64,000 nt of DNA from Heliocidaris erythrogramma. Its lineage: Eukaryota > Echinodermata > Echinoidea > Camarodonta > Echinometridae. The position numbers and the translations under genes were made by a program. Of this stretch, positions 1 to 64,000 are shown piece after piece (positions within the stretch are counted from its first letter, which is position 1; each line of letters begins with the position of its first letter). The notes below the pieces were generated by a model that was not told the DNA's origin, made no database searches, and worked only from the letters and a program-made list of their open reading frames with translations. The stretch covers positions 31,753,101-31,817,100 of the forward strand of contig CM046873.1 in assembly GCA_025617745.1 (NCBI GenBank). The letters are read 5' to 3'.

Positions 1-160
1 CAACAACCTGCGTTAGGGAGATAAGAGCCATCTGACAAATAAGCTAGAAGCCCAAGAGATATGATATAGAAAAGCATACAATAATCCATTGCATCTGTTG
101 CCAAGGAAACTGTTCATGGACATTCAGATTTAAATCTATCCACACAAATAATACCATTTA
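1..160. other. No feature recognised
   Basis: AT-rich sequence with no open frame, repeat or motif I can name. It ends at the TA dinucleotide flanking the small transposon that starts at 161. Confidence 0.4.
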
Positions 161-350
161 CAGTGAAACCTGTCTATAAAGACCGCTCAAGGGAGACAAG
201 AAAAGCAGTCTTTATGAGCAGGTGGTCTTTATGTACAGGTTCCTTTAATACATGTTTCAATGAGAAACACTTTTCAAGTGAAACAAAAATTATGGTCTTT
301 ATAGACAGGTGATCTTTCTATACAGGTGGTCGCTAAAGCAGGTTTGACTG
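161..350. mobile_element. 190-bp MITE with TA-flanked inverted ends (family A)
   Basis: The ends are inverted copies (CAGTGAAACCTG at the left, CAGGTTTGACTG at the right), and a TA dinucleotide lies directly outside each end, as expected for Tc1/mariner-type insertion. The interior repeats short variants of 'tctttatagacaggtggtc'. There is no coding capacity, so it would depend on a transposase encoded elsewhere. A clear relative lies at 60,830-61,135 and a degraded one may lie at 3,238-3,394. Confidence 0.7.
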
Positions 351-885
351 TACTTATTTATGGATGTGAAATGCTATCAGATCAAATGACTTCTTTTGCT
401 TGTACACACTGTATTCTTCTCACCTGCGTAAAATGTACTTTCTATCACCCCTACAGGCCTCTAGCTATGAATCTATCACGGTGAGGGTAGTGGGTCACAT
501 ACTGCTCTCTTATACAAGGCTAGCAAAATTACAGGTATCCCATTGGCGGTCCATTCCTCCAGATGATTCACCTGTGTAATTTATCATCAATTGCCCCTTA
601 GGGCCTCGTGTCGTTATCGGGTCAATCGTATGGGTTGGCCGAGGTGTCAAGATCCTGATTTGTATTTTACTTGGACAGGTATACCCCTCTGATGTGTTGC
701 TTTCTTAATTTCCCAACTTGAACCATCTTCGATCAGTATCTGTTTACATATGGCTTGGGTAGCGTTACAGATTAACCTAAATTAGTGGGCTTCGTAGTGT
801 TTTCTAATGATTTTTTTTGGGTCACGTTGTACCTAGCACACCTGAGTGATTTGCCGCACATGCCCCCATATGGCCTCTCCGCATC
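351..885. other. No gene; nothing recognised
   Basis: Mixed-composition DNA with no credible coding frame. A stretch around 600-680 has a few CpGs but no motif that supports a function. Confidence 0.35.
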
Positions 886-1139
886 TCTTGCTTGGCACAG
901 ATCGCAGGTCATCCTTTTGTTATTGATGCATTCCGAGGAAATACAGAGATTCCACCCATCTCATTCATAGTATGATTGGCCCAGTGCGAATGGGGCCTTA
1001 AGAAGGGAATCTTCTTGCTTGGTACAGATTGTGGGTCATTCTTTTGTTATTAATGCATTCTGAGGAAATACAGAGATTCTACTCATCTTGTTCATACTAT
1101 TATCGGCCGAGTGCGAATGAGGCCTTGGGAAGGGATGAT
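886..1139. repeat. Direct tandem duplication, ~127-bp unit, two copies
   Basis: The segment starting 'tcttgcttggcacagat' at 886 recurs at 1,013 as 'tcttgcttggtacagat'. It can be followed for about 125 bp through the shared blocks 'ttttgttatt', 'gaggaaatacagagattc' and 'agtgcgaatg'. The copies differ at scattered positions, so the duplication is not recent. No coding function is apparent. Confidence 0.7.
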
Positions 1140-1429
1140 TTCATTATCTAAAAGTAAAGTGGTGATTGACTTTAGGAGTAATGGATTGGTATTTTAGAAG
1201 TATTCTTTATTATTTAAAGGTGACACAATTGTTACTTCTCTTTGAAAATAATCTTCGAGCTATCAGGGTCTTTAATAGTCCCAGTATTCACCAGTTTTTC
1301 AATTGTTTATTCTTTTTATTCCACATCAAAATCATCATTTTGATCAGCCAAGCTTGCCTAGTACCTCCTAGTACCTCCTTGGATCAACAGAGTGCTAGTA
1401 TTGTAAATCAAATATTACTAGTGACTTTC

Positions 1430-1467
1430 CCCCTCTCCCTTTCCCTTTCTCTTTGTCTTTATTTCAC

Positions 1468-1501
<34 letters not shown>

Positions 1502-1560
1502 ATTTCTCTCTTTCAATCTCCCTCTCTTTCCTTCTCCTCCCCACTCATTCTGTCTACCCT
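1430..1560 (+). repeat. Pyrimidine tract with C12 run and (CT)n
   Basis: C/T-only low-complexity sequence containing a run of 12 C at 1,467-1,478 and a following (CT)n stretch. The open frame running through it is a by-product of this composition. Confidence 0.85.
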
Positions 1561-2012
1561 CCTTCAACAACCCGTCTTAAAAGCAATTGCTTATTTTTAG
1601 TAAAACCAAGATACAAGGGATATTAGCATTAGAAATGGAAAAGAAATGAAAATAGATGGAGATACAAAGTAAAAGTTGGAAAAAATAAGGACAAAACAAT
1701 GATGTTGAAATGAATACACAGACAATTAGAAGTACATACATGTATATTCTAAAAAGTGAAACATATATCTAATCTCTACCTGAACTGAAAAGTGACCTGT
1801 TCCAGTTGCACACTGATTGGGAAACTGTTCGGACTTCTTAAAGTAGTACACTGATGATTTTAAATATTGGCTTAATACTTATTATTGCATAGATGGCATA
1901 AATTAAACAAGGTTATCCAAATTTAAAGCTTGGAAACATTTGAATTAATGATTATTATCAATTATAAAACGGTAAAATACAGCCCCCGATATAGCAGCTG
2001 AAAAGCTCCTTG
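1561..2012. other. No gene; AT-rich
   Basis: AT-rich sequence with no recognised repeat or coding signal. Confidence 0.35.
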
Positions 2013-2590
2013 AACGCTGCTGAGATGTGTGACGACACAAGAGGGGCGAGTCCTGTCTAAGCAGACGATGTCCCATAACATTATACACATTTTTCAGTGC
2101 CTGTTTTGTCATCTCCTCTTCACTTATTTCTCTTACTTGACTAGCGTCAGTCTTAATGTTAGTCTGTTGCCTCACTCTTAACTTCGTGTATGGTATTATT
2201 TTGATGAAAAATGCAGCGTTAAAAAAATAAAGGAATCAGTCACTTGTAAACAAAATAAGACGCCATTGTATTTTCAGCTGCTTGCACCGCGGCATGTTCG
2301 GCGTTTCAAGAGGGAACGAATACCATCCAGCTATTATTCGCAGGGCTTTTCAATTTGAAAATGGGGTTTATTTCATTGATCATTGACCCTTCTCCTGTGT
2401 ATTTACAATCAAACGGTTTTAGTTATCAGAATCAGTTCACTTTCCCTTTTCGAATGGTGTGAAATAAGGTCATGTTTAAATGTACCAAACTCTTTATAAT
2501 TTGATAAATAATTGCATTGCAATTATGTTCATTCATTATAGGACGTCGTCTGCTTAAGCAGGATCGATCCCTCGTATGACGACATCAAAA
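2013..2590. repeat. Imperfect inverted pair, ~60-80 bp arms, ~450-bp spacer
   Basis: The left arm (about 2,013-2,076, core 'ctaagcagacgatgtccc') is the reverse complement of the right arm (about 2,533-2,590, core 'gacgtcgtctgcttaagcag') with roughly 75-80% identity. Matching includes the outer 'gacgacacaag' and 'gtatgacgac' blocks. The arrangement resembles an old inverted-repeat transposon, but I see no clean target duplication. A short minus-strand frame overlapping the left arm has no family resemblance I can name. Confidence 0.5.
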
Positions 2591-3237
2591 CATCGCTATA
2601 TTTCTGGCGAATCCTCGGATATTCCACATGCTGAGAAGAGCTTTTATTTATGTTGTTTTTATAATCATCATATACGCAGTTGACATAAAACTTATACGAT
2701 TGCCATCTGTAAGCTTCCCAATTTCTAGTGATACATTAATTGCCATATTTGTGATTTTCTTGAGTGTTCTACTTTAAGTATTTTGATCGTGGTTTGAAAC
2801 CCTGAATTATTTATTGTTATACCTCTCAGCTCCCCTGTATAGTATATGCATGACACACTTTCTCCAAGGTCGCGAGTTCCCTGATCAGAGGAGTGTGTTA
2901 ACTCTATCAGGAGCAAAGTCAACAACACTATGTACAAAGTGAATAGTATTTTAGTCTTGTGGTAACGAGAGGGTTAACTCCTTCGGCCCCAGAATTTGTT
3001 TTGACTTCAAGAGAAGGTTGAGTTCCGGGAAAGGTGAAAAATAACTTGTGAGCTTTCTCATTTCTTTTTAAATGTCAGTTTGGAAGAACATCACAGTAGA
3101 AATGTCCCCTAAACAGGATTACTCTTCAAATGCTGTTGTATTAGAAATATGATGAGAAATAAAACTACTGTTTTACCCATTCATTGACAACAATGATTGT
3201 GTAATGCATGTTGGCAGGTACTCCACATTAATTGGTT
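2591..3237. other. No gene; nothing recognised
   Basis: AT-rich sequence with short non-conserved frames only. Confidence 0.35.
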
Positions 3238-3394
3238 ATTGTAACCCATGCAAAGAATTAGTGGCCATTTTAGACAGGTGGCCCTTCTAGACAAGTTCTA
3301 CAACACATACTTCTTCCGAGAAGGAGACAGGGCAGGTGACCTTGATTGGCTTGTGTCCTTCACAGATAGCTAGCCACTAAGACATGTTTGGGTG
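3238..3394. mobile_element. Possible degraded family-A MITE
   Basis: The left part ('gtggccattttagacaggtggccc') and the right end ('ccactaagacatgtttggg') resemble the internal and terminal motifs of the family-A element at 161-350. Both ends are eroded, so the boundaries are approximate. Confidence 0.3.
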
Positions 3395-3906
3395 TATGGT
3401 ATCTACCTAAGATGTGAAGATAGTGCTTCATTGAGTTGCTTACTGTGTCTCAGTATATGTGCAGGAGTCTTTGCATGTAGGCAGTCCAGTGAGCATTATG
3501 CGCAGGCTTTCAGATTTCTTTTCCCAAAATGGGAAGAAAGAAACATTGTTTTGCTTTCATATTTGACTGTCGAGATATGAGATCGCTGATCATCGATCAG
3601 CAGTTTTTGTAAATCCTTTACTGTGTTAGTTATATTTTGGAATGTATGTTAGGTGGAATCAGTTGAACCCTCTTGCAAGTAGTTAAAAACCAAAGACAAT
3701 TTTAATATCCTATTGCAGTTGCCTATGACTGGATTGTTTAAGAGAGATTCCAGTGTTCTAAAATTGTAATTAGCATCTTGCTTGCTGAATGTACTTGATC
3801 ATTGACATATTTTATAGCATACATGTATTTGCAACCATGTTGTTTTGGTGTTATGATGTAAGTGTAGCTCTGACTCGGACTGGTTAAAACTTTGCTTCAT
3901 TAAACT
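3395..3906. other. No gene; nothing recognised
   Basis: AT-rich DNA with no supportable feature. Confidence 0.35.
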
Positions 3907-4803
3907 AGAATTACGCTCAAAAATAAAGACGATAGTGTTCAAAGGTGTTATTAATTCCTACTTGTTAGACTATATGGCTTCGCGTCAAAATATACGAGAT
4001 CGATACGAATCAAATTTTTCTGAGCAAAATTTACCATCTGCTAGCAATATGTATCGTCTGCTAGCAGCACATGGGGGCTGCCATTTTGTTTATGTGTACA
4101 AGAAGATTTTCTTAATCCAAATGCTCAATTGCCTTTTTCAAAATTAAAAACACATTTGAGATTAAAAATATAGAATAGATATGTCAATTTATTTTTAAAC
4201 TGAAGATTTCCTTATATATTTCTGTTGAAAATCGATATTCGCTCAATAGAAATCTATTTTCTCGATACTGGACGTATGGGACGGAGCAAATTAATTCAAA
4301 TTTTATGGATGCTTCTTCCCTGAGCATCTATAGCGGCAAACTATGCATTCACCTGCTTTCGGATAATGGACTTGAAAAGTCAGAATGCATGCTGCATATA
4401 TTATGTTCTGCTCTGTTTGGCAAACCCAAGAAAATAGATTTTTGTTAAGCAAAACCAGACAATTTAAAAGTATCATAAAGATTTAATTTTTTATAATACA
4501 TGTAAACACCCACTTTATATTTTCCGTCACATATGGGATTTTAGGTAATGAAGAAAATCAATTTAGGATTTGGATTCAAAATATCTTCCTGACTGGAACA
4601 TTTCTCAATGGTTCATGTACAACTCCAAATCAGCAAGAAAATGGCAGCCCCCATGTAAATGAGTAGGAGACGATACTGGGTGTTGGAATATCTTTATTTA
4701 TACCCTTTTCTGATATCACGATTTAGGCCAATAAGTAGGAATATATTACACCTTCCAATATAAGTAAATTGGTCATCAGGGCTTAATTCTTCTTTAAACT
4801 ACT
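3907..4803. mobile_element. Foldback-like element with long imperfect inverted arms (~0.9 kb)
   Basis: The two halves are inverted relatives. 'aaggtgttattaattcctact' near 3,940 pairs with 'gtaggaatatattacacctt' near 4,736-4,757. 'tatcgtctgctagcag' plus 'catgggggctgccatttt' (4,031-4,088) pairs with 'aaaatggcagcccccatg' and 'gacgatac' (4,639-4,677). 'aatccaaatgctcaattg' (4,115-4,132) pairs with a partner near 4,560-4,580. Each arm is roughly 230 bp at ~70-75% identity with an unpaired AT-rich middle. The outer ends (TTAAACTAGAATTA and TAATTCTTCTTTAAA) are also inverted. No transposase is present. Confidence 0.6.
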
Positions 4804-4999
4804 TGTCCAGTTTGAAAAGCCTTTTAAAGATTTAAGATTTTTAAAGAAAGGTGAGGTACTAGCAAGTAGCAAATTCGCCCTCTACCAGCAGCAACATCTC
4901 AATGTTTCAGTTTGAAGTGACTTCCGTCTGTGACTTTGAGATGGGGGAAGGCATCCTGCTACCGGTTTTTCTTTTGAATGGAGACGGGATGTCGCCATG
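4804..4999. other. No gene; nothing recognised
   Basis: Short unique-looking sequence before the purine-rich strand. Confidence 0.35.
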
Positions 5000-6110
5000 T
5001 TGGACGTAAATAGCAATTAATGAGGGTGAGAAAGACAAAGCCTGGAAGGGATAAGGCTCAATGGCGCCGAGGAGTTTGGAGAGACTCTCCAGACTCGAGG
5101 AGAAGAACGAGAGAGGCACGAGAGAGGCACGAGAGATGGAGGGGTGAGAACGGATCGGTGGGAGAAACGGGTAGGAATAAAAGGGGTACAGAATGGGATC
5201 TTGAGAGAACAAGAAGGGAAGGGGAAATGTTGGGAGGAGAGGGGGAAAGTAGAAGAGGAACAAAATGAACGAAAGAGGGGAGGACGGATACTGATAAGGC
5301 GTTGAAAGGGGATTATTGGGGTAAGGAGGGACGAAGGGGCGAGGCGATGTGGAATTGAGAAAGGGCAAAAAAGGAAAGCAATGGGAGAGCAAATGGTGTG
5401 AAAAGACCAATTTCTGAAGTAATATGGGGTAGAGAGGATAGGGGTGGGGGTTGTCATGGGAACAAGAGTTGGATAGGGGAGATGCATCTGAGAGAGAGAA
5501 ATGAATGAGAGTATTGACAGAGAGAGAAAGAATGAGTAAGATAGTGAGGGGTGGAGATGAGAAGGGATCAATGGAAGAGGGGTAACAAATAAAAGGGGTC
5601 GTTGTGAGAACTAGCAGGGAGGGGAGATATGGGGATGAGAGAGGGCCAGATGGGAGAGGAACGAGAGAAGGACGAGAGGGTTGTGAAGGGATGATGGAAG
5701 GAAAAAGAAGGGGAGGGGTAGAAATTCTTTTCCCAACAATCTCATTCACAACAAGAAGATCGTTGTTGGGAACAAGAAAGCATGACACTTTGAAGGGGTA
5801 TAGAACCAAGATGGTTGGAGATGGATGGAAATGGATGTATGAATGTGAGAAGTAAGAATATAGAGGATGAACATTGGTGTGAAGTCAGCTGTAAGAAGGA
5901 TACTGGGTGGAATAGACAAGTTAGAACTTGTTGGGCAGTAGGAGGACAGGAGAGGAATAAGAGAGAATGGGGTCTCAATGGTTATACATCAAAGGGGTAC
6001 AAATAGAGGTAAAGATACCCAAAAGAAACTGAGAAAGGGGTATGGAGGCATGGGGGTGGAGAGGGGGTAAGCAGATGGGAAAAAAGGGGGGAGTTACACA
6101 AGAATTATGC
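5000..6110 (+). repeat. 1.1-kb purine-rich (G+A) strand asymmetry
   Basis: The + strand is overwhelmingly G and A, with irregular variants of 'gagaggaacgagagaagg' and 'gggaggggagata'. No fixed period is visible. The composition removes stop codons from the minus strand and creates a Pro/Ser/Leu-rich frame of 300 codons there, which I do not accept as a gene. Confidence 0.75.
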
Positions 6111-6776
6111 AAGGAGAGCAGGACAGAAGCTTTGAGAGACTGTGCAGGAAGAGAGAGGTACAGATTTGTGAGGGAGGGTGGCTGTGGAGCGCCAAAAGGG
6201 GGTTAATTCTATGGTAAAGCATATAGGGCATAAGGTAACACTGTTCTGATTCTTGGAGGAAAGGTTATAATAGTGGGTACCTTTAGGAGCAGTGGAATCT
6301 CGACATCTATATTTCACAAAGACCATGAACACGTACAATAGCTCAACCAATCAACTTGGACCTGATACTTCACCTTCTGTATGGACAACAGCGTCTGTTC
6401 TCTCAGTATTTAATTTTGAATGATACCCTCCTGACATTCCCTCCAATCATGATCCTCATTCATGATTTAACATCCCTCAACATTCGTGAGTAACTCTGAC
6501 TGATCGTAGCTGGGGGTTCTGTGGAATGAGCAATATCGCTTGTGCCTTCCTGTCAGCGTCTATCTGACTCAGTTAACTTAAACCTTACCCTTCAGAGAAT
6601 CCTGTTCAAGAAAAATTGCTTACGGTTAGTTTTCTCTTTATTTTAGTCAAACATAAAATCACTTGTTTCACTCCATCTGACTTTTTGATTTTGTTTTAGC
6701 TAGGTCCCAAACTGAACAGAAACAGCGAATGCACATTGCTTGGGAAATCTTACCCCCTGGAATGTTGAACATTTCG
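6111..6776. other. No gene; nothing recognised
   Basis: Ordinary AT-rich sequence leading up to the left end of the DIRS element. The last bases before the insertion are 'acatttcg'. Confidence 0.35.
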
Positions 6777-6946
6777 ATTTACTGCAATAAATCATATATA
6801 CCTACCTATTATGCCTGTAGTCTTGACTACGGGACCCCTTCGAGAATTTAACACACATGAGTCACAATATTGTGCGCACCCCCCGTAATCCTATTGTCCC
6901 CTTCGCCACTCACGCGCGTCAACACACTACGGCCATCTTCCTCTTT
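6777..6946 (+). repeat. DIRS left inverted terminal repeat
   Basis: From about 6,797 onward this is the exact reverse complement of the right terminal repeat for about 140 bp. The outermost ~25 bp are unique to the left end and are mirrored only in the internal complementary region, as expected for DIRS1-type elements. Confidence 0.92.
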
Positions 6947-7825
6947 CTTGCTCGCCCCCGACGAGATAGGACGTATAGTCACAGCGCTCCTGAAATCAGG
7001 TCGTATAGTATCTTTTAGGTGCGCTTTTTCGCACATTTAAAGCACTTTTAGGTACCTATATTCGCTTAGATTATAGTACTTTGTGTTTTAGTAGTCACTC
7101 TTGCCGATTGCAAGGGATTTTTGTTTCCCTTTCTTGGCATTTATTTTTCTCTTTCACGGTCAGCCCCACGTAGATATTTCTGTGTGTTTGCGGGTGTTTC
7201 CGTTTGTCACCGAGCCTTTGGGTTCGGTGTTTGTTCTTACGGTTTTTTGGCTGTGAAAATTCTTTTTGTGCGTATCTCCCAAATAAAATTTACCCTTATT
7301 TTACTGCATTCAGTTGAAGTATTTCTTATTTTGGAAAGTATACTTTATTGTCTGTTTTATTGCAGTGGTTTGGATTCGGAAGAAGAAGCAGCTAGGTCAA
7401 GGAGACCTGCTTTTTCCGAAGAGTCGTCTAGCAAGACGACTCGGCCTTCCAGAACTCTCCCGAGTACTTCGGTACATGGGGGAGGGAGGAGGGCTAAGGG
7501 TAAGTTGCCTAGTGGTGTTTCCTTGCGGAGTTTGCCAGTCTCGTAGCTTGCGGCTTCGGGACGGGTGGCGTTAACTGAGTCGGGATTGTCAACTCCGAAG
7601 CCCGTGGTTTCGGGGTGGGTGGCGTCAGATTCTAGTGGTTTGGATATCTAACGATTCCAATCCCCCGGTCGCTGAGACCAGAGGGGGGAGGCGGTTGTTT
7701 CCCGTACGGTAGCGTTCACTCGCTCTGATCCGTTAGGGGAGACGCGCCCCACTACTGCAGGGCAACCCACGGGCTTAGTCCATGTTGGTCTGGGTTCTCA
7801 AACCCTAGCCCCCGGCAAACGCCAT

Positions 7826-9240
7826 ATGGGGGAACGAGTACTTCCTGGGCTGTCTACATTGCCAGCTAATGGGAATGCTCGAGCTAACAATTATGGACGC
7901 TCTTCGGAGCAACAGGTGTTTTCACCTGAGTGCGTGACTACTAGTGCTCCCCTATTGCCGCTTTCTAGCGGTCCAATAGCGGGTTCACACGCCTTTAGTA
8001 GTCATCGGGCACATACCGAGACATCTCGGTCTGCCCCCGCACTGGGAGCTTTTAGCTCCCAACCCATGGCTACTGCATCTTCTTGCTTAGCCAATATGGG
8101 TGATTTGGGCGATTCTCTAGGCTTACGCCATGAGCGCTCCAATCCCTTTATGGGAAGTGAACGTCCCTCCGCGGAGGGATCGGTTCGTGTTTCCGAAGCG
8201 GCTTCGGAGATCCGAACGAATCCGATTAAGCGTTCTAAGAAAAGGGTTTCGGCTACGACTCTTGTCGAGCCAGCCAAGAAAAAGGCCAAGAAGAAGGCAA
8301 AAAGTGGCAAGGCTTTGCCGGCCTCTTGCCCGTCTGGCCTGGCTAACCCAGCTAGCTCCTCTCAAGCTGACATGTTCAGCATGATGCGGGCTTTTGCTCA
8401 GAATCAGGGTTGGTCCTTTGTACCGGCTACTTCAACCCTGACTTCTGTCCCTATTCAGGGGTCTGACTTTTTACTAATCAGCCTTTTGTGTTTGATTCGT
8501 CTTTGTCTGAGTCGGTTTCGCATGTGCCTCCTATTCCCGCGGCCCTTGGGGCGCCGCCGGGCGAGGAGACTTTCGTTGAACCATGCGGGGCTCTGCCTGC
8601 TGAGTCCTTTGTTGGCGTTCCTTTGCTGGGTCATCCCGGTCCGCCCTTGCACTGGGCGCCTTGGCGCCCGGCCCATGGCTGTTGCATCTTCTTGCTCAGC
8701 AGATATGGGTAATTGGTGCGCGTCTTTGGGTTCAATACCCTCAGCGCACTTCTCCCATAAAGGGAGGTGAGCGTCCCTCAGCGGAGGGTTCGGTTCGTGT
8801 TCCCGAAGGGCTTCGGGGATCCGAACGAAACCGAATAAACGCTCTGATAAGCGGGTTTCGTCTTAGGCTCTTTTTGGGCCAATCAGAAGCCTAGGGAAGG
8901 GGCTAAAAGAGGCAAGGCTTTGCTTGCCTCTTGCCCATTGGGTTTAGCTAACCCTCCGGTCTCTCAAGCTGAGATGTTCGGTGTGAGATGGGCTTTGCCC
9001 AGACTCAGGGTTGGTCCCTTGTACCAGGCATCACATCCCCTGCTTTTGTCCCTCTTTTGGGTCGGACATCGAGACTAATTAGCCTTTTATGGTTTATTCT
9101 TCTTTGTCTGTGATGGGATCACATGCGCCTCCTATTCTCGCAGCCTCGGGGCTCCGTCGGGTGAGGAGGCTTATGGCGGTTCATGCGTGAATCCGACTGT
9201 TTCGGCCTTTGTTCGTGGTCCTTTGTCTTGATCATTTCAG
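7826..9240 (+). pseudogene. Gag-like region of the DIRS element (fossil)
   Basis: The first stretch is a Ser/Ala-rich region with a lysine/arginine cluster (KKKAKKKAKSGKA), in keeping with the poorly conserved first protein of DIRS elements. An internal direct duplication of about 606 bp covers much of the region: a block near 8,063-8,570 recurs near 8,672-9,170 at about 80% identity. The region is broken. Assignment rests on position and composition, because these proteins diverge quickly. Confidence 0.6.
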
Positions 9241-9899
9241 GCGGAACCAATTTTGGAGCCTCTCAAGCTTCGGTTTCCGAATCGCTGGGGCAGGCAGAGC
9301 CTTAGTCGCTCTCCCTTTGTGGGGTAGAAGCGATTGCTTTGTTCTAAACTTTCCCTGACTTTCAGTCAGCCCGCGCGCAGGGTTCGACTTTGCTTGGGTT
9401 CAGGCAGCGGGATTCCTCCGAGGGTATTTCTCTTGCGGAGGATTTCAAGCTGGATTATGGACGCATTGAAGCGGCGCTTCTTTTAAGCGTCATGTTTGGT
9501 TTGCAGTGGTCAGTTTTCCACTGCAGCTGCCTCGGTCATGTACCGTCGCAGAGTCTTGGTTCTTACGGCCCTTTGGGTTAAGGAGTCGGACATCGCACTG
9601 CTTCTCTCGGATGTTCCGTCTCGGGTCCTTTGCTTTTGGCGATGCGCGATAACAGGTCTCTGTCTTGTTTACATGCTCATCCTAAGTCGATGCGAGCCTC
9701 TGTCCGCGTCTCGTTTGGTGGCTGTCTTCGTTCCTTTCTCCCCGCTTGGGAGGCCATCTCCGGGGAAGCTTTTGTTCTCTTTGACGGACGAGACGGATTC
9801 TTCATAGATCTGTCCGCCCCGCTCCCCGGAGGGGCTATAGGAACTCGGTCACCTCACAGGCCCTAGCTCGTTCTCGTGCCTCATCAGAGATTGAATCTC

Positions 9900-11408
9900 T
9901 GTTGAATAAGTGGGCTATAGAAAGGGTAAGAGACTGGCTGTCTTTTTCCCTTTCTCCGACTTTTGTTATTCCCAAGCGCTCGGGAAAACTTCAGTACATT
10001 TTCGGATGGAGACTCTCGCCTCCATTCTCCTGTTGATCAAGAGGAAGGACTACGCGGTCTTGATAGTTTTCGAAGATGCGTATTTCCACTTTCCCATTCA
10101 TCGTGCTTCGCGCGATCTTCTGGGGTGTTTCCTTCCTCTCAGAGACTTATCGCTTTCGCACTCTTCCCTTCGGGCTGCGCCCAGTCCCTCGGGTTCTTAC
10201 TCGGGTTGTAGCCGTGCTGGCAGCCTCTCTGAGGCGACGCGGCCTTCGGCTATTTTTGCTACCTGGACGATTGGCTTCTCCTTGCGGAGTCGCGCGATCG
10301 TTTGTTGGACGAGACTCGTTTGCTCGTCTCTCTTACTCAAGACTTAGGTTTCCTAATAAATTGGGAAAAGTCAGAGTTAGTTCCCACTCGCAGCCCAGTT
10401 TTTCTGGGGGCGGTGTTAGACATAAGGAATCAGTTGGCTCGGCCCAGTCGAGACAGGATTCTCACCATTGTCTCTGCGGCTCGCAAGCTCTTGCTGGCCA
10501 GAAGAGTCTCGGCCAGACAGTGGCTTCAGTCTCTAGGTTATCTAGCCAGTCTAGTCGATGTTTTAGAGGACTGCCGGCTCCTCATGAGACCCTTTCAGAG
10601 ACATCTCCTCAGGTTCTTCAAGCCGGGAAAAGACTCTCTTTTGGTCTGGATTCCAGTACCAGTAAGGATCAAGTCTCTTCTCTCTTGTTGGACGAGCGAG
10701 GTGTTTCTCGCGCGAGGCAGGTCCTTCTCTGCCCCTCTTCCGTCGATATCGGTTTCGACGGACGCCTCTCGGTTGGGGTGGGGAGGACACTGCAACGGCA
10801 GCACGGTTGCGGGGGATTGGTCTCATCTTGGGACTCTTCCTCATTTCAATGTCCTGGAGTTTATGGCAGTTCTGTTGACCTTGCTCCATTTCAGAAGTCG
10901 ACTTCTCAGTCGTTCGGTTCTGATTCTCACGGACAATGTCACTGTGGCGGCATATATCAATCGGCAGGGAGGCACTCGTTCGGTTGCCCTGAATGCCCTA
11001 GCAACTCAGCTGTGGAGGTGGTGTCGTCGCATGGCAATCACACCCGTGGCCTCTTTCATCCCCGGTCGGGAAAACCTCATTGCGGATTTTCTGTCTCGGG
11101 GCAGGTATCTTCCATCGGAATGGACACTCCATCCGGAGGTATTTTGCCGCATTCGCAGTCGCCTAGGTCCACTGGAAGTGGATCTATTTGCGTCGGTGCT
11201 AAATCACCAGCTGCCGAAGTATTGCTCCCGTGTTCGCGATCAGGGAGCATGGGCTCTCGATGCTTTCTCCCTCAGCTGGGAGAACCTTCAGGGATTCGCC
11301 TTTCCTCCCTTCCAACTGATTCCGCGTGTCTTGCGGAAAATCAGGGAAGATCGGGTGCGGGTGCTCGTAATAGCTCCCTTTTGGCCCAGGAGGAATTGGT
11401 TTCCATAA
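9900..11408 (+). pseudogene. Reverse transcriptase / RNase H region of the DIRS element (fossil)
   Basis: The RNase H part is recognisable from STDASRLGWGGH and from TDNVTVAAYINRQGG, followed by the connecting segment typical of DIRS polyproteins (FIPGRENLIADFLSR). Upstream, RT-like segments such as TLPFGLRPVPRVLTR are visible. The region is broken, more heavily in the RT part than in the RNase H part. Confidence 0.88.
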
Positions 11409-11539
11409 CTTATGAGCCTCCTAAGGGCTCAACCGTTCGTTCTCCCGTTAAGAGCGGATCTGGTGTTACAGCCCCTATCGGGGATTCTTCACCACAGTCC
11501 GGAGTCTCTTCATTTGACTGCTTGGCCCCTGTCAGGGAA

Positions 11540-12557
11540 TCTGCAAGACAGTCGGGCCTCTCTGATAGAGCCGCGGACTTTTTAATGTCCAGTCGTAGGG
11601 TTTCTACTAGGGAAATTTACAATTCCCGTCTCTCGGTCTTTTTCCTTTGGTGCAAAGAGAGAAATCAAACCCCTTCTAAGGCTCCTATTGGTTCAATTGC
11701 GGATTTCTTAATCTCGTTATTTGACAAAGGGAGATCTATCTCTACTATCCGAGGCTACCGTTCGGCGATCGGGGCCATTCATTCGGGTTTCTCAGATGGT
11801 TCGGGGATTTCCAATTCCCCGCTACTAAGTGGTTTGATTCGTTCGTTCTTTCTGAAACGACCTTCTTTTTCTAAGTTAGTGCCGTCTTGGAGTCTGCCTA
11901 AGGTCCTGGAGGCCTTGGCGAAACCTCCTTTCGAACCGTTAGGTGAAGCTTCGCTTCATCATCTTACGGTTAAGACGCTCTTTTTGGTAGCTATTGCCTC
12001 TGGGCAGAGGCGCAGTACTCTTCATGCTCTGTCTTACTCCTGGTCATGTTCGCTGGGAGAGAAAAGGCGTTAGATTGATTCCTAGGGCTTCTTTTGTTGC
12101 CAAGAATCAGACAGCTGCCTCTGGCCCTGTTGAGATTTTTCTTTGTCCGCTTTCTAATTTTTCTTCGGTGCGTGAGGACAAAGTTTGGTGTCCTGTAAGG
12201 GCTCTCAAATGGTATATTGATAAGACTAAGTCTTATCGTAAGGATGATCAGTTGTTCCTGATCACTAGAGAGCCTTTTTCTCCTGCCTCTCTTGATTCCA
12301 TCTCTAGATGGATCGTTGAAGCTATTAGGGCCGCTGGCACAGAGGCTCTTTTATCCGACAGTAAGCCTCGTGCTCATGATACTCGTAGTGTCAGCACTTC
12401 TTTGGCTCTGTTTCAAGGTGTGGCGCTTGTTGATATTTTGAAGGCTGCTTATTGGCGTTCGCCCAATTCCTTCATTTCTTGCTACCTTAGGGATATTCCC
12501 GCAGGTGAAGCTTTGTTTGCGTCAGCCACCTTGAAGGCCGCTGTGTCTTCTTCGTAG
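11540..12557 (+). pseudogene. Tyrosine recombinase of the DIRS element (fossil)
   Basis: An N-terminal core-binding region (TREIYNSRLSVFFLWC, STIRGYRSAIGAIH) is followed by the catalytic half with the H-x-x-R signature (HDTR) and a downstream 'AYWRSPNSFISCYL' segment, where the family carries its nucleophilic tyrosine. This enzyme replaces the DDE integrase of LTR elements and joins a circular DNA intermediate to the target. The region is broken. Confidence 0.9.
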
Positions 12558-12625
12558 TCTTTGGTGTAATCCTATTCCCTTCTGCTCGAAACATGCCTCC
12601 CGGTCTTTGAGTTGGCGCTGGTCTG

Positions 12626-12719
12626 GCATAATAGGTAGGTATATATGATTTATTGCAGTAAATTTGTAAAATCAGCACTGATTTTCTTATTTACTATATA
12701 AATCTATATACCTACCTAT
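12626..12719 (+). repeat. DIRS internal complementary region
   Basis: The left half (12,626-12,663) is the exact reverse complement of the element's extreme left end. The right half (about 12,671-12,719) is the exact reverse complement of its extreme right end, with a few bases between. In DIRS1 this region is held to template the circle junction during reverse transcription. It overlaps no coding sequence here. Confidence 0.92.
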
Positions 12720-12779
12720 GACCCTCCCTCCTTCCCCTCACCTTGCAAGCAACATGTTTCTACTTGGGATTGCTCGCAA

Positions 12780-12965
12780 AAGAGGAAGATGGCCGTAGTG
12801 TGTTGACGCGCGTGAGTGGCGAAGGGGACAATAGGATTACGGGGGGTGCGCACAATATTGTGACTCATGTGTGTTAAATTCTCGAAGGGGTCCCGTAGTC
12901 AAGACTACAGGCATAATAGGTAGGTATATAGATTTATATAGTAAATAAGAAAATCAGTGCTGATT
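12780..12965 (+). repeat. DIRS right inverted terminal repeat
   Basis: Reverse complement of the left repeat without visible mismatch over the ~140-bp shared core. It ends with a unique outer segment ('gatttatatagtaaataag') mirrored in the internal complementary region. Confidence 0.92.
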
Positions 12966-13332
12966 ATACAATTCGTTTAGGCTCAGAATGGCTTGAAACT
13001 TCTTCCTGCTCATACAGAAACCTGTGCCTTCAATATCATGTTTATTCCTATGCAACACATCTTTGCCCAGTTTTCTCAAGAAAGAAACTAATTGAAAGTT
13101 AATATTTAACTCTTGAAAGTTCATTTTTGACAATTGCTCAAAAATCTATTAGCATGGAAGGGGTTAAGATTGTTTCCTACTGTAAAGCCAAGGTTCTGTA
13201 TCCTCCCATCTCCCTGGTTCTGTGATTGCGGCCTGTGTCTACAAACTTCCTGAAGTTGTATTGCATGGTAGAGTCATAATGCATTAATTCCCTTTTGAAA
13301 CATCAGGATACTTCAGGCAATTGCTAAATTCC
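12966..13332. other. No gene; nothing recognised
   Basis: AT-rich flank of the DIRS insertion without a supportable feature. Confidence 0.35.
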
Positions 13333-13631
13333 TTAAAGGGATTCTCAACCGCAGATTGTGGACGTTTTTATTCCGCGAGAGGGAACAGTGATCGTTACCT
13401 GATCATGCCGTTGCCCCGCAGGGCGCAAAATCCGGATAGACTGGTCGCCGCACAACATGCATGCTCCGCCTCAGCTCGAGCTCTCGTGCAAGATTCGGTC
13501 GGCTTCGTGCAGTCCGAAATTTAATCCCAGTAGTCCGATGGACGGTTTGACGCACAAACTTTGTGTACGAGTGAATGGGGCTTACGCGATTCTTTCTTTC
13601 CCCACTGCCGCCTGGTGGCGTATCCCTTTAA
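13333..13631. mobile_element. GC-rich 299-bp MITE with TTAAAGGGAT ends
   Basis: The termini TTAAAGGGAT and ATCCCTTTAA are perfect inverted copies and include TTAA at the outside, so TTAA may be the duplicated target. The interior is clearly richer in GC and CpG than both flanks. There is no coding capacity. The superfamily is uncertain: the TTAA suggests piggyBac-like insertion, but the terminal bases are not canonical for it. Confidence 0.6.
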
Positions 13632-14182
13632 TACAATACCTCTCTGGTGTAGGGAACCATCGTAAGGATCGATAATGCGCTTTCTTAGGTTCACAAAATC
13701 AGTGATGAATGACTTTACTCTTTAATTCGCTTACACCATGACCACACCCCTTCAATAATTGATAGGTGAATCTATACAGCTGCATCTGATTTGATCTAGT
13801 TCGATGTAGTTTGATCTAGATTGATGAAGATCAAAGTATCATGGTTGCATGAGTAGGATCAATCTGGTCTATGCGTGTGTAATCACAAACAGGTGTTACG
13901 ACTCGATGAAGTCATAATGTTGAATGATGTTTTGTCAGACGTGAAACTGGAGACAATAGGTGAGCTTCGTCAACCCCGAAGTGATTAACGTGAAATCAGT
14001 TGCATGGGGCTTCACAAGTAGCGCCTGTGCAGTTAACAAGCAAATTATTCATTCAAGAAAGCATCATGACAGAACTTTTGTATCTTTGGAAAGTAACAAA
14101 ATAATAAGTTAGATTATGAAGCGTTCTTTTTCCTGAGGATGCAAAGCGCTAAATACTATTATAACATCCTGATTTAGTCATA
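13632..14182. other. No gene; short ATC-rich motif reiteration
   Basis: Near 13,788-13,833 the motif 'tttgatctag' is reiterated with variants. Nothing else is recognisable. Confidence 0.35.
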
Positions 14183-14463
14183 GGCCCATATACTCTCGAA
14201 AGGTGCCTAACTTAAGCCCTTTCCTAAGTGTGTAGATTTAGGACACAGAATTATGGAAAGCCAAATGCCACCCTCTTTTAATCCTACAAAATCACCATAG
14301 TTCTAGGACTTAATGCAAATACAAAAACCGACAGGATAGAATTGATTTTGTTTCATAAATATAGTAATTTATATGGATCTCAGGGGTTGACTAATGGCCT
14401 TCCTTAAATCAGCGGTCTAAGTTAAGCCAGGTTCAGCTTAGGACACTTTCAAGAATACGGGCC
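14183..14463. mobile_element. MITE with GGCCC...GGGCC inverted ends
   Basis: The left end 'ggcccatatactctcgaaag' and the reverse complement of the right end 'ggcccgtattcttgaaag' match over ~35 bp with a few mismatches. Further inward both read 'cctaacttaagcc' or close variants. The interior has no coding frame. The flanks share only 'ata', so the target duplication is unclear. Confidence 0.65.
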
Positions 14464-14517
14464 ATATAGCTTTCATAGTAAGGCTCAAGTCGTAAGAATT
14501 CAACAAACTTCTTCCTA

Positions 14518-14665
14518 ACGGGTACCCATCATTTACATCACCTGGGTCTAGAGTGGCAAATGTGGACTAATGTCTTGCTCAAGGGCATTAGTGCCATGAC
14601 AGAGATTTAAACCCTGTACCATGTGGTCCATAGTCTGGTGACTTCTTCACTAGACTACACCCAAC
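14518..14665 (-). mobile_element. Degraded tRNA-derived SINE fragment
   Basis: The order of motifs 'cgggtacccat', 'cacctgggt', 'agagtggcaaatgt', 'taatgtcttgc' and a decayed B-box region ('gagatttaaaccctg') matches the well-preserved SINE at 54,862-55,206 on the same strand. The copy lacks the 3' tail and is much more diverged. Confidence 0.65.
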
Positions 14666-14957
14666 GGGAGACCAGTGTTTGAATCTAAATTACTGATGAA
14701 CAACATAAAGAATAAGTTATATCCCAAACATTAATTTGATTCACAATCTAGAGCCTCCAGCTATTCATTATGATATTTTTTTTTAAATCATGAAATACCT
14801 CCTTGAAACGATTAAAGTTCTCAGAAAAAGGAAGACAAGACTTTGCAAAACTGAGGAGTTTTGATTCCTTGGCACAGCTAGTACAGACATTTCTCGGTAA
14901 CAGTCATGACTAGATTCTGTGAAAAGAAGCTTGTCGAAGTGTCAGCGAATAGACTTC
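14664..14957. other. No gene; nothing recognised
   Basis: AT-rich spacer between two mobile elements. Confidence 0.35.
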
Positions 14958-15318
14958 GGGTGCGTTTATACTCCCGTTTTTCAGGCCAGAATGAGCCATA
15001 TGTTATGAGTTTAGTTCAAAACATGGTTGCGTCCACAGTCATTTTCGTATTCTTGCCGATTTAAAACGCCGATATAAAACCCCCCAAAAGGTACATTTTC
15101 AAATGGCAGTTCTCCCAAAACAGTTTCTGGGGAAGCATCTGCTAGTTTATATGACATCATATAAACTAGTAGCATGCGCAGTGAGGTTCACGAAACAAGC
15201 TGCAGAGCCCAAAATCACCTGGAGAAAAGAAGTATAAATAGTACCCCGTGAAACTGCGTTTTAGATAAGCGTTACGAAACGCTCATTCTGCCTTCGCAAA
15301 GAAAGTATAAACGTACCC
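14958..15318. mobile_element. 361-bp MITE with GGGTRCGTTTATAC ends
   Basis: The left end 'gggtgcgtttatact' and the reverse complement of the right end 'gggtacgtttatact' match. About 15 bp further in, 'gccagaatgagc' is mirrored by 'gctcattctgcc'. There is no coding frame and no convincing target duplication. It sits 300 bp from two other mobile elements. Confidence 0.7.
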
Positions 15319-17438
15319 TTATACTGTAGGGTAGGCTGTTCTATAAACAAAGGTGATCATTTAGGATATTATTAAACCATGTCTTTCATTAGAAATGTCA
15401 CATGTTTCACACCTCATTGGCAAAACTACAAGGCACTTCTTGTAGCGCAGGAAAGACCTATATGCTCATGACTCACCGCCAATTTATCCAACCCTGTTTT
15501 CGGAACAAAAAACATGGATGCATGTGTTTCAAAATTAGATTGTGTAAGCCCCCAATGAGTCGTTATCGCTCCAAAAGTGACACAGAGATAAGCCTCGTTT
15601 AGTCCCCTTCCCGTCGATTTCTTTTCCAAGGCCATAAGAGAAGTTTTTGCCTTTCTAAACAACACAAAATGACACATAATTATAACCCGTTTTGAATCAA
15701 ATCGGATCAAGTTATCAAGATTGTCTCTCTGAAACCATGGGAGATCCCAAAACTTTTTAAAGCGAATCGGGTGAATCACACAGTGACATCATTTTGTCTA
15801 GGGCATTGTAGTCTAATTTCCAGACTGAAACTTCCATTTTAAAAATGTTAATGTGATCAGTATGGCTGAAGGATTAAGGGTAATGTTTTCTAGACATATA
15901 TAGGTTTATGTGGGAGTTGGAAACTTATCAGTATATAGATATTTAACATATGAGTAGAATATTGAGGTGCATATCGTACGAAGAAATATTTAACCTGACA
16001 AAAGGCTGTAACGTGTTCCTTGTTGAACTGAACCTAGGCATCAACCTTTGACCTTGGTTTAAAAGGTTGAAACGTTGTAGATAAAGACAGAACCAAGCAC
16101 CCGTTGTTGTTTTTTGTTGGTTTTTTTTTTTAAAAACTTTTTTTTTTTTTTAACTTTTTTTTTACTGTAAAATCAAAACTTTTGTGAATTTCATGAGTGG
16201 TTGGGATTCGCAAAAGTTTCATGCAACAAAATTATTAATACCAGTTTTTGGAGTTTTTGCAGTTCTTTAAAGTTTCTTGGTGAAAGTTTCGGATTTACAA
16301 AATTTCATTAAACCAAGGTAGTAGTCTACTTCTTTTTATACCAAAGCCAATACCAAACTGCTTGATGGTATAGCAATAACCAATTCATACAATAGTTGAA
16401 TACATTGAATGTAGATAATGGTACTTTTGGAGGGATAATGGATGACTGAAATATCTTGAAAGTCTCATGAGAAGAAGTTCCAATTATAAATTATGAGTAA
16501 AAAGCTTGGATTCCAGACTAACAAAGAACAGCTGTCATGAAAATAGAAACTCAGCCAGCAAGATTCACTCCAAATGACTAATTGTTGTTAATCCACAGAA
16601 TTTGTGTAACCCAAACCAGCAATATACGTGTGTATCGTGTCATCATATCATCATATTCTATATTCCATTTGCCACTTCACCATGCTACATGATATAGCAC
16701 AAGCACGGGAGGATGGGAAATGAGAAAATTTATGATATTGGGAAGTTTTTTTCTCAAGTTTCGTCTTAACGAATACATCAAAAGTTACTAGAAATGTGGT
16801 TCCTTAAAGGGTTATAAAGTGCCAGAGTTCGCGGACCAAACTATTTTTAAGCGGGGGTGTTATGAAAAAATGACACTTTTAGCAAAATTTCCATCTGTGA
16901 TGCAAAATTTTCACATCTCTCATGAAATCTAAAGCTTGTTTTGAAATTTGAAATGTGTGATAGGGAAGCCAATTTATCTGACTAACATTTCCAAGTGAAG
17001 GTATTAGACAAGATCATGTTGTTCTGATATTAATAGCAAAAGAGTAATGAGAAGTCAACACAAAATTCACTGAGAAATGGAGCATTTCATTGATTCTCAT
17101 TTAAATAAGTAGCCATGACAACCAAATTTTATCAATTTTCAGTACACCTAGTGATATTCTCCACAATAAATCACAAAGCAATGCATCACACCGAATCACT
17201 TTTTTTAAATGGCCTCCCAACTTGGACAATTCTGAAAATGTCTGTCCATGACGCGAACTGATCACACTCTGCTTCAGGTCATACCATTTGATTGAATGCT
17301 TATTAGGCTGAATGAAATTTACTGTTCATTTTTCCTTGCATTATGGTCGCTAGACCGATTTTTTCAGTACTGCAAACCCATGGTTTCTAAAATCCTCAGA
17401 ATAAAAGAAGGTGTATCATCGTTAGACCATTAAAAAAA
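15319..17438. other. No gene; repeat-like AT-rich DNA
   Basis: This contains T-rich runs (16,108-16,163) and a stretch at 16,165-16,320 in which 'aaaacttttgtgaattt' and 'caaaagtttcatgcaac' are variants of one motif. The stretch is probably an old dispersed repeat. A 117-codon minus-strand frame (15,426-15,779) has no recognisable domain. Confidence 0.35.
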
Positions 17439-17523
17439 TATATCATCTGTTTGGAGCCAGAAGGGCGTTAACTCGTACTTTAACACAGAGTTAATGCCCA
17501 TCTGGTTCTCAACAGACGATATC
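17439..17523. repeat. 85-bp palindromic dispersed repeat, copy 1
   Basis: A near-perfect hairpin: 'tatcatctgtttggagccag' then 'aagggcgttaactc' pair with 'gagttaatgccc' and 'atctggttctcaacagacga'. A loop of about 13 nt remains. Shorter or diverged copies lie at 24,421 and 26,405, and half-copies near 36,290 and 49,252. Confidence 0.75.
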
Positions 17524-17646
17524 ATGGTCCTTCGGTCCTTTGACCTTTGGTCAACTGGGCCATATGCAAATGGTGTACATGATCCAGAGACTCCAATATT
17601 TAGACCAAGTCCTGCATCTCTTTGTGTGCACATCGTTGGTAAAATT

Positions 17647-17695
17647 GGGGGGGGGGGGGAGCTATTTGTGGACAAAGTCTGGGGGGGGGGGGGGG
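17647..17695 (+). repeat. Two poly(G) runs (13 and 15 nt)
   Basis: Runs of G at 17,647-17,659 and 17,681-17,695 separated by 21 bp. Sea urchin G-string factors (suGF1/SpGCF1 type) are known to bind such tracts. Whether these two are bound is unknown. Confidence 0.85.
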
Positions 17696-18229
17696 ATTGT
17701 CCCAACAATCCTCTACCGCAAAGGGATGACATAGAACAAACGAACACAATAGCATAGCTCACTCACTCTCTTTGTGGTAAAGGTATGATGGAGTCATTCA
17801 CAAATATGATCTGTGGCGAGAGAGGTGAGTGAGTGTGAAAGTTTGTAGTATGACTAAGAGAATCCTACCAGGTACCACCAAGCACCCCTGTCATGTCGAC
17901 TGGTATCTGGTGACGGATTCCTCTTACTCATAACAAGACCCATGACTCCGTCTTCTTAGGGTTGTCCTGCGTTCTGTATTTCTGTCCATTTGTCCATGTC
18001 ACTGTCACATGGGGGTTTTTTTTGTAAGACATTGTTGCATGTCATTGTCTGATATGTTTTTAAAATATTTTGTCTGTCATTGTGTCTGTAAAGTATTATG
18101 CTTTACTTCTCACTGAGCTCCTTCTAGATTCACTTTATTTGTTATTTATAAGCTACAAAAGTTTCCAGTAAATCTAACTAAGCACAGTCTCTGTGTCTAT
18201 CTTTAAAATGTTTTCATTTTCTCTCATTT
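17696..18229. other. No gene; nothing recognised
   Basis: No credible coding signal, and no repeat beyond single T and GT runs. Confidence 0.35.
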
Positions 18230-18360
18230 TTTCTCCTTCCCGGTCTTATTTCTTTGTTCTCTCTCCCTCCCTTTGTCTATCACCCTCTCTCTTTCTCTCT
18301 CTCTCTCTCTTTCTCTCTATTCTCCCTATTTCCTCTCTATCTCCCTTCTCACTTTCACAA
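18230..18360 (+). repeat. CT-rich microsatellite
   Basis: An interrupted (CT)n/(CTTT)n tract. The 73-codon frame across it is compositional. Confidence 0.8.
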
Positions 18361-19376
18361 TCATTTAGTGTTGATCTTCACTTAAGATTGATTTATTTCA
18401 GTTTATATATTTGACTTATTAGCTCTTGCTTTCTTGTTATGACTATCATTTCCAATATTCTTTATTTCTGGACTTTCCATGTGCTGTGAATCTAACATGT
18501 CATAAATCAACTTCTACCACCTGCCTTTTGCCCTTAATTCACTTCAAAAGAGATCTCAAAATATCAGACACAAACACTGCCTGTCAATTTTTTTCCATGA
18601 ATGAAAATATGACAAAGGAGAAAACCAAATAAAAACAATCCTGAGAAAAAAAAAAATTGTTTCAATTCCACATGCCCCCAACAAATTCCCCATGACATAC
18701 AATTACTAAACTTTCCCCATATTTATGCTAAACAGCATGATGTGATTATTATATTGTATATCTCCATCTTGTCTCCAAACTTCATAATTTTGTGGAAGAA
18801 AGACCCCCTGCTGTGGTTTTGTCTCTCTCCATCCTTTCTAGCTCCCCACAAAGTATGACTCATAGCCAGATAGGGGTTGTTTTCTCTCCAGTAAGTGGGG
18901 CTTTATAAGAACTTACGCTGGTAGTGGTAGGTAGAAATGAGTAAGTTTTGTTTAGAATGTGCTGGTATGAGTTTAGTAATGGGGAAAGCATGATGGTTGT
19001 GGATGCTAGACCCATTTTCTATTTCCGTGTTGCTTTCTTGGAAGTTTTTAAGTTTTGCGTGGAGTTTCCAACTCCAAACCAAGAAATGTAGGCATAATAG
19101 TAGTTGGTTGGTTATGACACTAAGACAAAGGTCGTGAAATACAGGATGTAACCTGCATTTTGACCGGCAAAAAGATATTCATATATTGTTCCTTTCATAA
19201 TTAAACAGTGTTTTGGCAGGCAAAACATGAGTGGTGATGAACTCATATGTTTAATATTTGAACAGATATTATGGTAGTAGATGATTTCTTTGAGACCAGT
19301 TTTCAATAAAGGTGCTCCAACATAATGCTCTGGTGACTACTGCTTTGAGCTTTATTTTTATCAAAGATATATGTTT
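18361..19376. other. No gene; nothing recognised
   Basis: AT-rich sequence with only short frames. Confidence 0.35.
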
Positions 19377-19440
19377 CGGGTTAGGTTTAGATTAGGTTTA
19401 GGTTTAGGTTAGCTTTAGGGTTAGGGTTATATAGGTTAGT
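19377..19440 (+). repeat. Interstitial telomere-like tract (TTAGGG/TTAGGT variants)
   Basis: About ten degenerate units read as 'ttaggt', 'ttagattaggt', 'ttagggttaggg'. TTAGGG is the usual deuterostome telomere unit. The tract is short and imperfect, so it could be chance expansion or an old repair scar. Confidence 0.55.
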
Positions 19441-21174
19441 GTTTTGTGCAGGGTTGAAATATGAATTCAGTTTGTGTACGTAATTGAGGCGTAGCCATCG
19501 TCAACGGAGCATTTCACGTGTCGGACAATCAGCACATGATCAATTTGAGACCAGTTTACAATAAGTCATGTCGATGATATATCTGAGGGTGTCTCTCATT
19601 TGCTATCATCAGACCACATAGGTCTACATATAGCTTTGCATGTCAGAACAAACATTCTAGTTCACCTTTTCTAAGCCAACTCCTAACCCTGTTAGTCATC
19701 ATTTTTGTTTACCGTACATGCCAATGAGCATTTGCACATCGATGTTTGGGATAATAAATGTTTATTTAGCCTGAATGATCTCATGTTTTTCTTATGACTA
19801 CCTAGGAAAAATAATGTTCTTGAACTATGCTCTTTGAAAATCTTAGCGACCCCCTGCAAAGTTTTGTCAAAGGAATGGATAAGTGCCTCGTTTGAATGTG
19901 TGGGTAGACTGATACTTTTGAAAAAATTCAAAATACAAGATGTGAGGTTAGGATAGGCCCTAAATATTTTTTTGTAGGCCTCTAATTTTGAGGTATTTAT
20001 GTTTCAGACTGAAATATGATGCTTGAAATTCGATGCTTCTTACTTTCTTTAATTGCAGTTTTGTTAATTGGTAACATTTTGATTTATGATTTATTGTGCG
20101 ACTAGGATGCCTCTTTCAGGCAGAGTTGTGTGCTCTACAAATCCCAAATTATTATTAGTAGTAAGGTAAATCCAAGGAAGCAAATTGAACGAGGAATTAC
20201 AACCCCAACTTTGACCCTTCAAGTGCTCAAAGTTTGCAAATTCTGGTCATGCTTAATAAACCTGGACATCTGATTACTAATTGGTTAAACTGCTATAAAG
20301 TCCTCCAGTGTTGAGTCAACTACATTTATACAGACAAGAATGCCTGAATAATAAACACCATTTAACACCACAGTTATTCTCTTTTGTTCCTGGTTTTTAT
20401 TGCATTGACTTTTGTCTGTGGTTTTATACATGTATCTTCCAAGGTTTACTCAGCACAGGGTCTGCTTTTGTTTACAAATATTTGTTTACTGCTGGCATTG
20501 TTGTTGTTGTGGTTTTGTTTGTTGTGGATGTTTATAGGGGCCAGTGACCCTGTTCTGGGTTGGAGGATTGCCCAAGTGAACATGGATAGGGAGAGGAAGT
20601 TTGGAGTGGGATAACAAAGATATATACTCATTTCCTTTATGTGGTGAAAAGAATCCATTCATACCAAATCGTACTTTGAGGAAAATGCCTTTTAGTTTGA
20701 GTGTTGAATTAGATGCTGTGCTTGCAGACTGTGCTAACCTAGTTCCTTGGACTTGACGTACAGTCTTAAGTCCTGGAGAATCCTGACAAGTATACTTAAT
20801 TTTTTAGCACTTTGGTATTAAAAGATAAATTGCTGAAAGAACTGGAGCTGCACAATTCACAACAATTACGAAAGCATTAACCCTTGTGTTCTCACTATAC
20901 TCTAACATTCTGTCCGCTTCAAACATTGTAGTTTGTTGACATAGTTGTGTCAGGGTTAAGAACAATGTCACTTTGATGAGTCATCAATGTGAACTTGTTT
21001 CTGTGTGTACGTACTTTAAAGCCATGTTTGTTTCATGTTGTAATGAATGAGACATAATATGGAACACATTGTTCAGGCTTCGCAACTTGGAATCGCTGCA
21101 CCTGCCCCTGTTCCAGAGGCTAGCCACAAATTGTCAACAAAGAAATGTTTGGTAGTCTGTGTGTTTGGCATCAG
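19441..21174. other. No gene; nothing recognised
   Basis: Several short frames occur, none with a domain or splice context that I can support. The first coding exon of the phosphatase was looked for here and in the rest of 1-24,572 without success. Confidence 0.35.
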
Positions 21175-21392
21175 GCAGGAAAGAGAGAGAGAGAGAAAAA
21201 GAAAGAGAAAGAGAAAGAAAGAGAGAGATCGAGAGAGAAAGGGAAGGGGGAGGGGAGGGAAGAGACAGAGCTGCAGATCGAGAGAAAGAGACTGAGAGAT
21301 AGAAACAGAGAGAAACAGACAGACAAACAGAGAGACAGAGTGACAGAGTGAGAGAGAGAGAAAGATAGCTATAGAGAGAGAGAGAGAGAGAA
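21175..21392 (+). repeat. GA-rich microsatellite
   Basis: Interrupted (GA)n with 'gaaa' and 'gaca' variants over ~215 bp. Confidence 0.85.
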
Positions 21393-21825
21393 TGGTAGAT
21401 ACCTCAAATTTGAGGTTTCCTTCAAAAATAGTGGTTTCCTGTTTGAGGAGGTCTCCTGTTCTCCTTTTGTGGTCAAAGACATGGCCTACTGGTTTTGTTT
21501 TGACTGTTACCCTCCTCTGTACCTGCGAGATTAAAGGCCCTGATCACCTTGTAAAAGTATGATACAAAATATGAACTGTATGCAAATTTATGTGTGCTTT
21601 CATAGAAACACCTGCATTTTCCTTTAGATCTTCCCCATTTATTTCCCAGTTTTTGCCCATTTGTTTCCCAACCCTCCCCTTTTCTCTGAAGTTATTGAGT
21701 ACAGTTCTGTCTTTGATTAAAATCAAATATTGAAAGATAGGATAGACTAATTATATCAACCCCCCACTCCACTCCTCTGGCACACTTGTGGACTAAAATC
21801 ACCTTAAAAAGTAAAAGCTTTAAAA

Positions 21826-21851
21826 ATATATATATATATATATATATATAT
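21826..21851. repeat. (TA)n microsatellite
   Basis: Thirteen TA units. Confidence 0.9.
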
Positions 21852-22949
21852 GGTATCCTTTAATTGATATCTATGATCTACAAACAAGTGTAAAGGAAAA
21901 GGCAGTCTGGTATTGCTGTCTGTAGGATTTGGCATTCCCTTGAGTTCACTTGGCTTTAGATCAGTGTGGTAAAAAGAAAAAACTCAGTGCCAAACAAAAT
22001 TTTCTTATAAGTATTTATAAAAATATGTTTCTAGGAATCATGAAGTGTTTTCATGTTTTGGTGCAATACATAAAAGAGAAAATTGTTAACAGTTACTTGC
22101 ATGACATAAGATTGACTGTTTAAATCATCAGAATCACTTTGATTTGTCCATTCTTTCTTTATGTAATTCTTTGTCCCCTTTTTAGGGGGAGGAGCTAGGG
22201 GCGCTGGTTGGGAGCTAGATATTTTATTGATAAAATACACAATACCTGTGGTGAATTGTTTAGCGGTTTATACATATTTTGAATATGACATCATAAGTTA
22301 TAGATGATTATTCATTTCTATGATTTACATTGTGCGATTGCTCTGTTTGGTTTGAAATCATGCTGTGAAAATAGTGAAAGTTTGCCTGAAGATATGTTCG
22401 TGTTTTCGATAAGTGCGTCAGCTGTGATTGTGGAGTGAAAGTGCCATTCATGTCGAGGGCTTGGCTTTGACAGGAATGAAATTGTGGATAGGATAAAATC
22501 ATCGCCATATGCTTTACTTGGCCTATTTCTCTGATATTCTGGCCACCAGAATAGAATAATATCATCTGGTAGATAAATATATATTCACAGAATCGATTTT
22601 TCTACTACATGTACTTTACCACCTACTTTATGGTGTCTCTTTCTCTCTTTGTTTCTGGAAATGTTTTGAGCTTTTAACCCGTTGCGTACGGGTGGCTCCT
22701 GTATTACTCTTATTGGAATGAGACAATTCAGCAGTCTGTGGGTTGATATGGACCACTTTTCTTCTTACTGATGGTTCCACTGGGTATTTGGAATCAATTG
22801 GAGTTCCCCCTCATCCTTCCCCTCCCTCTTCTCCCCTCTCTTCGTTAAGATAGGTAATGTATATATCCCACCCTTTATTCTTCTTCACCTCCACTTGTAT
22901 AGCCTGGTCCCTGCTTGCCCCCTTGTATAGCGTTTCCCCTCCCAACTAG
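21852..22949. other. No gene; nothing recognised
   Basis: AT-rich DNA. 'aaccacccgtacgcaacg'-like CpGs near 22,680 are isolated. Confidence 0.35.
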
Positions 22950-22993
<44 letters not shown>

Positions 22994-23264
22994 CTTGAAA
23001 TGAACCCCTCAAGCAAGCAACGCAAATCTCAAACACACATTCTGGTAAAGGAAAGAAAGGGAAGATGCCAAGCTGTGCATCTTTATTCTGTACAAAATGC
23101 ATCGCCCCCCAAAAAAAATTTCTCTTAGATAGCCCCCTAACATAACACCCCCCCCCCCCCCCCCACCAACGGTATGAGCCCCCCTAACCAAGCCACACGA
23201 ACCACTAGAGTTCAAAAACAGCATCTGGTAAAGGAAAGAAAGGGAAGATGCCAAGCTGTGCATT
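22950..23264. repeat. Poly(C)-led tandem duplication, 183-bp offset
   Basis: A C41 run (22,950-22,990) and a C17 run (23,148-23,164) each precede a related segment. The block 'tctggtaaaggaaagaaagg' with the next 20 bases (23,041-23,080) recurs identically at 23,224-23,263. The sequence between run and block is more diverged. Confidence 0.75.
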
Positions 23265-23911
23265 ATGAGGAGACAGTGATTTCCCACGTTAGTCATAGAT
23301 GTTCGCAGAGTCAGTGATAACACCTCTCAACAATGCTTGTTGTGTGCGGAGAGTTACACTGTATGAAACATGGATATTTTTAGGCAAAGTATGCCGTAAA
23401 ATACTTCTACTCATTCACGATCAGCTGTTTTGCGTTAAAATGGTGTCAAGTTATAGGCTGTTCTTGCTTTTTGTCTGTTTTTTTTCACGTTCACACAATC
23501 ATACCAGATCGACCTTCAGAAATTGAGGTTTTGAGATTGTTAAGTTTTCTATGTTTTGCACTATGTTGATATATTTTTATTCAGACTTCCAGATTCATTC
23601 ACATCTTACAACAAAATGAACCAAGTACAGCACAGTCACACAGTGTACATTTCAGATATACATGTACATTAAGCATGTATAGCAGTCCTACAATCATATG
23701 TACTACCTGTATCAATATTCATTTTAATTTATAAGAGGATGGGTAATGATCTCTTATTTCAGTAGACATTGCACATTATTTATTGAACCGGACTTCATTT
23801 GATCCTGTGTAGTCAGCAAACTTCCGTGTTGCAAAATTTGGTAGTTTGCAACAAGCATGATCTTACAACAGATGCTGTTGTTGATTTTGTTTAGTTGAAA
23901 GTAGCCATAGT

Positions 23912-24244
23912 CATGGGCGCACATCCAGGGGGGGGGGGGGTGAAAATTTGATGATGACATATCGTGTAGACGCACTCGGAGCTGTATACATGACATGTCG
24001 TCACACGTCTAGCGACCCCCTGCAGTTTCCTCTGTTGTTACGCCATAGGGAGGGGGCGGACCAAAAAAAATTATCTTTTTTATTTTTTATGGATAAACGG
24101 AGACGAAAATTTATGAATACCCAGGGTAATTATATTCTTTGTTTACTAAGCTTTACGTCAATATATGGTTTTTTTGGGTCAGGCTGAGGTCTTTAAATCA
24201 TGTGCCCCCCCAAAAAAAAATTTCAAAATGGATTTGCGCCACTG
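23912..24244. mobile_element. 333-bp hAT-type MITE with perfect 8-bp target duplication
   Basis: GCCATAGT occurs immediately outside both ends (23,904-23,911 and 24,245-24,252), the 8-bp duplication expected of hAT transposases. The termini are short inverted repeats (CATGGGCGCACATCC and the reverse complement of GGATTTGCGCCACTG), followed inward by a G13 run on the left and a C7/A9 run on the right. No transposase is present, so it is a non-autonomous copy. Confidence 0.8.
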
Positions 24245-24420
24245 GCCATAGTTAACCAAGTTTGCACTAAAGTTACCTTTTTCTTTGATAGAACTTTTAA
24301 AAAAATCTTAAGAACCATACAATCATTTTAAGTAACTTATAGAGTTTTCTGATGATGTAGTCTCAGTCAAGCGCCATATGTATTTTCATCCAGTTTTTCA
24401 TCTTGTATGTTGTCAGTTTG

Positions 24421-24491
24421 TAGCCAGAAGGGCGTTAACTCATATACTTTAACACAGAGTTAAAATCCTTCTGACACTGATCAGACGATAT
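24421..24491. repeat. 85-bp palindromic dispersed repeat, copy 2
   Basis: 'agccagaagggcgttaactc' and 'acacagagttaaaatccttct' correspond to both arms of the copy at 17,439, followed by the shared 'cagacgatat'. The right arm has diverged. It ends ~80 bp before a phosphatase exon. Confidence 0.65.
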
Positions 24492-24572
24492 GAACATGTG
24501 CTTGGACTTAAAGACTTGAGGAGTTCTCCTTATATCTAATTTCTTTTCCCATATTTTCTTTGCCCCATTCAG

Positions 24573-24747
24573 ATCACCATCAAGGAGCTCCTTACTACTG
24601 CATGCAAGACCGAACCTGACCCTGGCAGTGAGGTGATAGTCTACGATCAAGGCACACTCGATATTACCTGCCTCACTGCAGACACTTTCCTTAGTGTCCT
24701 CCTGGCAAAGCTCAATGAGAGCTTTAAGACTGTCTCCTTACTAGCAG
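24573..24747 (+). CDS. DUSP8/16: DUSP exon: C-terminal half of rhodanese domain
   Basis: The exon opens after 'ccccattcag' and closes at 'gcag|gtaag'. It encodes 58 codons plus one base, beginning ITIKELL and containing VIVYDQGTLD and FLSVLLAKLNESF. These line up with the segment of vertebrate DUSP8 that reads VVVYDQSTRD and FLSILLSKLDGCF. This domain binds the MAP kinase and keeps the enzyme inactive until substrate docks. It ends in phase 1. Confidence 0.93.
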
Positions 24748-27700
24748 GTAAGAAAATCAGAACATTTTTTCCTTTCATTTTGTTGATAAGTTGATTATTT
24801 CTTGCAAAAAAATGACTTGTTTTCTCTGAAGTTTACAAGATTTAAAAAAGTGGTTGCACAATCATGGAGTAGTTTTTTCGCCTCATAATATCTTGGAGGA
24901 AGGAGACTATAGAGTAAGTATCCTATCAACTTTTTTTTTGTTTACCAGTAGTATTTTGTTTTGTTTAATGGTCAATGTTGTACTCATTTGTTGACTGGAT
25001 GTTGTTATCTGTTGTTGTTTATTGATAGATGTTAGTTATTTTAGATTTTTCTTTTGAAATGGTTACCCAGTATTTCATTTGGGACACCTCTCTGTTTTTA
25101 TATGGGGTGAAACCTTGTATTCTATGCTTACTGGTAGTTTTTTTTATCAAAGCTTATATGGATATGCAGGTAAGAGAACTACATGTATTAATTCAATGTT
25201 TCAGTATTTATGTCTGGTGTAAATTTTTGTCTCAAGTTTGTTTCAGCTAGGGACAGATGCCATGAAATGAGAGAAAATAGATTTGTAAAGTGTAAATTAA
25301 GCAAGGCCTTCCATGTGATTGGCCCTGTGTATTAAAGATACAGTAGAGTTCTGGTCATGCAATTACATTGTGAAAGAAACTATCTCAAAGCAATTGGGAA
25401 AGGTTGACCATGTCTACATAAGAATTGTTTTATACTATGTGGCCTTTAAAATCATCAAAATAGATAAGAAATTAACCCAATCTCACTGAAAACCACGTGT
25501 TCTTCACACAGAAATGGGTACATGTGTACTACACACACAAGTGGAATGAATGCTCCGCCCGAACATTTCAGTTATTTCTAGTCATATATTTAAATAGAGC
25601 ATTTGAAGCGCAATCATTTTCAGGGAGTGTTTCTATTATGATGTTCTTCCAAACTGACATAAAAAGAATGAGAAAGCTCACAAATTATTGTACACCTTTC
25701 CCAGAACTCAAGATTTCCTTTATGACCAATGAATGGTGTAATTCCCATAAGCTTAATACAGGGAGAACCCGGTTCTGTAGGCAAGTGATGTAATGGCCAA
25801 GCTTTTGTTGGTTTGTATCTCCTTTACAATGTGGAAACCCGTCAACGGATACTGGTAACCAATTCCCTTCAAAATTAAGCCTTGGGGGAATGAGAAAATC
25901 CAGTGTTCAACAGGATTTATATTCACGTAATTATGTAATGAGAAAATGCAGGAGATGATGAGATATAGCTGCTCATCTCAAAGGTACAAACGAGTGACAA
26001 CAAGAAAAATAATTAAAAGATGGGGGAAGAAACCCTTGTCCGGCATAAACCATGCTAATAACATGCCACTGGGCTCTCGCTCGCTGTATTCCCTACATGT
26101 GATGAAAATCGCTATTAGAGATGGGCTCGTTATAGATGCCTCATCCCGTGCGTGGCTGCCTGCTTCATCTCGTGATGACCAAGAGAGGGCCTTTGACCAC
26201 GTCATCAGCTGGTCTCCGTAGGAAGGAGCCACGAGCGTGGAAATAACGTCTGAAATCGCTTCCCTCCTCGACTGGTCGAGAGGGACCGCTGTGTTATGAT
26301 GAGATGTGTTATGAGATTTCTTGACTCCTCGGGCAGTTCTTTTGTGATGTTATTTTGTGGAATTGTATTATAGCTTTAGCATTTTTCTTGTGGAAATGAT
26401 GTTTGTTCGGAACCATAAGGGCATTAACACAGAGTTAATGCCCCTCTGGCTCTCAACCTACCATATGTTTTCTTTGATATCTAATAAGCTTCTGGGATTG
26501 GTGATATTTGTCTATAGTATGTCTTTTGTGGGTCATTTTGTTTATTTGCATGTTTTCAGTATCATCAGCTTAAACTAATAAATTTGACAAAATTGTGAGA
26601 TTTTAATGATGTTTGATTACCTCTGACTCATTTGAATGAGTTTTAAAAGTACTGTCGTGGCATGGTTTCACGTGTTGTAATAATTGTATGAAAATGTATG
26701 ATGTAATTATGTATTTATTGAAGACAAAAGTCTGAAGTTGTGACTCATTGTAGATTACGTAATACAGTGAGCACTTATCTTCCAAGACCTTGTTATATGC
26801 AGATATCACCCTTCAATTTAATCATTACAATATTAGTTATGTTGTTTGTGTCCAGCATGCATGTATCTCAGTTTTGTTTTATCTCGTTTTAAATTAATTT
26901 TTCAGCATTGTGAATGTAGTGCAAATTAATTTCGGTTTTCTTGTATTAATGAATAATCGTTTAGTTTTGAAAATGCTTTGTAATTTCTGGTTTCTGTGTA
27001 GTTTTCAATGACAATGTAAGGAAATGCCATTGGCACTATCTAAGAGTTTAACTAAATTTGGTCTGATTAAATATTAGATCATCTATCTTGTACTGCTTAT
27101 GTAAATCCATATGTCATTATATACAAGTATGTTGCATTTTTAGGCAAAAATGAGAACTATTCTATTACTGAGCACTGAGGAGATATATGAGACATAAGGC
27201 ATTTCCAATCTTGAAGTGGTTACGATTACAAATGCATCTTGTAAATCAATCAACGTTGGGGATTTTCATAATGACATCATACATATGCATCACCCAGGCT
27301 TATGTTACATGTAGGATATCTAATGATGAATAATGACTATTATCCAACTTTGATGAGCTCATCATTATGTAAGTTAACCACTAATTTAGACGATTACTCA
27401 CAAGAAGCCAGTTGAAGGGAATCATCTCAGACAAGTCGACACACCCCTCAGCTCCGTGGTTATAAATTAAGCTTCCTTTATTAATTTCATGGCTTTTGTC
27501 TTTGTTTTATCCTTGTATGTAGAGGGTTTTTAATTAATAGCAACCTTCGTACATGAACCTACATAAATGTTACATCTACATATGTGTGTTACTGTGATAG
27601 GTTGATCAAGGGACCTACCAGTATATTGTATTCTATGAACTTTTATGACATATAGGCCTACTGGTATTCACATCGAATTATCAGTTGATAGTTGTTTGGC

Positions 27701-30700
27701 TAATAACATTTTTTTTGTTATTGCCTTTGATATAGTTCTGTGTTACATAGCTTTATCAGTGATTCTTGTTCATGATGACAATTTTTGTTTTTCTTTGAAA
27801 AGTTTTTTTTAACGATTTCTGATATATGCATGAAAAAGTTGCTCTGCTCATATATGGTCGTCATATAGTTTTCTATTTCCGATTGGTTTTGTAAAGTCTG
27901 TAAAGTGTTTGTTAATTTGTCTCATAAAGTATTTGTGATAAATGTTTGTGAATACATGTAACTGTATGCAGGTGGTAAAAGTTGAAACGTTCAACCATTT
28001 GAGGACATATTTGATTGTTTATGCTTGAGTTAAAATATTTATGGAATTTGAGGCATATGGAAGTGAATATGTTGAGGAATATATTCCAGTATGCTGGAAT
28101 CATACAGCTATAGCAATGTATAAAGGTATGATAACATATTCCATTTTCTAAGCTTTAGATATTGGAAGTGTTGGAGGGCATATTGAATAGAATATTTTAT
28201 TGAATACACATATTCCAGTATGCTGGAAACATACAGCTGTAGCAACTATATATATAGTTCGATGTTCTCCTCTTTATGAATGCACTGCTGGATTATGAAC
28301 GTTGATAAGTGCCTGAGGGATATGTATTTCTGAAACCCTGGTATCCATCTGCCATCTTTTGGATCAATTAATGGATGTCATATCTTTCAATAACATACCC
28401 CATAACGACAAGGAATAGCCTGGAATATACCACAGCAGTATATTTCCCCTGGAATAGCTCTGTGTGTGTTGGTGAATAGTCAGTGCACAGTGGGTGAACA
28501 CATTCAATGGATGGGACACACTCATGCAGAGCAGGCACTGGTAATGTATTTGTGTAAAGGAGGGGAAGTGCCAGATTGGCTTGTAGCTGGATGACATCAT
28601 CATGCTGCGCTGTGATTGGTCAGCACCTGGGATGACTCATCCTGGGGTTGTCCTCTCTCTCTCTCTCTCTCTCTCTGCACAGCTGATTACAGATCTCCTC
28701 TATGTGTGTATGTAATGACTGTGTTTACTATACACCCTGTGTGTCAGAGGGCTATCTCCATGTAAGGCATAGAGTACCTCGCACTGCCAGGATCTCGCTA
28801 GGTACACTCATCCCCTTTACCCCTATGACTGTACCAGAAGCGCCCTTTCTTCTCTCTTCCTCGTTCGTTTGTATCATACCCCTCGAGCGGAATAGAACGA
28901 GAGTGTCCCCACCAATTTGCTCGCGATTCATTGTTGACTAGAGCCTCGCTGCTAGGGAGACACAAGTTGCTCAATCGTGGTAGAGAGAGGACTTATTTTT
29001 GCTAAAGCTCCACGAAAGACGCTCCGTCGTTGAGGAATCATACATGGTTCACCATTGCCTTGATCACGTTGAAAGATAGTTTGGCGTTTTGGAGCGCAAC
29101 TTTCTCCGCAGCCCAATGTTACTGGATTTTTAGTTGTGGATTTAAATAAACCAACCATGGTTATCCAAGTCGAGAGGAACGTGAAAACAGTCGCCGCAGG
29201 CGGTAAGGATATTACCTACATATACCAAAAACATATGTATTTATAAGTCTTCATCATGTTAATCGACTTGTATGTAGATAAACATTGTACATTTCATCAA
29301 CAACCTACAGGGAAAAAATTATTTTCTTTCTGTGTATATTTCATCTAAGAAACATGTCGTTTTACCTGTGTCAATATATTTGGTATATTTCATCTGTATA
29401 TTTCATAACCTGTAGTACAGGCCTATATGATCATATTGATCATGATGATACATATAATTATTTTACATACATGTATGTGTATTGGGAAATATTGAAAAAT
29501 ATCAAAGTTAAGCAAAAGACAGAAAGACTTCTGTATTGTGAGCTCATATAAATGCATTAATTCTGCAACAAATATCACTTCACAAGTGGAATTTGTTAAC
29601 AAGGAGTTTTTAAAATGCTTTCAGTCTAAGTTTTGAAATAGAATTTTCTACTTTCTTTGTAATGAAAGCTACAGCTATTTGTATTAGTTAGATTTGTTCT
29701 AATGTCTATGAGGGATATATGTATTAAAAATCAATATACACATGCATAACCTTTGTATATTATCATCTCATACATTTCATGATAAGATATATTATTCCTA
29801 GAAAATACTAAATATACATACATGTATTTGGCAATCATGAAGATTTTGAAACACATTTGTATACTCTTGTGCCAAAACAACAAATCAATTCAATGTTGTT
29901 GCTACCTACACTCCGGGTATACATTTAGAAAACTTTGAATAAGTTTCTTCTGTCCAAATCCCTTATTTCTTGTAAAATTATAATGTAGATGATTTGATTT
30001 TCATTTCAATAGAAAAATTTCAGAAGTTTCCTCCCCATTTATTGTTTCTTTGATATTTGATTTGTATATATCATAACTTATAAAGAGTATGTAAATGCAG
30101 CTGCATTTGTGTATATTTAAAAATCAAAAATAGTAAATGAGTAGCCAAATATTCCGCTTAATTGCCTAAATTCCACAAACAATCAAACCCTTTCAAACCT
30201 AGTCTTTTTTTCTTTGGTCTTCAGTTTGTGTATATTTCATAAGATGAATATATATTTTCATACAGTATTTAGGACAGAGTAAGTTGGGATATTTATGCTT
30301 TGCTTGTCAACATCAAACTCCTTTTCTTGTTGGATAAAATAGGTTGATGTGTAGACTATCTGTGTTTCATTTTCTCTTCAATTTATGTTAGAGTAATATA
30401 TCCATTCAATTGAAGAATATTCAGCTTTGGGGGAAAGTTGTAAATTTGGCACTGTTTTACTTGGCGTATGACATATTCTTTGGTATAAACAGAGGGTTTG
30501 TGATTATGTCATACCATATAAAGGGTTTTTCTCTCTCCGCTCTCCAGCGTAATGTATGATGTAGTAACCCTAAGTACTTGGTTTTTCCTGTGGGCCGAGG
30601 TTAAACGCATATCGACGCACTTCCTTTTATTGTGGATGGAGTAGACTGGTGTAATCCAGATAATAGTGAGAGTGATAGAGGAGAGAGACGTTACCTCAGG

Positions 30701-33700
30701 GAGTTTGGAATTATTATCTATACAAAACCATTGTTTCCTTTTGGCCTCTCTTTCTTTCATTGACTCTCTCTCTCTCTCTCTTTGTAGCACTGTCTCTCTA
30801 TTTTCTTTATGGAATTTCCCCATCTCATTATCTCCCATTGTTTTGATCTCTTTCCCTAGATGTTCTCACACTCTTTCTCTATCTCTCGTTTTCTCTCTCT
30901 CTCTCTCTGATACTTGGACTTCAACGCTTATACACAAACTTTTATAAGTTTGATACATGAGGCCAACTATGTACCTCGCCTTTCCTTCTCTTTCTCTCTC
31001 TCTGCCTTTCTCTCTGTCTCTCTATCTCAGTCTAAATGTATCTATCTCTGTATAAATGTACATGTAGGCCTGTGTGTATCTCTCTCTCTCTCTCTTTCTC
31101 ACTCTCACTCTCACTTTTTATCTCCACCTTTCTATCCCACACTCTCCGTCCGGTATATGTATAGGTATCGAGAGACAGAAAGTGAGCTTTAGACCCTCCC
31201 ATGGGTTTCCTCCCTAATATGGTCATGTAAACGTCCGTTGTAGAGTTCCTACTATTGTCTTGTTGACTTTGATTACAATTGGGGATATTCCGGTTGATGA
31301 GTATGGTCTTACGATGTACATTGTTCCGCAGTAACGAGCAGATATTGTTACGAGGCTCTCATGCATAAAACATGGAAGAATGGATTGACGTTAATCATTA
31401 TGACCAGTGATATGACGTCTTTGTATGATCGTAAAAATTTGAATCATATCTAGTAAGATTTTTAAGATTAATCAGGAGTTTGTTTTTTATAATGGACAAG
31501 TATAAATATATGTGTATGTTAAGAAGTACTACTTAGGCTCCTTATTCTATGAATAATATTTCTGTTACCACTACCAGTATGAGTCGGTATGATTCTATTT
31601 TTTAAGAGTTTGCAACTTTGCAAATTACATTCTGTACTCTTGGATTTGAAATCATTTGTAATATGATTTTCTTTACTTCTTTGTCTCTTGCCAGCTAAGT
31701 GTAAAAAGTTTGTTATGATTATGGAAAGAAAAATCAGTTATTGTTGATGGTTGCATTAATATGTTGATAGTTGATAACATATTTACTCTAGGTCTGTTGA
31801 TGGAATATGTATTTGTGATGAAATGAGATGGATTAATATCACTCGTGTTTGTTGAGCCTTTTGTATGGGATGATTCACTGTGAATTAATCCATTGACTGC
31901 TGAACTTTGTCATTCCCATGGAATTAACACAGGAACCACCCACTTCCCACAGGCAATGGGTTAAGCATGTACTGAATTTCAAAATAAATTTGTCTTCTTC
32001 TCCCTATCATAGGTGGCTACACATCATTCCAGTCTTGTTTCCCGTACCTCTGTGAGTCGCAGAACCGTCCCCCTTGCCCCGCCCGTGCCCCCCTCTCACA
32101 GCCCTGTCTACCGGTGTCCAACACGGGCCCCACCCGTGTGCTGGGATTCTTATACCTTGGATCACAACAGGTAAGTAAATGGTGATAAGAAATTGGCTTT
32201 AATCCATTAAATACTAAGCCTGAGATAACTCTGTCTGTAGTCAATATAAAATGTGTGTCGTCAAATTGTACATCTTAATCAAAGGGTATAAAAAGGGTTA
32301 ATTGTAGTGTGTGGGTTGTGAGGAGAGAATAAAAGTCTGTTTACTGTGCTCTTTTATTTATAGATATTGATTATTTTGGATGAGGCATTGTATGTCTTTC
32401 CACTTTTTCTGTTATGGTAGATTGAAAATAAACAAAAGTTTCCCCCAAAATGAAAAATTTACATATGCATGCCTTGAAATTATCCAGTGTACGATCATGA
32501 AAGTAAGCATAGTCTGCACTTTCCAATACGGGTGAAAATAATCAACTCTGAAGTAGTCCATGTTAAGACATACATGCAGGGCCTATATTCTATCTATCTA
32601 CCAGGGCCATATGTCTCAGTGCCTTGAGCCAAGGCTAGATGGATGAGTCATAGGGGGAGAGAGAGAGATAGAGAGCAGGAGTGCAAACTTGTCATATCCT
32701 GATCAAATAGGTTCAGCCAGAAGAATAGCCCTGTACTGGCTTGGGGGTTATCAGCTTATAACACAGGCCTACACGTATATAAGGCTAAGATTAGACATGG
32801 TGTACAGTGATACACTTACATTGTACCTAGGCTTGTATAATGACAATTATGATAAATTATGTATATTCACTTCACAACTGTTTTATCAAAATCATACCTT
32901 GGAAGTGGTTTTAAAGTTATACAAAACTTTGCATTTATAAAAATGAATTATATTCTATGTGAAAGGCTCAGTGCACCTCTTAGAGAACATGGATAGTTGA
33001 AAAGATACAGTCATTTAAATTGTAAAATTGTGATGAAAAACAAGATTTGTCTATCAGATATAAATATAATATCCTACAAAACTGACTTTGCATGATTAAC
33101 ATGTACATGTAGGTGTATGCCATATGTGTATGTCCTCATTGCAAGAAGGGTGTAAATACATACTATATCCTTCAGAGTTAACATCCTTCTTCCTCTCAAC
33201 AGACTGTATGAAAATATTTAGGAGGGTTATAATTTTTATAAATTTTCCTTTTTTTTTTTTTATCTGACAGGATGTGATGTCGGAGGAGTGCCTGAAGAAT
33301 TATGGGATCAACTATGTCCTCAACGTCAGCCGGTCTTGTCCAATCCCAGAGTTCCTTCCCCAGACCCACTTCCATCGGATACCAGTCCGGGACAACCACA
33401 GCGAGAAGATCCTCCCCTGGTTCGACGAGGCGCTCGAGTTTATCGGTGAGTGTTAAAATCGCAAAATGTACAATAATATCTTATTGACAAATTAACCGAC
33501 TTTACAGACAGGACATTATTTTTTTTTTTTTCACATTTTTTAAACATTCATGTAGTATACCACCTTCAGAAAATGTCATCAAAATTCTTTTATACAGGAG
33601 ATACTGCACATAAAAAAATTGTAGTCATTTTGTGACTTTGAACAGAAAAGTTCCATGCACTTGATTCTGCCACTTGTGCAATTAGCTGCCAAGCCTGTGC

Positions 33701-36700
33701 AATTACCTGCCACAAGATGGCAGCATTGCACCTTTCAGAACTGCACACTGACCAAGGCACTGGTGTATGAAGGCTCAATTCCACCCAACTGTGCTTTGCA
33801 TATATGAAGAGGCATTCTTAATCCTAAAATAAATAGAATTTTTTTTTCCCTTATTTTTTTTTTGGGGGGGGGGGGGGAGATAGGTTTAAAGGATGAACCC
33901 ATTTGTTCCTTTGAGGGGAAAACATATTTAGGGAACATGTTTTTAAAAATACTATACAGCATGACAAACCTCCTATGCATTCTGTAAGTGAAACTACAAG
34001 AGCTGCCAGGCTCCACGCACCGAAATTGGATAATTTGGACCAAATTTGTTCCGTTTATGCAGCCTCACTGACCTGTAGCTATTCATAGTGCCCAGTGAAT
34101 TACCTCGTTACGAATGGTCATCTCTTACTCATGTTCACGATTTCCTCTCTTGCGCTGACTAAGTGATGTTCGCAGGTCCCTTAATCAGCTTTTTGGTTTC
34201 TTTTTTCGGGTATCATGGCGTTTCTTGGTGCGTCACTGGAACCCGTAGCATGAATCAGAGAAAAAATTTGAGTGGTCACTTCCCTCTAAGCGCCCCCCCC
34301 CCCCCCATTACCAAACCATGCTAAATAGGGAATTCCAATAGATTATATGTGCTACAGCGATGTGCAACAGCGATGTGCAACATGGTATATTTTTAACATT
34401 CTAAGATTATTGATCAGTTTATTGAGATAAGTAAGATTTGATTTTTAAGAAATATTTATGAAACAGAAACATCTACTGGTATTTCTATAAGGTGTAAAAG
34501 CTGAGTCAGCTGCTATATGCAGACATTTAAAATTGCATACATATTTCAATATGTGATGAAATACTGTCAAGGTGAGCCAAATTTTAATAACACAGAGAGA
34601 TAATATACATACAGATTACAGTTACCATTTTTTTTTTTAGTTTGGCATGGGCAGTGGCGAACCTTTAATCCTTTTTCATGAAAGCGGATGACATAGCAAG
34701 CTGCCTCCAGTCGTAATTAAATTGCGTTTTGATCAGCGCGAGCGGGTCATTACCGCGCCCTCTCTTCTGCATTGTCATGTCTGTTGCCAGCCGCATCGTA
34801 ATTTGAGCGCCGAAAATAAACCGCCCAGCCTCGTCGCCTCGAAACGAGAAGAGACACAAATACATGACGGTTATCGCCTCGTGATCATGACGAGGATGAT
34901 GATTATGTGTATGATGATATTAGGGACATGGGAGGCAGACAAGAAATATATTAAAAGCCATCAGCATTTTAATATCACCTCTACAGGTACAAGCTAAAGC
35001 TCTATTTATAACTGTTATGAGATCCCTTTACCCATGCTTCTTGCGAAAAAAAAAAATCAACCTTTTGCTCTTTGATGACATTTTCTTATTGGGGGAAGCC
35101 TAGGGGTATTAAAAGATGTTTCCTTGCAAGGCCCTTATCATCATACATGTTCATACATGTAGTTGCCAATTTGATTAGACTCTCGAGTAATGAGCAACCT
35201 GAATGTATGTTTATCTTAGGGATAGTTGCCTGAATGAAACGAGAGTCAGAACAGTCTTTTGCACATTCAGACAAGCTATACACATGAGCCAATTTTAACT
35301 TCTCCAAAGGATGATGAACCCATGGCAATATTCCTGTCTTTAGAAACATACAAGATTATCCATTGATGTACTCATAATGGAACAAATATATCATTTTTTA
35401 ATCACAAGATAAAGAACAAAAGGCACGGGGAAATGATACTTTGGAAGGAGATAATATTCTCTTAATGAAAGAATGCTCTATCATATCCATATCAGTTGTA
35501 CTTATGCAGGGTGTACATCCAAATTAAGTATATCGTGAGTCAATGTCGCTTGAGGCTCATATATTTCCCAGTCATAGCTTGTTCATGACTCTGACTCTCT
35601 TTCCGCGCCAGGATCCAATTAATACGATCTTTTTTTTTCCTCATGGCATCACGGAAATAGATATCACTAGTCATGCTTTTTCATCAAACATTTGGCCACA
35701 CCTGTCTGCGAAAATTTGATTTGAAGATTCATCATCTTGTGTGAGTAAGACGAGCACTGCGATGGACTCATTTGAATAGAATTATATCTTATCATTGTCA
35801 CCTGGAAAAGGAAATGATGATCTGGTCTTTGTCAGGGGCACTGGAGATTTAACATTCCATTCTGATAATACAATGTCGCTATGGATTGAGCATTGGCTTG
35901 GAGATTGTGAAACAAAAAATATTCCAGACCGTTTGTAAACTATTTAGATTCCTTTATCGGTTTCAAATTCAAAACAAGCTCTACCCGTAACAAGAAATTT
36001 GCCATCCATTTGTAAACTATATATGTTTCAATTGAATATTGTTTATACTAATCCTTTATTTCATCCCTCGTCTTTTGTTCTTTCAGACAAAGTTCGGTCT
36101 GCCAACGGAAGCGTCATCGTTCACTGTCTTGCAGGGATCTCGCGTTCTCCAACCGTTGCTATTGCCTTCATCATGCGATACCTCAATATGAACGTGGATG
36201 AGGCTTACAAGTAAGTTGAAACATCAGACAACTTCTATAATTTGCTTGCCTACAAGTACATGTATATTTCTTCAACATATCATATACAATCCTGTTGAGA
36301 ACTAGAAGGGTATTGACTTTCACTCTTGAAAATGTTAGCAGGTTTATTATATCCCCCCCCCCCCCCCCCCCCCCTGAGATGTGATAAAATAGTGTGCTTC
36401 TCTAATAGCTAGTTGAATCCCTCTCAAAAAATAGAAACAGATTTGAAATACTTTCAAATGAATATCAATACATGAGGCGATAGATTCAACTGAAGGGTAT
36501 AATGAATTCTGTGTCGATGAATAAGTTTCATTGATCTGTTGGGGGGGGGGGGGAGACCCGGAGTGATGTAGCTTGCAGTTGGTGACCATATTGCGATCAA
36601 ATGCATGGAAAAAGTGGAAGACTGCATCAAAGTTTGTGATGCAACCTGATGTAATAGCCAGCTAAGGGGGTCGGAAGATCATATTTTTAGCAGATGAGTC

Positions 36701-39069
36701 AACAGGGTCGGATTGATAGCCCCGGTATCGGACTCGAGGAGGAAATTGGTTAGGGATAAGAGGCAAGGTATGGAAAGACACAAGGCCTGCTAGAGAGCAA
36801 GGTTGACCCTGATAGAGTCTGGGTGATACTGTACAGCAATCAACCTGCTTGCATTACATGGACCCACCCATATATAATCTTGTAGTCTTATATATCTTAT
36901 TAAAACATTTGTAATATGCCAACATTTAGAATATGATTAGTTATGTGAATTATAAACAAAACCGAAAGAAGAGGTGATACCAATGACTGTAGCATTTGAA
37001 TAAAGTCTCAGGTTTTTGTTCATGATTTTAACCGAATTCATTCATATTCATTTTGAATGTATATTTGATTTGTATGTTGACATAATAAGTATAAAATTAT
37101 GGAGTGAGTAAGTTAATTATCTTTGATTTTTCTACCTTTATTTACTTTCAGATATGTCAAAGAGAAAAGGGCAACCATTTCTCCAAACTTCAACTTCCTC
37201 GGCCAGCTCTTGGAGTATGAGAAGATCATTCGAACAAGGCAAGGCCGACCTTCGACCCTTCAACCCTCAGGACCCCCCAAGGAGGACGTCGAACCTACAG
37301 AGATGAAGGAGAAGGAGGAAGGTGCTTGTGCCAGCGAGCCTTCCAGTATGCTGACCTCACCGAAGGAGGAATCGGTGAAGGTCACGTACCCGAAAAAGGG
37401 GCTAGAGGAATCGGTGCTCCCCATCAAGCCCCATATCAGGAAACTCAGTTTGGAGAATCTCTCGTTGCCATTGAAGTGTTCCTACATGCCGGGCAAGGCA
37501 AGCCCCAGGCTGAGCAGGACTTTACCCCGCGTCACTTTCGCCGACGCGCCCACCACACCTACCTCAGAAAACAAGTCGATCAAACGCTCGCTCAGCCGCG
37601 ACGCCCTCACAGAAGTCGGGACGCAAACGCTTGTTACAGAGAAACGCTCCACAAGCCATCTTACACTCGACCTGAAGAGTGCTCCGAGCAGAACATTGCA
37701 AAGACCTACAGGTCTTGATGTGAAGAAGACTGTTCTTTTGCTTGACTCGCCGGGAGATTCGAAGAAGCCCCGATCCCTTTGCAATAGCCCCTCCGGCCTC
37801 CTTGAACAACTTGCCTGGGGTACTAGCCACCTCAGTGTACATTCGCCAGAAGTTCGCAATAATAACCCTTTTGTGGAGGCATGCGCAAAGTTCCAGGCCC
37901 AACAGACAGGCCTGAGCAGTGGAGTCCAGAGGTCGCATCCCGAGAACTCTAAGAGTAAGGTGGAGAGAACAAAGCTGAAATTAGAAGGACTTGTCTCAAA
38001 CTCTGAAACCATCTGTGCGGAGGTACAGGCTGCAGAGAACCTGATCCCAGCCGCATCAGGGTCGTCAGTTCTCACTGCACCTGCTTCACCCTCAACCAGC
38101 AGGAGCCAGAGGCACAAACATAGTGAGACATCTGTAGGGTTTCAATTTGGACGATCGCGAATAAACCACCCTGACCCAGGTACCAGCAGCACAAGGGTCG
38201 CAAACACCTCAATAACAAAGGACCAACAAAAACCAAGTGCGCTAAAGAAACCAACCTTTGGACCTCAGAACTCACCACCCCCTATCCAATCCTCTGCATC
38301 CCTCGTTGGCGGGGGAAATGTTTCAAACCCCTTCTTTTCCCGTCAAAGCAGTGGACAATCAGTGACTAGTGACCTCAGTCTTAGCAGCACAGCTTCCCCA
38401 GCTTTAGATCCTAGTTCTAGTTCTTGGATGACCACTCATGGTTCGGTCAGCTCTGGAATATCTCCAGACATCAACCTAAGTTCAGCTGCAAGTAGTGCTT
38501 GCAGCAGTGCTAATCTTAAACCAGACTCTAGTCAGAAATCAAAAGGTTCAGCTGATGTGGAAACTCCTCAAGTTCTCCCGTCAGGTTGGAATCCCTTCTC
38601 ATTCCCTCAGGCCAAAGCCGACGATAGTCCTAGCAGCCGTGGTGACAACGTGGTCTGGCAAAAACGTAAGGAGTCTGGGAATAGTGTCGAAGAATCTGGA
38701 CAATCTCAAAGAGTCCACCAGTCACCCACGACGGCAATGGATCGGGTCGCGACGTATATCACCAAATGTAACTTCGGTTCCCCAGATGTAAGCGACTCCG
38801 ATTCCTCCGAACCCACACACCCCCACAAGAAGAAGTGCAATAACAAGAAACGCCCCAAGCTACACCCCAGTGTCCGCAGCCAATCCTGCGAGGAGATTGG
38901 CTCTTGCTCACGAGAGGTGGTCACTTCAGAGATCGTAGTCAGCGCCAGGCGGGAGATTCTCGAGTATGGTCGGTCGGCGTTGGACCAGGATGAGGAGGAC
39001 TTTGACACAAGGTCACTCAGCAGTCAAAGGTCGCTCAGCAGTAGTTGCGAGATGATCGAGGTTTCATGA
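24573..39069 (+). CDS. DUSP8/16: Dual-specificity MAP kinase phosphatase, DUSP8/DUSP16 (MKP-7) class; 5' exon missing
   Basis: This enzyme removes phosphate from Thr and Tyr of activated MAP kinases; the vertebrate DUSP8/16 class prefers JNK and p38. Five exons join in consistent phase: 24,573-24,747, 32,013-32,170, 33,271-33,445, 36,087-36,210 and 37,152-39,069. Visible parts in order are the second half of the rhodanese (CH2, MAPK-binding) domain, the catalytic domain with acid Asp (33,391-33,393) and the HCLAGISRS loop (Cys 36,125-36,127, Arg 36,143-36,145), and a ~630-residue Ser-rich tail. The 849 visible residues plus an expected ~60 from a first exon exceed vertebrate DUSP16 (about 665). 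That first exon, with the start and the basic docking motif, was not found and probably lies upstream. The nearest recognisable gene is TMEM19, convergent and 22 kb away. Confidence 0.93.
24748..26019 (+). other. DUSP intron, first part; nothing recognised
   Basis: AT-rich intron sequence with ordinary short frames. Confidence 0.5.
26020..26290. promoter_or_regulatory. GC/CpG-richer island in DUSP intron; possible enhancer
   Basis: This ~270-bp block has visibly more GC and CpG than the surrounding intron and contains a small palindrome, 'cctcgactggtcgaggg'-like, at about 26,264-26,283. It has no repeat structure I recognise and no splice-bounded coding frame. A regulatory role is inferred from composition only. 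Confidence 0.3.
26405..26465. repeat. 85-bp palindromic dispersed repeat, copy 3
   Basis: 'ggaaccataagggcattaac' pairs with 'gttaatgcccctctggctc'. The loop is shorter than in copy 1 because the middle has been lost, leaving a tighter hairpin. Confidence 0.65.
26466..28059 (+). other. DUSP intron, middle part; nothing recognised
   Basis: Strongly AT-rich intron sequence. Confidence 0.45.
28060..28250. repeat. Direct duplication, ~129-bp offset, with TTCCAG(N4)CTGGAA palindrome
   Basis: 'atattccagtatgctggaa' followed by 'catacagct' and 'tagcaa' occurs at 28,081 and again at 28,210. The flanking GAATA-rich sequence is also shared. Confidence 0.65.
28640..29156 (+). promoter_or_regulatory. DUSP8/16: Candidate internal promoter and 5' leader with two upstream ORFs
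   Basis: A GC- and CpG-richer block inside the long AT-rich intron, opening with a (CT)n tract at 28,652-28,676. It leads directly into a strong-context ATG with a splice donor (29,157-29,202). Two very short upstream reading frames are present: 29,044-29,079 (12 codons with stop) and 29,116-29,133 (6 codons with stop). These could damp translation of the main start. No TATA box is obvious. The promoter call is inferred from composition and from the exon that follows. Confidence 0.45.
29157..29202 (+). CDS. DUSP8/16: Candidate alternative first coding exon of DUSP8/16
   Basis: An ATG in near-ideal context (accaaccATGG) opens MVIQVERNVKTVAAG and runs 15 codons plus one base to a consensus donor (GGCG|GTAAGG). 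The exon ends in phase 1, exactly the phase in which the rhodanese exon at 24,747 ends, so either could splice to the acceptor at 32,013. The product would start at the linker before the catalytic domain and lack the whole MAPK-docking module. It would be an active-site-complete phosphatase with altered substrate choice or location. No transcript evidence is available, so the start of an unrelated short gene cannot be excluded. Confidence 0.5.
29203..30760 (+). other. DUSP intron; nothing recognised
   Basis: Very AT-rich, with many ATAT and 'gtatatttcat' variants but no regular period. Confidence 0.45.
30761..31130 (+). repeat. Clustered CT microsatellites in DUSP intron
   Basis: Four (CT)n blocks near 30,764-30,784, 30,890-30,908, 30,990-31,025 and 31,078-31,112, separated by C/T-rich sequence. 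Confidence 0.85.
31131..32012 (+). other. DUSP intron 3' part
   Basis: Ordinary intron sequence ending in the acceptor 'ctccctatcatag'. Confidence 0.5.
32013..32170 (+). CDS. DUSP8/16: DUSP exon: linker and start of catalytic domain
   Basis: Bounded by 'catcatag' and 'cacaacag|gtaagt'. It encodes GGYTSFQSCFPYLCE, a Pro/Cys-rich linker and GPTRVLGFLYLGSQ, where the dual-specificity phosphatase domain starts (vertebrate DUSP8: GLTRILPHLYLGSQ). Entry is in phase 1 and exit in phase 0. Confidence 0.95.
32171..33270 (+). other. DUSP intron
   Basis: 1.1-kb intron with a T-rich acceptor tract. No other feature is seen. Confidence 0.6.
33271..33445 (+). CDS. DUSP8/16: DUSP exon: catalytic domain with general-acid Asp
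   Basis: The exon opens after 'tatctgacag' and closes at 'tatcg|gtgagt'. It encodes YGINYVLNVSRSCPIPEF and IPVRDNHSEKILPWFDEALEFI. The Asp of RDN is the expected proton donor of the phosphatase reaction. Phase 0 in, phase 1 out. Confidence 0.96.
33446..34669 (+). other. DUSP intron with G14 and C14 runs
   Basis: Contains a G14 run at 33,864-33,877 and a C14 run at 34,293-34,306. Nothing else is recognised. Confidence 0.5.
34670..34900. promoter_or_regulatory. CpG-richer island in DUSP intron; possible enhancer
   Basis: A sharply bounded GC-richer block with several CpGs in an AT-rich intron. It has no repeat signature and no splice-bounded frame. The function is inferred from composition alone. 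Confidence 0.3.
34901..36086 (+). other. DUSP intron, last part
   Basis: Near 35,600 'tttccgcgcc' matches an E2F-type core, which is a single short match. The intron ends in 'tgttctttcag'. Confidence 0.45.
36087..36210 (+). CDS. DUSP8/16: DUSP exon: phosphatase signature loop
   Basis: Encodes DKVRSANGSVIVHCLAGISR and SPTVAIAFIMRYLNMNVDEA. The H-C-x5-R loop supplies the nucleophilic Cys (36,125-36,127) and phosphate-binding Arg (36,143-36,145), both intact. Phase 1 in, phase 2 out, matching the next exon's first base. Confidence 0.97.
36211..37151 (+). other. DUSP intron with C22 and G13 runs
   Basis: A C22 run at 36,353-36,374 and a G13 run at 36,541-36,553 lie ~165 bp apart and could pair in a single strand. 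A half-copy of the palindromic repeat ('ctgttgagaactagaaggg') is at about 36,290-36,311. Confidence 0.55.
37152..39069 (+). CDS. DUSP8/16: DUSP terminal exon: end of catalytic domain and long Ser-rich tail
   Basis: The exon starts after 'tactttcag' with YVKEKRATISPNFNFLGQLL, the conserved end of the catalytic domain. It continues for about 610 residues of low-complexity Ser/Pro/Lys-rich sequence and stops with TGA at 39,067-39,069. The tail holds three NPF tripeptides (37,864-37,872, 38,326-38,334, 38,590-38,598), a basic cluster KKKCNNKKRPK (38,827-38,859) that could be a nuclear localisation signal, and an acidic/Ser end. Vertebrate DUSP8/16 also carry long C-terminal tails, but this one is longer. 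GC content is well above that of the introns. Confidence 0.95.
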
Positions 39070-41000
39070 CAGTCAGTGAGAGAGACTCTGGTCCCTTGTA
39101 CATTGTGCGTTATATCTTGAGTTGTTCAGACATTCAAACTTTCTCTTTGTGCTGCCTATGTAACAACAAATATGTCAGCAGTTAAACGGAAATGATTCAT
39201 AAAAAACAAAAACAAAGAAATAGATATGTGAGTTTAAGTTTAACCTGGTACATGTAGTACAAAGTGAATGTGGGTAGCGGTATTGTTTAGTTGGTAATTC
39301 TAAATTGGTGTGGGTTCCTTAGATTTTCGACAATAGCACGATTCTAGACATTTAAGATTTTTTTATTGACAACAGAAAATGTGAAAAAAGAGTTTGTGAC
39401 CATGGTGTGTAAGGTATTAACTGAATGACCTGAGTAATTCCTGTCTTTATATTTATTTTGGTTTTTGGTTTTCTGTAACAGATAATGGACGTAGTACTTG
39501 ATGATTGATGTGTAACATGAACTTATTGGTGGTGTGTTAACTCTTAGCTTTCTAAAGCAGGCCAACGGCCTAATGGTAGAACATATCTTTGGCAGGCATA
39601 GGGTTAAACTGTAATTTTGTAAGGTCTGGTGTAATACATCTAATGTCATATATAAACGTAAGATTGAATTAGAGAGTGAAGCTCTCCTGGCGAGAGTATC
39701 AGGCTCTTTATTCTTTGATAAATCTATATATTCTATTACTACCCATGTGCCGTGTGCAATCATTACAATTTTCTGTGGTAAGTTAAAGGAACAGATCAAA
39801 CGTATACTTGTAGCCACAACTTATTTTGTCACGATATACAAAATATATATATTCTATATTCATAACTATTCATTACATATTTTGAAGTATTTTTGTTGTT
39901 TTTGAGTGGTCAAGTTCGTGAAAGAGTGACGATAAAACAGTGTCTAGCTAAAGCGAAGAAAAGGTTTGTTGTTTTCTGACTCATTATTGTTTGTTACATT
40001 TTCAATTTTGAATGTGTTTGGGACAGAAATATGTCGCGGAATTTAATCCTCACCAAGTTTTGTGTTTCTGTTTTTCATGTTTAGTTGTAGCACAGTCAAT
40101 AGTGAACCTTGTGTTTTGTTTGCACAGTACAAAAGGACAAAAACGTACATTGGTTGACAATCTTTGTTTTTAATTTGTTTTCACTTGTTTGATGTGTAGT
40201 GTAGGTGGACAATATGGTCTATTTCCAAGTTGGATAAACGTGAAGCATTGCTAGATGTTTGGTAGAACACATTTGATTTATTTTTTCCCTATGTTCCATC
40301 TGACAACTTCGCTACATTATCTGGAGCGTTTCTTGACAAAGTAAATAGTCTCAGGTCCAAGATCAAGCTGATATTTAGTGCCTTTATCCACTTTCTTCAA
40401 AAGCGTTGCGAAAGAATGGAATGAATTGGCTTCAGCTTATTATTTTTTCGTGATTATTATTCATAAGAAGTTAATTTCAATGCTCTTGTGATGTCTAAAC
40501 ACCTTTTTTTAGTTTTAAACTCAAAACATTCTGATAAACAATTACCTCGTAGTATATCTTGCTTTTTAAATATGCTTGAAAACAAAGCCATTACTTTTGA
40601 ATTTTGGGGGAGAAAGTTATTTGACTGAAGATAGATAATCACATGATGGTATCTCACACAGTGTAAAGTGGGACAATTTTTCTTTTAGGGCAGCATGTAC
40701 TTGCATTATGTGGGACCAGTAGACTTTCTTTTTTCAATTAATCTTTTGATGATGAAAAGAAAACTTAGATAAAGTTTATCTTTGGTTCGGTTCTGAAGAA
40801 ATTGTTGAAAACCAGTCTCTGAATACTGAGTGAAAATAAAAACCAACGTTCGTAAAATGTCAAGGAGAATACTACATCCATTTTACAAATTTGATGAAGG
40901 CTTGTGGAAACGTACACTGTACATATGATGACCAATTTCGAGTCTACATTCATAAGACTAAATAAATGAAAAAAAGTTTCAAGAAAACAATTGCATGCTG
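39070..41000 (+). other. DUSP8/16: Probable DUSP 3' untranslated region
   Basis: AT-rich sequence immediately after the stop. Possible AATAAA-type signals include 'ctaaataaatg' near 40,958, but which one is used cannot be decided from sequence alone. Confidence 0.4.
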
Positions 41001-41499
41001 AAATTCAAACAATTTTGAAGAAGGAAAGGGGAAGAGGGGATTAAGGAAATACCCTCCCTCAAATCGCTGTAAACATTCGTAAAATCAAATTAGAGCTTCA
41101 ATTTCTTGACTCTAGTTCGGTTTATTTGCTATCTAAATTTTGGTACTGACTTTTTTGAGAAATCTATTTAAATTTCATATGTTTGCGGACTCTGTAGTAT
41201 ATATATATAAACATATGTTCTGCCAAAATAATGCAAAATATAGCTTTGCAATTCATTGTCTTTTTGTATGCATGTCTTAAATGTTTAAGTATGAACATTT
41301 TTTTTTATATGAAAAAGAGAATATTAAACACAGTGACGGTGATATATACTACATCAAGTTTCATCCGAGTGAATTCTCGCTGTCCTCTAATTTTGTATGC
41401 TTTGAGAAAATGAGTGTTGTATTTGATTAATTTTGTGTTGTTTGATCCTCTATGTATCTCAATGAACTCCTCACCCTCTTTTCCTCTGTCTTTGTTTAT
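41001..41499. other. No gene; nothing recognised
   Basis: AT-rich. Confidence 0.35.
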
Positions 41500-42365
41500 T
41501 TCAACCCTGTCTCATTTTGAAAATTTCTTTCATTTCGTCTTTCTCTCTCTTTATCTTCCTTCTCTATCTCGTTTGTTCTCTCTGTCTGTGTCTAACTTGC
41601 CTGCTCTGTCTGTCTCCCCACTCTCTCTCTCCCTGTCTCTCTCTGTATCTCTCTCTCTCTCTCTGACTCTCTATCTTTCTGCCTCTCTGACTCTGTATGC
41701 TAAAAAAATGATTATTTCCACAATATCTTTAAAAAAAATTTGTTCATGTTTTGAGATTAGAGACAATATCTTTATGTTAGGTGATCTTACTTTTTATTCT
41801 GCCAATCTGTTTTTATATCTATCAATTCAGTGATCTGTTTATCTATCCCTGTCTTTGCCCTTTTCTCTCCTTTTTTTTCTCTCTCTATCTCTTCCTTTCC
41901 TTCTCACTGTTTCTCTTTCATACAACCTGTATCTTTTATCTTTCTATATCTATCTACCTACCTGTTTGTTTTTTTACTTATCTATCTTTCTACCTACCTA
42001 CGTATCTACATGTATCTATATATCGCTCCACCTACCTGTTTATTACCTATCTATCTTTGTACCTACTTAGCTCTCTATCTATCTATATATCTATCCTCCT
42101 ATCTTGCTATCTACCTACCTATCTATCTATCTATATATCTGTCTACCTACTTGTCTATTCACCTATCGTTCTATCTATCTATCTACCTATCTACTTGTTT
42201 ATTTACCTATCTATCTCTCTACCTACCTATCTATCTCTCTACCATCATATCTATCTATATATCTTTCTTTCTATCTATATATCTATGTATTTATCTTTTC
42301 ATCTGTTAGTATTTACCTATCTATTCATCAGTCTATCTATATCTTTATCTATCCATCTATCTACA
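41500..42365 (+). repeat. Pyrimidine tract grading into TATC/TACC microsatellite
   Basis: (CT)n-like sequence at 41,540-41,700, an interruption of about 150 bp, then irregular (TCTA)n and (CTAC)n units from about 41,940 to 42,363. The overlapping Tyr/Leu/Ser-rich frames in three phases are produced by the repeat. Confidence 0.9.
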
Positions 42366-43300
42366 TGAAGCAATTGTAGAAGAGATTGAAAGCCCTTTAC
42401 AGTTAAATAATTACCTACTCCTCCCAAATAATGTACTGCTTTCAAACAAATTTATTCCTCAACTCACTGAGCTTTCTATATAAGCTTTACAAGAAATCCC
42501 TCCCTTAGCTAATGGGCTGTGGGCTTTCTCCCAAATTCCTGTATTATCACAGGGATAGAGAAAAGTAACTTACTTAAACCTTTTCCCCAAACGTTCATTT
42601 CATCCTAGCCTTATACCAAACTTCATACATTATCCATTAAATTATCTATTTGGAACTTTTCCTCAAAATGCTACACAACAACATGAAATCTACCCCAAAA
42701 TTTGTAGATTCGATTACGGATAGTGATGCCTGTTGAATATTAGTACCAGTTATATTTTCAAATGAATGCCATTGTTGATGAAACATTTAATAAACTTTTG
42801 AGAAAATGAGGCAATATTTTTGAAGTCTTGACCCAGGCTAAACTTGCAGAGGAAATCAAGCCCCAGTGATGACTAAGTGTAGCTCCTTGATGCATTTTAT
42901 TAACGCAACTGTCCTGGCAAATTATGGCTTGCTACGCCTTCCTCTTCAAGTTCTTAACTTTAATTTAAGGAGCTTGCCGTAGGGTCTTAATGAAATCCGT
43001 CAACAATGACCTTCCTCCCAGTTTACAGGTGACCCATCCCATTTTTAATTTCATCAAGAATTCGGAAACATGCCTGACCTAGAAAGGTCGCTGGAGATTG
43101 TACAGGAACATTGCCATGCTTATATATGTATGTATAGAGTCCTCTCTCTATATGAAAATAAACATGTAGCCTATAATACTACATGTTCCTTTGCTTTTGA
43201 TTTAACACATTACATTATGTTGATAAATAATACAACTTAATCGTAATTATGAACAAAATGATAACGAAGATGTATCCCCCTTTTTCTCCATCTGTATGTC
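42366..43300. other. No gene; nothing recognised
   Basis: AT-rich intergenic sequence. Confidence 0.35.
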
Positions 43301-43620
43301 TTTTCATCGCTCTTTCTATCTCCAACTCTCTCTTCCTCTCTCTCTCTTTCTCTCTCTTTCTCTCTCATCTTATCTCTTGCCCCCCTGGCAATATCAATTT
43401 CTTAATCAAATCTGTATTCAGTACATTTATTTTACATAATTTCTGCATTTCTGTTCTCATCTTCCCATTCTTAGAAATTTTACAATAGATATGCATACAT
43501 TAATTGTATCTCTGTGTTCTTTTCTTCTCTCTCTCTCTCTCTTTCTCTCTCTTTTTCTCTTTTTCTCCTTTTCTCTCTTTTTCTCTCTTTTTCTCTCTCT
43601 CTCTTTCTCTCTTTCCTTTT
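43301..43620 (+). repeat. Two CT/CTTT microsatellite blocks
   Basis: CT-rich blocks at about 43,310-43,372 and 43,526-43,617. Confidence 0.8.
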
Positions 43621-46600
43621 ACACTGTCTGTTCATTTGTCCACAATTTTTTGTTTGTCGATGATCACTAGTTTTCTGAACCCTTTGAATTAAAGTGAATA
43701 TATCTTATTTAACTTTACACTAACTCCTGTGTAGATACCCCACACATATATATTCTGTCTCATTACGTACTTGACTATTGTCATTCCCCCCCCCCCCCCC
43801 CCCCCCCCCCCCCCACTCACCGTACTTCTTCAACCTTCCTATTAAATGTTATTTGTTCTTAGTATTTTGTTCCGAATGTTTTTTTGTGAATGTATTTTAG
43901 TTTTACAATGCTGTATTTGTTTTAATGTCTTGCTTATTGATGTTGATGAAGTATATACTACAGAGTCTACAAATTGATAGAGATTTACATCCACCAAGCA
44001 AAGTTTTAATGCAGATATATAAACTATATAGCACTCACATATGAACAAGAATTATTTACTAGTCGGTAAAAAAAAAATGGTAAAAAAAAATGGCATAAAA
44101 TGAAAATTTATCTTTCATGTACATGCTGCACAAATAAACAATTAATTAATATTTTCCAAACTGAGTGATCAGAGTTGAGGGGTTAATTGAAAAGGGAAGA
44201 AAAAAGGCAAATGCTGTTTTGAACTAACCAGAACAGACATGAAAAGGAAGTGTTCTAGGCCACTAGTCAGCCAAGTTCCTCCGCGGAAGACGAGTAAAAA
44301 AAAAGTTGACAGATGAATCATTCTTCTTCCCTCTTAGGCCTCGATCTTAAACTTTTTTTTATTTCCCCCCCTCCTTATTTCTTCCTCCACCCCCTCCTTT
44401 TTAATCCCATCTCACCCTCCTTCCTACTCCCCTGGTCTTCCTTTGCCCCCCATATTGTAGAGAAGATTGGTATAAGCACCCCTTGGGTTTACAGAAATCG
44501 ATGTTCTGACTTTCAATGATGTCAATGTTTTGATTGAAATCATGCACTACTCATTTTTCCTCCTCCCCCCCCCCCCCCCCCCCGAAACTTTCCACCCACT
44601 CTTCCCGTCCGCTGTGTTACCCCGTAATCTGAAAATCTCCCAAACCTCAATGTTAGGTATTTTTGCCTCCAATGTGGAGGAGCGATAAGGATCCAACACG
44701 TTCTCCCCTCCCCTTCCCTATAATGTTAATTGTTACCATGGCAACCCAACACCTCTAGACAACATTCCTGATGATTTGAAAAGGTCTCCTGCACCCCAAA
44801 TTTGAATTTAAAAAAATATACAAAATGGAAAGACCTCTAGTTAGACAGGTGTGCCCTGTTGATTAAACTCTGGCACTGATTTTAAAGTTTTATTTTAAAA
44901 AAGAAGAAAGTTACAAATCCAATAGAATAACCAGGAATTTAAAAAAGTAGTAACCCTAGGCCCTGTTTCAGAAGACCAGTTCCTTGCATTGGCCTGTACG
45001 ACACCCCCCCCCCCCCCCCTCCTTTTCTTGCGCATCTACTTCTATCAATTTCATGTCTAAATTATACCTTTACTGATCATTCCTCACTCGCATATTCCTG
45101 TCTAACCCCAAATACTATGCCAAATATTTTTTCTGATATTCAAATAAAATCGTTAAAACATGCTTGCATGAATTATTTTACCAGCACAAATTAGGACACT
45201 ACACAAATAGCTAGTTATTTTCACTTTATATCAAACACCATTAAATTTTTTTACAAACATAATATCTAAAAGGTTAATTTCTGTTTATTTTCCATACATT
45301 CTTAGAATTATCTATGAAGTCTCCCCTTTTTGTTCAAATTACAATATAACAAAAATATAAGCATATTATACTATTTTTTTATTCTCAGGTATTAGTATAC
45401 ATTTCATACTTATATATTTTCGTTTTCTGTATGATTGTTCTGTGTTTTACTATAAATGGGATAGACAAGAAATTTATTTGTGTATGAAATGATCATTTGT
45501 TAATATTTTGTCTCATTTCTTTTATGCACTCAGGCTATTTTGAATGTTAAAAATTGGTTTAGAATTGATGTCATAGTTATCCACTTGTTGCATATCTCAC
45601 CATATCATTCTAGGAATCGGGGAATGCTTGATGGTAGTGCTAAAAGGATGTGGAAAATGATATGTTTTGTTTGATTGAAATATAAAATATGTAATTGTGA
45701 AATTATGTATTGAAGAGGAAATGATTATTGAAGTGAAATATGCTTGATGGATGGCATGAGATAAATCATTTTGTACTAAAGTGCTGGGATATACAAACAG
45801 CCAAACAGGATTAGGAGGAAATATAATGAGTTGTTTAAAGTTTTTAGATATATGTCCATGATATTTGAGATAAAGAGAAGAGAGATAGAGAGGGGGAGAG
45901 AGATGAGAGAGAGAGAGAAAGCGCAAGAAATGATAGAGCTGACTGGTGTAAATTGTAACTTTTGCATTCCATTATGTTAGTTGTAAAGAGTGGTCTGTGC
46001 AGAAATAAAAGGATATATTTGAATTTGATGATTGTCATAAATGGTAAATTGTTAGAAATTATGTTTCAGAGTTGGTTTATTTTCTGGTTGGATAGTTGTC
46101 CTAATTTAGTTGCTTGTACTTTTAATATTCACAGTTGGTTTGCACATCAATACATGTACAATTGCAAAAGGGTGTTCATTATGGTATATTTTCTTTGGTT
46201 TGCCATCATTTTATTTTGAAAATGTTTAACTCTGAAGCATTGCAAAGTTTTGCATTTGTGTGTTAGATTTAATCTTTTCCTGAACGATTCACTTTCAGTT
46301 TTCTTTGAATGTGCAAAGTTTGGTAAACACTGATGTGAAGAATGGGAAATGTATTTAAAAATATATTGAGACATATATCATTGATGGTGAGCTTTAATTG
46401 TGACTTGTGAAATCAAAAGTTGAGAGGTGAAGCACAGATGTAAAAGTTTTTCACTAAAAAAAAAGAGAAGTATTGAGCCAGTATCTATAGAAACCTAGAG
46501 CTATGCAGAATAGAGACTTTCATTATAGTAAATAAAGGACATAACACAAGTATTATGAGAAAAAAAATTAGATGCCTTGTTAATGTGGATTGGTGTGAGA

Positions 46601-47047
46601 ATTATAACAGAAAATCAAAAGAATGATAGAATATATTTCATTAGTGGAAACATATTGTGTACAGTGCATTTATATTGATGGGTATATATGATGATAATTG
46701 TGAAGCAAGATTTTTGAATGAGTATCAGCATTATCACTAGGAAAAAAGTGACATATTTGACAGAATTTATGCATTTATACTATGCCATGGTCGAGTGTGG
46801 AGTATAATGGGTTTCTTCAAGTGCAGTGTTGGTGTTAATGCTGGTGCTAGGAAAGTGCTTCAAAGTTCTGGTGGGTAAAGGATTTGTGGATACGGTCGTA
46901 AGTGTTATGAACTTGAAAAACGAATCTCACAAACCACATTAACACTATTTTTTCTGTTTTATGGAAAAAAAAGAAACATTAAAGGTATATCAACATAATC
47001 TGTTAGCACTTCAGAAGATTACACCAGGGTATCAATGTCAGGGCTTA
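43621..47047. other. No gene; AT-rich with poly(C) runs
   Basis: Poly(C) runs at 43,786-43,814 (29), 44,565-44,583 (19) and 45,004-45,019 (16). A GA tract lies at 45,885-45,925. At 44,961 'ccctgtttcagaagacc' resembles the end of the MITE at 61,519. No coding signal is present. Confidence 0.45.
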
Positions 47048-47345
47048 CACTGAACATCAGTGTTAATGTCGGTGCTAATTACACTAAACATTAGTGCTGT
47101 CAGTGTTAATGACACTGAACATTAGTGTTAATGTCAGTGTTAATTTCACTGAACATTGGTGTTAATGTCAGTGTTAATTTCACTGAACGTCAGTGTTAAT
47201 GTCAGTGTCAATTACACTGAACATTGGTGTTAATGTCAGTGTTAATTTCACTGAACATTGGTGTTAATGTCAGTGTTAATTTCACTGAACATTGGCGTTA
47301 ATGTCAGTGTTAATTACATTGAACATTGGTGTTATTGTGAATGTG
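47048..47345 (+). repeat. 34-bp minisatellite, about 8.5 units
   Basis: The unit reads 'actgaacattggtgttaatg' then 'tcagtgttaatttc'. Successive 'actgaac' starts fall 34 bp apart from about 47,113 on, with more diverged units at the left edge. The unit length is not a multiple of three, so it is not a coding repeat. Each unit contains GTGTTAATGTCAGTGTTAAT, itself a 12-bp internal repetition. A degenerate cousin sits at about 46,824-46,855. Confidence 0.85.
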
Positions 47346-50129
47346 AACACTGTAATATAACATACGCAATTCAATACACGGACTATCAGTTTTAATGTTG
47401 GTCTGTATACAGTACTATATTGTAACACCCAACACTGCACATGAATTTACCCATTAAAAGTGTATTGGTCAGAAATTAATCTGGTATGGTGTATGTTACA
47501 CTGGATTAATTTATCATGCACGCTAAGAAATAAAGGTTCAACACTAAAATGTCTCCATATTAGTAACTTTAAGGTGAAATATAGAAAGATAGGGTCACAT
47601 TTCTAACAATTATGCACCTTAAATATGCATTATTGAACAATACAGGTGTTATGTAATGGCTTGAGGCTTCAATATCACATCTGTAAACGTAATATCTGGT
47701 GTTGGTAAGAATCGAGGGGTCAAAAATAGATTTCCTTAATACACCTATATGACTGAGGATAAAACACAGCCCCCCCCCCCCCCCCCCTCCCCCAATTTGT
47801 TATATTTTTTTGAAGATTCTGAGAAATCTCTTGTTTATTTCCTGATCTCAGGGACGAAAAGTTTTGAACACACAGGTAAGGTTCTCTTTGTTTTGATGTT
47901 GGAAAAGTCTATTCATAGACAAACACATACATATGATGTAAAAAAGCTAAGAAATTTGATTTTTAAATAGTACATGTAGATACAATGAGAAAAGCAAATT
48001 TTGACCAACCCCCAGACCAATACTGTGTATTACTGTTAAGAAAAAAAGGGGTTACCATTTGTTTCAGTCTTGTCAATATCAGACCTGTAAAGGTGCTTCT
48101 ATCAAGATATTTTAGAGTTCAAAGTTGAATCTTTATTTCAATAGGGTGCTAGATCTTCAAGGAGAATGAAATGCTAAATGCTAAATGTGTGTGCCTTGTT
48201 CGTAGCAGAATATCAATGCAAATGTGTAGAGGCGAGGGATAAAAAGGCAGTTTATATCAGAATTGTTATACTGGTATTAGAATAATAGACTTGGTTTAAT
48301 ACCTATAATTTTTGAAAACAAGTTCCAATTATAAATATGTCATGAAAATTGTAGACAATTCATAGTTCATTTCATTACTCTTATGGGCAAGTTGCCAAAA
48401 AGCAAATCTTTTTTATTCAACGGAATACAGATTGTATTTGGCTGAAGGGTGATATTGTCAAAGAACATTTTAATGAATTAACATCATTTTCATCAAATTA
48501 AGTACCTGATTTGAGTTCATTTTACCCTATTATATTATCTCTTTGGAATAAATTTGTTCAATCTTTAAAATTTTAGAGTTTTTTTTTCTAGAATGGACAA
48601 GACCATCAAAATATTATGTTGTCCTCTGTAAATTTTTAGGGGAATTAGGAAAACAGTTTCATTTGAACATCCTGTTTTAAATATCACTTCTATTAAACAT
48701 AAAATATTATAGATGTATGCTTTTGATATTTTCTGGAATAGCTGTGACTTGATTTTGTAAATTTTGTTTGAGTAATGAAAGTTATGTAAGCGAAAAGTTC
48801 AAATTCTATATATGTTTTTCTTGCGTTTCATGCTTTGCATGCACTAGTACACTACAAAGGCAAAAGTTTATACATAGTGTATGATATTGCACATTGCATT
48901 TAAATAGTATTGTGTTTTATATGGTTAAGATCTATCTTCAGTGATAATTTGTATATGTTGACTATTCACAATATGAGTACTCGTACCTATGTTATATTTT
49001 CTTTGTGATATATTGTTTATGGATATTGTGGTATACTGCTTTCTTGCCGAACTATCAAGTACTTTTTTCTTTCTTTTAGTGAACATTGGTCAAAATGATA
49101 GACACGTAATTTTGCATTTCCGATATTCACTGCCATTATACGTTTTCATTTACATATACTATGTTTTAAGTTGTAATTTCCTGGACAGATTTTAAGAATG
49201 CCATCTGTAGAGTGGACAGTGTTGGTGGCAAAAGGTCACATGTGCAGGGTATTTGAGAACAGAAGGGCAGTAAAAATCCTTGTATCAAAAAGAAAATTCA
49301 TTCTCAATATGCAGCATTTACAAAATTCGACAACATATCATTTCCAATACTAAAGTGGGATGAAATAAATTATCAATTTTTTTCATTCTTTCTCTTAAAA
49401 ACCAGGTGATGTTTTTAAGAACTTTGCTGCTATTATTTCAGAACTTCCATTCCTTTCACAACTTTTGGACAGAATCAATAAGAAAAGGATCTGCTTGCTA
49501 ATGTCACAACTTTTTTTTTAACAATATGTAACATCATAATATGAAAAGGCCTTGTTACAATGAAAATAAAGATGTACTATGGTTATAAAATAGATTTTTC
49601 TTTTCTTCCTGCTTTTTAATATTTTAATTCTTCATAGGTCTATTACTTGTGAAGCTTAGTGGGTTTTTTTTTGGTTTTTTTATTTACTCCTATCTTACTC
49701 TTATTTGCATAATAATTAAACAATCATTACAAATACCTGCAGTGTCTGTCCAAAAATGCAATTCTAACTCAAGCATTTTGGAGAAAAGGGATTCTGAATA
49801 TTTTAGAAAATGTCATCTCATTACTGGTGCCATGTAAAAGTTATCCAGCTGTTGTATTTAAAAAGTAACTTCATGATATATGGGTTTATAGGTTGAAATA
49901 TATTCAAACGGATATTATGATACTTGTATTGTGTAATTATGTAACAGCAAATGCAATTCTGACAAATACGTTTAATATTAGTCACTCTTTACTTTGTATT
50001 TTCTTGTTTTGAATGAACTTTACATTTCATGTTTAAGCATTGATATTTGAATAAAACTAGCCAACTGTCTTCAATGTAACATACTGGTGAGCTGAGATGT
50101 CATTTGGTTGATTCTAAATAAGATGTCTT
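47346..50129. other. No gene; AT-rich with one C18 run
   Basis: C18 at 47,770-47,787. A half-copy of the palindromic repeat ('tgagaacagaagggcagta') is at about 49,253-49,272. AATAAA-like motifs at 49,565 and 50,051 are unassigned. Confidence 0.4.
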
Positions 50130-50340
50130 GAGGAGGGATGAATGTAATAGGATGAATAAGAGAGGGAGAGAAAGACAGATGGAGGTGGGGGGGGGGGGCA
50201 GAGAGAAGAGAGAAGGGAATATTAATCAGTTGGAGAGAGAGAGGGAGGGGGAGGGAATGTTTTGAGAGACAGAAAGGAAGATAAATCAGAAAGAATGAGC
50301 AAAATAAAAGTGACGAAGTATGAGGGAGAGAAAGAGAGAT
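50130..50340 (+). repeat. GA-rich lead-in to the minisatellite
   Basis: Purine-rich sequence with a G12 run at 50,187-50,198 and scattered unit-like fragments. Confidence 0.75.
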
Positions 50341-50799
50341 AAATGGTGAGAGAGAGGCAGGATGGATAAATAGAATAAGGGGATAGAGATAAATAGAGGG
50401 TGTGAGAGAGAGAGAGAGCTAGAGAGAGGCAGGATGGATAAATGAAATAAGGAGATAGAGATAAATAGAGGGTGTGAGAGAGACAGAGAGAGAGAGAGAG
50501 CTAGAGAGAGGCAGGATGGATAAATGAAATAAGGAGATAGAGATAAATAGAGGGTGTGAGAGAGACACAGAGAGAGAGAGAGCTAGAGAGAGGCAGGATG
50601 GATAAATGAAATAAGGAGATAGAGATAAATAGAGGGTGTGAGAGAGACAGAGAGAGAGAGAGAGCTAGAGAGAGGCAGGATGGATAAATGAAATAAGGAG
50701 ATAGAGATAAATAGAGGGTGTGAGAGAGACAGAGAGAGAGAGAGAGCTAGAGAGAGGCAGGATGGATAAATGAAATAAGGAGATAGAGATAAATAGAGG

Positions 50800-50830
<31 letters not shown>

Positions 50831-51127
50831 CTAGAGAGAGGCAGGATGGATAAATGAAATAAGGGGATAGAGATAAATAGAGGGTGTGAGAGAGAGAGAG
50901 AGAGAGAGAGCTAGAGAGAGGCAGGATGGATAAATAGAATAAGGAGATAGAGATAAATAGAGGGTGTGAGAGAGAGAGAGAGAGAGAGAGAGCTAGAGAG
51001 AGGCAGGATGGATAAATGAAATAAGGAGATAGAGATAAATAGAGGGTGTGAGAGAGACAGAGAGAGAGAGAGAGCTAGAGAGAGGCAGGATGGATAAATG
51101 AAATAAGGAGATAGAGATAAATAGAGG

Positions 51128-51162
<35 letters not shown>

Positions 51163-52813
51163 AGAGAGAGGCAGGATGGATAAATGAAATAAGGGGATAG
51201 AGATAAATAGAGGGTGTGAGAGAGAGAGAGAGAGAGAGAGAGCTAGAGAGAGGCAGGATGGATAAATGAAATAAGGAGATAGAGATAAATAGAGGGTGTG
51301 AGAGAGAGAGAGAGAGAGAGAGCTAGAGAGAGGCAGGATGGATAAATGAAATAAGGAGATAGAGATAAATAGAGGGTGTGAGAGAGAGAGAGAGAGAGAG
51401 AGCTAGAGAGAGGCAGGATGGATAAATGAAATAAGGAGATAGAGATAAATAGAGGGTGAGAGAGAGAGAGAGAGAGAGAGAGCTAGAGAGAGGCAGGATG
51501 GATAAATGAAATAAGGAGATAGAGATAAATAGAGGGTGTGAGAGAGAGAGAGAGAGAGAGAGCTAGAGAGAGGCAGGATGGATAAATGAAATAAGGAGAT
51601 AGAGATAAATAGAGGGTGTGAGAGAGAGAGAGCTAGAGAGAGGCAGGATGGATAAATGAAATAAGGAGATAGAGATAAATAGAGGGTGTGAGAGAGAGAG
51701 AGAGAGAGAGAGAGCTAGAGAGAGGCAGGATGGATAAATGAAATAAGGAGATAGAGATAAATAGAGGGTGTGAGAGAGAGAGAGAGAGAGAGAGCTAGAG
51801 AGAGGCAGGATGGATAAATGAAATAAGGGGATAGAGATAAATAGAGGGTGTGAGAGAGAGAGAGAGAGAGAGAGCGCTAGAGAGAGGCAGGATGGATAAA
51901 TGAAATAAGGAGATAGAGATAAATAGAGGGTGTGAGAGAGACAGAGAGAGAGAGAGAGCTAGAGAGAGGCAGGATGGATAAATGAAATAAGGGGATAGAG
52001 ATAAATAGAGGGTGTGAGAGAGACAGAGAGAGAGAGAGAGCTAGAGAGAGGCAGGATGGATAAATGAAATAAGGAGATAGAGATAAATAGAGGGTGTGAG
52101 AGAGACAGAGAGAGAGAGAGCTAGAGAGAGGCAGGATGGATAAATGAAATAAGGAGATAGAGATAAATAGAGGGTGTGAGAGATAGAGAGAGAGAGAGAG
52201 AGCTAGAGAGAGGCAGGATGGATAAATGAAATAAGGAGATATAGATAAATAGAGGGTGTGAGAGAGACAGAGAGAGAGAGAGCTAGAGAGAGGCAGGATG
52301 GATAAATAGAATAAGGAGATAGAGATAAATAGAGGGTGTGAGAGAGAGAGAGAGAGAGAGAGAGCTAGAGAGAGGCAGGATGGATAAATGAAATAAGGAG
52401 ATAGAGATAAATAGAGGGTGTGAGAGAGACAGAGAGAGAGAGAGAGCTAGAGAGAGGCAGGATGGATAAATGAAATAAGGAGATAGAGATAAATAGAGGG
52501 TGTGAGAGAGAGAGAGAGAGAGAGAGAGCTAGAGAGAGGCAGGATGGATAAATGAAATAAGGAGATAGAGATAAATAGAGGGTGTGAGAGAGAGAGAGCT
52601 AGAGAGAGGCAGGATGGATAAATAGAATAAGGGGATAGAGATAAATAGAGGGTGTGAGAGAGAGAGAGAGAGAGAGAGCTAGAGAGAGGCAGGATGGATA
52701 AATGAAATAAGGAGATAGAGATAAATAGAGGGTGTGAGAGAGACAGAGAGAGAGAGAGAGCTAGAGAGAGGCAGGATGGATAAATGAAATAAGGAGATAG
52801 AGATAAATAGAGG

Positions 52814-52848
<35 letters not shown>

Positions 52849-52981
52849 AGAGAGAGGCAGGATGGATAAATGAAATAAGGAGATAGAGATAAATAGAGGG
52901 TGTGAGAGAGAGAGAGAGAGAGAGAGAGCTAGAGAGAGGCAGGATGGATAAATGAAATAAGGAGATAGAGATAAATAGAGG

Positions 52982-53012
<31 letters not shown>

Positions 53013-54017
53013 CTAGAGAGAGGCAGGATGGATAAATGAAATAAGGAGATAGAGATAAATAGAGGGTGTGAGAGAGAGAGAGAGAGAGAGAGCTAGAGAG
53101 AGGCAGGATGGATAAATGAAATAAGGAGATAGAGATAAATAGAGGGTGAGAGAGAGAGAGAGAGAGAGAGAGCTAGAGAGAGGCAGGATGGATAAATGAA
53201 ATAAGGAGATAGAGATAAATAGAGGGTGTGAGAGAGAGAGAGAGCTAGAGAGAGGCAGGATGGATAAATGAAATAAGGAGATAGAGATAAATAGAGGGTG
53301 TGAGAGAGAGAGAGAGCTAGAGAGAGGCAGGATGGATAAATGAAATAAGGAGATAGAGATAAATAGAGGGTGTGAGAGAGACAGAGAGAGAGAGAGAGCT
53401 AGAGAGAGGCAGGATGGATAAATGAAATAAGGAGATAGAGATAAATAGAGGGTGTGAGAGAGAGAGAGAGAGAGAGAGCTAGAGAGAGGCAGGATGGATA
53501 AATGAAATAAGGGGATAGAGATAAATAGAGGGTGTGAGAGAGAGAGAGAGAGAGAGCGCTAGAGAGAGGCAGGATGGATAAATGAAATAAGGAGATAGAG
53601 ATAAATAGAGGGTGTGAGAGAGACAGAGAGAGAGAGAGAGCTAGAGAGAGGCAGGATGGATAAATGAAATAAGGGGATAGAGATAAATAGAGGGTGTGAG
53701 AGAGAGAGAGAGAGAGAGAGAGCTAGAGAGAGGCAGGATGGATAAATGAAATAAGGAGATAGAGATAAATAGAGGGTGTGAGAGAGACAGAGAGAGAGAG
53801 AGCTAGAGAGAGGCAGGATGGATAAATGAAATAAGGAGATAGAGATAAATAGAGGGTGTGAGAGAGAGAGAGAGAGAGAGAGAGCTAGAGAGAGGCAGGA
53901 TGGATAAATGAAATAAGGAGATATAGATAAATAGAGGGTGTGAGAGAGACAGAGAGAGAGAGAGCTAGAGAGAGGCAGGATGGATAAATAGAATAAGGAG
54001 ATAGAGATAAATAGAGG

Positions 54018-54052
<35 letters not shown>

Positions 54053-54267
54053 AGAGAGAGGCAGGATGGATAAATGAAATAAGGAGATAGAGATAAATAG
54101 AGGGTGTGAGAGAGACAGAGAGAGAGAGAGAGCTAGAGAGAGGCAGGATGGATAAATGAAATAAGGAGATAGAGATAAATAGAGGGTGTGAGAGAGAGAG
54201 AGAGAGAGAGAGAGCTAGAGAGAGGCAGGATGGATAAATGAAATAAGGGGATAGAGATAAATAGAGG

Positions 54268-54298
<31 letters not shown>

Positions 54299-54703
54299 CT
54301 AGAGAGAGGCAGGATGGATAAATGAAATAAGGAGATAGAGATAAATAGAGGGTGTGAGAGAGACAGAGAGAGAGAGAGAGAGCTAGAGAGAGGCAGGATG
54401 GATAAATGAAATAAGGAGATAGAGATAAATAGAGGGTGTGAGAGAGACAGAGAGAGAGAGAGAGCTAGAGAGAGGCAGGATGGATAAATGAAATAAGGAG
54501 ATAGAGATAAATAGAGGGTGTGAGAGAGACAGAGAGAGAGAGAGCTAGAGAGAGGCAGGATGGATAAATGAAATAAGGAGATAGAGATAAATAGAGGGTG
54601 TGAGAGAGAGAGAGAGAGAGAGAGAGCTAGAGAGAGGCAGGATGGATAAATGAAATAAGGAGATAGAGATAAATAGAGGGTGTGAGAGAGAGAGAGAGAG
54701 AGG
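50341..54703 (+). repeat. Large ~80-bp minisatellite, about 54 units, with 1,682-bp higher-order period
   Basis: Each unit has a constant core ('gctagagagaggcaggatgg', 'ataaatgaaataaggagata', 'gagataaatagagggtgtga') followed by a variable (GA)n stretch, sometimes broken by GACAGA. By my count the core occurs about 54 times. Rare variants recur at a fixed distance: 'gcgctag' at 51,874 and 53,556, 'gatatagat' at 52,238 and 53,920, and 'gataaatagaataagg' at 52,301 and 53,983. Each pair is 1,682 bp apart, so about 21 units were copied as one block. 'agagggtgagag' (51,451 and 53,141, 1,690 bp) shows small GA-length change since. Confidence 0.95.
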
Positions 54704-54861
54704 GTGGAAGGAACATAAGAGATGATGTATCAGAGAGGAGGGATGAACAGAATAAAATAGAGGAAGGGGAGAAAAAGAATGGAATGGTAGGAGTGAAAGA
54801 AAGAGCAGAAGGATAATAACTTCTTGGCGAAAAGAGCTCCAAAACAAGGATCAAAATCAAA
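54704..54861. other. GA-rich tail of the minisatellite
   Basis: Purine-rich sequence without intact units. Confidence 0.6.
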
Positions 54862-55206
54862 TAATACCTAGCATTTATAACGCGCTTTTCCCATAGTGGC
54901 CCAAAGCGCTCACAATTACAGATATATTATTACCCGTATCGGATTCTGGCATGCCCGCACACAATGCATGCACATTCTCCACTCCCTGGGGAGTATTCCA
55001 GCAGTGGGCAGTACAGTGACGCTCACATTGCTAAGCAAACAACATTGGCTTTCGCATCCTACCGGGTACCCATTTAACACCTGGGTGGAGAGTGGCAAAT
55101 GTAGATTAACGTCTTGCCAAAGGACGCTAGTGCTGCGGTGGGATTCGAACCCCGGACCGCGTGGTTCACAGTCCGGGGACTTATCCACTGATCCACAACA
55201 CCTCTA
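54862..55206 (-). mobile_element. Full-length tRNA-derived SINE
   Basis: On the minus strand the head (55,206 downward) is tRNA-like. It has an A-box-like 'gtggatcagtggataag' and a perfect B-box 'ggttcgaatcc' (within 55,140-55,153), the internal RNA polymerase III promoter. A central body contains 'cacccaggtgttaaatgggt', and the tail reads 'gggaaaagcgcgttataaat' then 'gctaggtattatt'. It has no coding capacity and moves with a partner LINE's enzymes. A decayed relative lies at 14,518-14,665. Confidence 0.85.
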
Positions 55207-57768
55207 CAAATGCTACATTCAAGAACTACTCATGATGAAAAGTCACAATTTTAAAAGATTTACTCCACATTTTTATTGAAAATGTATCAAACAGACAAAT
55301 TTTAGGAATTAAATTCAAAGTAGTACTTCAAACACAACTTTTCTCTTTCTTTCCATCATGCATCATTCCTCACAAAAATATATAAAATAGACTCATAAGG
55401 AAATACATGTAGTTATAAAACAAAATTCCCTCTGCAAAGCAAATTTTGGGAGAAAAAATTTTGGTTGCAAAATTGCAAGACAAACTGGAAGTTCCCATCA
55501 CAAATGATAGAAAAAAAAATTGATAGCATATGGTATAGTCCTCAATATTGTTTAAATCTTGCCAACAGATGGCAGTAGACTGCAAAAAGCTGCACATGGT
55601 ATGCAAGACACAAACTGCATGCTGTGCCAAACTAAAGTGAATATGGTAAAGCAAATTGAACTGAAGTAATGTTAATTATAATACTTACATAATTATTCCA
55701 AAAATTAGTTTGGTTTGTGTATTGATATTGCAGATCCTTTGCTAAGGTATCCAATAAAATTCATTTTTTTATACAAGTTGGTCTCATGGTTGTATCTAAA
55801 GACTTACTCTGACGAGGGTTCAAGCAATTTTGTTAGTGATTAGGTAATTTATACAGTTAGTAAAATTCAGTCCACCCACACACATTATCATGAAGTTATT
55901 TGACACAATTAGTTCATTCCATTTGAGAGAACAACAATTAACTGCATATCTATAATATAAATAGTTGTCAGCTGTCCAAAGTAAGAGATAAAAATACATG
56001 ATACACACATCAATACGCCTGAATGTAAACTACAATCTTGATTATAAAGAACAAATTTGCTGTTTACACAATCAAATTTATCTATCTTGCGTGACATCTG
56101 CCTATATACAAACAACAGCAGGCTTCATCACCAGCTGAAAATCTCACATAGTCCAAAAAAATTTGATTGAGTAATCAGAAATTTGTGTCAATCAACTCTA
56201 ATAATAAGATGAGCACCTCTGTCATTATCATCAAAATCAAAAAGTCACTAAATGACAAAGATGGGTTTTTGTTCTCGAAATGCCTGAAAAATTAACAATT
56301 TCAGTTATCCCAAGCCAAGATTGGTGATAGGAAAACCCGTCCTGTGATTATGACCAATACTGTAGTTTAACTTTAGAGCATATAGAACTAAAATATAAAA
56401 ACAATCAAAATACATTTAATTGTAAAAATATGACAAACAATGTAATGAAGAAATAATAATAATAAACAATTATCTTCCACAAAAATGACACACATATAGG
56501 TTTACTGCACTATACTGTCAGCCATTATTATCATCATTATTATTTATTTATTCTTATTACTTATCTGTCTACAAAGCCACATGTAAAAGCCAATATTGTT
56601 TACTTTTCATCCTTTAGTATAACTTTTAAAGTTAATCTCAGGCATTTATAATGCAATATATAATTACATTTTCTTTTTTCTACGAGATAATCTCTGTATG
56701 CTTCACACAGATTCATGTACGTAATGCTTCTACGTATCGCAACAGTTGAGACATACAAGTAACAGAAACATTTAAAAAATCATCAAAAAGCATTTTCATC
56801 AAGCTCAGGTTCAGTATTATTACATTGGATTGGTTAAAGTCTACTATTATAACTGCATACATCCTTACTACAATAGCAAACATACACCATATTAAAGTAG
56901 CCAATAATAGTAATGATAATAATATGTATTCTATGTATGGCACACATTGCCATGTATCTCTATGCATTTCAAAAGTGCATTGGCTATACCGAACATGTAC
57001 ATTATTATTTACCTTGGTTTTTAGCTCCAACAGCATAATCAGTGTTCAATGCATTTCAAGGATTAAAATTCCACCAGTTACCAATCTACTAAACCAGGGT
57101 AGAGAGCGACACAGGTTCATAAAATGCTTTGACCAATGACAGCATAGATTTCAAAAATATTTAACAGAAATTTTGTAAAATTCTTAGGAGGCTGTTGCAA
57201 CTTCCACGTCATTTACCTAGAACATGAGGTTTTTAATCATTCTTATCAAGGTCAGTATTTTGAACGTCTTTTCTCTAGAACCCATCGAGTTGATCGTCCA
57301 AAATTTACAACATTCAAACCACAGGACAATCTGAGGCTGAATCTGGAATGATTTGTATGTAAATTTCCCTGATTATCTCAAGGTAATTTTTTTAATTACA
57401 CTTCTATTAAAAACAGCAACCAATACACAGCTTAGAAATATACATGTAGTTTAAAACACAGTTAAACAAATATCTTTTAAAAATATAACAAAAACAGCTG
57501 AATAGGATATGAAAGCACTACAGTATACAATGCATATTTTAAAAAGTGCACACTTTAAAAATATCCTCCAAAATGATAATGTCTGATATGCACTTTGAAC
57601 AAATTCAAGACCGGAGCATTTTTGCATAAACCAATTTTTTGCAATTCTCCTAAAGTAGGCAGTACTCACTCAAGCATATAATATTGTCAATACTCATAGT
57701 GTCATCTGTTTAAACAGAGCTCATACATAATTTTATGAGAAACAAGATGAATGCGACTGCGTCTCCTA
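55207..57768. other. No gene; AT-rich
   Basis: No domain-bearing frame and no repeat of note. Because TMEM19 is transcribed toward it, part of this region could be distal 3' untranslated sequence, but no signal settles this. Confidence 0.35.
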
Positions 57769-58422
57769 TATGCCTCCGCCTAAATTCAGTTGATGGCTCA
57801 AACTCTTCTAGAAATATTTGATAACGAGGCTAAAAACCAGTAATTTCATGAAATTTTATGTAAATTGACCTCTGTGACCTCTGACCTTTGACCTACTTAC
57901 CCCAAAATCTAATCAGTTCATCTTTCTATGGGGATGCATACTGGTACCAAGTTTGAAGTTCTAACCTCAGATAGTTCTTGAGATATCGCGGTAACGGTGC
58001 TAAAAACCAGTAATTCCATGTAATTTCATGTAAATTGACCTCTGTGACCTCTGAACTTTGACCTACCTACCCCAAAATCTAATCAGTTCCTCTTTCTATG
58101 GGGATACATACTGGTACCAATTTTGAAGTTCTTACCTCAAATAGTTCTTCAGAAATCGTGGTAACGGTGCTAAAAACCAAGAATTTCATGTAATTTCATG
58201 TAAATTGACCTCTGTGACCTCTGACCTTTGACCTACTTACCCCAAAATCTAATCAGTTCATCTTCGTATGGGGATACATACTAGTACCAAGTTTGAGGTT
58301 CCTACCTCAAATGATTCTTCAGATATCGCGGTAACGAGAAGTGGGACGGACGGACGGACGGACGGACGGACAACCCGAAAACATAATGCCTCCGGCACCC
58401 ACCTTCGGTGGGCGGAGGCATA
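57769..58422. mobile_element. TIR element carrying three 170-bp units with AGGTCA arrays
   Basis: The ends are a perfect 12-bp inverted pair, TATGCCTCCGCC and GGCGGAGGCATA; the TA may be target duplication. Inside are three tandem 170-bp units starting at 57,831, 58,001 and 58,171 ('taaaaaccag/a'), then (GGAC)5 near 58,346-58,370 and an 'aacccgaaaacataatgcct' segment. Each unit contains TGACCTCTGACCTTTGACCT or a close variant (57,875, 58,045, 58,215), which is three AGGTCA half-sites in direct orientation with 1-bp spacing on the minus strand. There is no coding frame. Non-autonomous; the superfamily was not determined. Confidence 0.75.
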
Positions 58423-58984
58423 GGGCTTCCAAATCAATATTTTGAAATTATCATATTGGAGGATATTTTCAGTGTGTACTGTTTTGATACGCATCGTATA
58501 ATATCAATTCCCAAACCAGCTAATGAGTTCTCGTAATGGAATTGAATTTGAAAGAAACTGGCAAGAGTAATTAAAACAGCAGATTTGGAACATATAAAAC
58601 AAGAATATGTCGAAAATTACTTTAATTGATTTAGAGCATAACTCAAATTTGCACATGGAAGACCATACATACAAAATGATTTTCTGTTGGGACTATTAGT
58701 TTGATTTTGTATCTTTTCCCTGCTAATTACACTGCTATTATTTAGTATTTTATCAAAATCGTGCGGCAGATATCATTAACTTTTAGGAATGAACATTCAG
58801 TTGAAGTTTCATTTTGATTCTGTGAGAAATTATTTTCTGTCATAAGCAGAACTTGGATCTGTAAGCAAGAAATTGGAGTTCTAATCTAGCTCTAATCGAC
58901 TTACATTTTTGTACTTTTCACCGTGACACCTTCCTGACAGTACGCAGATTTTCAAACAACACATCACAACCTTTCATAACTATA
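58423..58984. other. No gene; nothing recognised
   Basis: AT-rich spacer. Confidence 0.35.
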
Positions 58985-59491
58985 CAATGTGCGTCAATAA
59001 AAAGGATACCCATATTCACGCCCTAATATCTTAAAAACAAAGCCAAATCGCTGAAATATATTATACGGGTATCATAGTTGATAATATCTTCTTTAATTTG
59101 ATAGGCTGCTCACCAAGATGCGATTATGAATGACTGAGCACTGTCCATTTCTAAAAAGCATGTCGAAATTGTCTATGCCCAAGTTTGGGCTGAATGGGGT
59201 TCAGGAGTCACTTTCATATGTGAGTGCATTCAAGTGGAATGGAGACCATTCAACCAACCTCAAGTGGGTTGACCATCCAATTCATTCAAAACTTGGGTAG
59301 AAGAAAATTTGAGTAGAATCGGGAGAAAATGTTACTGTTCAGCTGTCCATGGTCGGATTTTATTGATCAAGGTGTCAAATTAAAGGAAACATGATAAGCT
59401 ATAATGTGAGTATCTTTGCTCAAATCAATATGTACTGATTACAACAATATTTAGGGTTGAATCCGGGTTGCCTTTTTATTGACACACACTG
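58985..59491. mobile_element. 507-bp Tc1/mariner-like MITE
   Basis: The inverted ends CAATGTGCGTCAATAAAAAG and the reverse complement of CTTTTTATTGACACACACTG match over ~25 bp with few differences. Both are flanked by TA. No transposase frame remains. Confidence 0.8.
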
Positions 59492-60089
59492 TATATTAGC
59501 CACTGCTATTTCAGGTATACACTATGCAGCCAGCATACAAGGAAAAGTTGAGCAGGGGTGTTGTTATAAAACTGTGATGCCATTAATTATGAGCATGCAG
59601 GCGATTTTGCTGTAATATTTTTGGCCAAGAATGAGCGGACTTGCTAAAATGTTCATGTAATACAGTTAGAGCTTGTTTGAAGATATAGCACATTGCGATT
59701 TGATAGTTATACATAAAGGAAGTCAAATTGAAAGAGCAGGATTGACAATATCACGAAATTGGGACATCACACACAGAATCTACCGAGTAGAAATTTACAA
59801 AATCTCTATACAATTTTGTAAATGTACATAATTCTTTCATTAAAAGATTTTTAAAAAACGATAGTAAACAACAGTTAATGTTTATATAAAAAAGAAGCAG
59901 CAACTATAAGCACACAAGCCTCAATATAAAAACCCCACACATGTGCCAAAGCTAAAAATATGAGCTCCTTATCATATTACAAGTAAATTCACACCTACGG
60001 ATTAGATACTAATGAATACCTAAATGCAGATGTGGATTTAGTTATTTCAGTGAAAAACCAATGTTGCTTTCAATGACTCAAAATTTTAG

Positions 60090-60128
<39 letters not shown>

Positions 60129-60829
60129 CTTTTAACTGGATTAATGGTAAAAGCTTGAAGCCATACATGTTCATGGAGATCGCAAATAAGGGAAAATTTT
60201 GTTTAAAAACTCTAATGGAATTTATACAAGGGCCGTCACTAAAGTGATTTATTCACTCACCTCTGTTGAATATGATAAAAGCCATACTAGCATATCAAAA
60301 GTGGAAAACGAAAGTGCAAACGATGCGTATTCACTAAAAAAATAAAAAATAAAAAAATAAAAAGATAAATATTTTTAATATGATACGTTATAAAACCAGA
60401 ATATTCGCAAATTGTGAATGACGGCCATTTTCTTTCACGATTTGCACAAATGTAGTTTTATGTCAATTATGATTCAATGATTTCGCGGCATGAAAAATCT
60501 GTACCACTCGCGAAAGTTGTGAACATTAAATGCAAGCAAAAGTTTTTGGTTTTACAGCAGCATACAACACAAAGTTTTCTTGAGCAATTCCTTAAAGAAA
60601 AAGGAAAGTTAAAAGACTTTAGAGAAAGAAGGGAGTGGAGATATTGCCCCCACAAACTTACTCCTACATAATACTATTTCCACTGATAAAGAAGCAGAAA
60701 TCGAAGCATCGAAATGGATTTAGTCTGTATACTCCAGACTTGATTATTCATTTCTTTGACAGAGAAAAAAAATGCATTCAGGATGGAAGCAAGGTTAGTT
60801 TCAAAGTACATTTATGTGTCAATTATTAT
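59492..60829. other. No gene; (TA)16 and A-rich runs
   Basis: (TA)n at 60,093-60,124 and an A-rich (AAAATA)n-like run at 60,337-60,366. Nothing else is recognised. Confidence 0.4.
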
Positions 60830-61135
60830 TAGTGAATACCTGTATAGAAAGACCACATGTCTGTTTAAATAAAGAGACATTTTTTTTCCCTTTCCCTTGG
60901 AAGAGTGTTCATAGTTGAAACATGCATTAAAGAAAACTGGTGAATATAAGAACACAATTTGTTTTCCTTTAGACAGAGTGTCTATGAAAAATCTTTTAAT
61001 AAGAACATGTATAAAGACAACAAGTCTATATAATACCACATTTTTTTGTTTGCCCTTCAGATAAAAGGGCCATATGCCCATACAGACCACCATTTGCGAC
61101 TTCCTTTCAGCGGTCTTCCTAAACAGGTTTGACAG
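60830..61135. mobile_element. 306-bp family-A MITE
   Basis: The left end 'gtgaatacctgtatagaaag' and the right end 'ctaaacaggtttgacag' match the ends of the 190-bp element at 161-350, with TA at the right boundary. The longer interior repeats the 'agaccac' and 'tctat' motifs. It lies just beyond the TMEM19 stop codon, so it may be part of that gene's 3' untranslated region. Confidence 0.65.
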
Positions 61136-61190
61136 TAATTAACAGGTCAATTCAACATGAACACAATTTCTCCTACTTGATGGGCCAATT

Positions 61191-61357
61191 CTAGCTGATC
61201 TGCGGCCAGTACGTGAAGCATATGTGAGGCATGATCAGGACCGTGAGAAGGCACGACAAGAGGTTGATCCCTTCGTTGTCAAAGAGGGCGACACCCGATA
61301 TATGTTCGGTGGTAGGAGAGGCTTGATGAACCACCTTACGCTGCCTTGTACAGTACG
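61191..61357 (-). CDS. TMEM19: TMEM19 terminal exon
   Basis: The exon begins after 'ccttctgtgcag' (minus strand) and ends with TAG at 61,191-61,193. It encodes about 55 residues, with a last transmembrane segment LLSCLLTVLIMPHICFTYWP. The acceptor is preceded by a CT-rich tract. Confidence 0.92.
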
Positions 61358-62328
61358 CTGCACAGAAGGTGAAAGAGAGAGAGGGAGGGAGGAGGAGGTA
61401 CAATGATAATTACGATAATGTTTCTGATATATTTTCCTCATATACATGTATACTGATAAATGAGAAGCATTGACATGAAATGGGGGCACTTGTAAGGCAC
61501 AAGAGGACTTGAGGATCTGGGCCCTGTTTCATAAAACTTGTCATCAATGACAAGTTACAATAACTGTTATAAGCTACTGAAATCCTTGCATCTTATTGGC
61601 TGAGAGCAAATTTGTCTGCAAAAATCACTGACAAGACACTTGATGAAATGCCCCCCTGGTCCTGACTGGACAGACAGAAGGAAAAGCCTATTCTGGATTA
61701 TAAAACGGGTTCAAGAATGTAGCCGTCCTGATTGGTCAAATAACACCACGTGACCGTGCAAAAAAAAAAGTGATAACGCACGGCAAGGGGTCTAATGCAC
61801 ATATAAACATGTATGTAGTAAACGATACGACTCGATTTGCTATATGTTTTTACACGCTACCGTATACACTATCGATATCGCGATATCGATCGTCGCGCTA
61901 ATGTCAACAAATCAACATGTGATGTCATCTAGGAAAGCAAATGGCAGCCTCCATGACTGTGCGACTCTATGGGAATCGTAACCATTTTTATAGACTTCAT
62001 AATTATATTGCCAACCCATTTTATAAAACTATTAATATATGGTTGTGAGTTTGTGCATTAGTGCGATCCGGCGACACACAGGTTTTTATTGTGGTGTCCA
62101 ACACACTCTGCTTGCGCCTCGTGCGTATAGTACACCACAATAAAAACCTTTGTGTTGCCAGATCGCACCAACGCACTCCCAACCATGTATTAACAGTATA
62201 TTCACAGATGGCCAGAGGAGTGGTAGGATATGGCGTGGAGCTGCAGCAAAAGCTAGAAATAGAAAGTTGTGGAACAACATGATTTCCAAAGTCAAAAGTG
62301 ACATATATGGCACCAAGAGAGAGACAGC

Positions 62329-62360
<32 letters not shown>

Positions 62361-62979
62361 CAGAGACAGACAGGGAGACAGATAAGAGGGACAGAGAAAA
62401 CAGAGACAGAGAGAGGCAGAGGAAGAGATTGATATTTACAGCTTGTGACTTATGGGCTTAATCTTTGAACTGCACAAAAGAAACAGATCCCTCCTCTTGA
62501 AGAAAAACAACAACATATATATTAACAAAATCACACACACACACAAAATGTGTGTTCAATAATTACAACAAACAAAGCAGCAAAGAATTTAAAAATATAT
62601 ATACAAGTCATTAACTGGTTGCAAGATCACCTTTATTTGACTATTTCTCACAATTCATGTACAGTGTATTTGGGTAAAACTTCCTTTGTTATAGTTAGGG
62701 GCAGTTGATGTAATACATATATAAGACGATAGGCAAGTAACCAAATAAATGGACAAATACTACCTGAGTACTGGAACCAAGACCCAAGCAAGGAGTCGAA
62801 GATGGACCCCACCAGACCAGCTAAGCCCCCAAAGATGACCACGGGCCACTGGGGAGGGGAGTCATGAAGCATTTCTTGGTTGAAGGTCACAAAGATCCCC
62901 ACCAGATATCCCAGGCCTACCACCAGTCCCCCTGCAAAGCTCATCAAGGTACCAACTACGGACACGCCCCCGTTGGTTC
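61191..62979 (-). CDS. TMEM19: TMEM19 (DUF92 membrane protein), last two exons
   Basis: A multi-pass membrane protein of the DUF92 family (vertebrate TMEM19; plant relatives include the phytyl-phosphate kinase VTE6). The animal function is not established. Exons at 62,764-62,979 and 61,191-61,357 join in phase 1. The first gives GTNGGVSVVGTLMSFAGGL, two hydrophobic segments and GGLAGLVGSIFDSLLGSWFQ. The second gives HISGVALFDNEGINLLSCLL and ends in YWPQIS, like the vertebrate C-terminus (…HIAGK..LDNN.VN…FWP). The rest of the gene lies beyond the right edge of the window. The intron of ~1.4 kb is filled with small transposons. Confidence 0.92.
61358..61518 (-). other. TMEM19 intron, 3' part
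   Basis: Short intron stretch with a GA-rich run on the + strand (61,373-61,395), which forms the polypyrimidine tract of the acceptor. Confidence 0.6.
61519..61656. mobile_element. 138-bp MITE in TMEM19 intron
   Basis: The ends 'gggccctgtttcataaaact' and the reverse complement of 'cacttgatgaaatgcccccc' are inverted copies, followed inward by 'tgtca' and 'tgaca'. No coding sequence and no clear target duplication. Confidence 0.7.
61695..62030. mobile_element. Probable MITE with TTATAAAAYGGGTT ends and central 20-bp palindrome
   Basis: 'ttataaaacgggtt' (about 61,698-61,711) is inverted at 62,013-62,026 ('aacccattttataa'). In the middle is the perfect palindrome ATCGATATCGCGATATCGAT (61,871-61,890). 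The block is CpG-richer than its flanks. Confidence 0.55.
62038..62187. repeat. 150-bp hairpin, ~58-bp arms
   Basis: The arms 62,038-62,097 and 62,132-62,187 are inverted copies around a 34-nt loop. The innermost 18 bp ('aggtttttattgtggtgt' and its complement) are perfect, and the outer parts are ~80% identical. It abuts the preceding MITE and could be a separate insertion or its partner. Confidence 0.75.
62188..62763 (-). other. TMEM19 intron, 5' part, with GA microsatellite
   Basis: An interrupted (GA)n/(GACA)n tract at about 62,320-62,425 and a short (CA)n at 62,531-62,546. The donor 'ctcag|gtagta' (minus strand) marks the exon edge at 62,764. Confidence 0.6.
62764..62979 (-). CDS. TMEM19: TMEM19 penultimate exon
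   Basis: 216 bp between acceptor 'catcttttcaatag' and donor 'ctcag|gtagta' (minus strand), phase 1 at both ends. It encodes the conserved GTNGGVS motif, GLVVGLGYLVGIFVTF and the GLAGLVGSIFDSLLG motif characteristic of DUF92. It is the only full-length copy in the array that follows. Confidence 0.93.
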
Positions 62980-62999
62980 CTATTGAAAAGATGAAAATG

Positions 63000-63950
63000 G
63001 TAAACTGTTTACAGAGGGAGAGAGAGATCAAGCAGAAACAACAAAAAAGAGAAGATTGATAGAGTGAGGTGTGAGGATTTAAGGGGTGTTGGCCTAATGA
63101 GCCCTCCTGTAAAGCTAATTAATGTATCAACAAGAGACACTCCACTGTTCGTTCCTATTGAAAAGATGAAAATGGTAAACTGTTTAAAGAGAGAGAGAGA
63201 GAGATCAAGCAGAAACAACAAAAAAGAGAAGATTGATAAAGTGAGGTGTGAGGATTGAAGGGGGTGTTGGCATAATGAGACCCCCTGCAAAGCTCATTAA
63301 TGTACCAACAAGAGATACACCCCTGTTGGTTCCTAGATCAGAAGATTAAAAAAGAGATATCTCTTTAAAAAGAGACTACAAAGGGAACTTTTAAAAAACC
63401 CAGAAAGATTTATAAAGTGAGGTGTTATGGTCTGGGGTGGAGAGTCAAGGAGCATTTCTTGGTTGAAAGGTCAGGAAGATTCCCACCAGGTACCCTAGTC
63501 CTACCACCAGTACCCCAGCAAAGCTCATTACTGTTTCAACAAGAGATACGCCCCCGTTGATTCCTGCATGAGAGATTTTTAAAGAGATTAATAATGAGAG
63601 CAGGATTTAAAGGAGGTCTAAAACAGAATATCAGAAAACAGAGAGACATAAAACTGGAGAGATTAAAAGGGAGAGATAATAAATAAAGTGAGATGCACGG
63701 TTGAAGGGGCCTTGGCCAATATCTCTCAGTTACCACTACCAGCCTCCTGCAAGACTCATCAATATATTGATGATACCAAAAGCATTATGCCCCTTGTCGA
63801 TTCATAGATGAGAGATTAAAAGAGAATTTAAGGTTGAAAGGGAGTTGGCGATTTCCCCTGGCCCAGGCTAGAACGTAGGCTACCACCAGCCTTCCAGAAA
63901 TGTTTGATATACCAAAAGCAGTTACGCCAAAGTTTATTCTTAGACAAGAG
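63000..63950 (-). pseudogene. Tandem array of partial copies of the TMEM19 penultimate exon
   Basis: At least five fragments repeat the acceptor side of the exon plus intron flank. Acceptor-equivalent bases are at 63,154, 63,332, 63,563, about 63,803 and about 63,944. The first encodes GTNSGVSLVDTLISFTGG and the second GTNRGVSLVGTLMSFAGG, each behind an intact AG acceptor. Both leave the homology after ~55 bp, so they lack the rest of the exon and a donor. The third (about 63,437-63,563) extends to GYLVGIFLTF and then carries an extra base relative to the intact exon, which shifts its frame. The last two have decayed further, and one has lost the AG. Confidence 0.8.
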
Positions 63951-63967
63951 GTAAAAAAGACAAACCA

Positions 63968-63981
63968 CCCCCCCCCCCCCC
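63968..63981 (+). repeat. Poly(C) run, 14 nt
   Basis: A C14 run close to the right edge of the window. Confidence 0.9.
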
Positions 63982-64000
63982 AATAAAGATAGGGTTAAAT

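Follow-up and report, generated by a model that had tools for sequence, protein, structure and literature searches.

A putative intragenic promoter and alternative first exon in the DUSP8/16 gene of the sea urchin Heliocidaris erythrogramma

A segment at 28.84-29.20 kb of a 64,000-nucleotide window (the whole stretch of DNA analysed, plus strand, 31753101-31817100 of contig CM046873.1 of Heliocidaris erythrogramma) may be an intragenic promoter with an alternative first exon of a DUSP8/16 gene. Judged from the sequence, this explanation, the likeliest of those considered, comes close to, but somewhat short of, an even chance of being right. As we infer its transcription, translation and kinase preference, transcripts would start within a CpG-rich block, translation would begin at the ATG at 29157 and a splice would link 29202 with 32013. 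This would yield a phosphatase of 806 aa: 15 new residues and the glycine at the junction, followed by a remnant of the end of the rhodanese domain, the catalytic domain and the tail. The KIM would be missing, as would almost the whole rhodanese domain. Such a short form, placed under separate transcriptional control, would be a differently controlled phosphatase that docks JNK through the FNFL motif of its catalytic domain and has weaker or altered p38 docking.

The host gene belongs to the DUSP8/16 group, the identity it had been given in the preliminary description. In a phmmer search against PDB with 237 residues, running from the rhodanese half to the end of the catalytic domain, the catalytic domain best matched human DUSP16 (4yr8, E 2.1e-60) and DUSP8 (4jmk, E 8.3e-53), well ahead of DUSP1 as the next-best match (E 4.3e-37). 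The canonical coding exons are as follows, in window coordinates, negative numbers lying upstream of the window.

-71636 to -71364 (about 31.68 Mb of the contig): KIM exon, which carries GSKLVKRRLQHNK, detected by a search with human DUSP16 (E 1.7e-13).
24573-24747, plus strand: rhodanese-end exon, encoding the second half of the rhodanese domain (tblastn; DUSP16 structure 2vsw, E 4e-16), absent from the candidate isoform.
32013-32170, plus strand: exon common to both forms, with the last piece of the rhodanese fold, the linker and the start of the catalytic domain.
33271-33445, plus strand: catalytic-domain exon.
36087-36210, plus strand: catalytic-domain exon with the HCLAGISRS active site.
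37152-39069, plus strand: last coding exon, with the end of the catalytic domain including the FNFL motif, the long C-terminal tail and the stop.

The half domain scored 16.2 with the Pfam Rhodanese model, below the cut-off of 22.2. Within the 64-kb window, tblastn gave no convincing match to a KIM exon. The exon found upstream, ...INVTGSKLVKRRLQHNK, runs up to gtgagt with a phase-0 end, and the first ATG after an in-frame stop was taken as its start codon; the exon sits in a 1.2-kb CpG-rich block, and its position gives an intron of 95.9 kb up to 24573. Joined from this exon onward, the canonical ORF has 940 aa and 0 internal stops, and its product contains both the KIM and the rhodanese module. 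FNFL, an FXF JNK-docking motif, is present in the catalytic domain.

Three further features make up the candidate.

28840-29156, plus strand: putative promoter-proximal or 5' UTR portion of the proposed alternative first exon, rich in GC and CpG, its bound at 28840 set by eye.
29157-29202, plus strand: candidate alternative coding exon, encoding MVIQVERNVKTVAAG and the first base of a Gly codon, with a strong-context ATG, an open frame, a phase-1 end and a GC/CpG step at its 3' end.
29203-29208, plus strand: splice donor, GCG followed by gtaagg, scoring 4.32, compared with 4.28-8.76 for the gene's four canonical donors within the window.

The observation of an ATG, open codons and a donor at 29157-29202 was confirmed. 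The ATG (29157-29159) lies in the context CCAACCATGG, with A at -3 and G at +4, and is thus as strong as had been claimed. The 46-nt stretch consists of 15 open codons and 1 base. Upstream, the nearest in-frame stop is at 29070, and no in-frame ATG occurs between this stop and 29157. The 7.3-kb intron placed earlier between the rhodanese exon and the catalytic exons corresponds to 24748-32012 (7265 nt), flanked by exons 24573-24747 and 32013-32170. The shared phase that had been proposed was also found: the rhodanese exon and the candidate both end in phase 1, and therefore either can join 32013. The clean junction from 29202 to 32013 likewise held, since the joined frame runs for 806 aa without an internal stop. 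In this predicted isoform the active site and the tail are kept, and residues 1-195 match positions 1-132 of the 133 in PF00782 (DSPc, E 2e-45), in agreement with the claim that the whole catalytic domain and tail would be retained. The donor had been described as consensus, which is true of its intron side (GTAAG is perfect) and not of its exon side (GCG is poor), so that it is a moderate site rather than a full consensus. Counting the candidate, 31 of the 3517 plus-strand GTs in the window score as high, on donor and acceptor PWMs built from generic frequencies instead of this genome's own.

The ATG-donor pair taken alone is weak evidence. A triple, defined as a strong-context ATG, an open frame of up to 60 codons and a phase-1 donor scoring at least 4.28, occurs once in the host intron. 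Across 164 kb it is met at 5 plus-strand donors, which form 6 ATG-donor pairs, and in 2 minus-strand pairs. When the intron was simulated 400 times with a second-order Markov model, 11% of the runs contained one or more, so that such a triple by itself carries no significance. A chance pairing of an ORF with a donor is thus compatible with the pair itself and is weakened by the composition of the surrounding sequence.

Composition gives stronger evidence than the pair and lifts the candidate above chance. Scanning 28850-29600 placed the best GC change-points at 29208 and then 29203, and the best CpG change-point at 29201. For GC, the top six change-points all lie between 29203 and 29210, for CpG between 29201 and 29206. 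Both measures drop within 6 nt of the donor GT. Between 28840 and 29202, GC is 0.477 with 23 CpG and a CpG o/e of 1.12, and over the next 1001 nt GC is 0.274 with an o/e of 0.21. Measured over 300 nt on each side, the GC drop at the candidate donor (0.203) ranks first among the 87 plus-strand donors scoring at least 4.27 in 164 kb. Four of the five canonical donors follow at ranks 2, 3, 6 and 9, and the best of the 81 remaining non-canonical donors reaches 0.150. With four canonical donors in the top ten, the measure picks real exon ends here; it also misses some, as the near-zero drop of 0.017 at canonical donor 36210, outside the top ten, indicates.

Donors were also compared with the edges of CpG-rich blocks, of which 50, canonical exons included, make up 19% of the 164 kb when blocks of 300 nt are used. 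On the plus strand a donor lies at most 10 nt from the right GC edge in 2 of the 50 (the candidate and canonical 33445; 0.57 expected), and on the minus strand in 0 of 50. A threshold of 4.28 just left out 33445, and 4.27 was used in a later run. Blocks of 200 nt gave a nearby donor in 5 of 65 cases on the plus strand (two canonical, the candidate and two weak steps) and 0 of 66 on the minus strand; blocks of 400 nt gave such a donor in 2 of 35 (the candidate plus a weak step) and 0 of 35, respectively. These composition tests are partly after the fact because the site had been picked in the preliminary description before they were run. On our reading, these sequence features make 29202 a probable genuine end of an exon. 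Two other CpG-rich and GC-richer intronic blocks, at 25921-26510 and 34541-35050, have no donor scoring at least 4.28 within 300 nt of their right edges and are possible regulatory elements of the gene.

The main rival, which we regard as unlikely and still as a serious contender, is that the block is a CpG-rich cis-regulatory element (an enhancer) or some other GC-rich intronic island, and that the ATG, the 15 codons and the donor came together by chance, as the simulated introns allow. Blocks without exons do exist: with the 4.28 threshold, no donor lies close to the right edge (10 nt or less) in 49 of the 50 CpG-rich blocks in 164 kb. In addition, 28500-29160 contains one AP-1 consensus (TGACTCA at 28633; 0.19 expected) and four CCAAT/ATTGG sites (1.42 expected), yet neither a TATA box nor a TCAKTY initiator. 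The looser initiator BBCABW is not enriched there either (8 against 9.1 expected). A bacterial promoter scan found nothing, its model being uninformative for an animal gene. Set against the enhancer or island is the coincidence of the GC/CpG edge with the donor to within 6 nt, at a GC drop larger than at any of the 81 other non-canonical donors.

An intragenic promoter is favoured by the likeness of the block to the region of the canonical first coding exon. The CpG block around the candidate spans 28731-29250. Besides the o/e of 1.12 given above for the candidate block, that exon has an o/e of 1.03 and its block 1.14, and the flanking intron has 0.21 and 0.38. Among internal exons, 36087-36210 also reaches 1.21 (the others 0.29-0.84), and the promoter-like CpG of the candidate block therefore does not decide between a first and an internal exon.

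In the second rival, which we consider clearly improbable, splicing enters the block at 28683, or alternatively at 29112 or 28791, and uses it as an internal cassette exon or as a terminal one. Such use would lead to the opposite product, namely a rhodanese-only protein, or to nonsense-mediated decay.

28683-29202, plus strand: rival internal (poison) exon of 520 nt with an acceptor score of 7.05, frame-shifting, its translation ending in ...SLLAADYRSPLCVYVMTVFTIHPVCQRAISM and a stop after the rhodanese domain.

The acceptor at 28683 scores above 4 of the 5 canonical acceptors scored, those at 29112 and 28791 reach 3.88 and 3.58, and each of the three versions, when spliced after 24747, leads to a frameshift and a stop once the rhodanese part has been read. 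An AATAAA at 29145 (0.61 expected in the stretch scanned) could be the mark of a 3' end instead. Such an exon is biologically sensible in light of the mouse Dusp16 transcript AK035652, listed as 'Rhodanese domain only' (PMC1431701, Table 7), which likewise splits the rhodanese and catalytic modules within one gene family; as listed there, its product is the opposite of the isoform predicted here and would fit a poison or terminal exon. Nevertheless, 28683 lies directly behind a CT run and is one of 17 plus-strand acceptor sites scoring at least 7.0 in 164 kb. CpG richness starts about 100-150 nt downstream of it (400-nt windows), and entry at this site leaves the strong-context ATG in the sole useful frame unexplained.

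Lowest in probability, with a distinctly small chance, is that the block holds the first exon of a different transcript, noncoding or 5'-UTR-only, and encodes no isoform: intragenic CpG promoters often yield noncoding RNAs, and two uORFs precede the ATG at 29157 (ATG 29044, 11 codons; ATG 29116, 5 codons; both end before 29157), but the frame matches that of the DUSP8/16 coding exon at 32013, and no stop intervenes. Origin of the block from a repeat or transposon was rejected, as 29000-29300 matches itself alone in its own 1.06-Gb genome of 26 contigs, in a search that passes over very common words as well as simple repeats, and a look for tandem arrays across 28400-29400 reported none.

If the candidate is indeed an alternative first exon, its consequences for kinase docking would differ from those first proposed. 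Loss of the MAPK-binding module had been predicted, and this stands in so far as the KIM exon, 95.9 kb upstream, and the rhodanese exon would both be skipped; it does not extend to the catalytic-domain docking motif FNFL, which stays as residues 181-184 of the predicted isoform. The further claim, that the enzyme would be uncoupled from its usual kinases, is probably wrong in part. For human MKP7 it was reported that leaving out the rhodanese domain gives nearly identical kcat and Km on JNK1, and that JNK1 is bound by the catalytic-domain motif 285-FNFL-288, binding by the rhodanese domain not being detected (PMC4802042). For MKP5, the same paper cites a 280-fold rise of Km for p38alpha upon deletion of the rhodanese domain. 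By analogy with these reported data and with FNFL retained, JNK coupling of the predicted isoform should survive, and its p38 docking would be weaker or altered.

The catalytic domain with HCLAGISRS and FNFL and the long tail are shared with canonical MKP7/DUSP16 and hVH5/DUSP8, from which the predicted isoform differs in having neither the KIM nor the rhodanese module. An exon boundary is shared by vertebrate DUSP8/16 genes. Atypical DUSPs and Drosophila puckered are also catalytic DUSPs without an N-terminal rhodanese domain; they are separate genes and not isoforms of DUSP8/16. The idea of a rhodanese-less DUSP8 isoform is reportedly not new, a precedent being described for chicken DUSP8 (PMC12536144). 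There, a region in intron 3, GW1, carries active-promoter marks in muscle and may act as an alternative promoter, and a short in-frame transcript encodes a predicted protein without the rhodanese domain (isoform X2, XM_004941446.5/XP_004941503.2). According to the same account, CRISPR activation of GW1 raises the short transcript, and the authors call the short form higher than the long one in muscle. As far as these descriptions go, the resemblance to the present candidate lies in an in-frame predicted product that lacks the rhodanese domain and keeps the catalytic domain, and in a proposed promoter within an intron. The likeness is one of description, and the protein of chicken X2 is a translation too; chicken X2 is reported to be backed by RNA-seq, H3K4me3, H3K27ac, DNase and CRISPR activation, whereas the candidate here is a prediction from sequence. 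No echinoderm DUSP8/16 isoform was among the literature matches listed.

A broader interpretation, which appears improbable, is that chicken DUSP8 and the present gene both have a promoter with a first exon in the intron that directly follows the rhodanese exons, forming a switch between a docking-complete and a catalytic-only enzyme, with JNK action kept and p38 action changed, and that this switch dates far back in the history of the gene and is no peculiarity of chicken. If so, the new part would be the age of the rhodanese-less DUSP8/16 arrangement. If the candidate is transcribed, two promoters about 100 kb apart would give either the full docking enzyme or a form with only catalytic-domain (FXF) docking, which predicts a selective change of p38 over JNK control and not a loss of both. 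Taken with the chicken DUSP8 isoform, transcription would also open a direct test, across animals, of how old rhodanese-less DUSP8/16 is and what it serves. Should the candidate be untranscribed, the locus still illustrates the way in which an intron can acquire an edge like that of an exon.

Several other elements were noted near the gene. Within the 95.9-kb intron, -56743 to -56679 was considered as a second possible alternative exon (acceptor score 8.92, GC drop 0.15) and set aside: its frames are broken by stops and motif copies lie nearby, which, judged by eye, suggests mobile-element sequence. The surrounding region, from about -57400 to -56600, is CpG-rich and contains, again by eye, a 'cgagactggtctcggg'-like motif repeated several times in direct and inverted orientation, beside the strong acceptor and a donor. 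Within the window, a 6.1-kb element at 6795-12930 carries a perfect 152-nt inverted repeat at each end (6795-6946; 12779-12930; 100% complementary). It is CpG-rich, with fragmentary ORFs and a weak RT_RNaseH match below the cut-off (E 0.09), and looks like a retrotransposon, which we presume may be DIRS-like. Downstream of the phosphatase gene, on the opposite strand, an ORF at 62651-63031 (minus strand) matches DUF92 (PF01940, E 1.8e-16) and is presumably an exon of a TMEM19-like gene.
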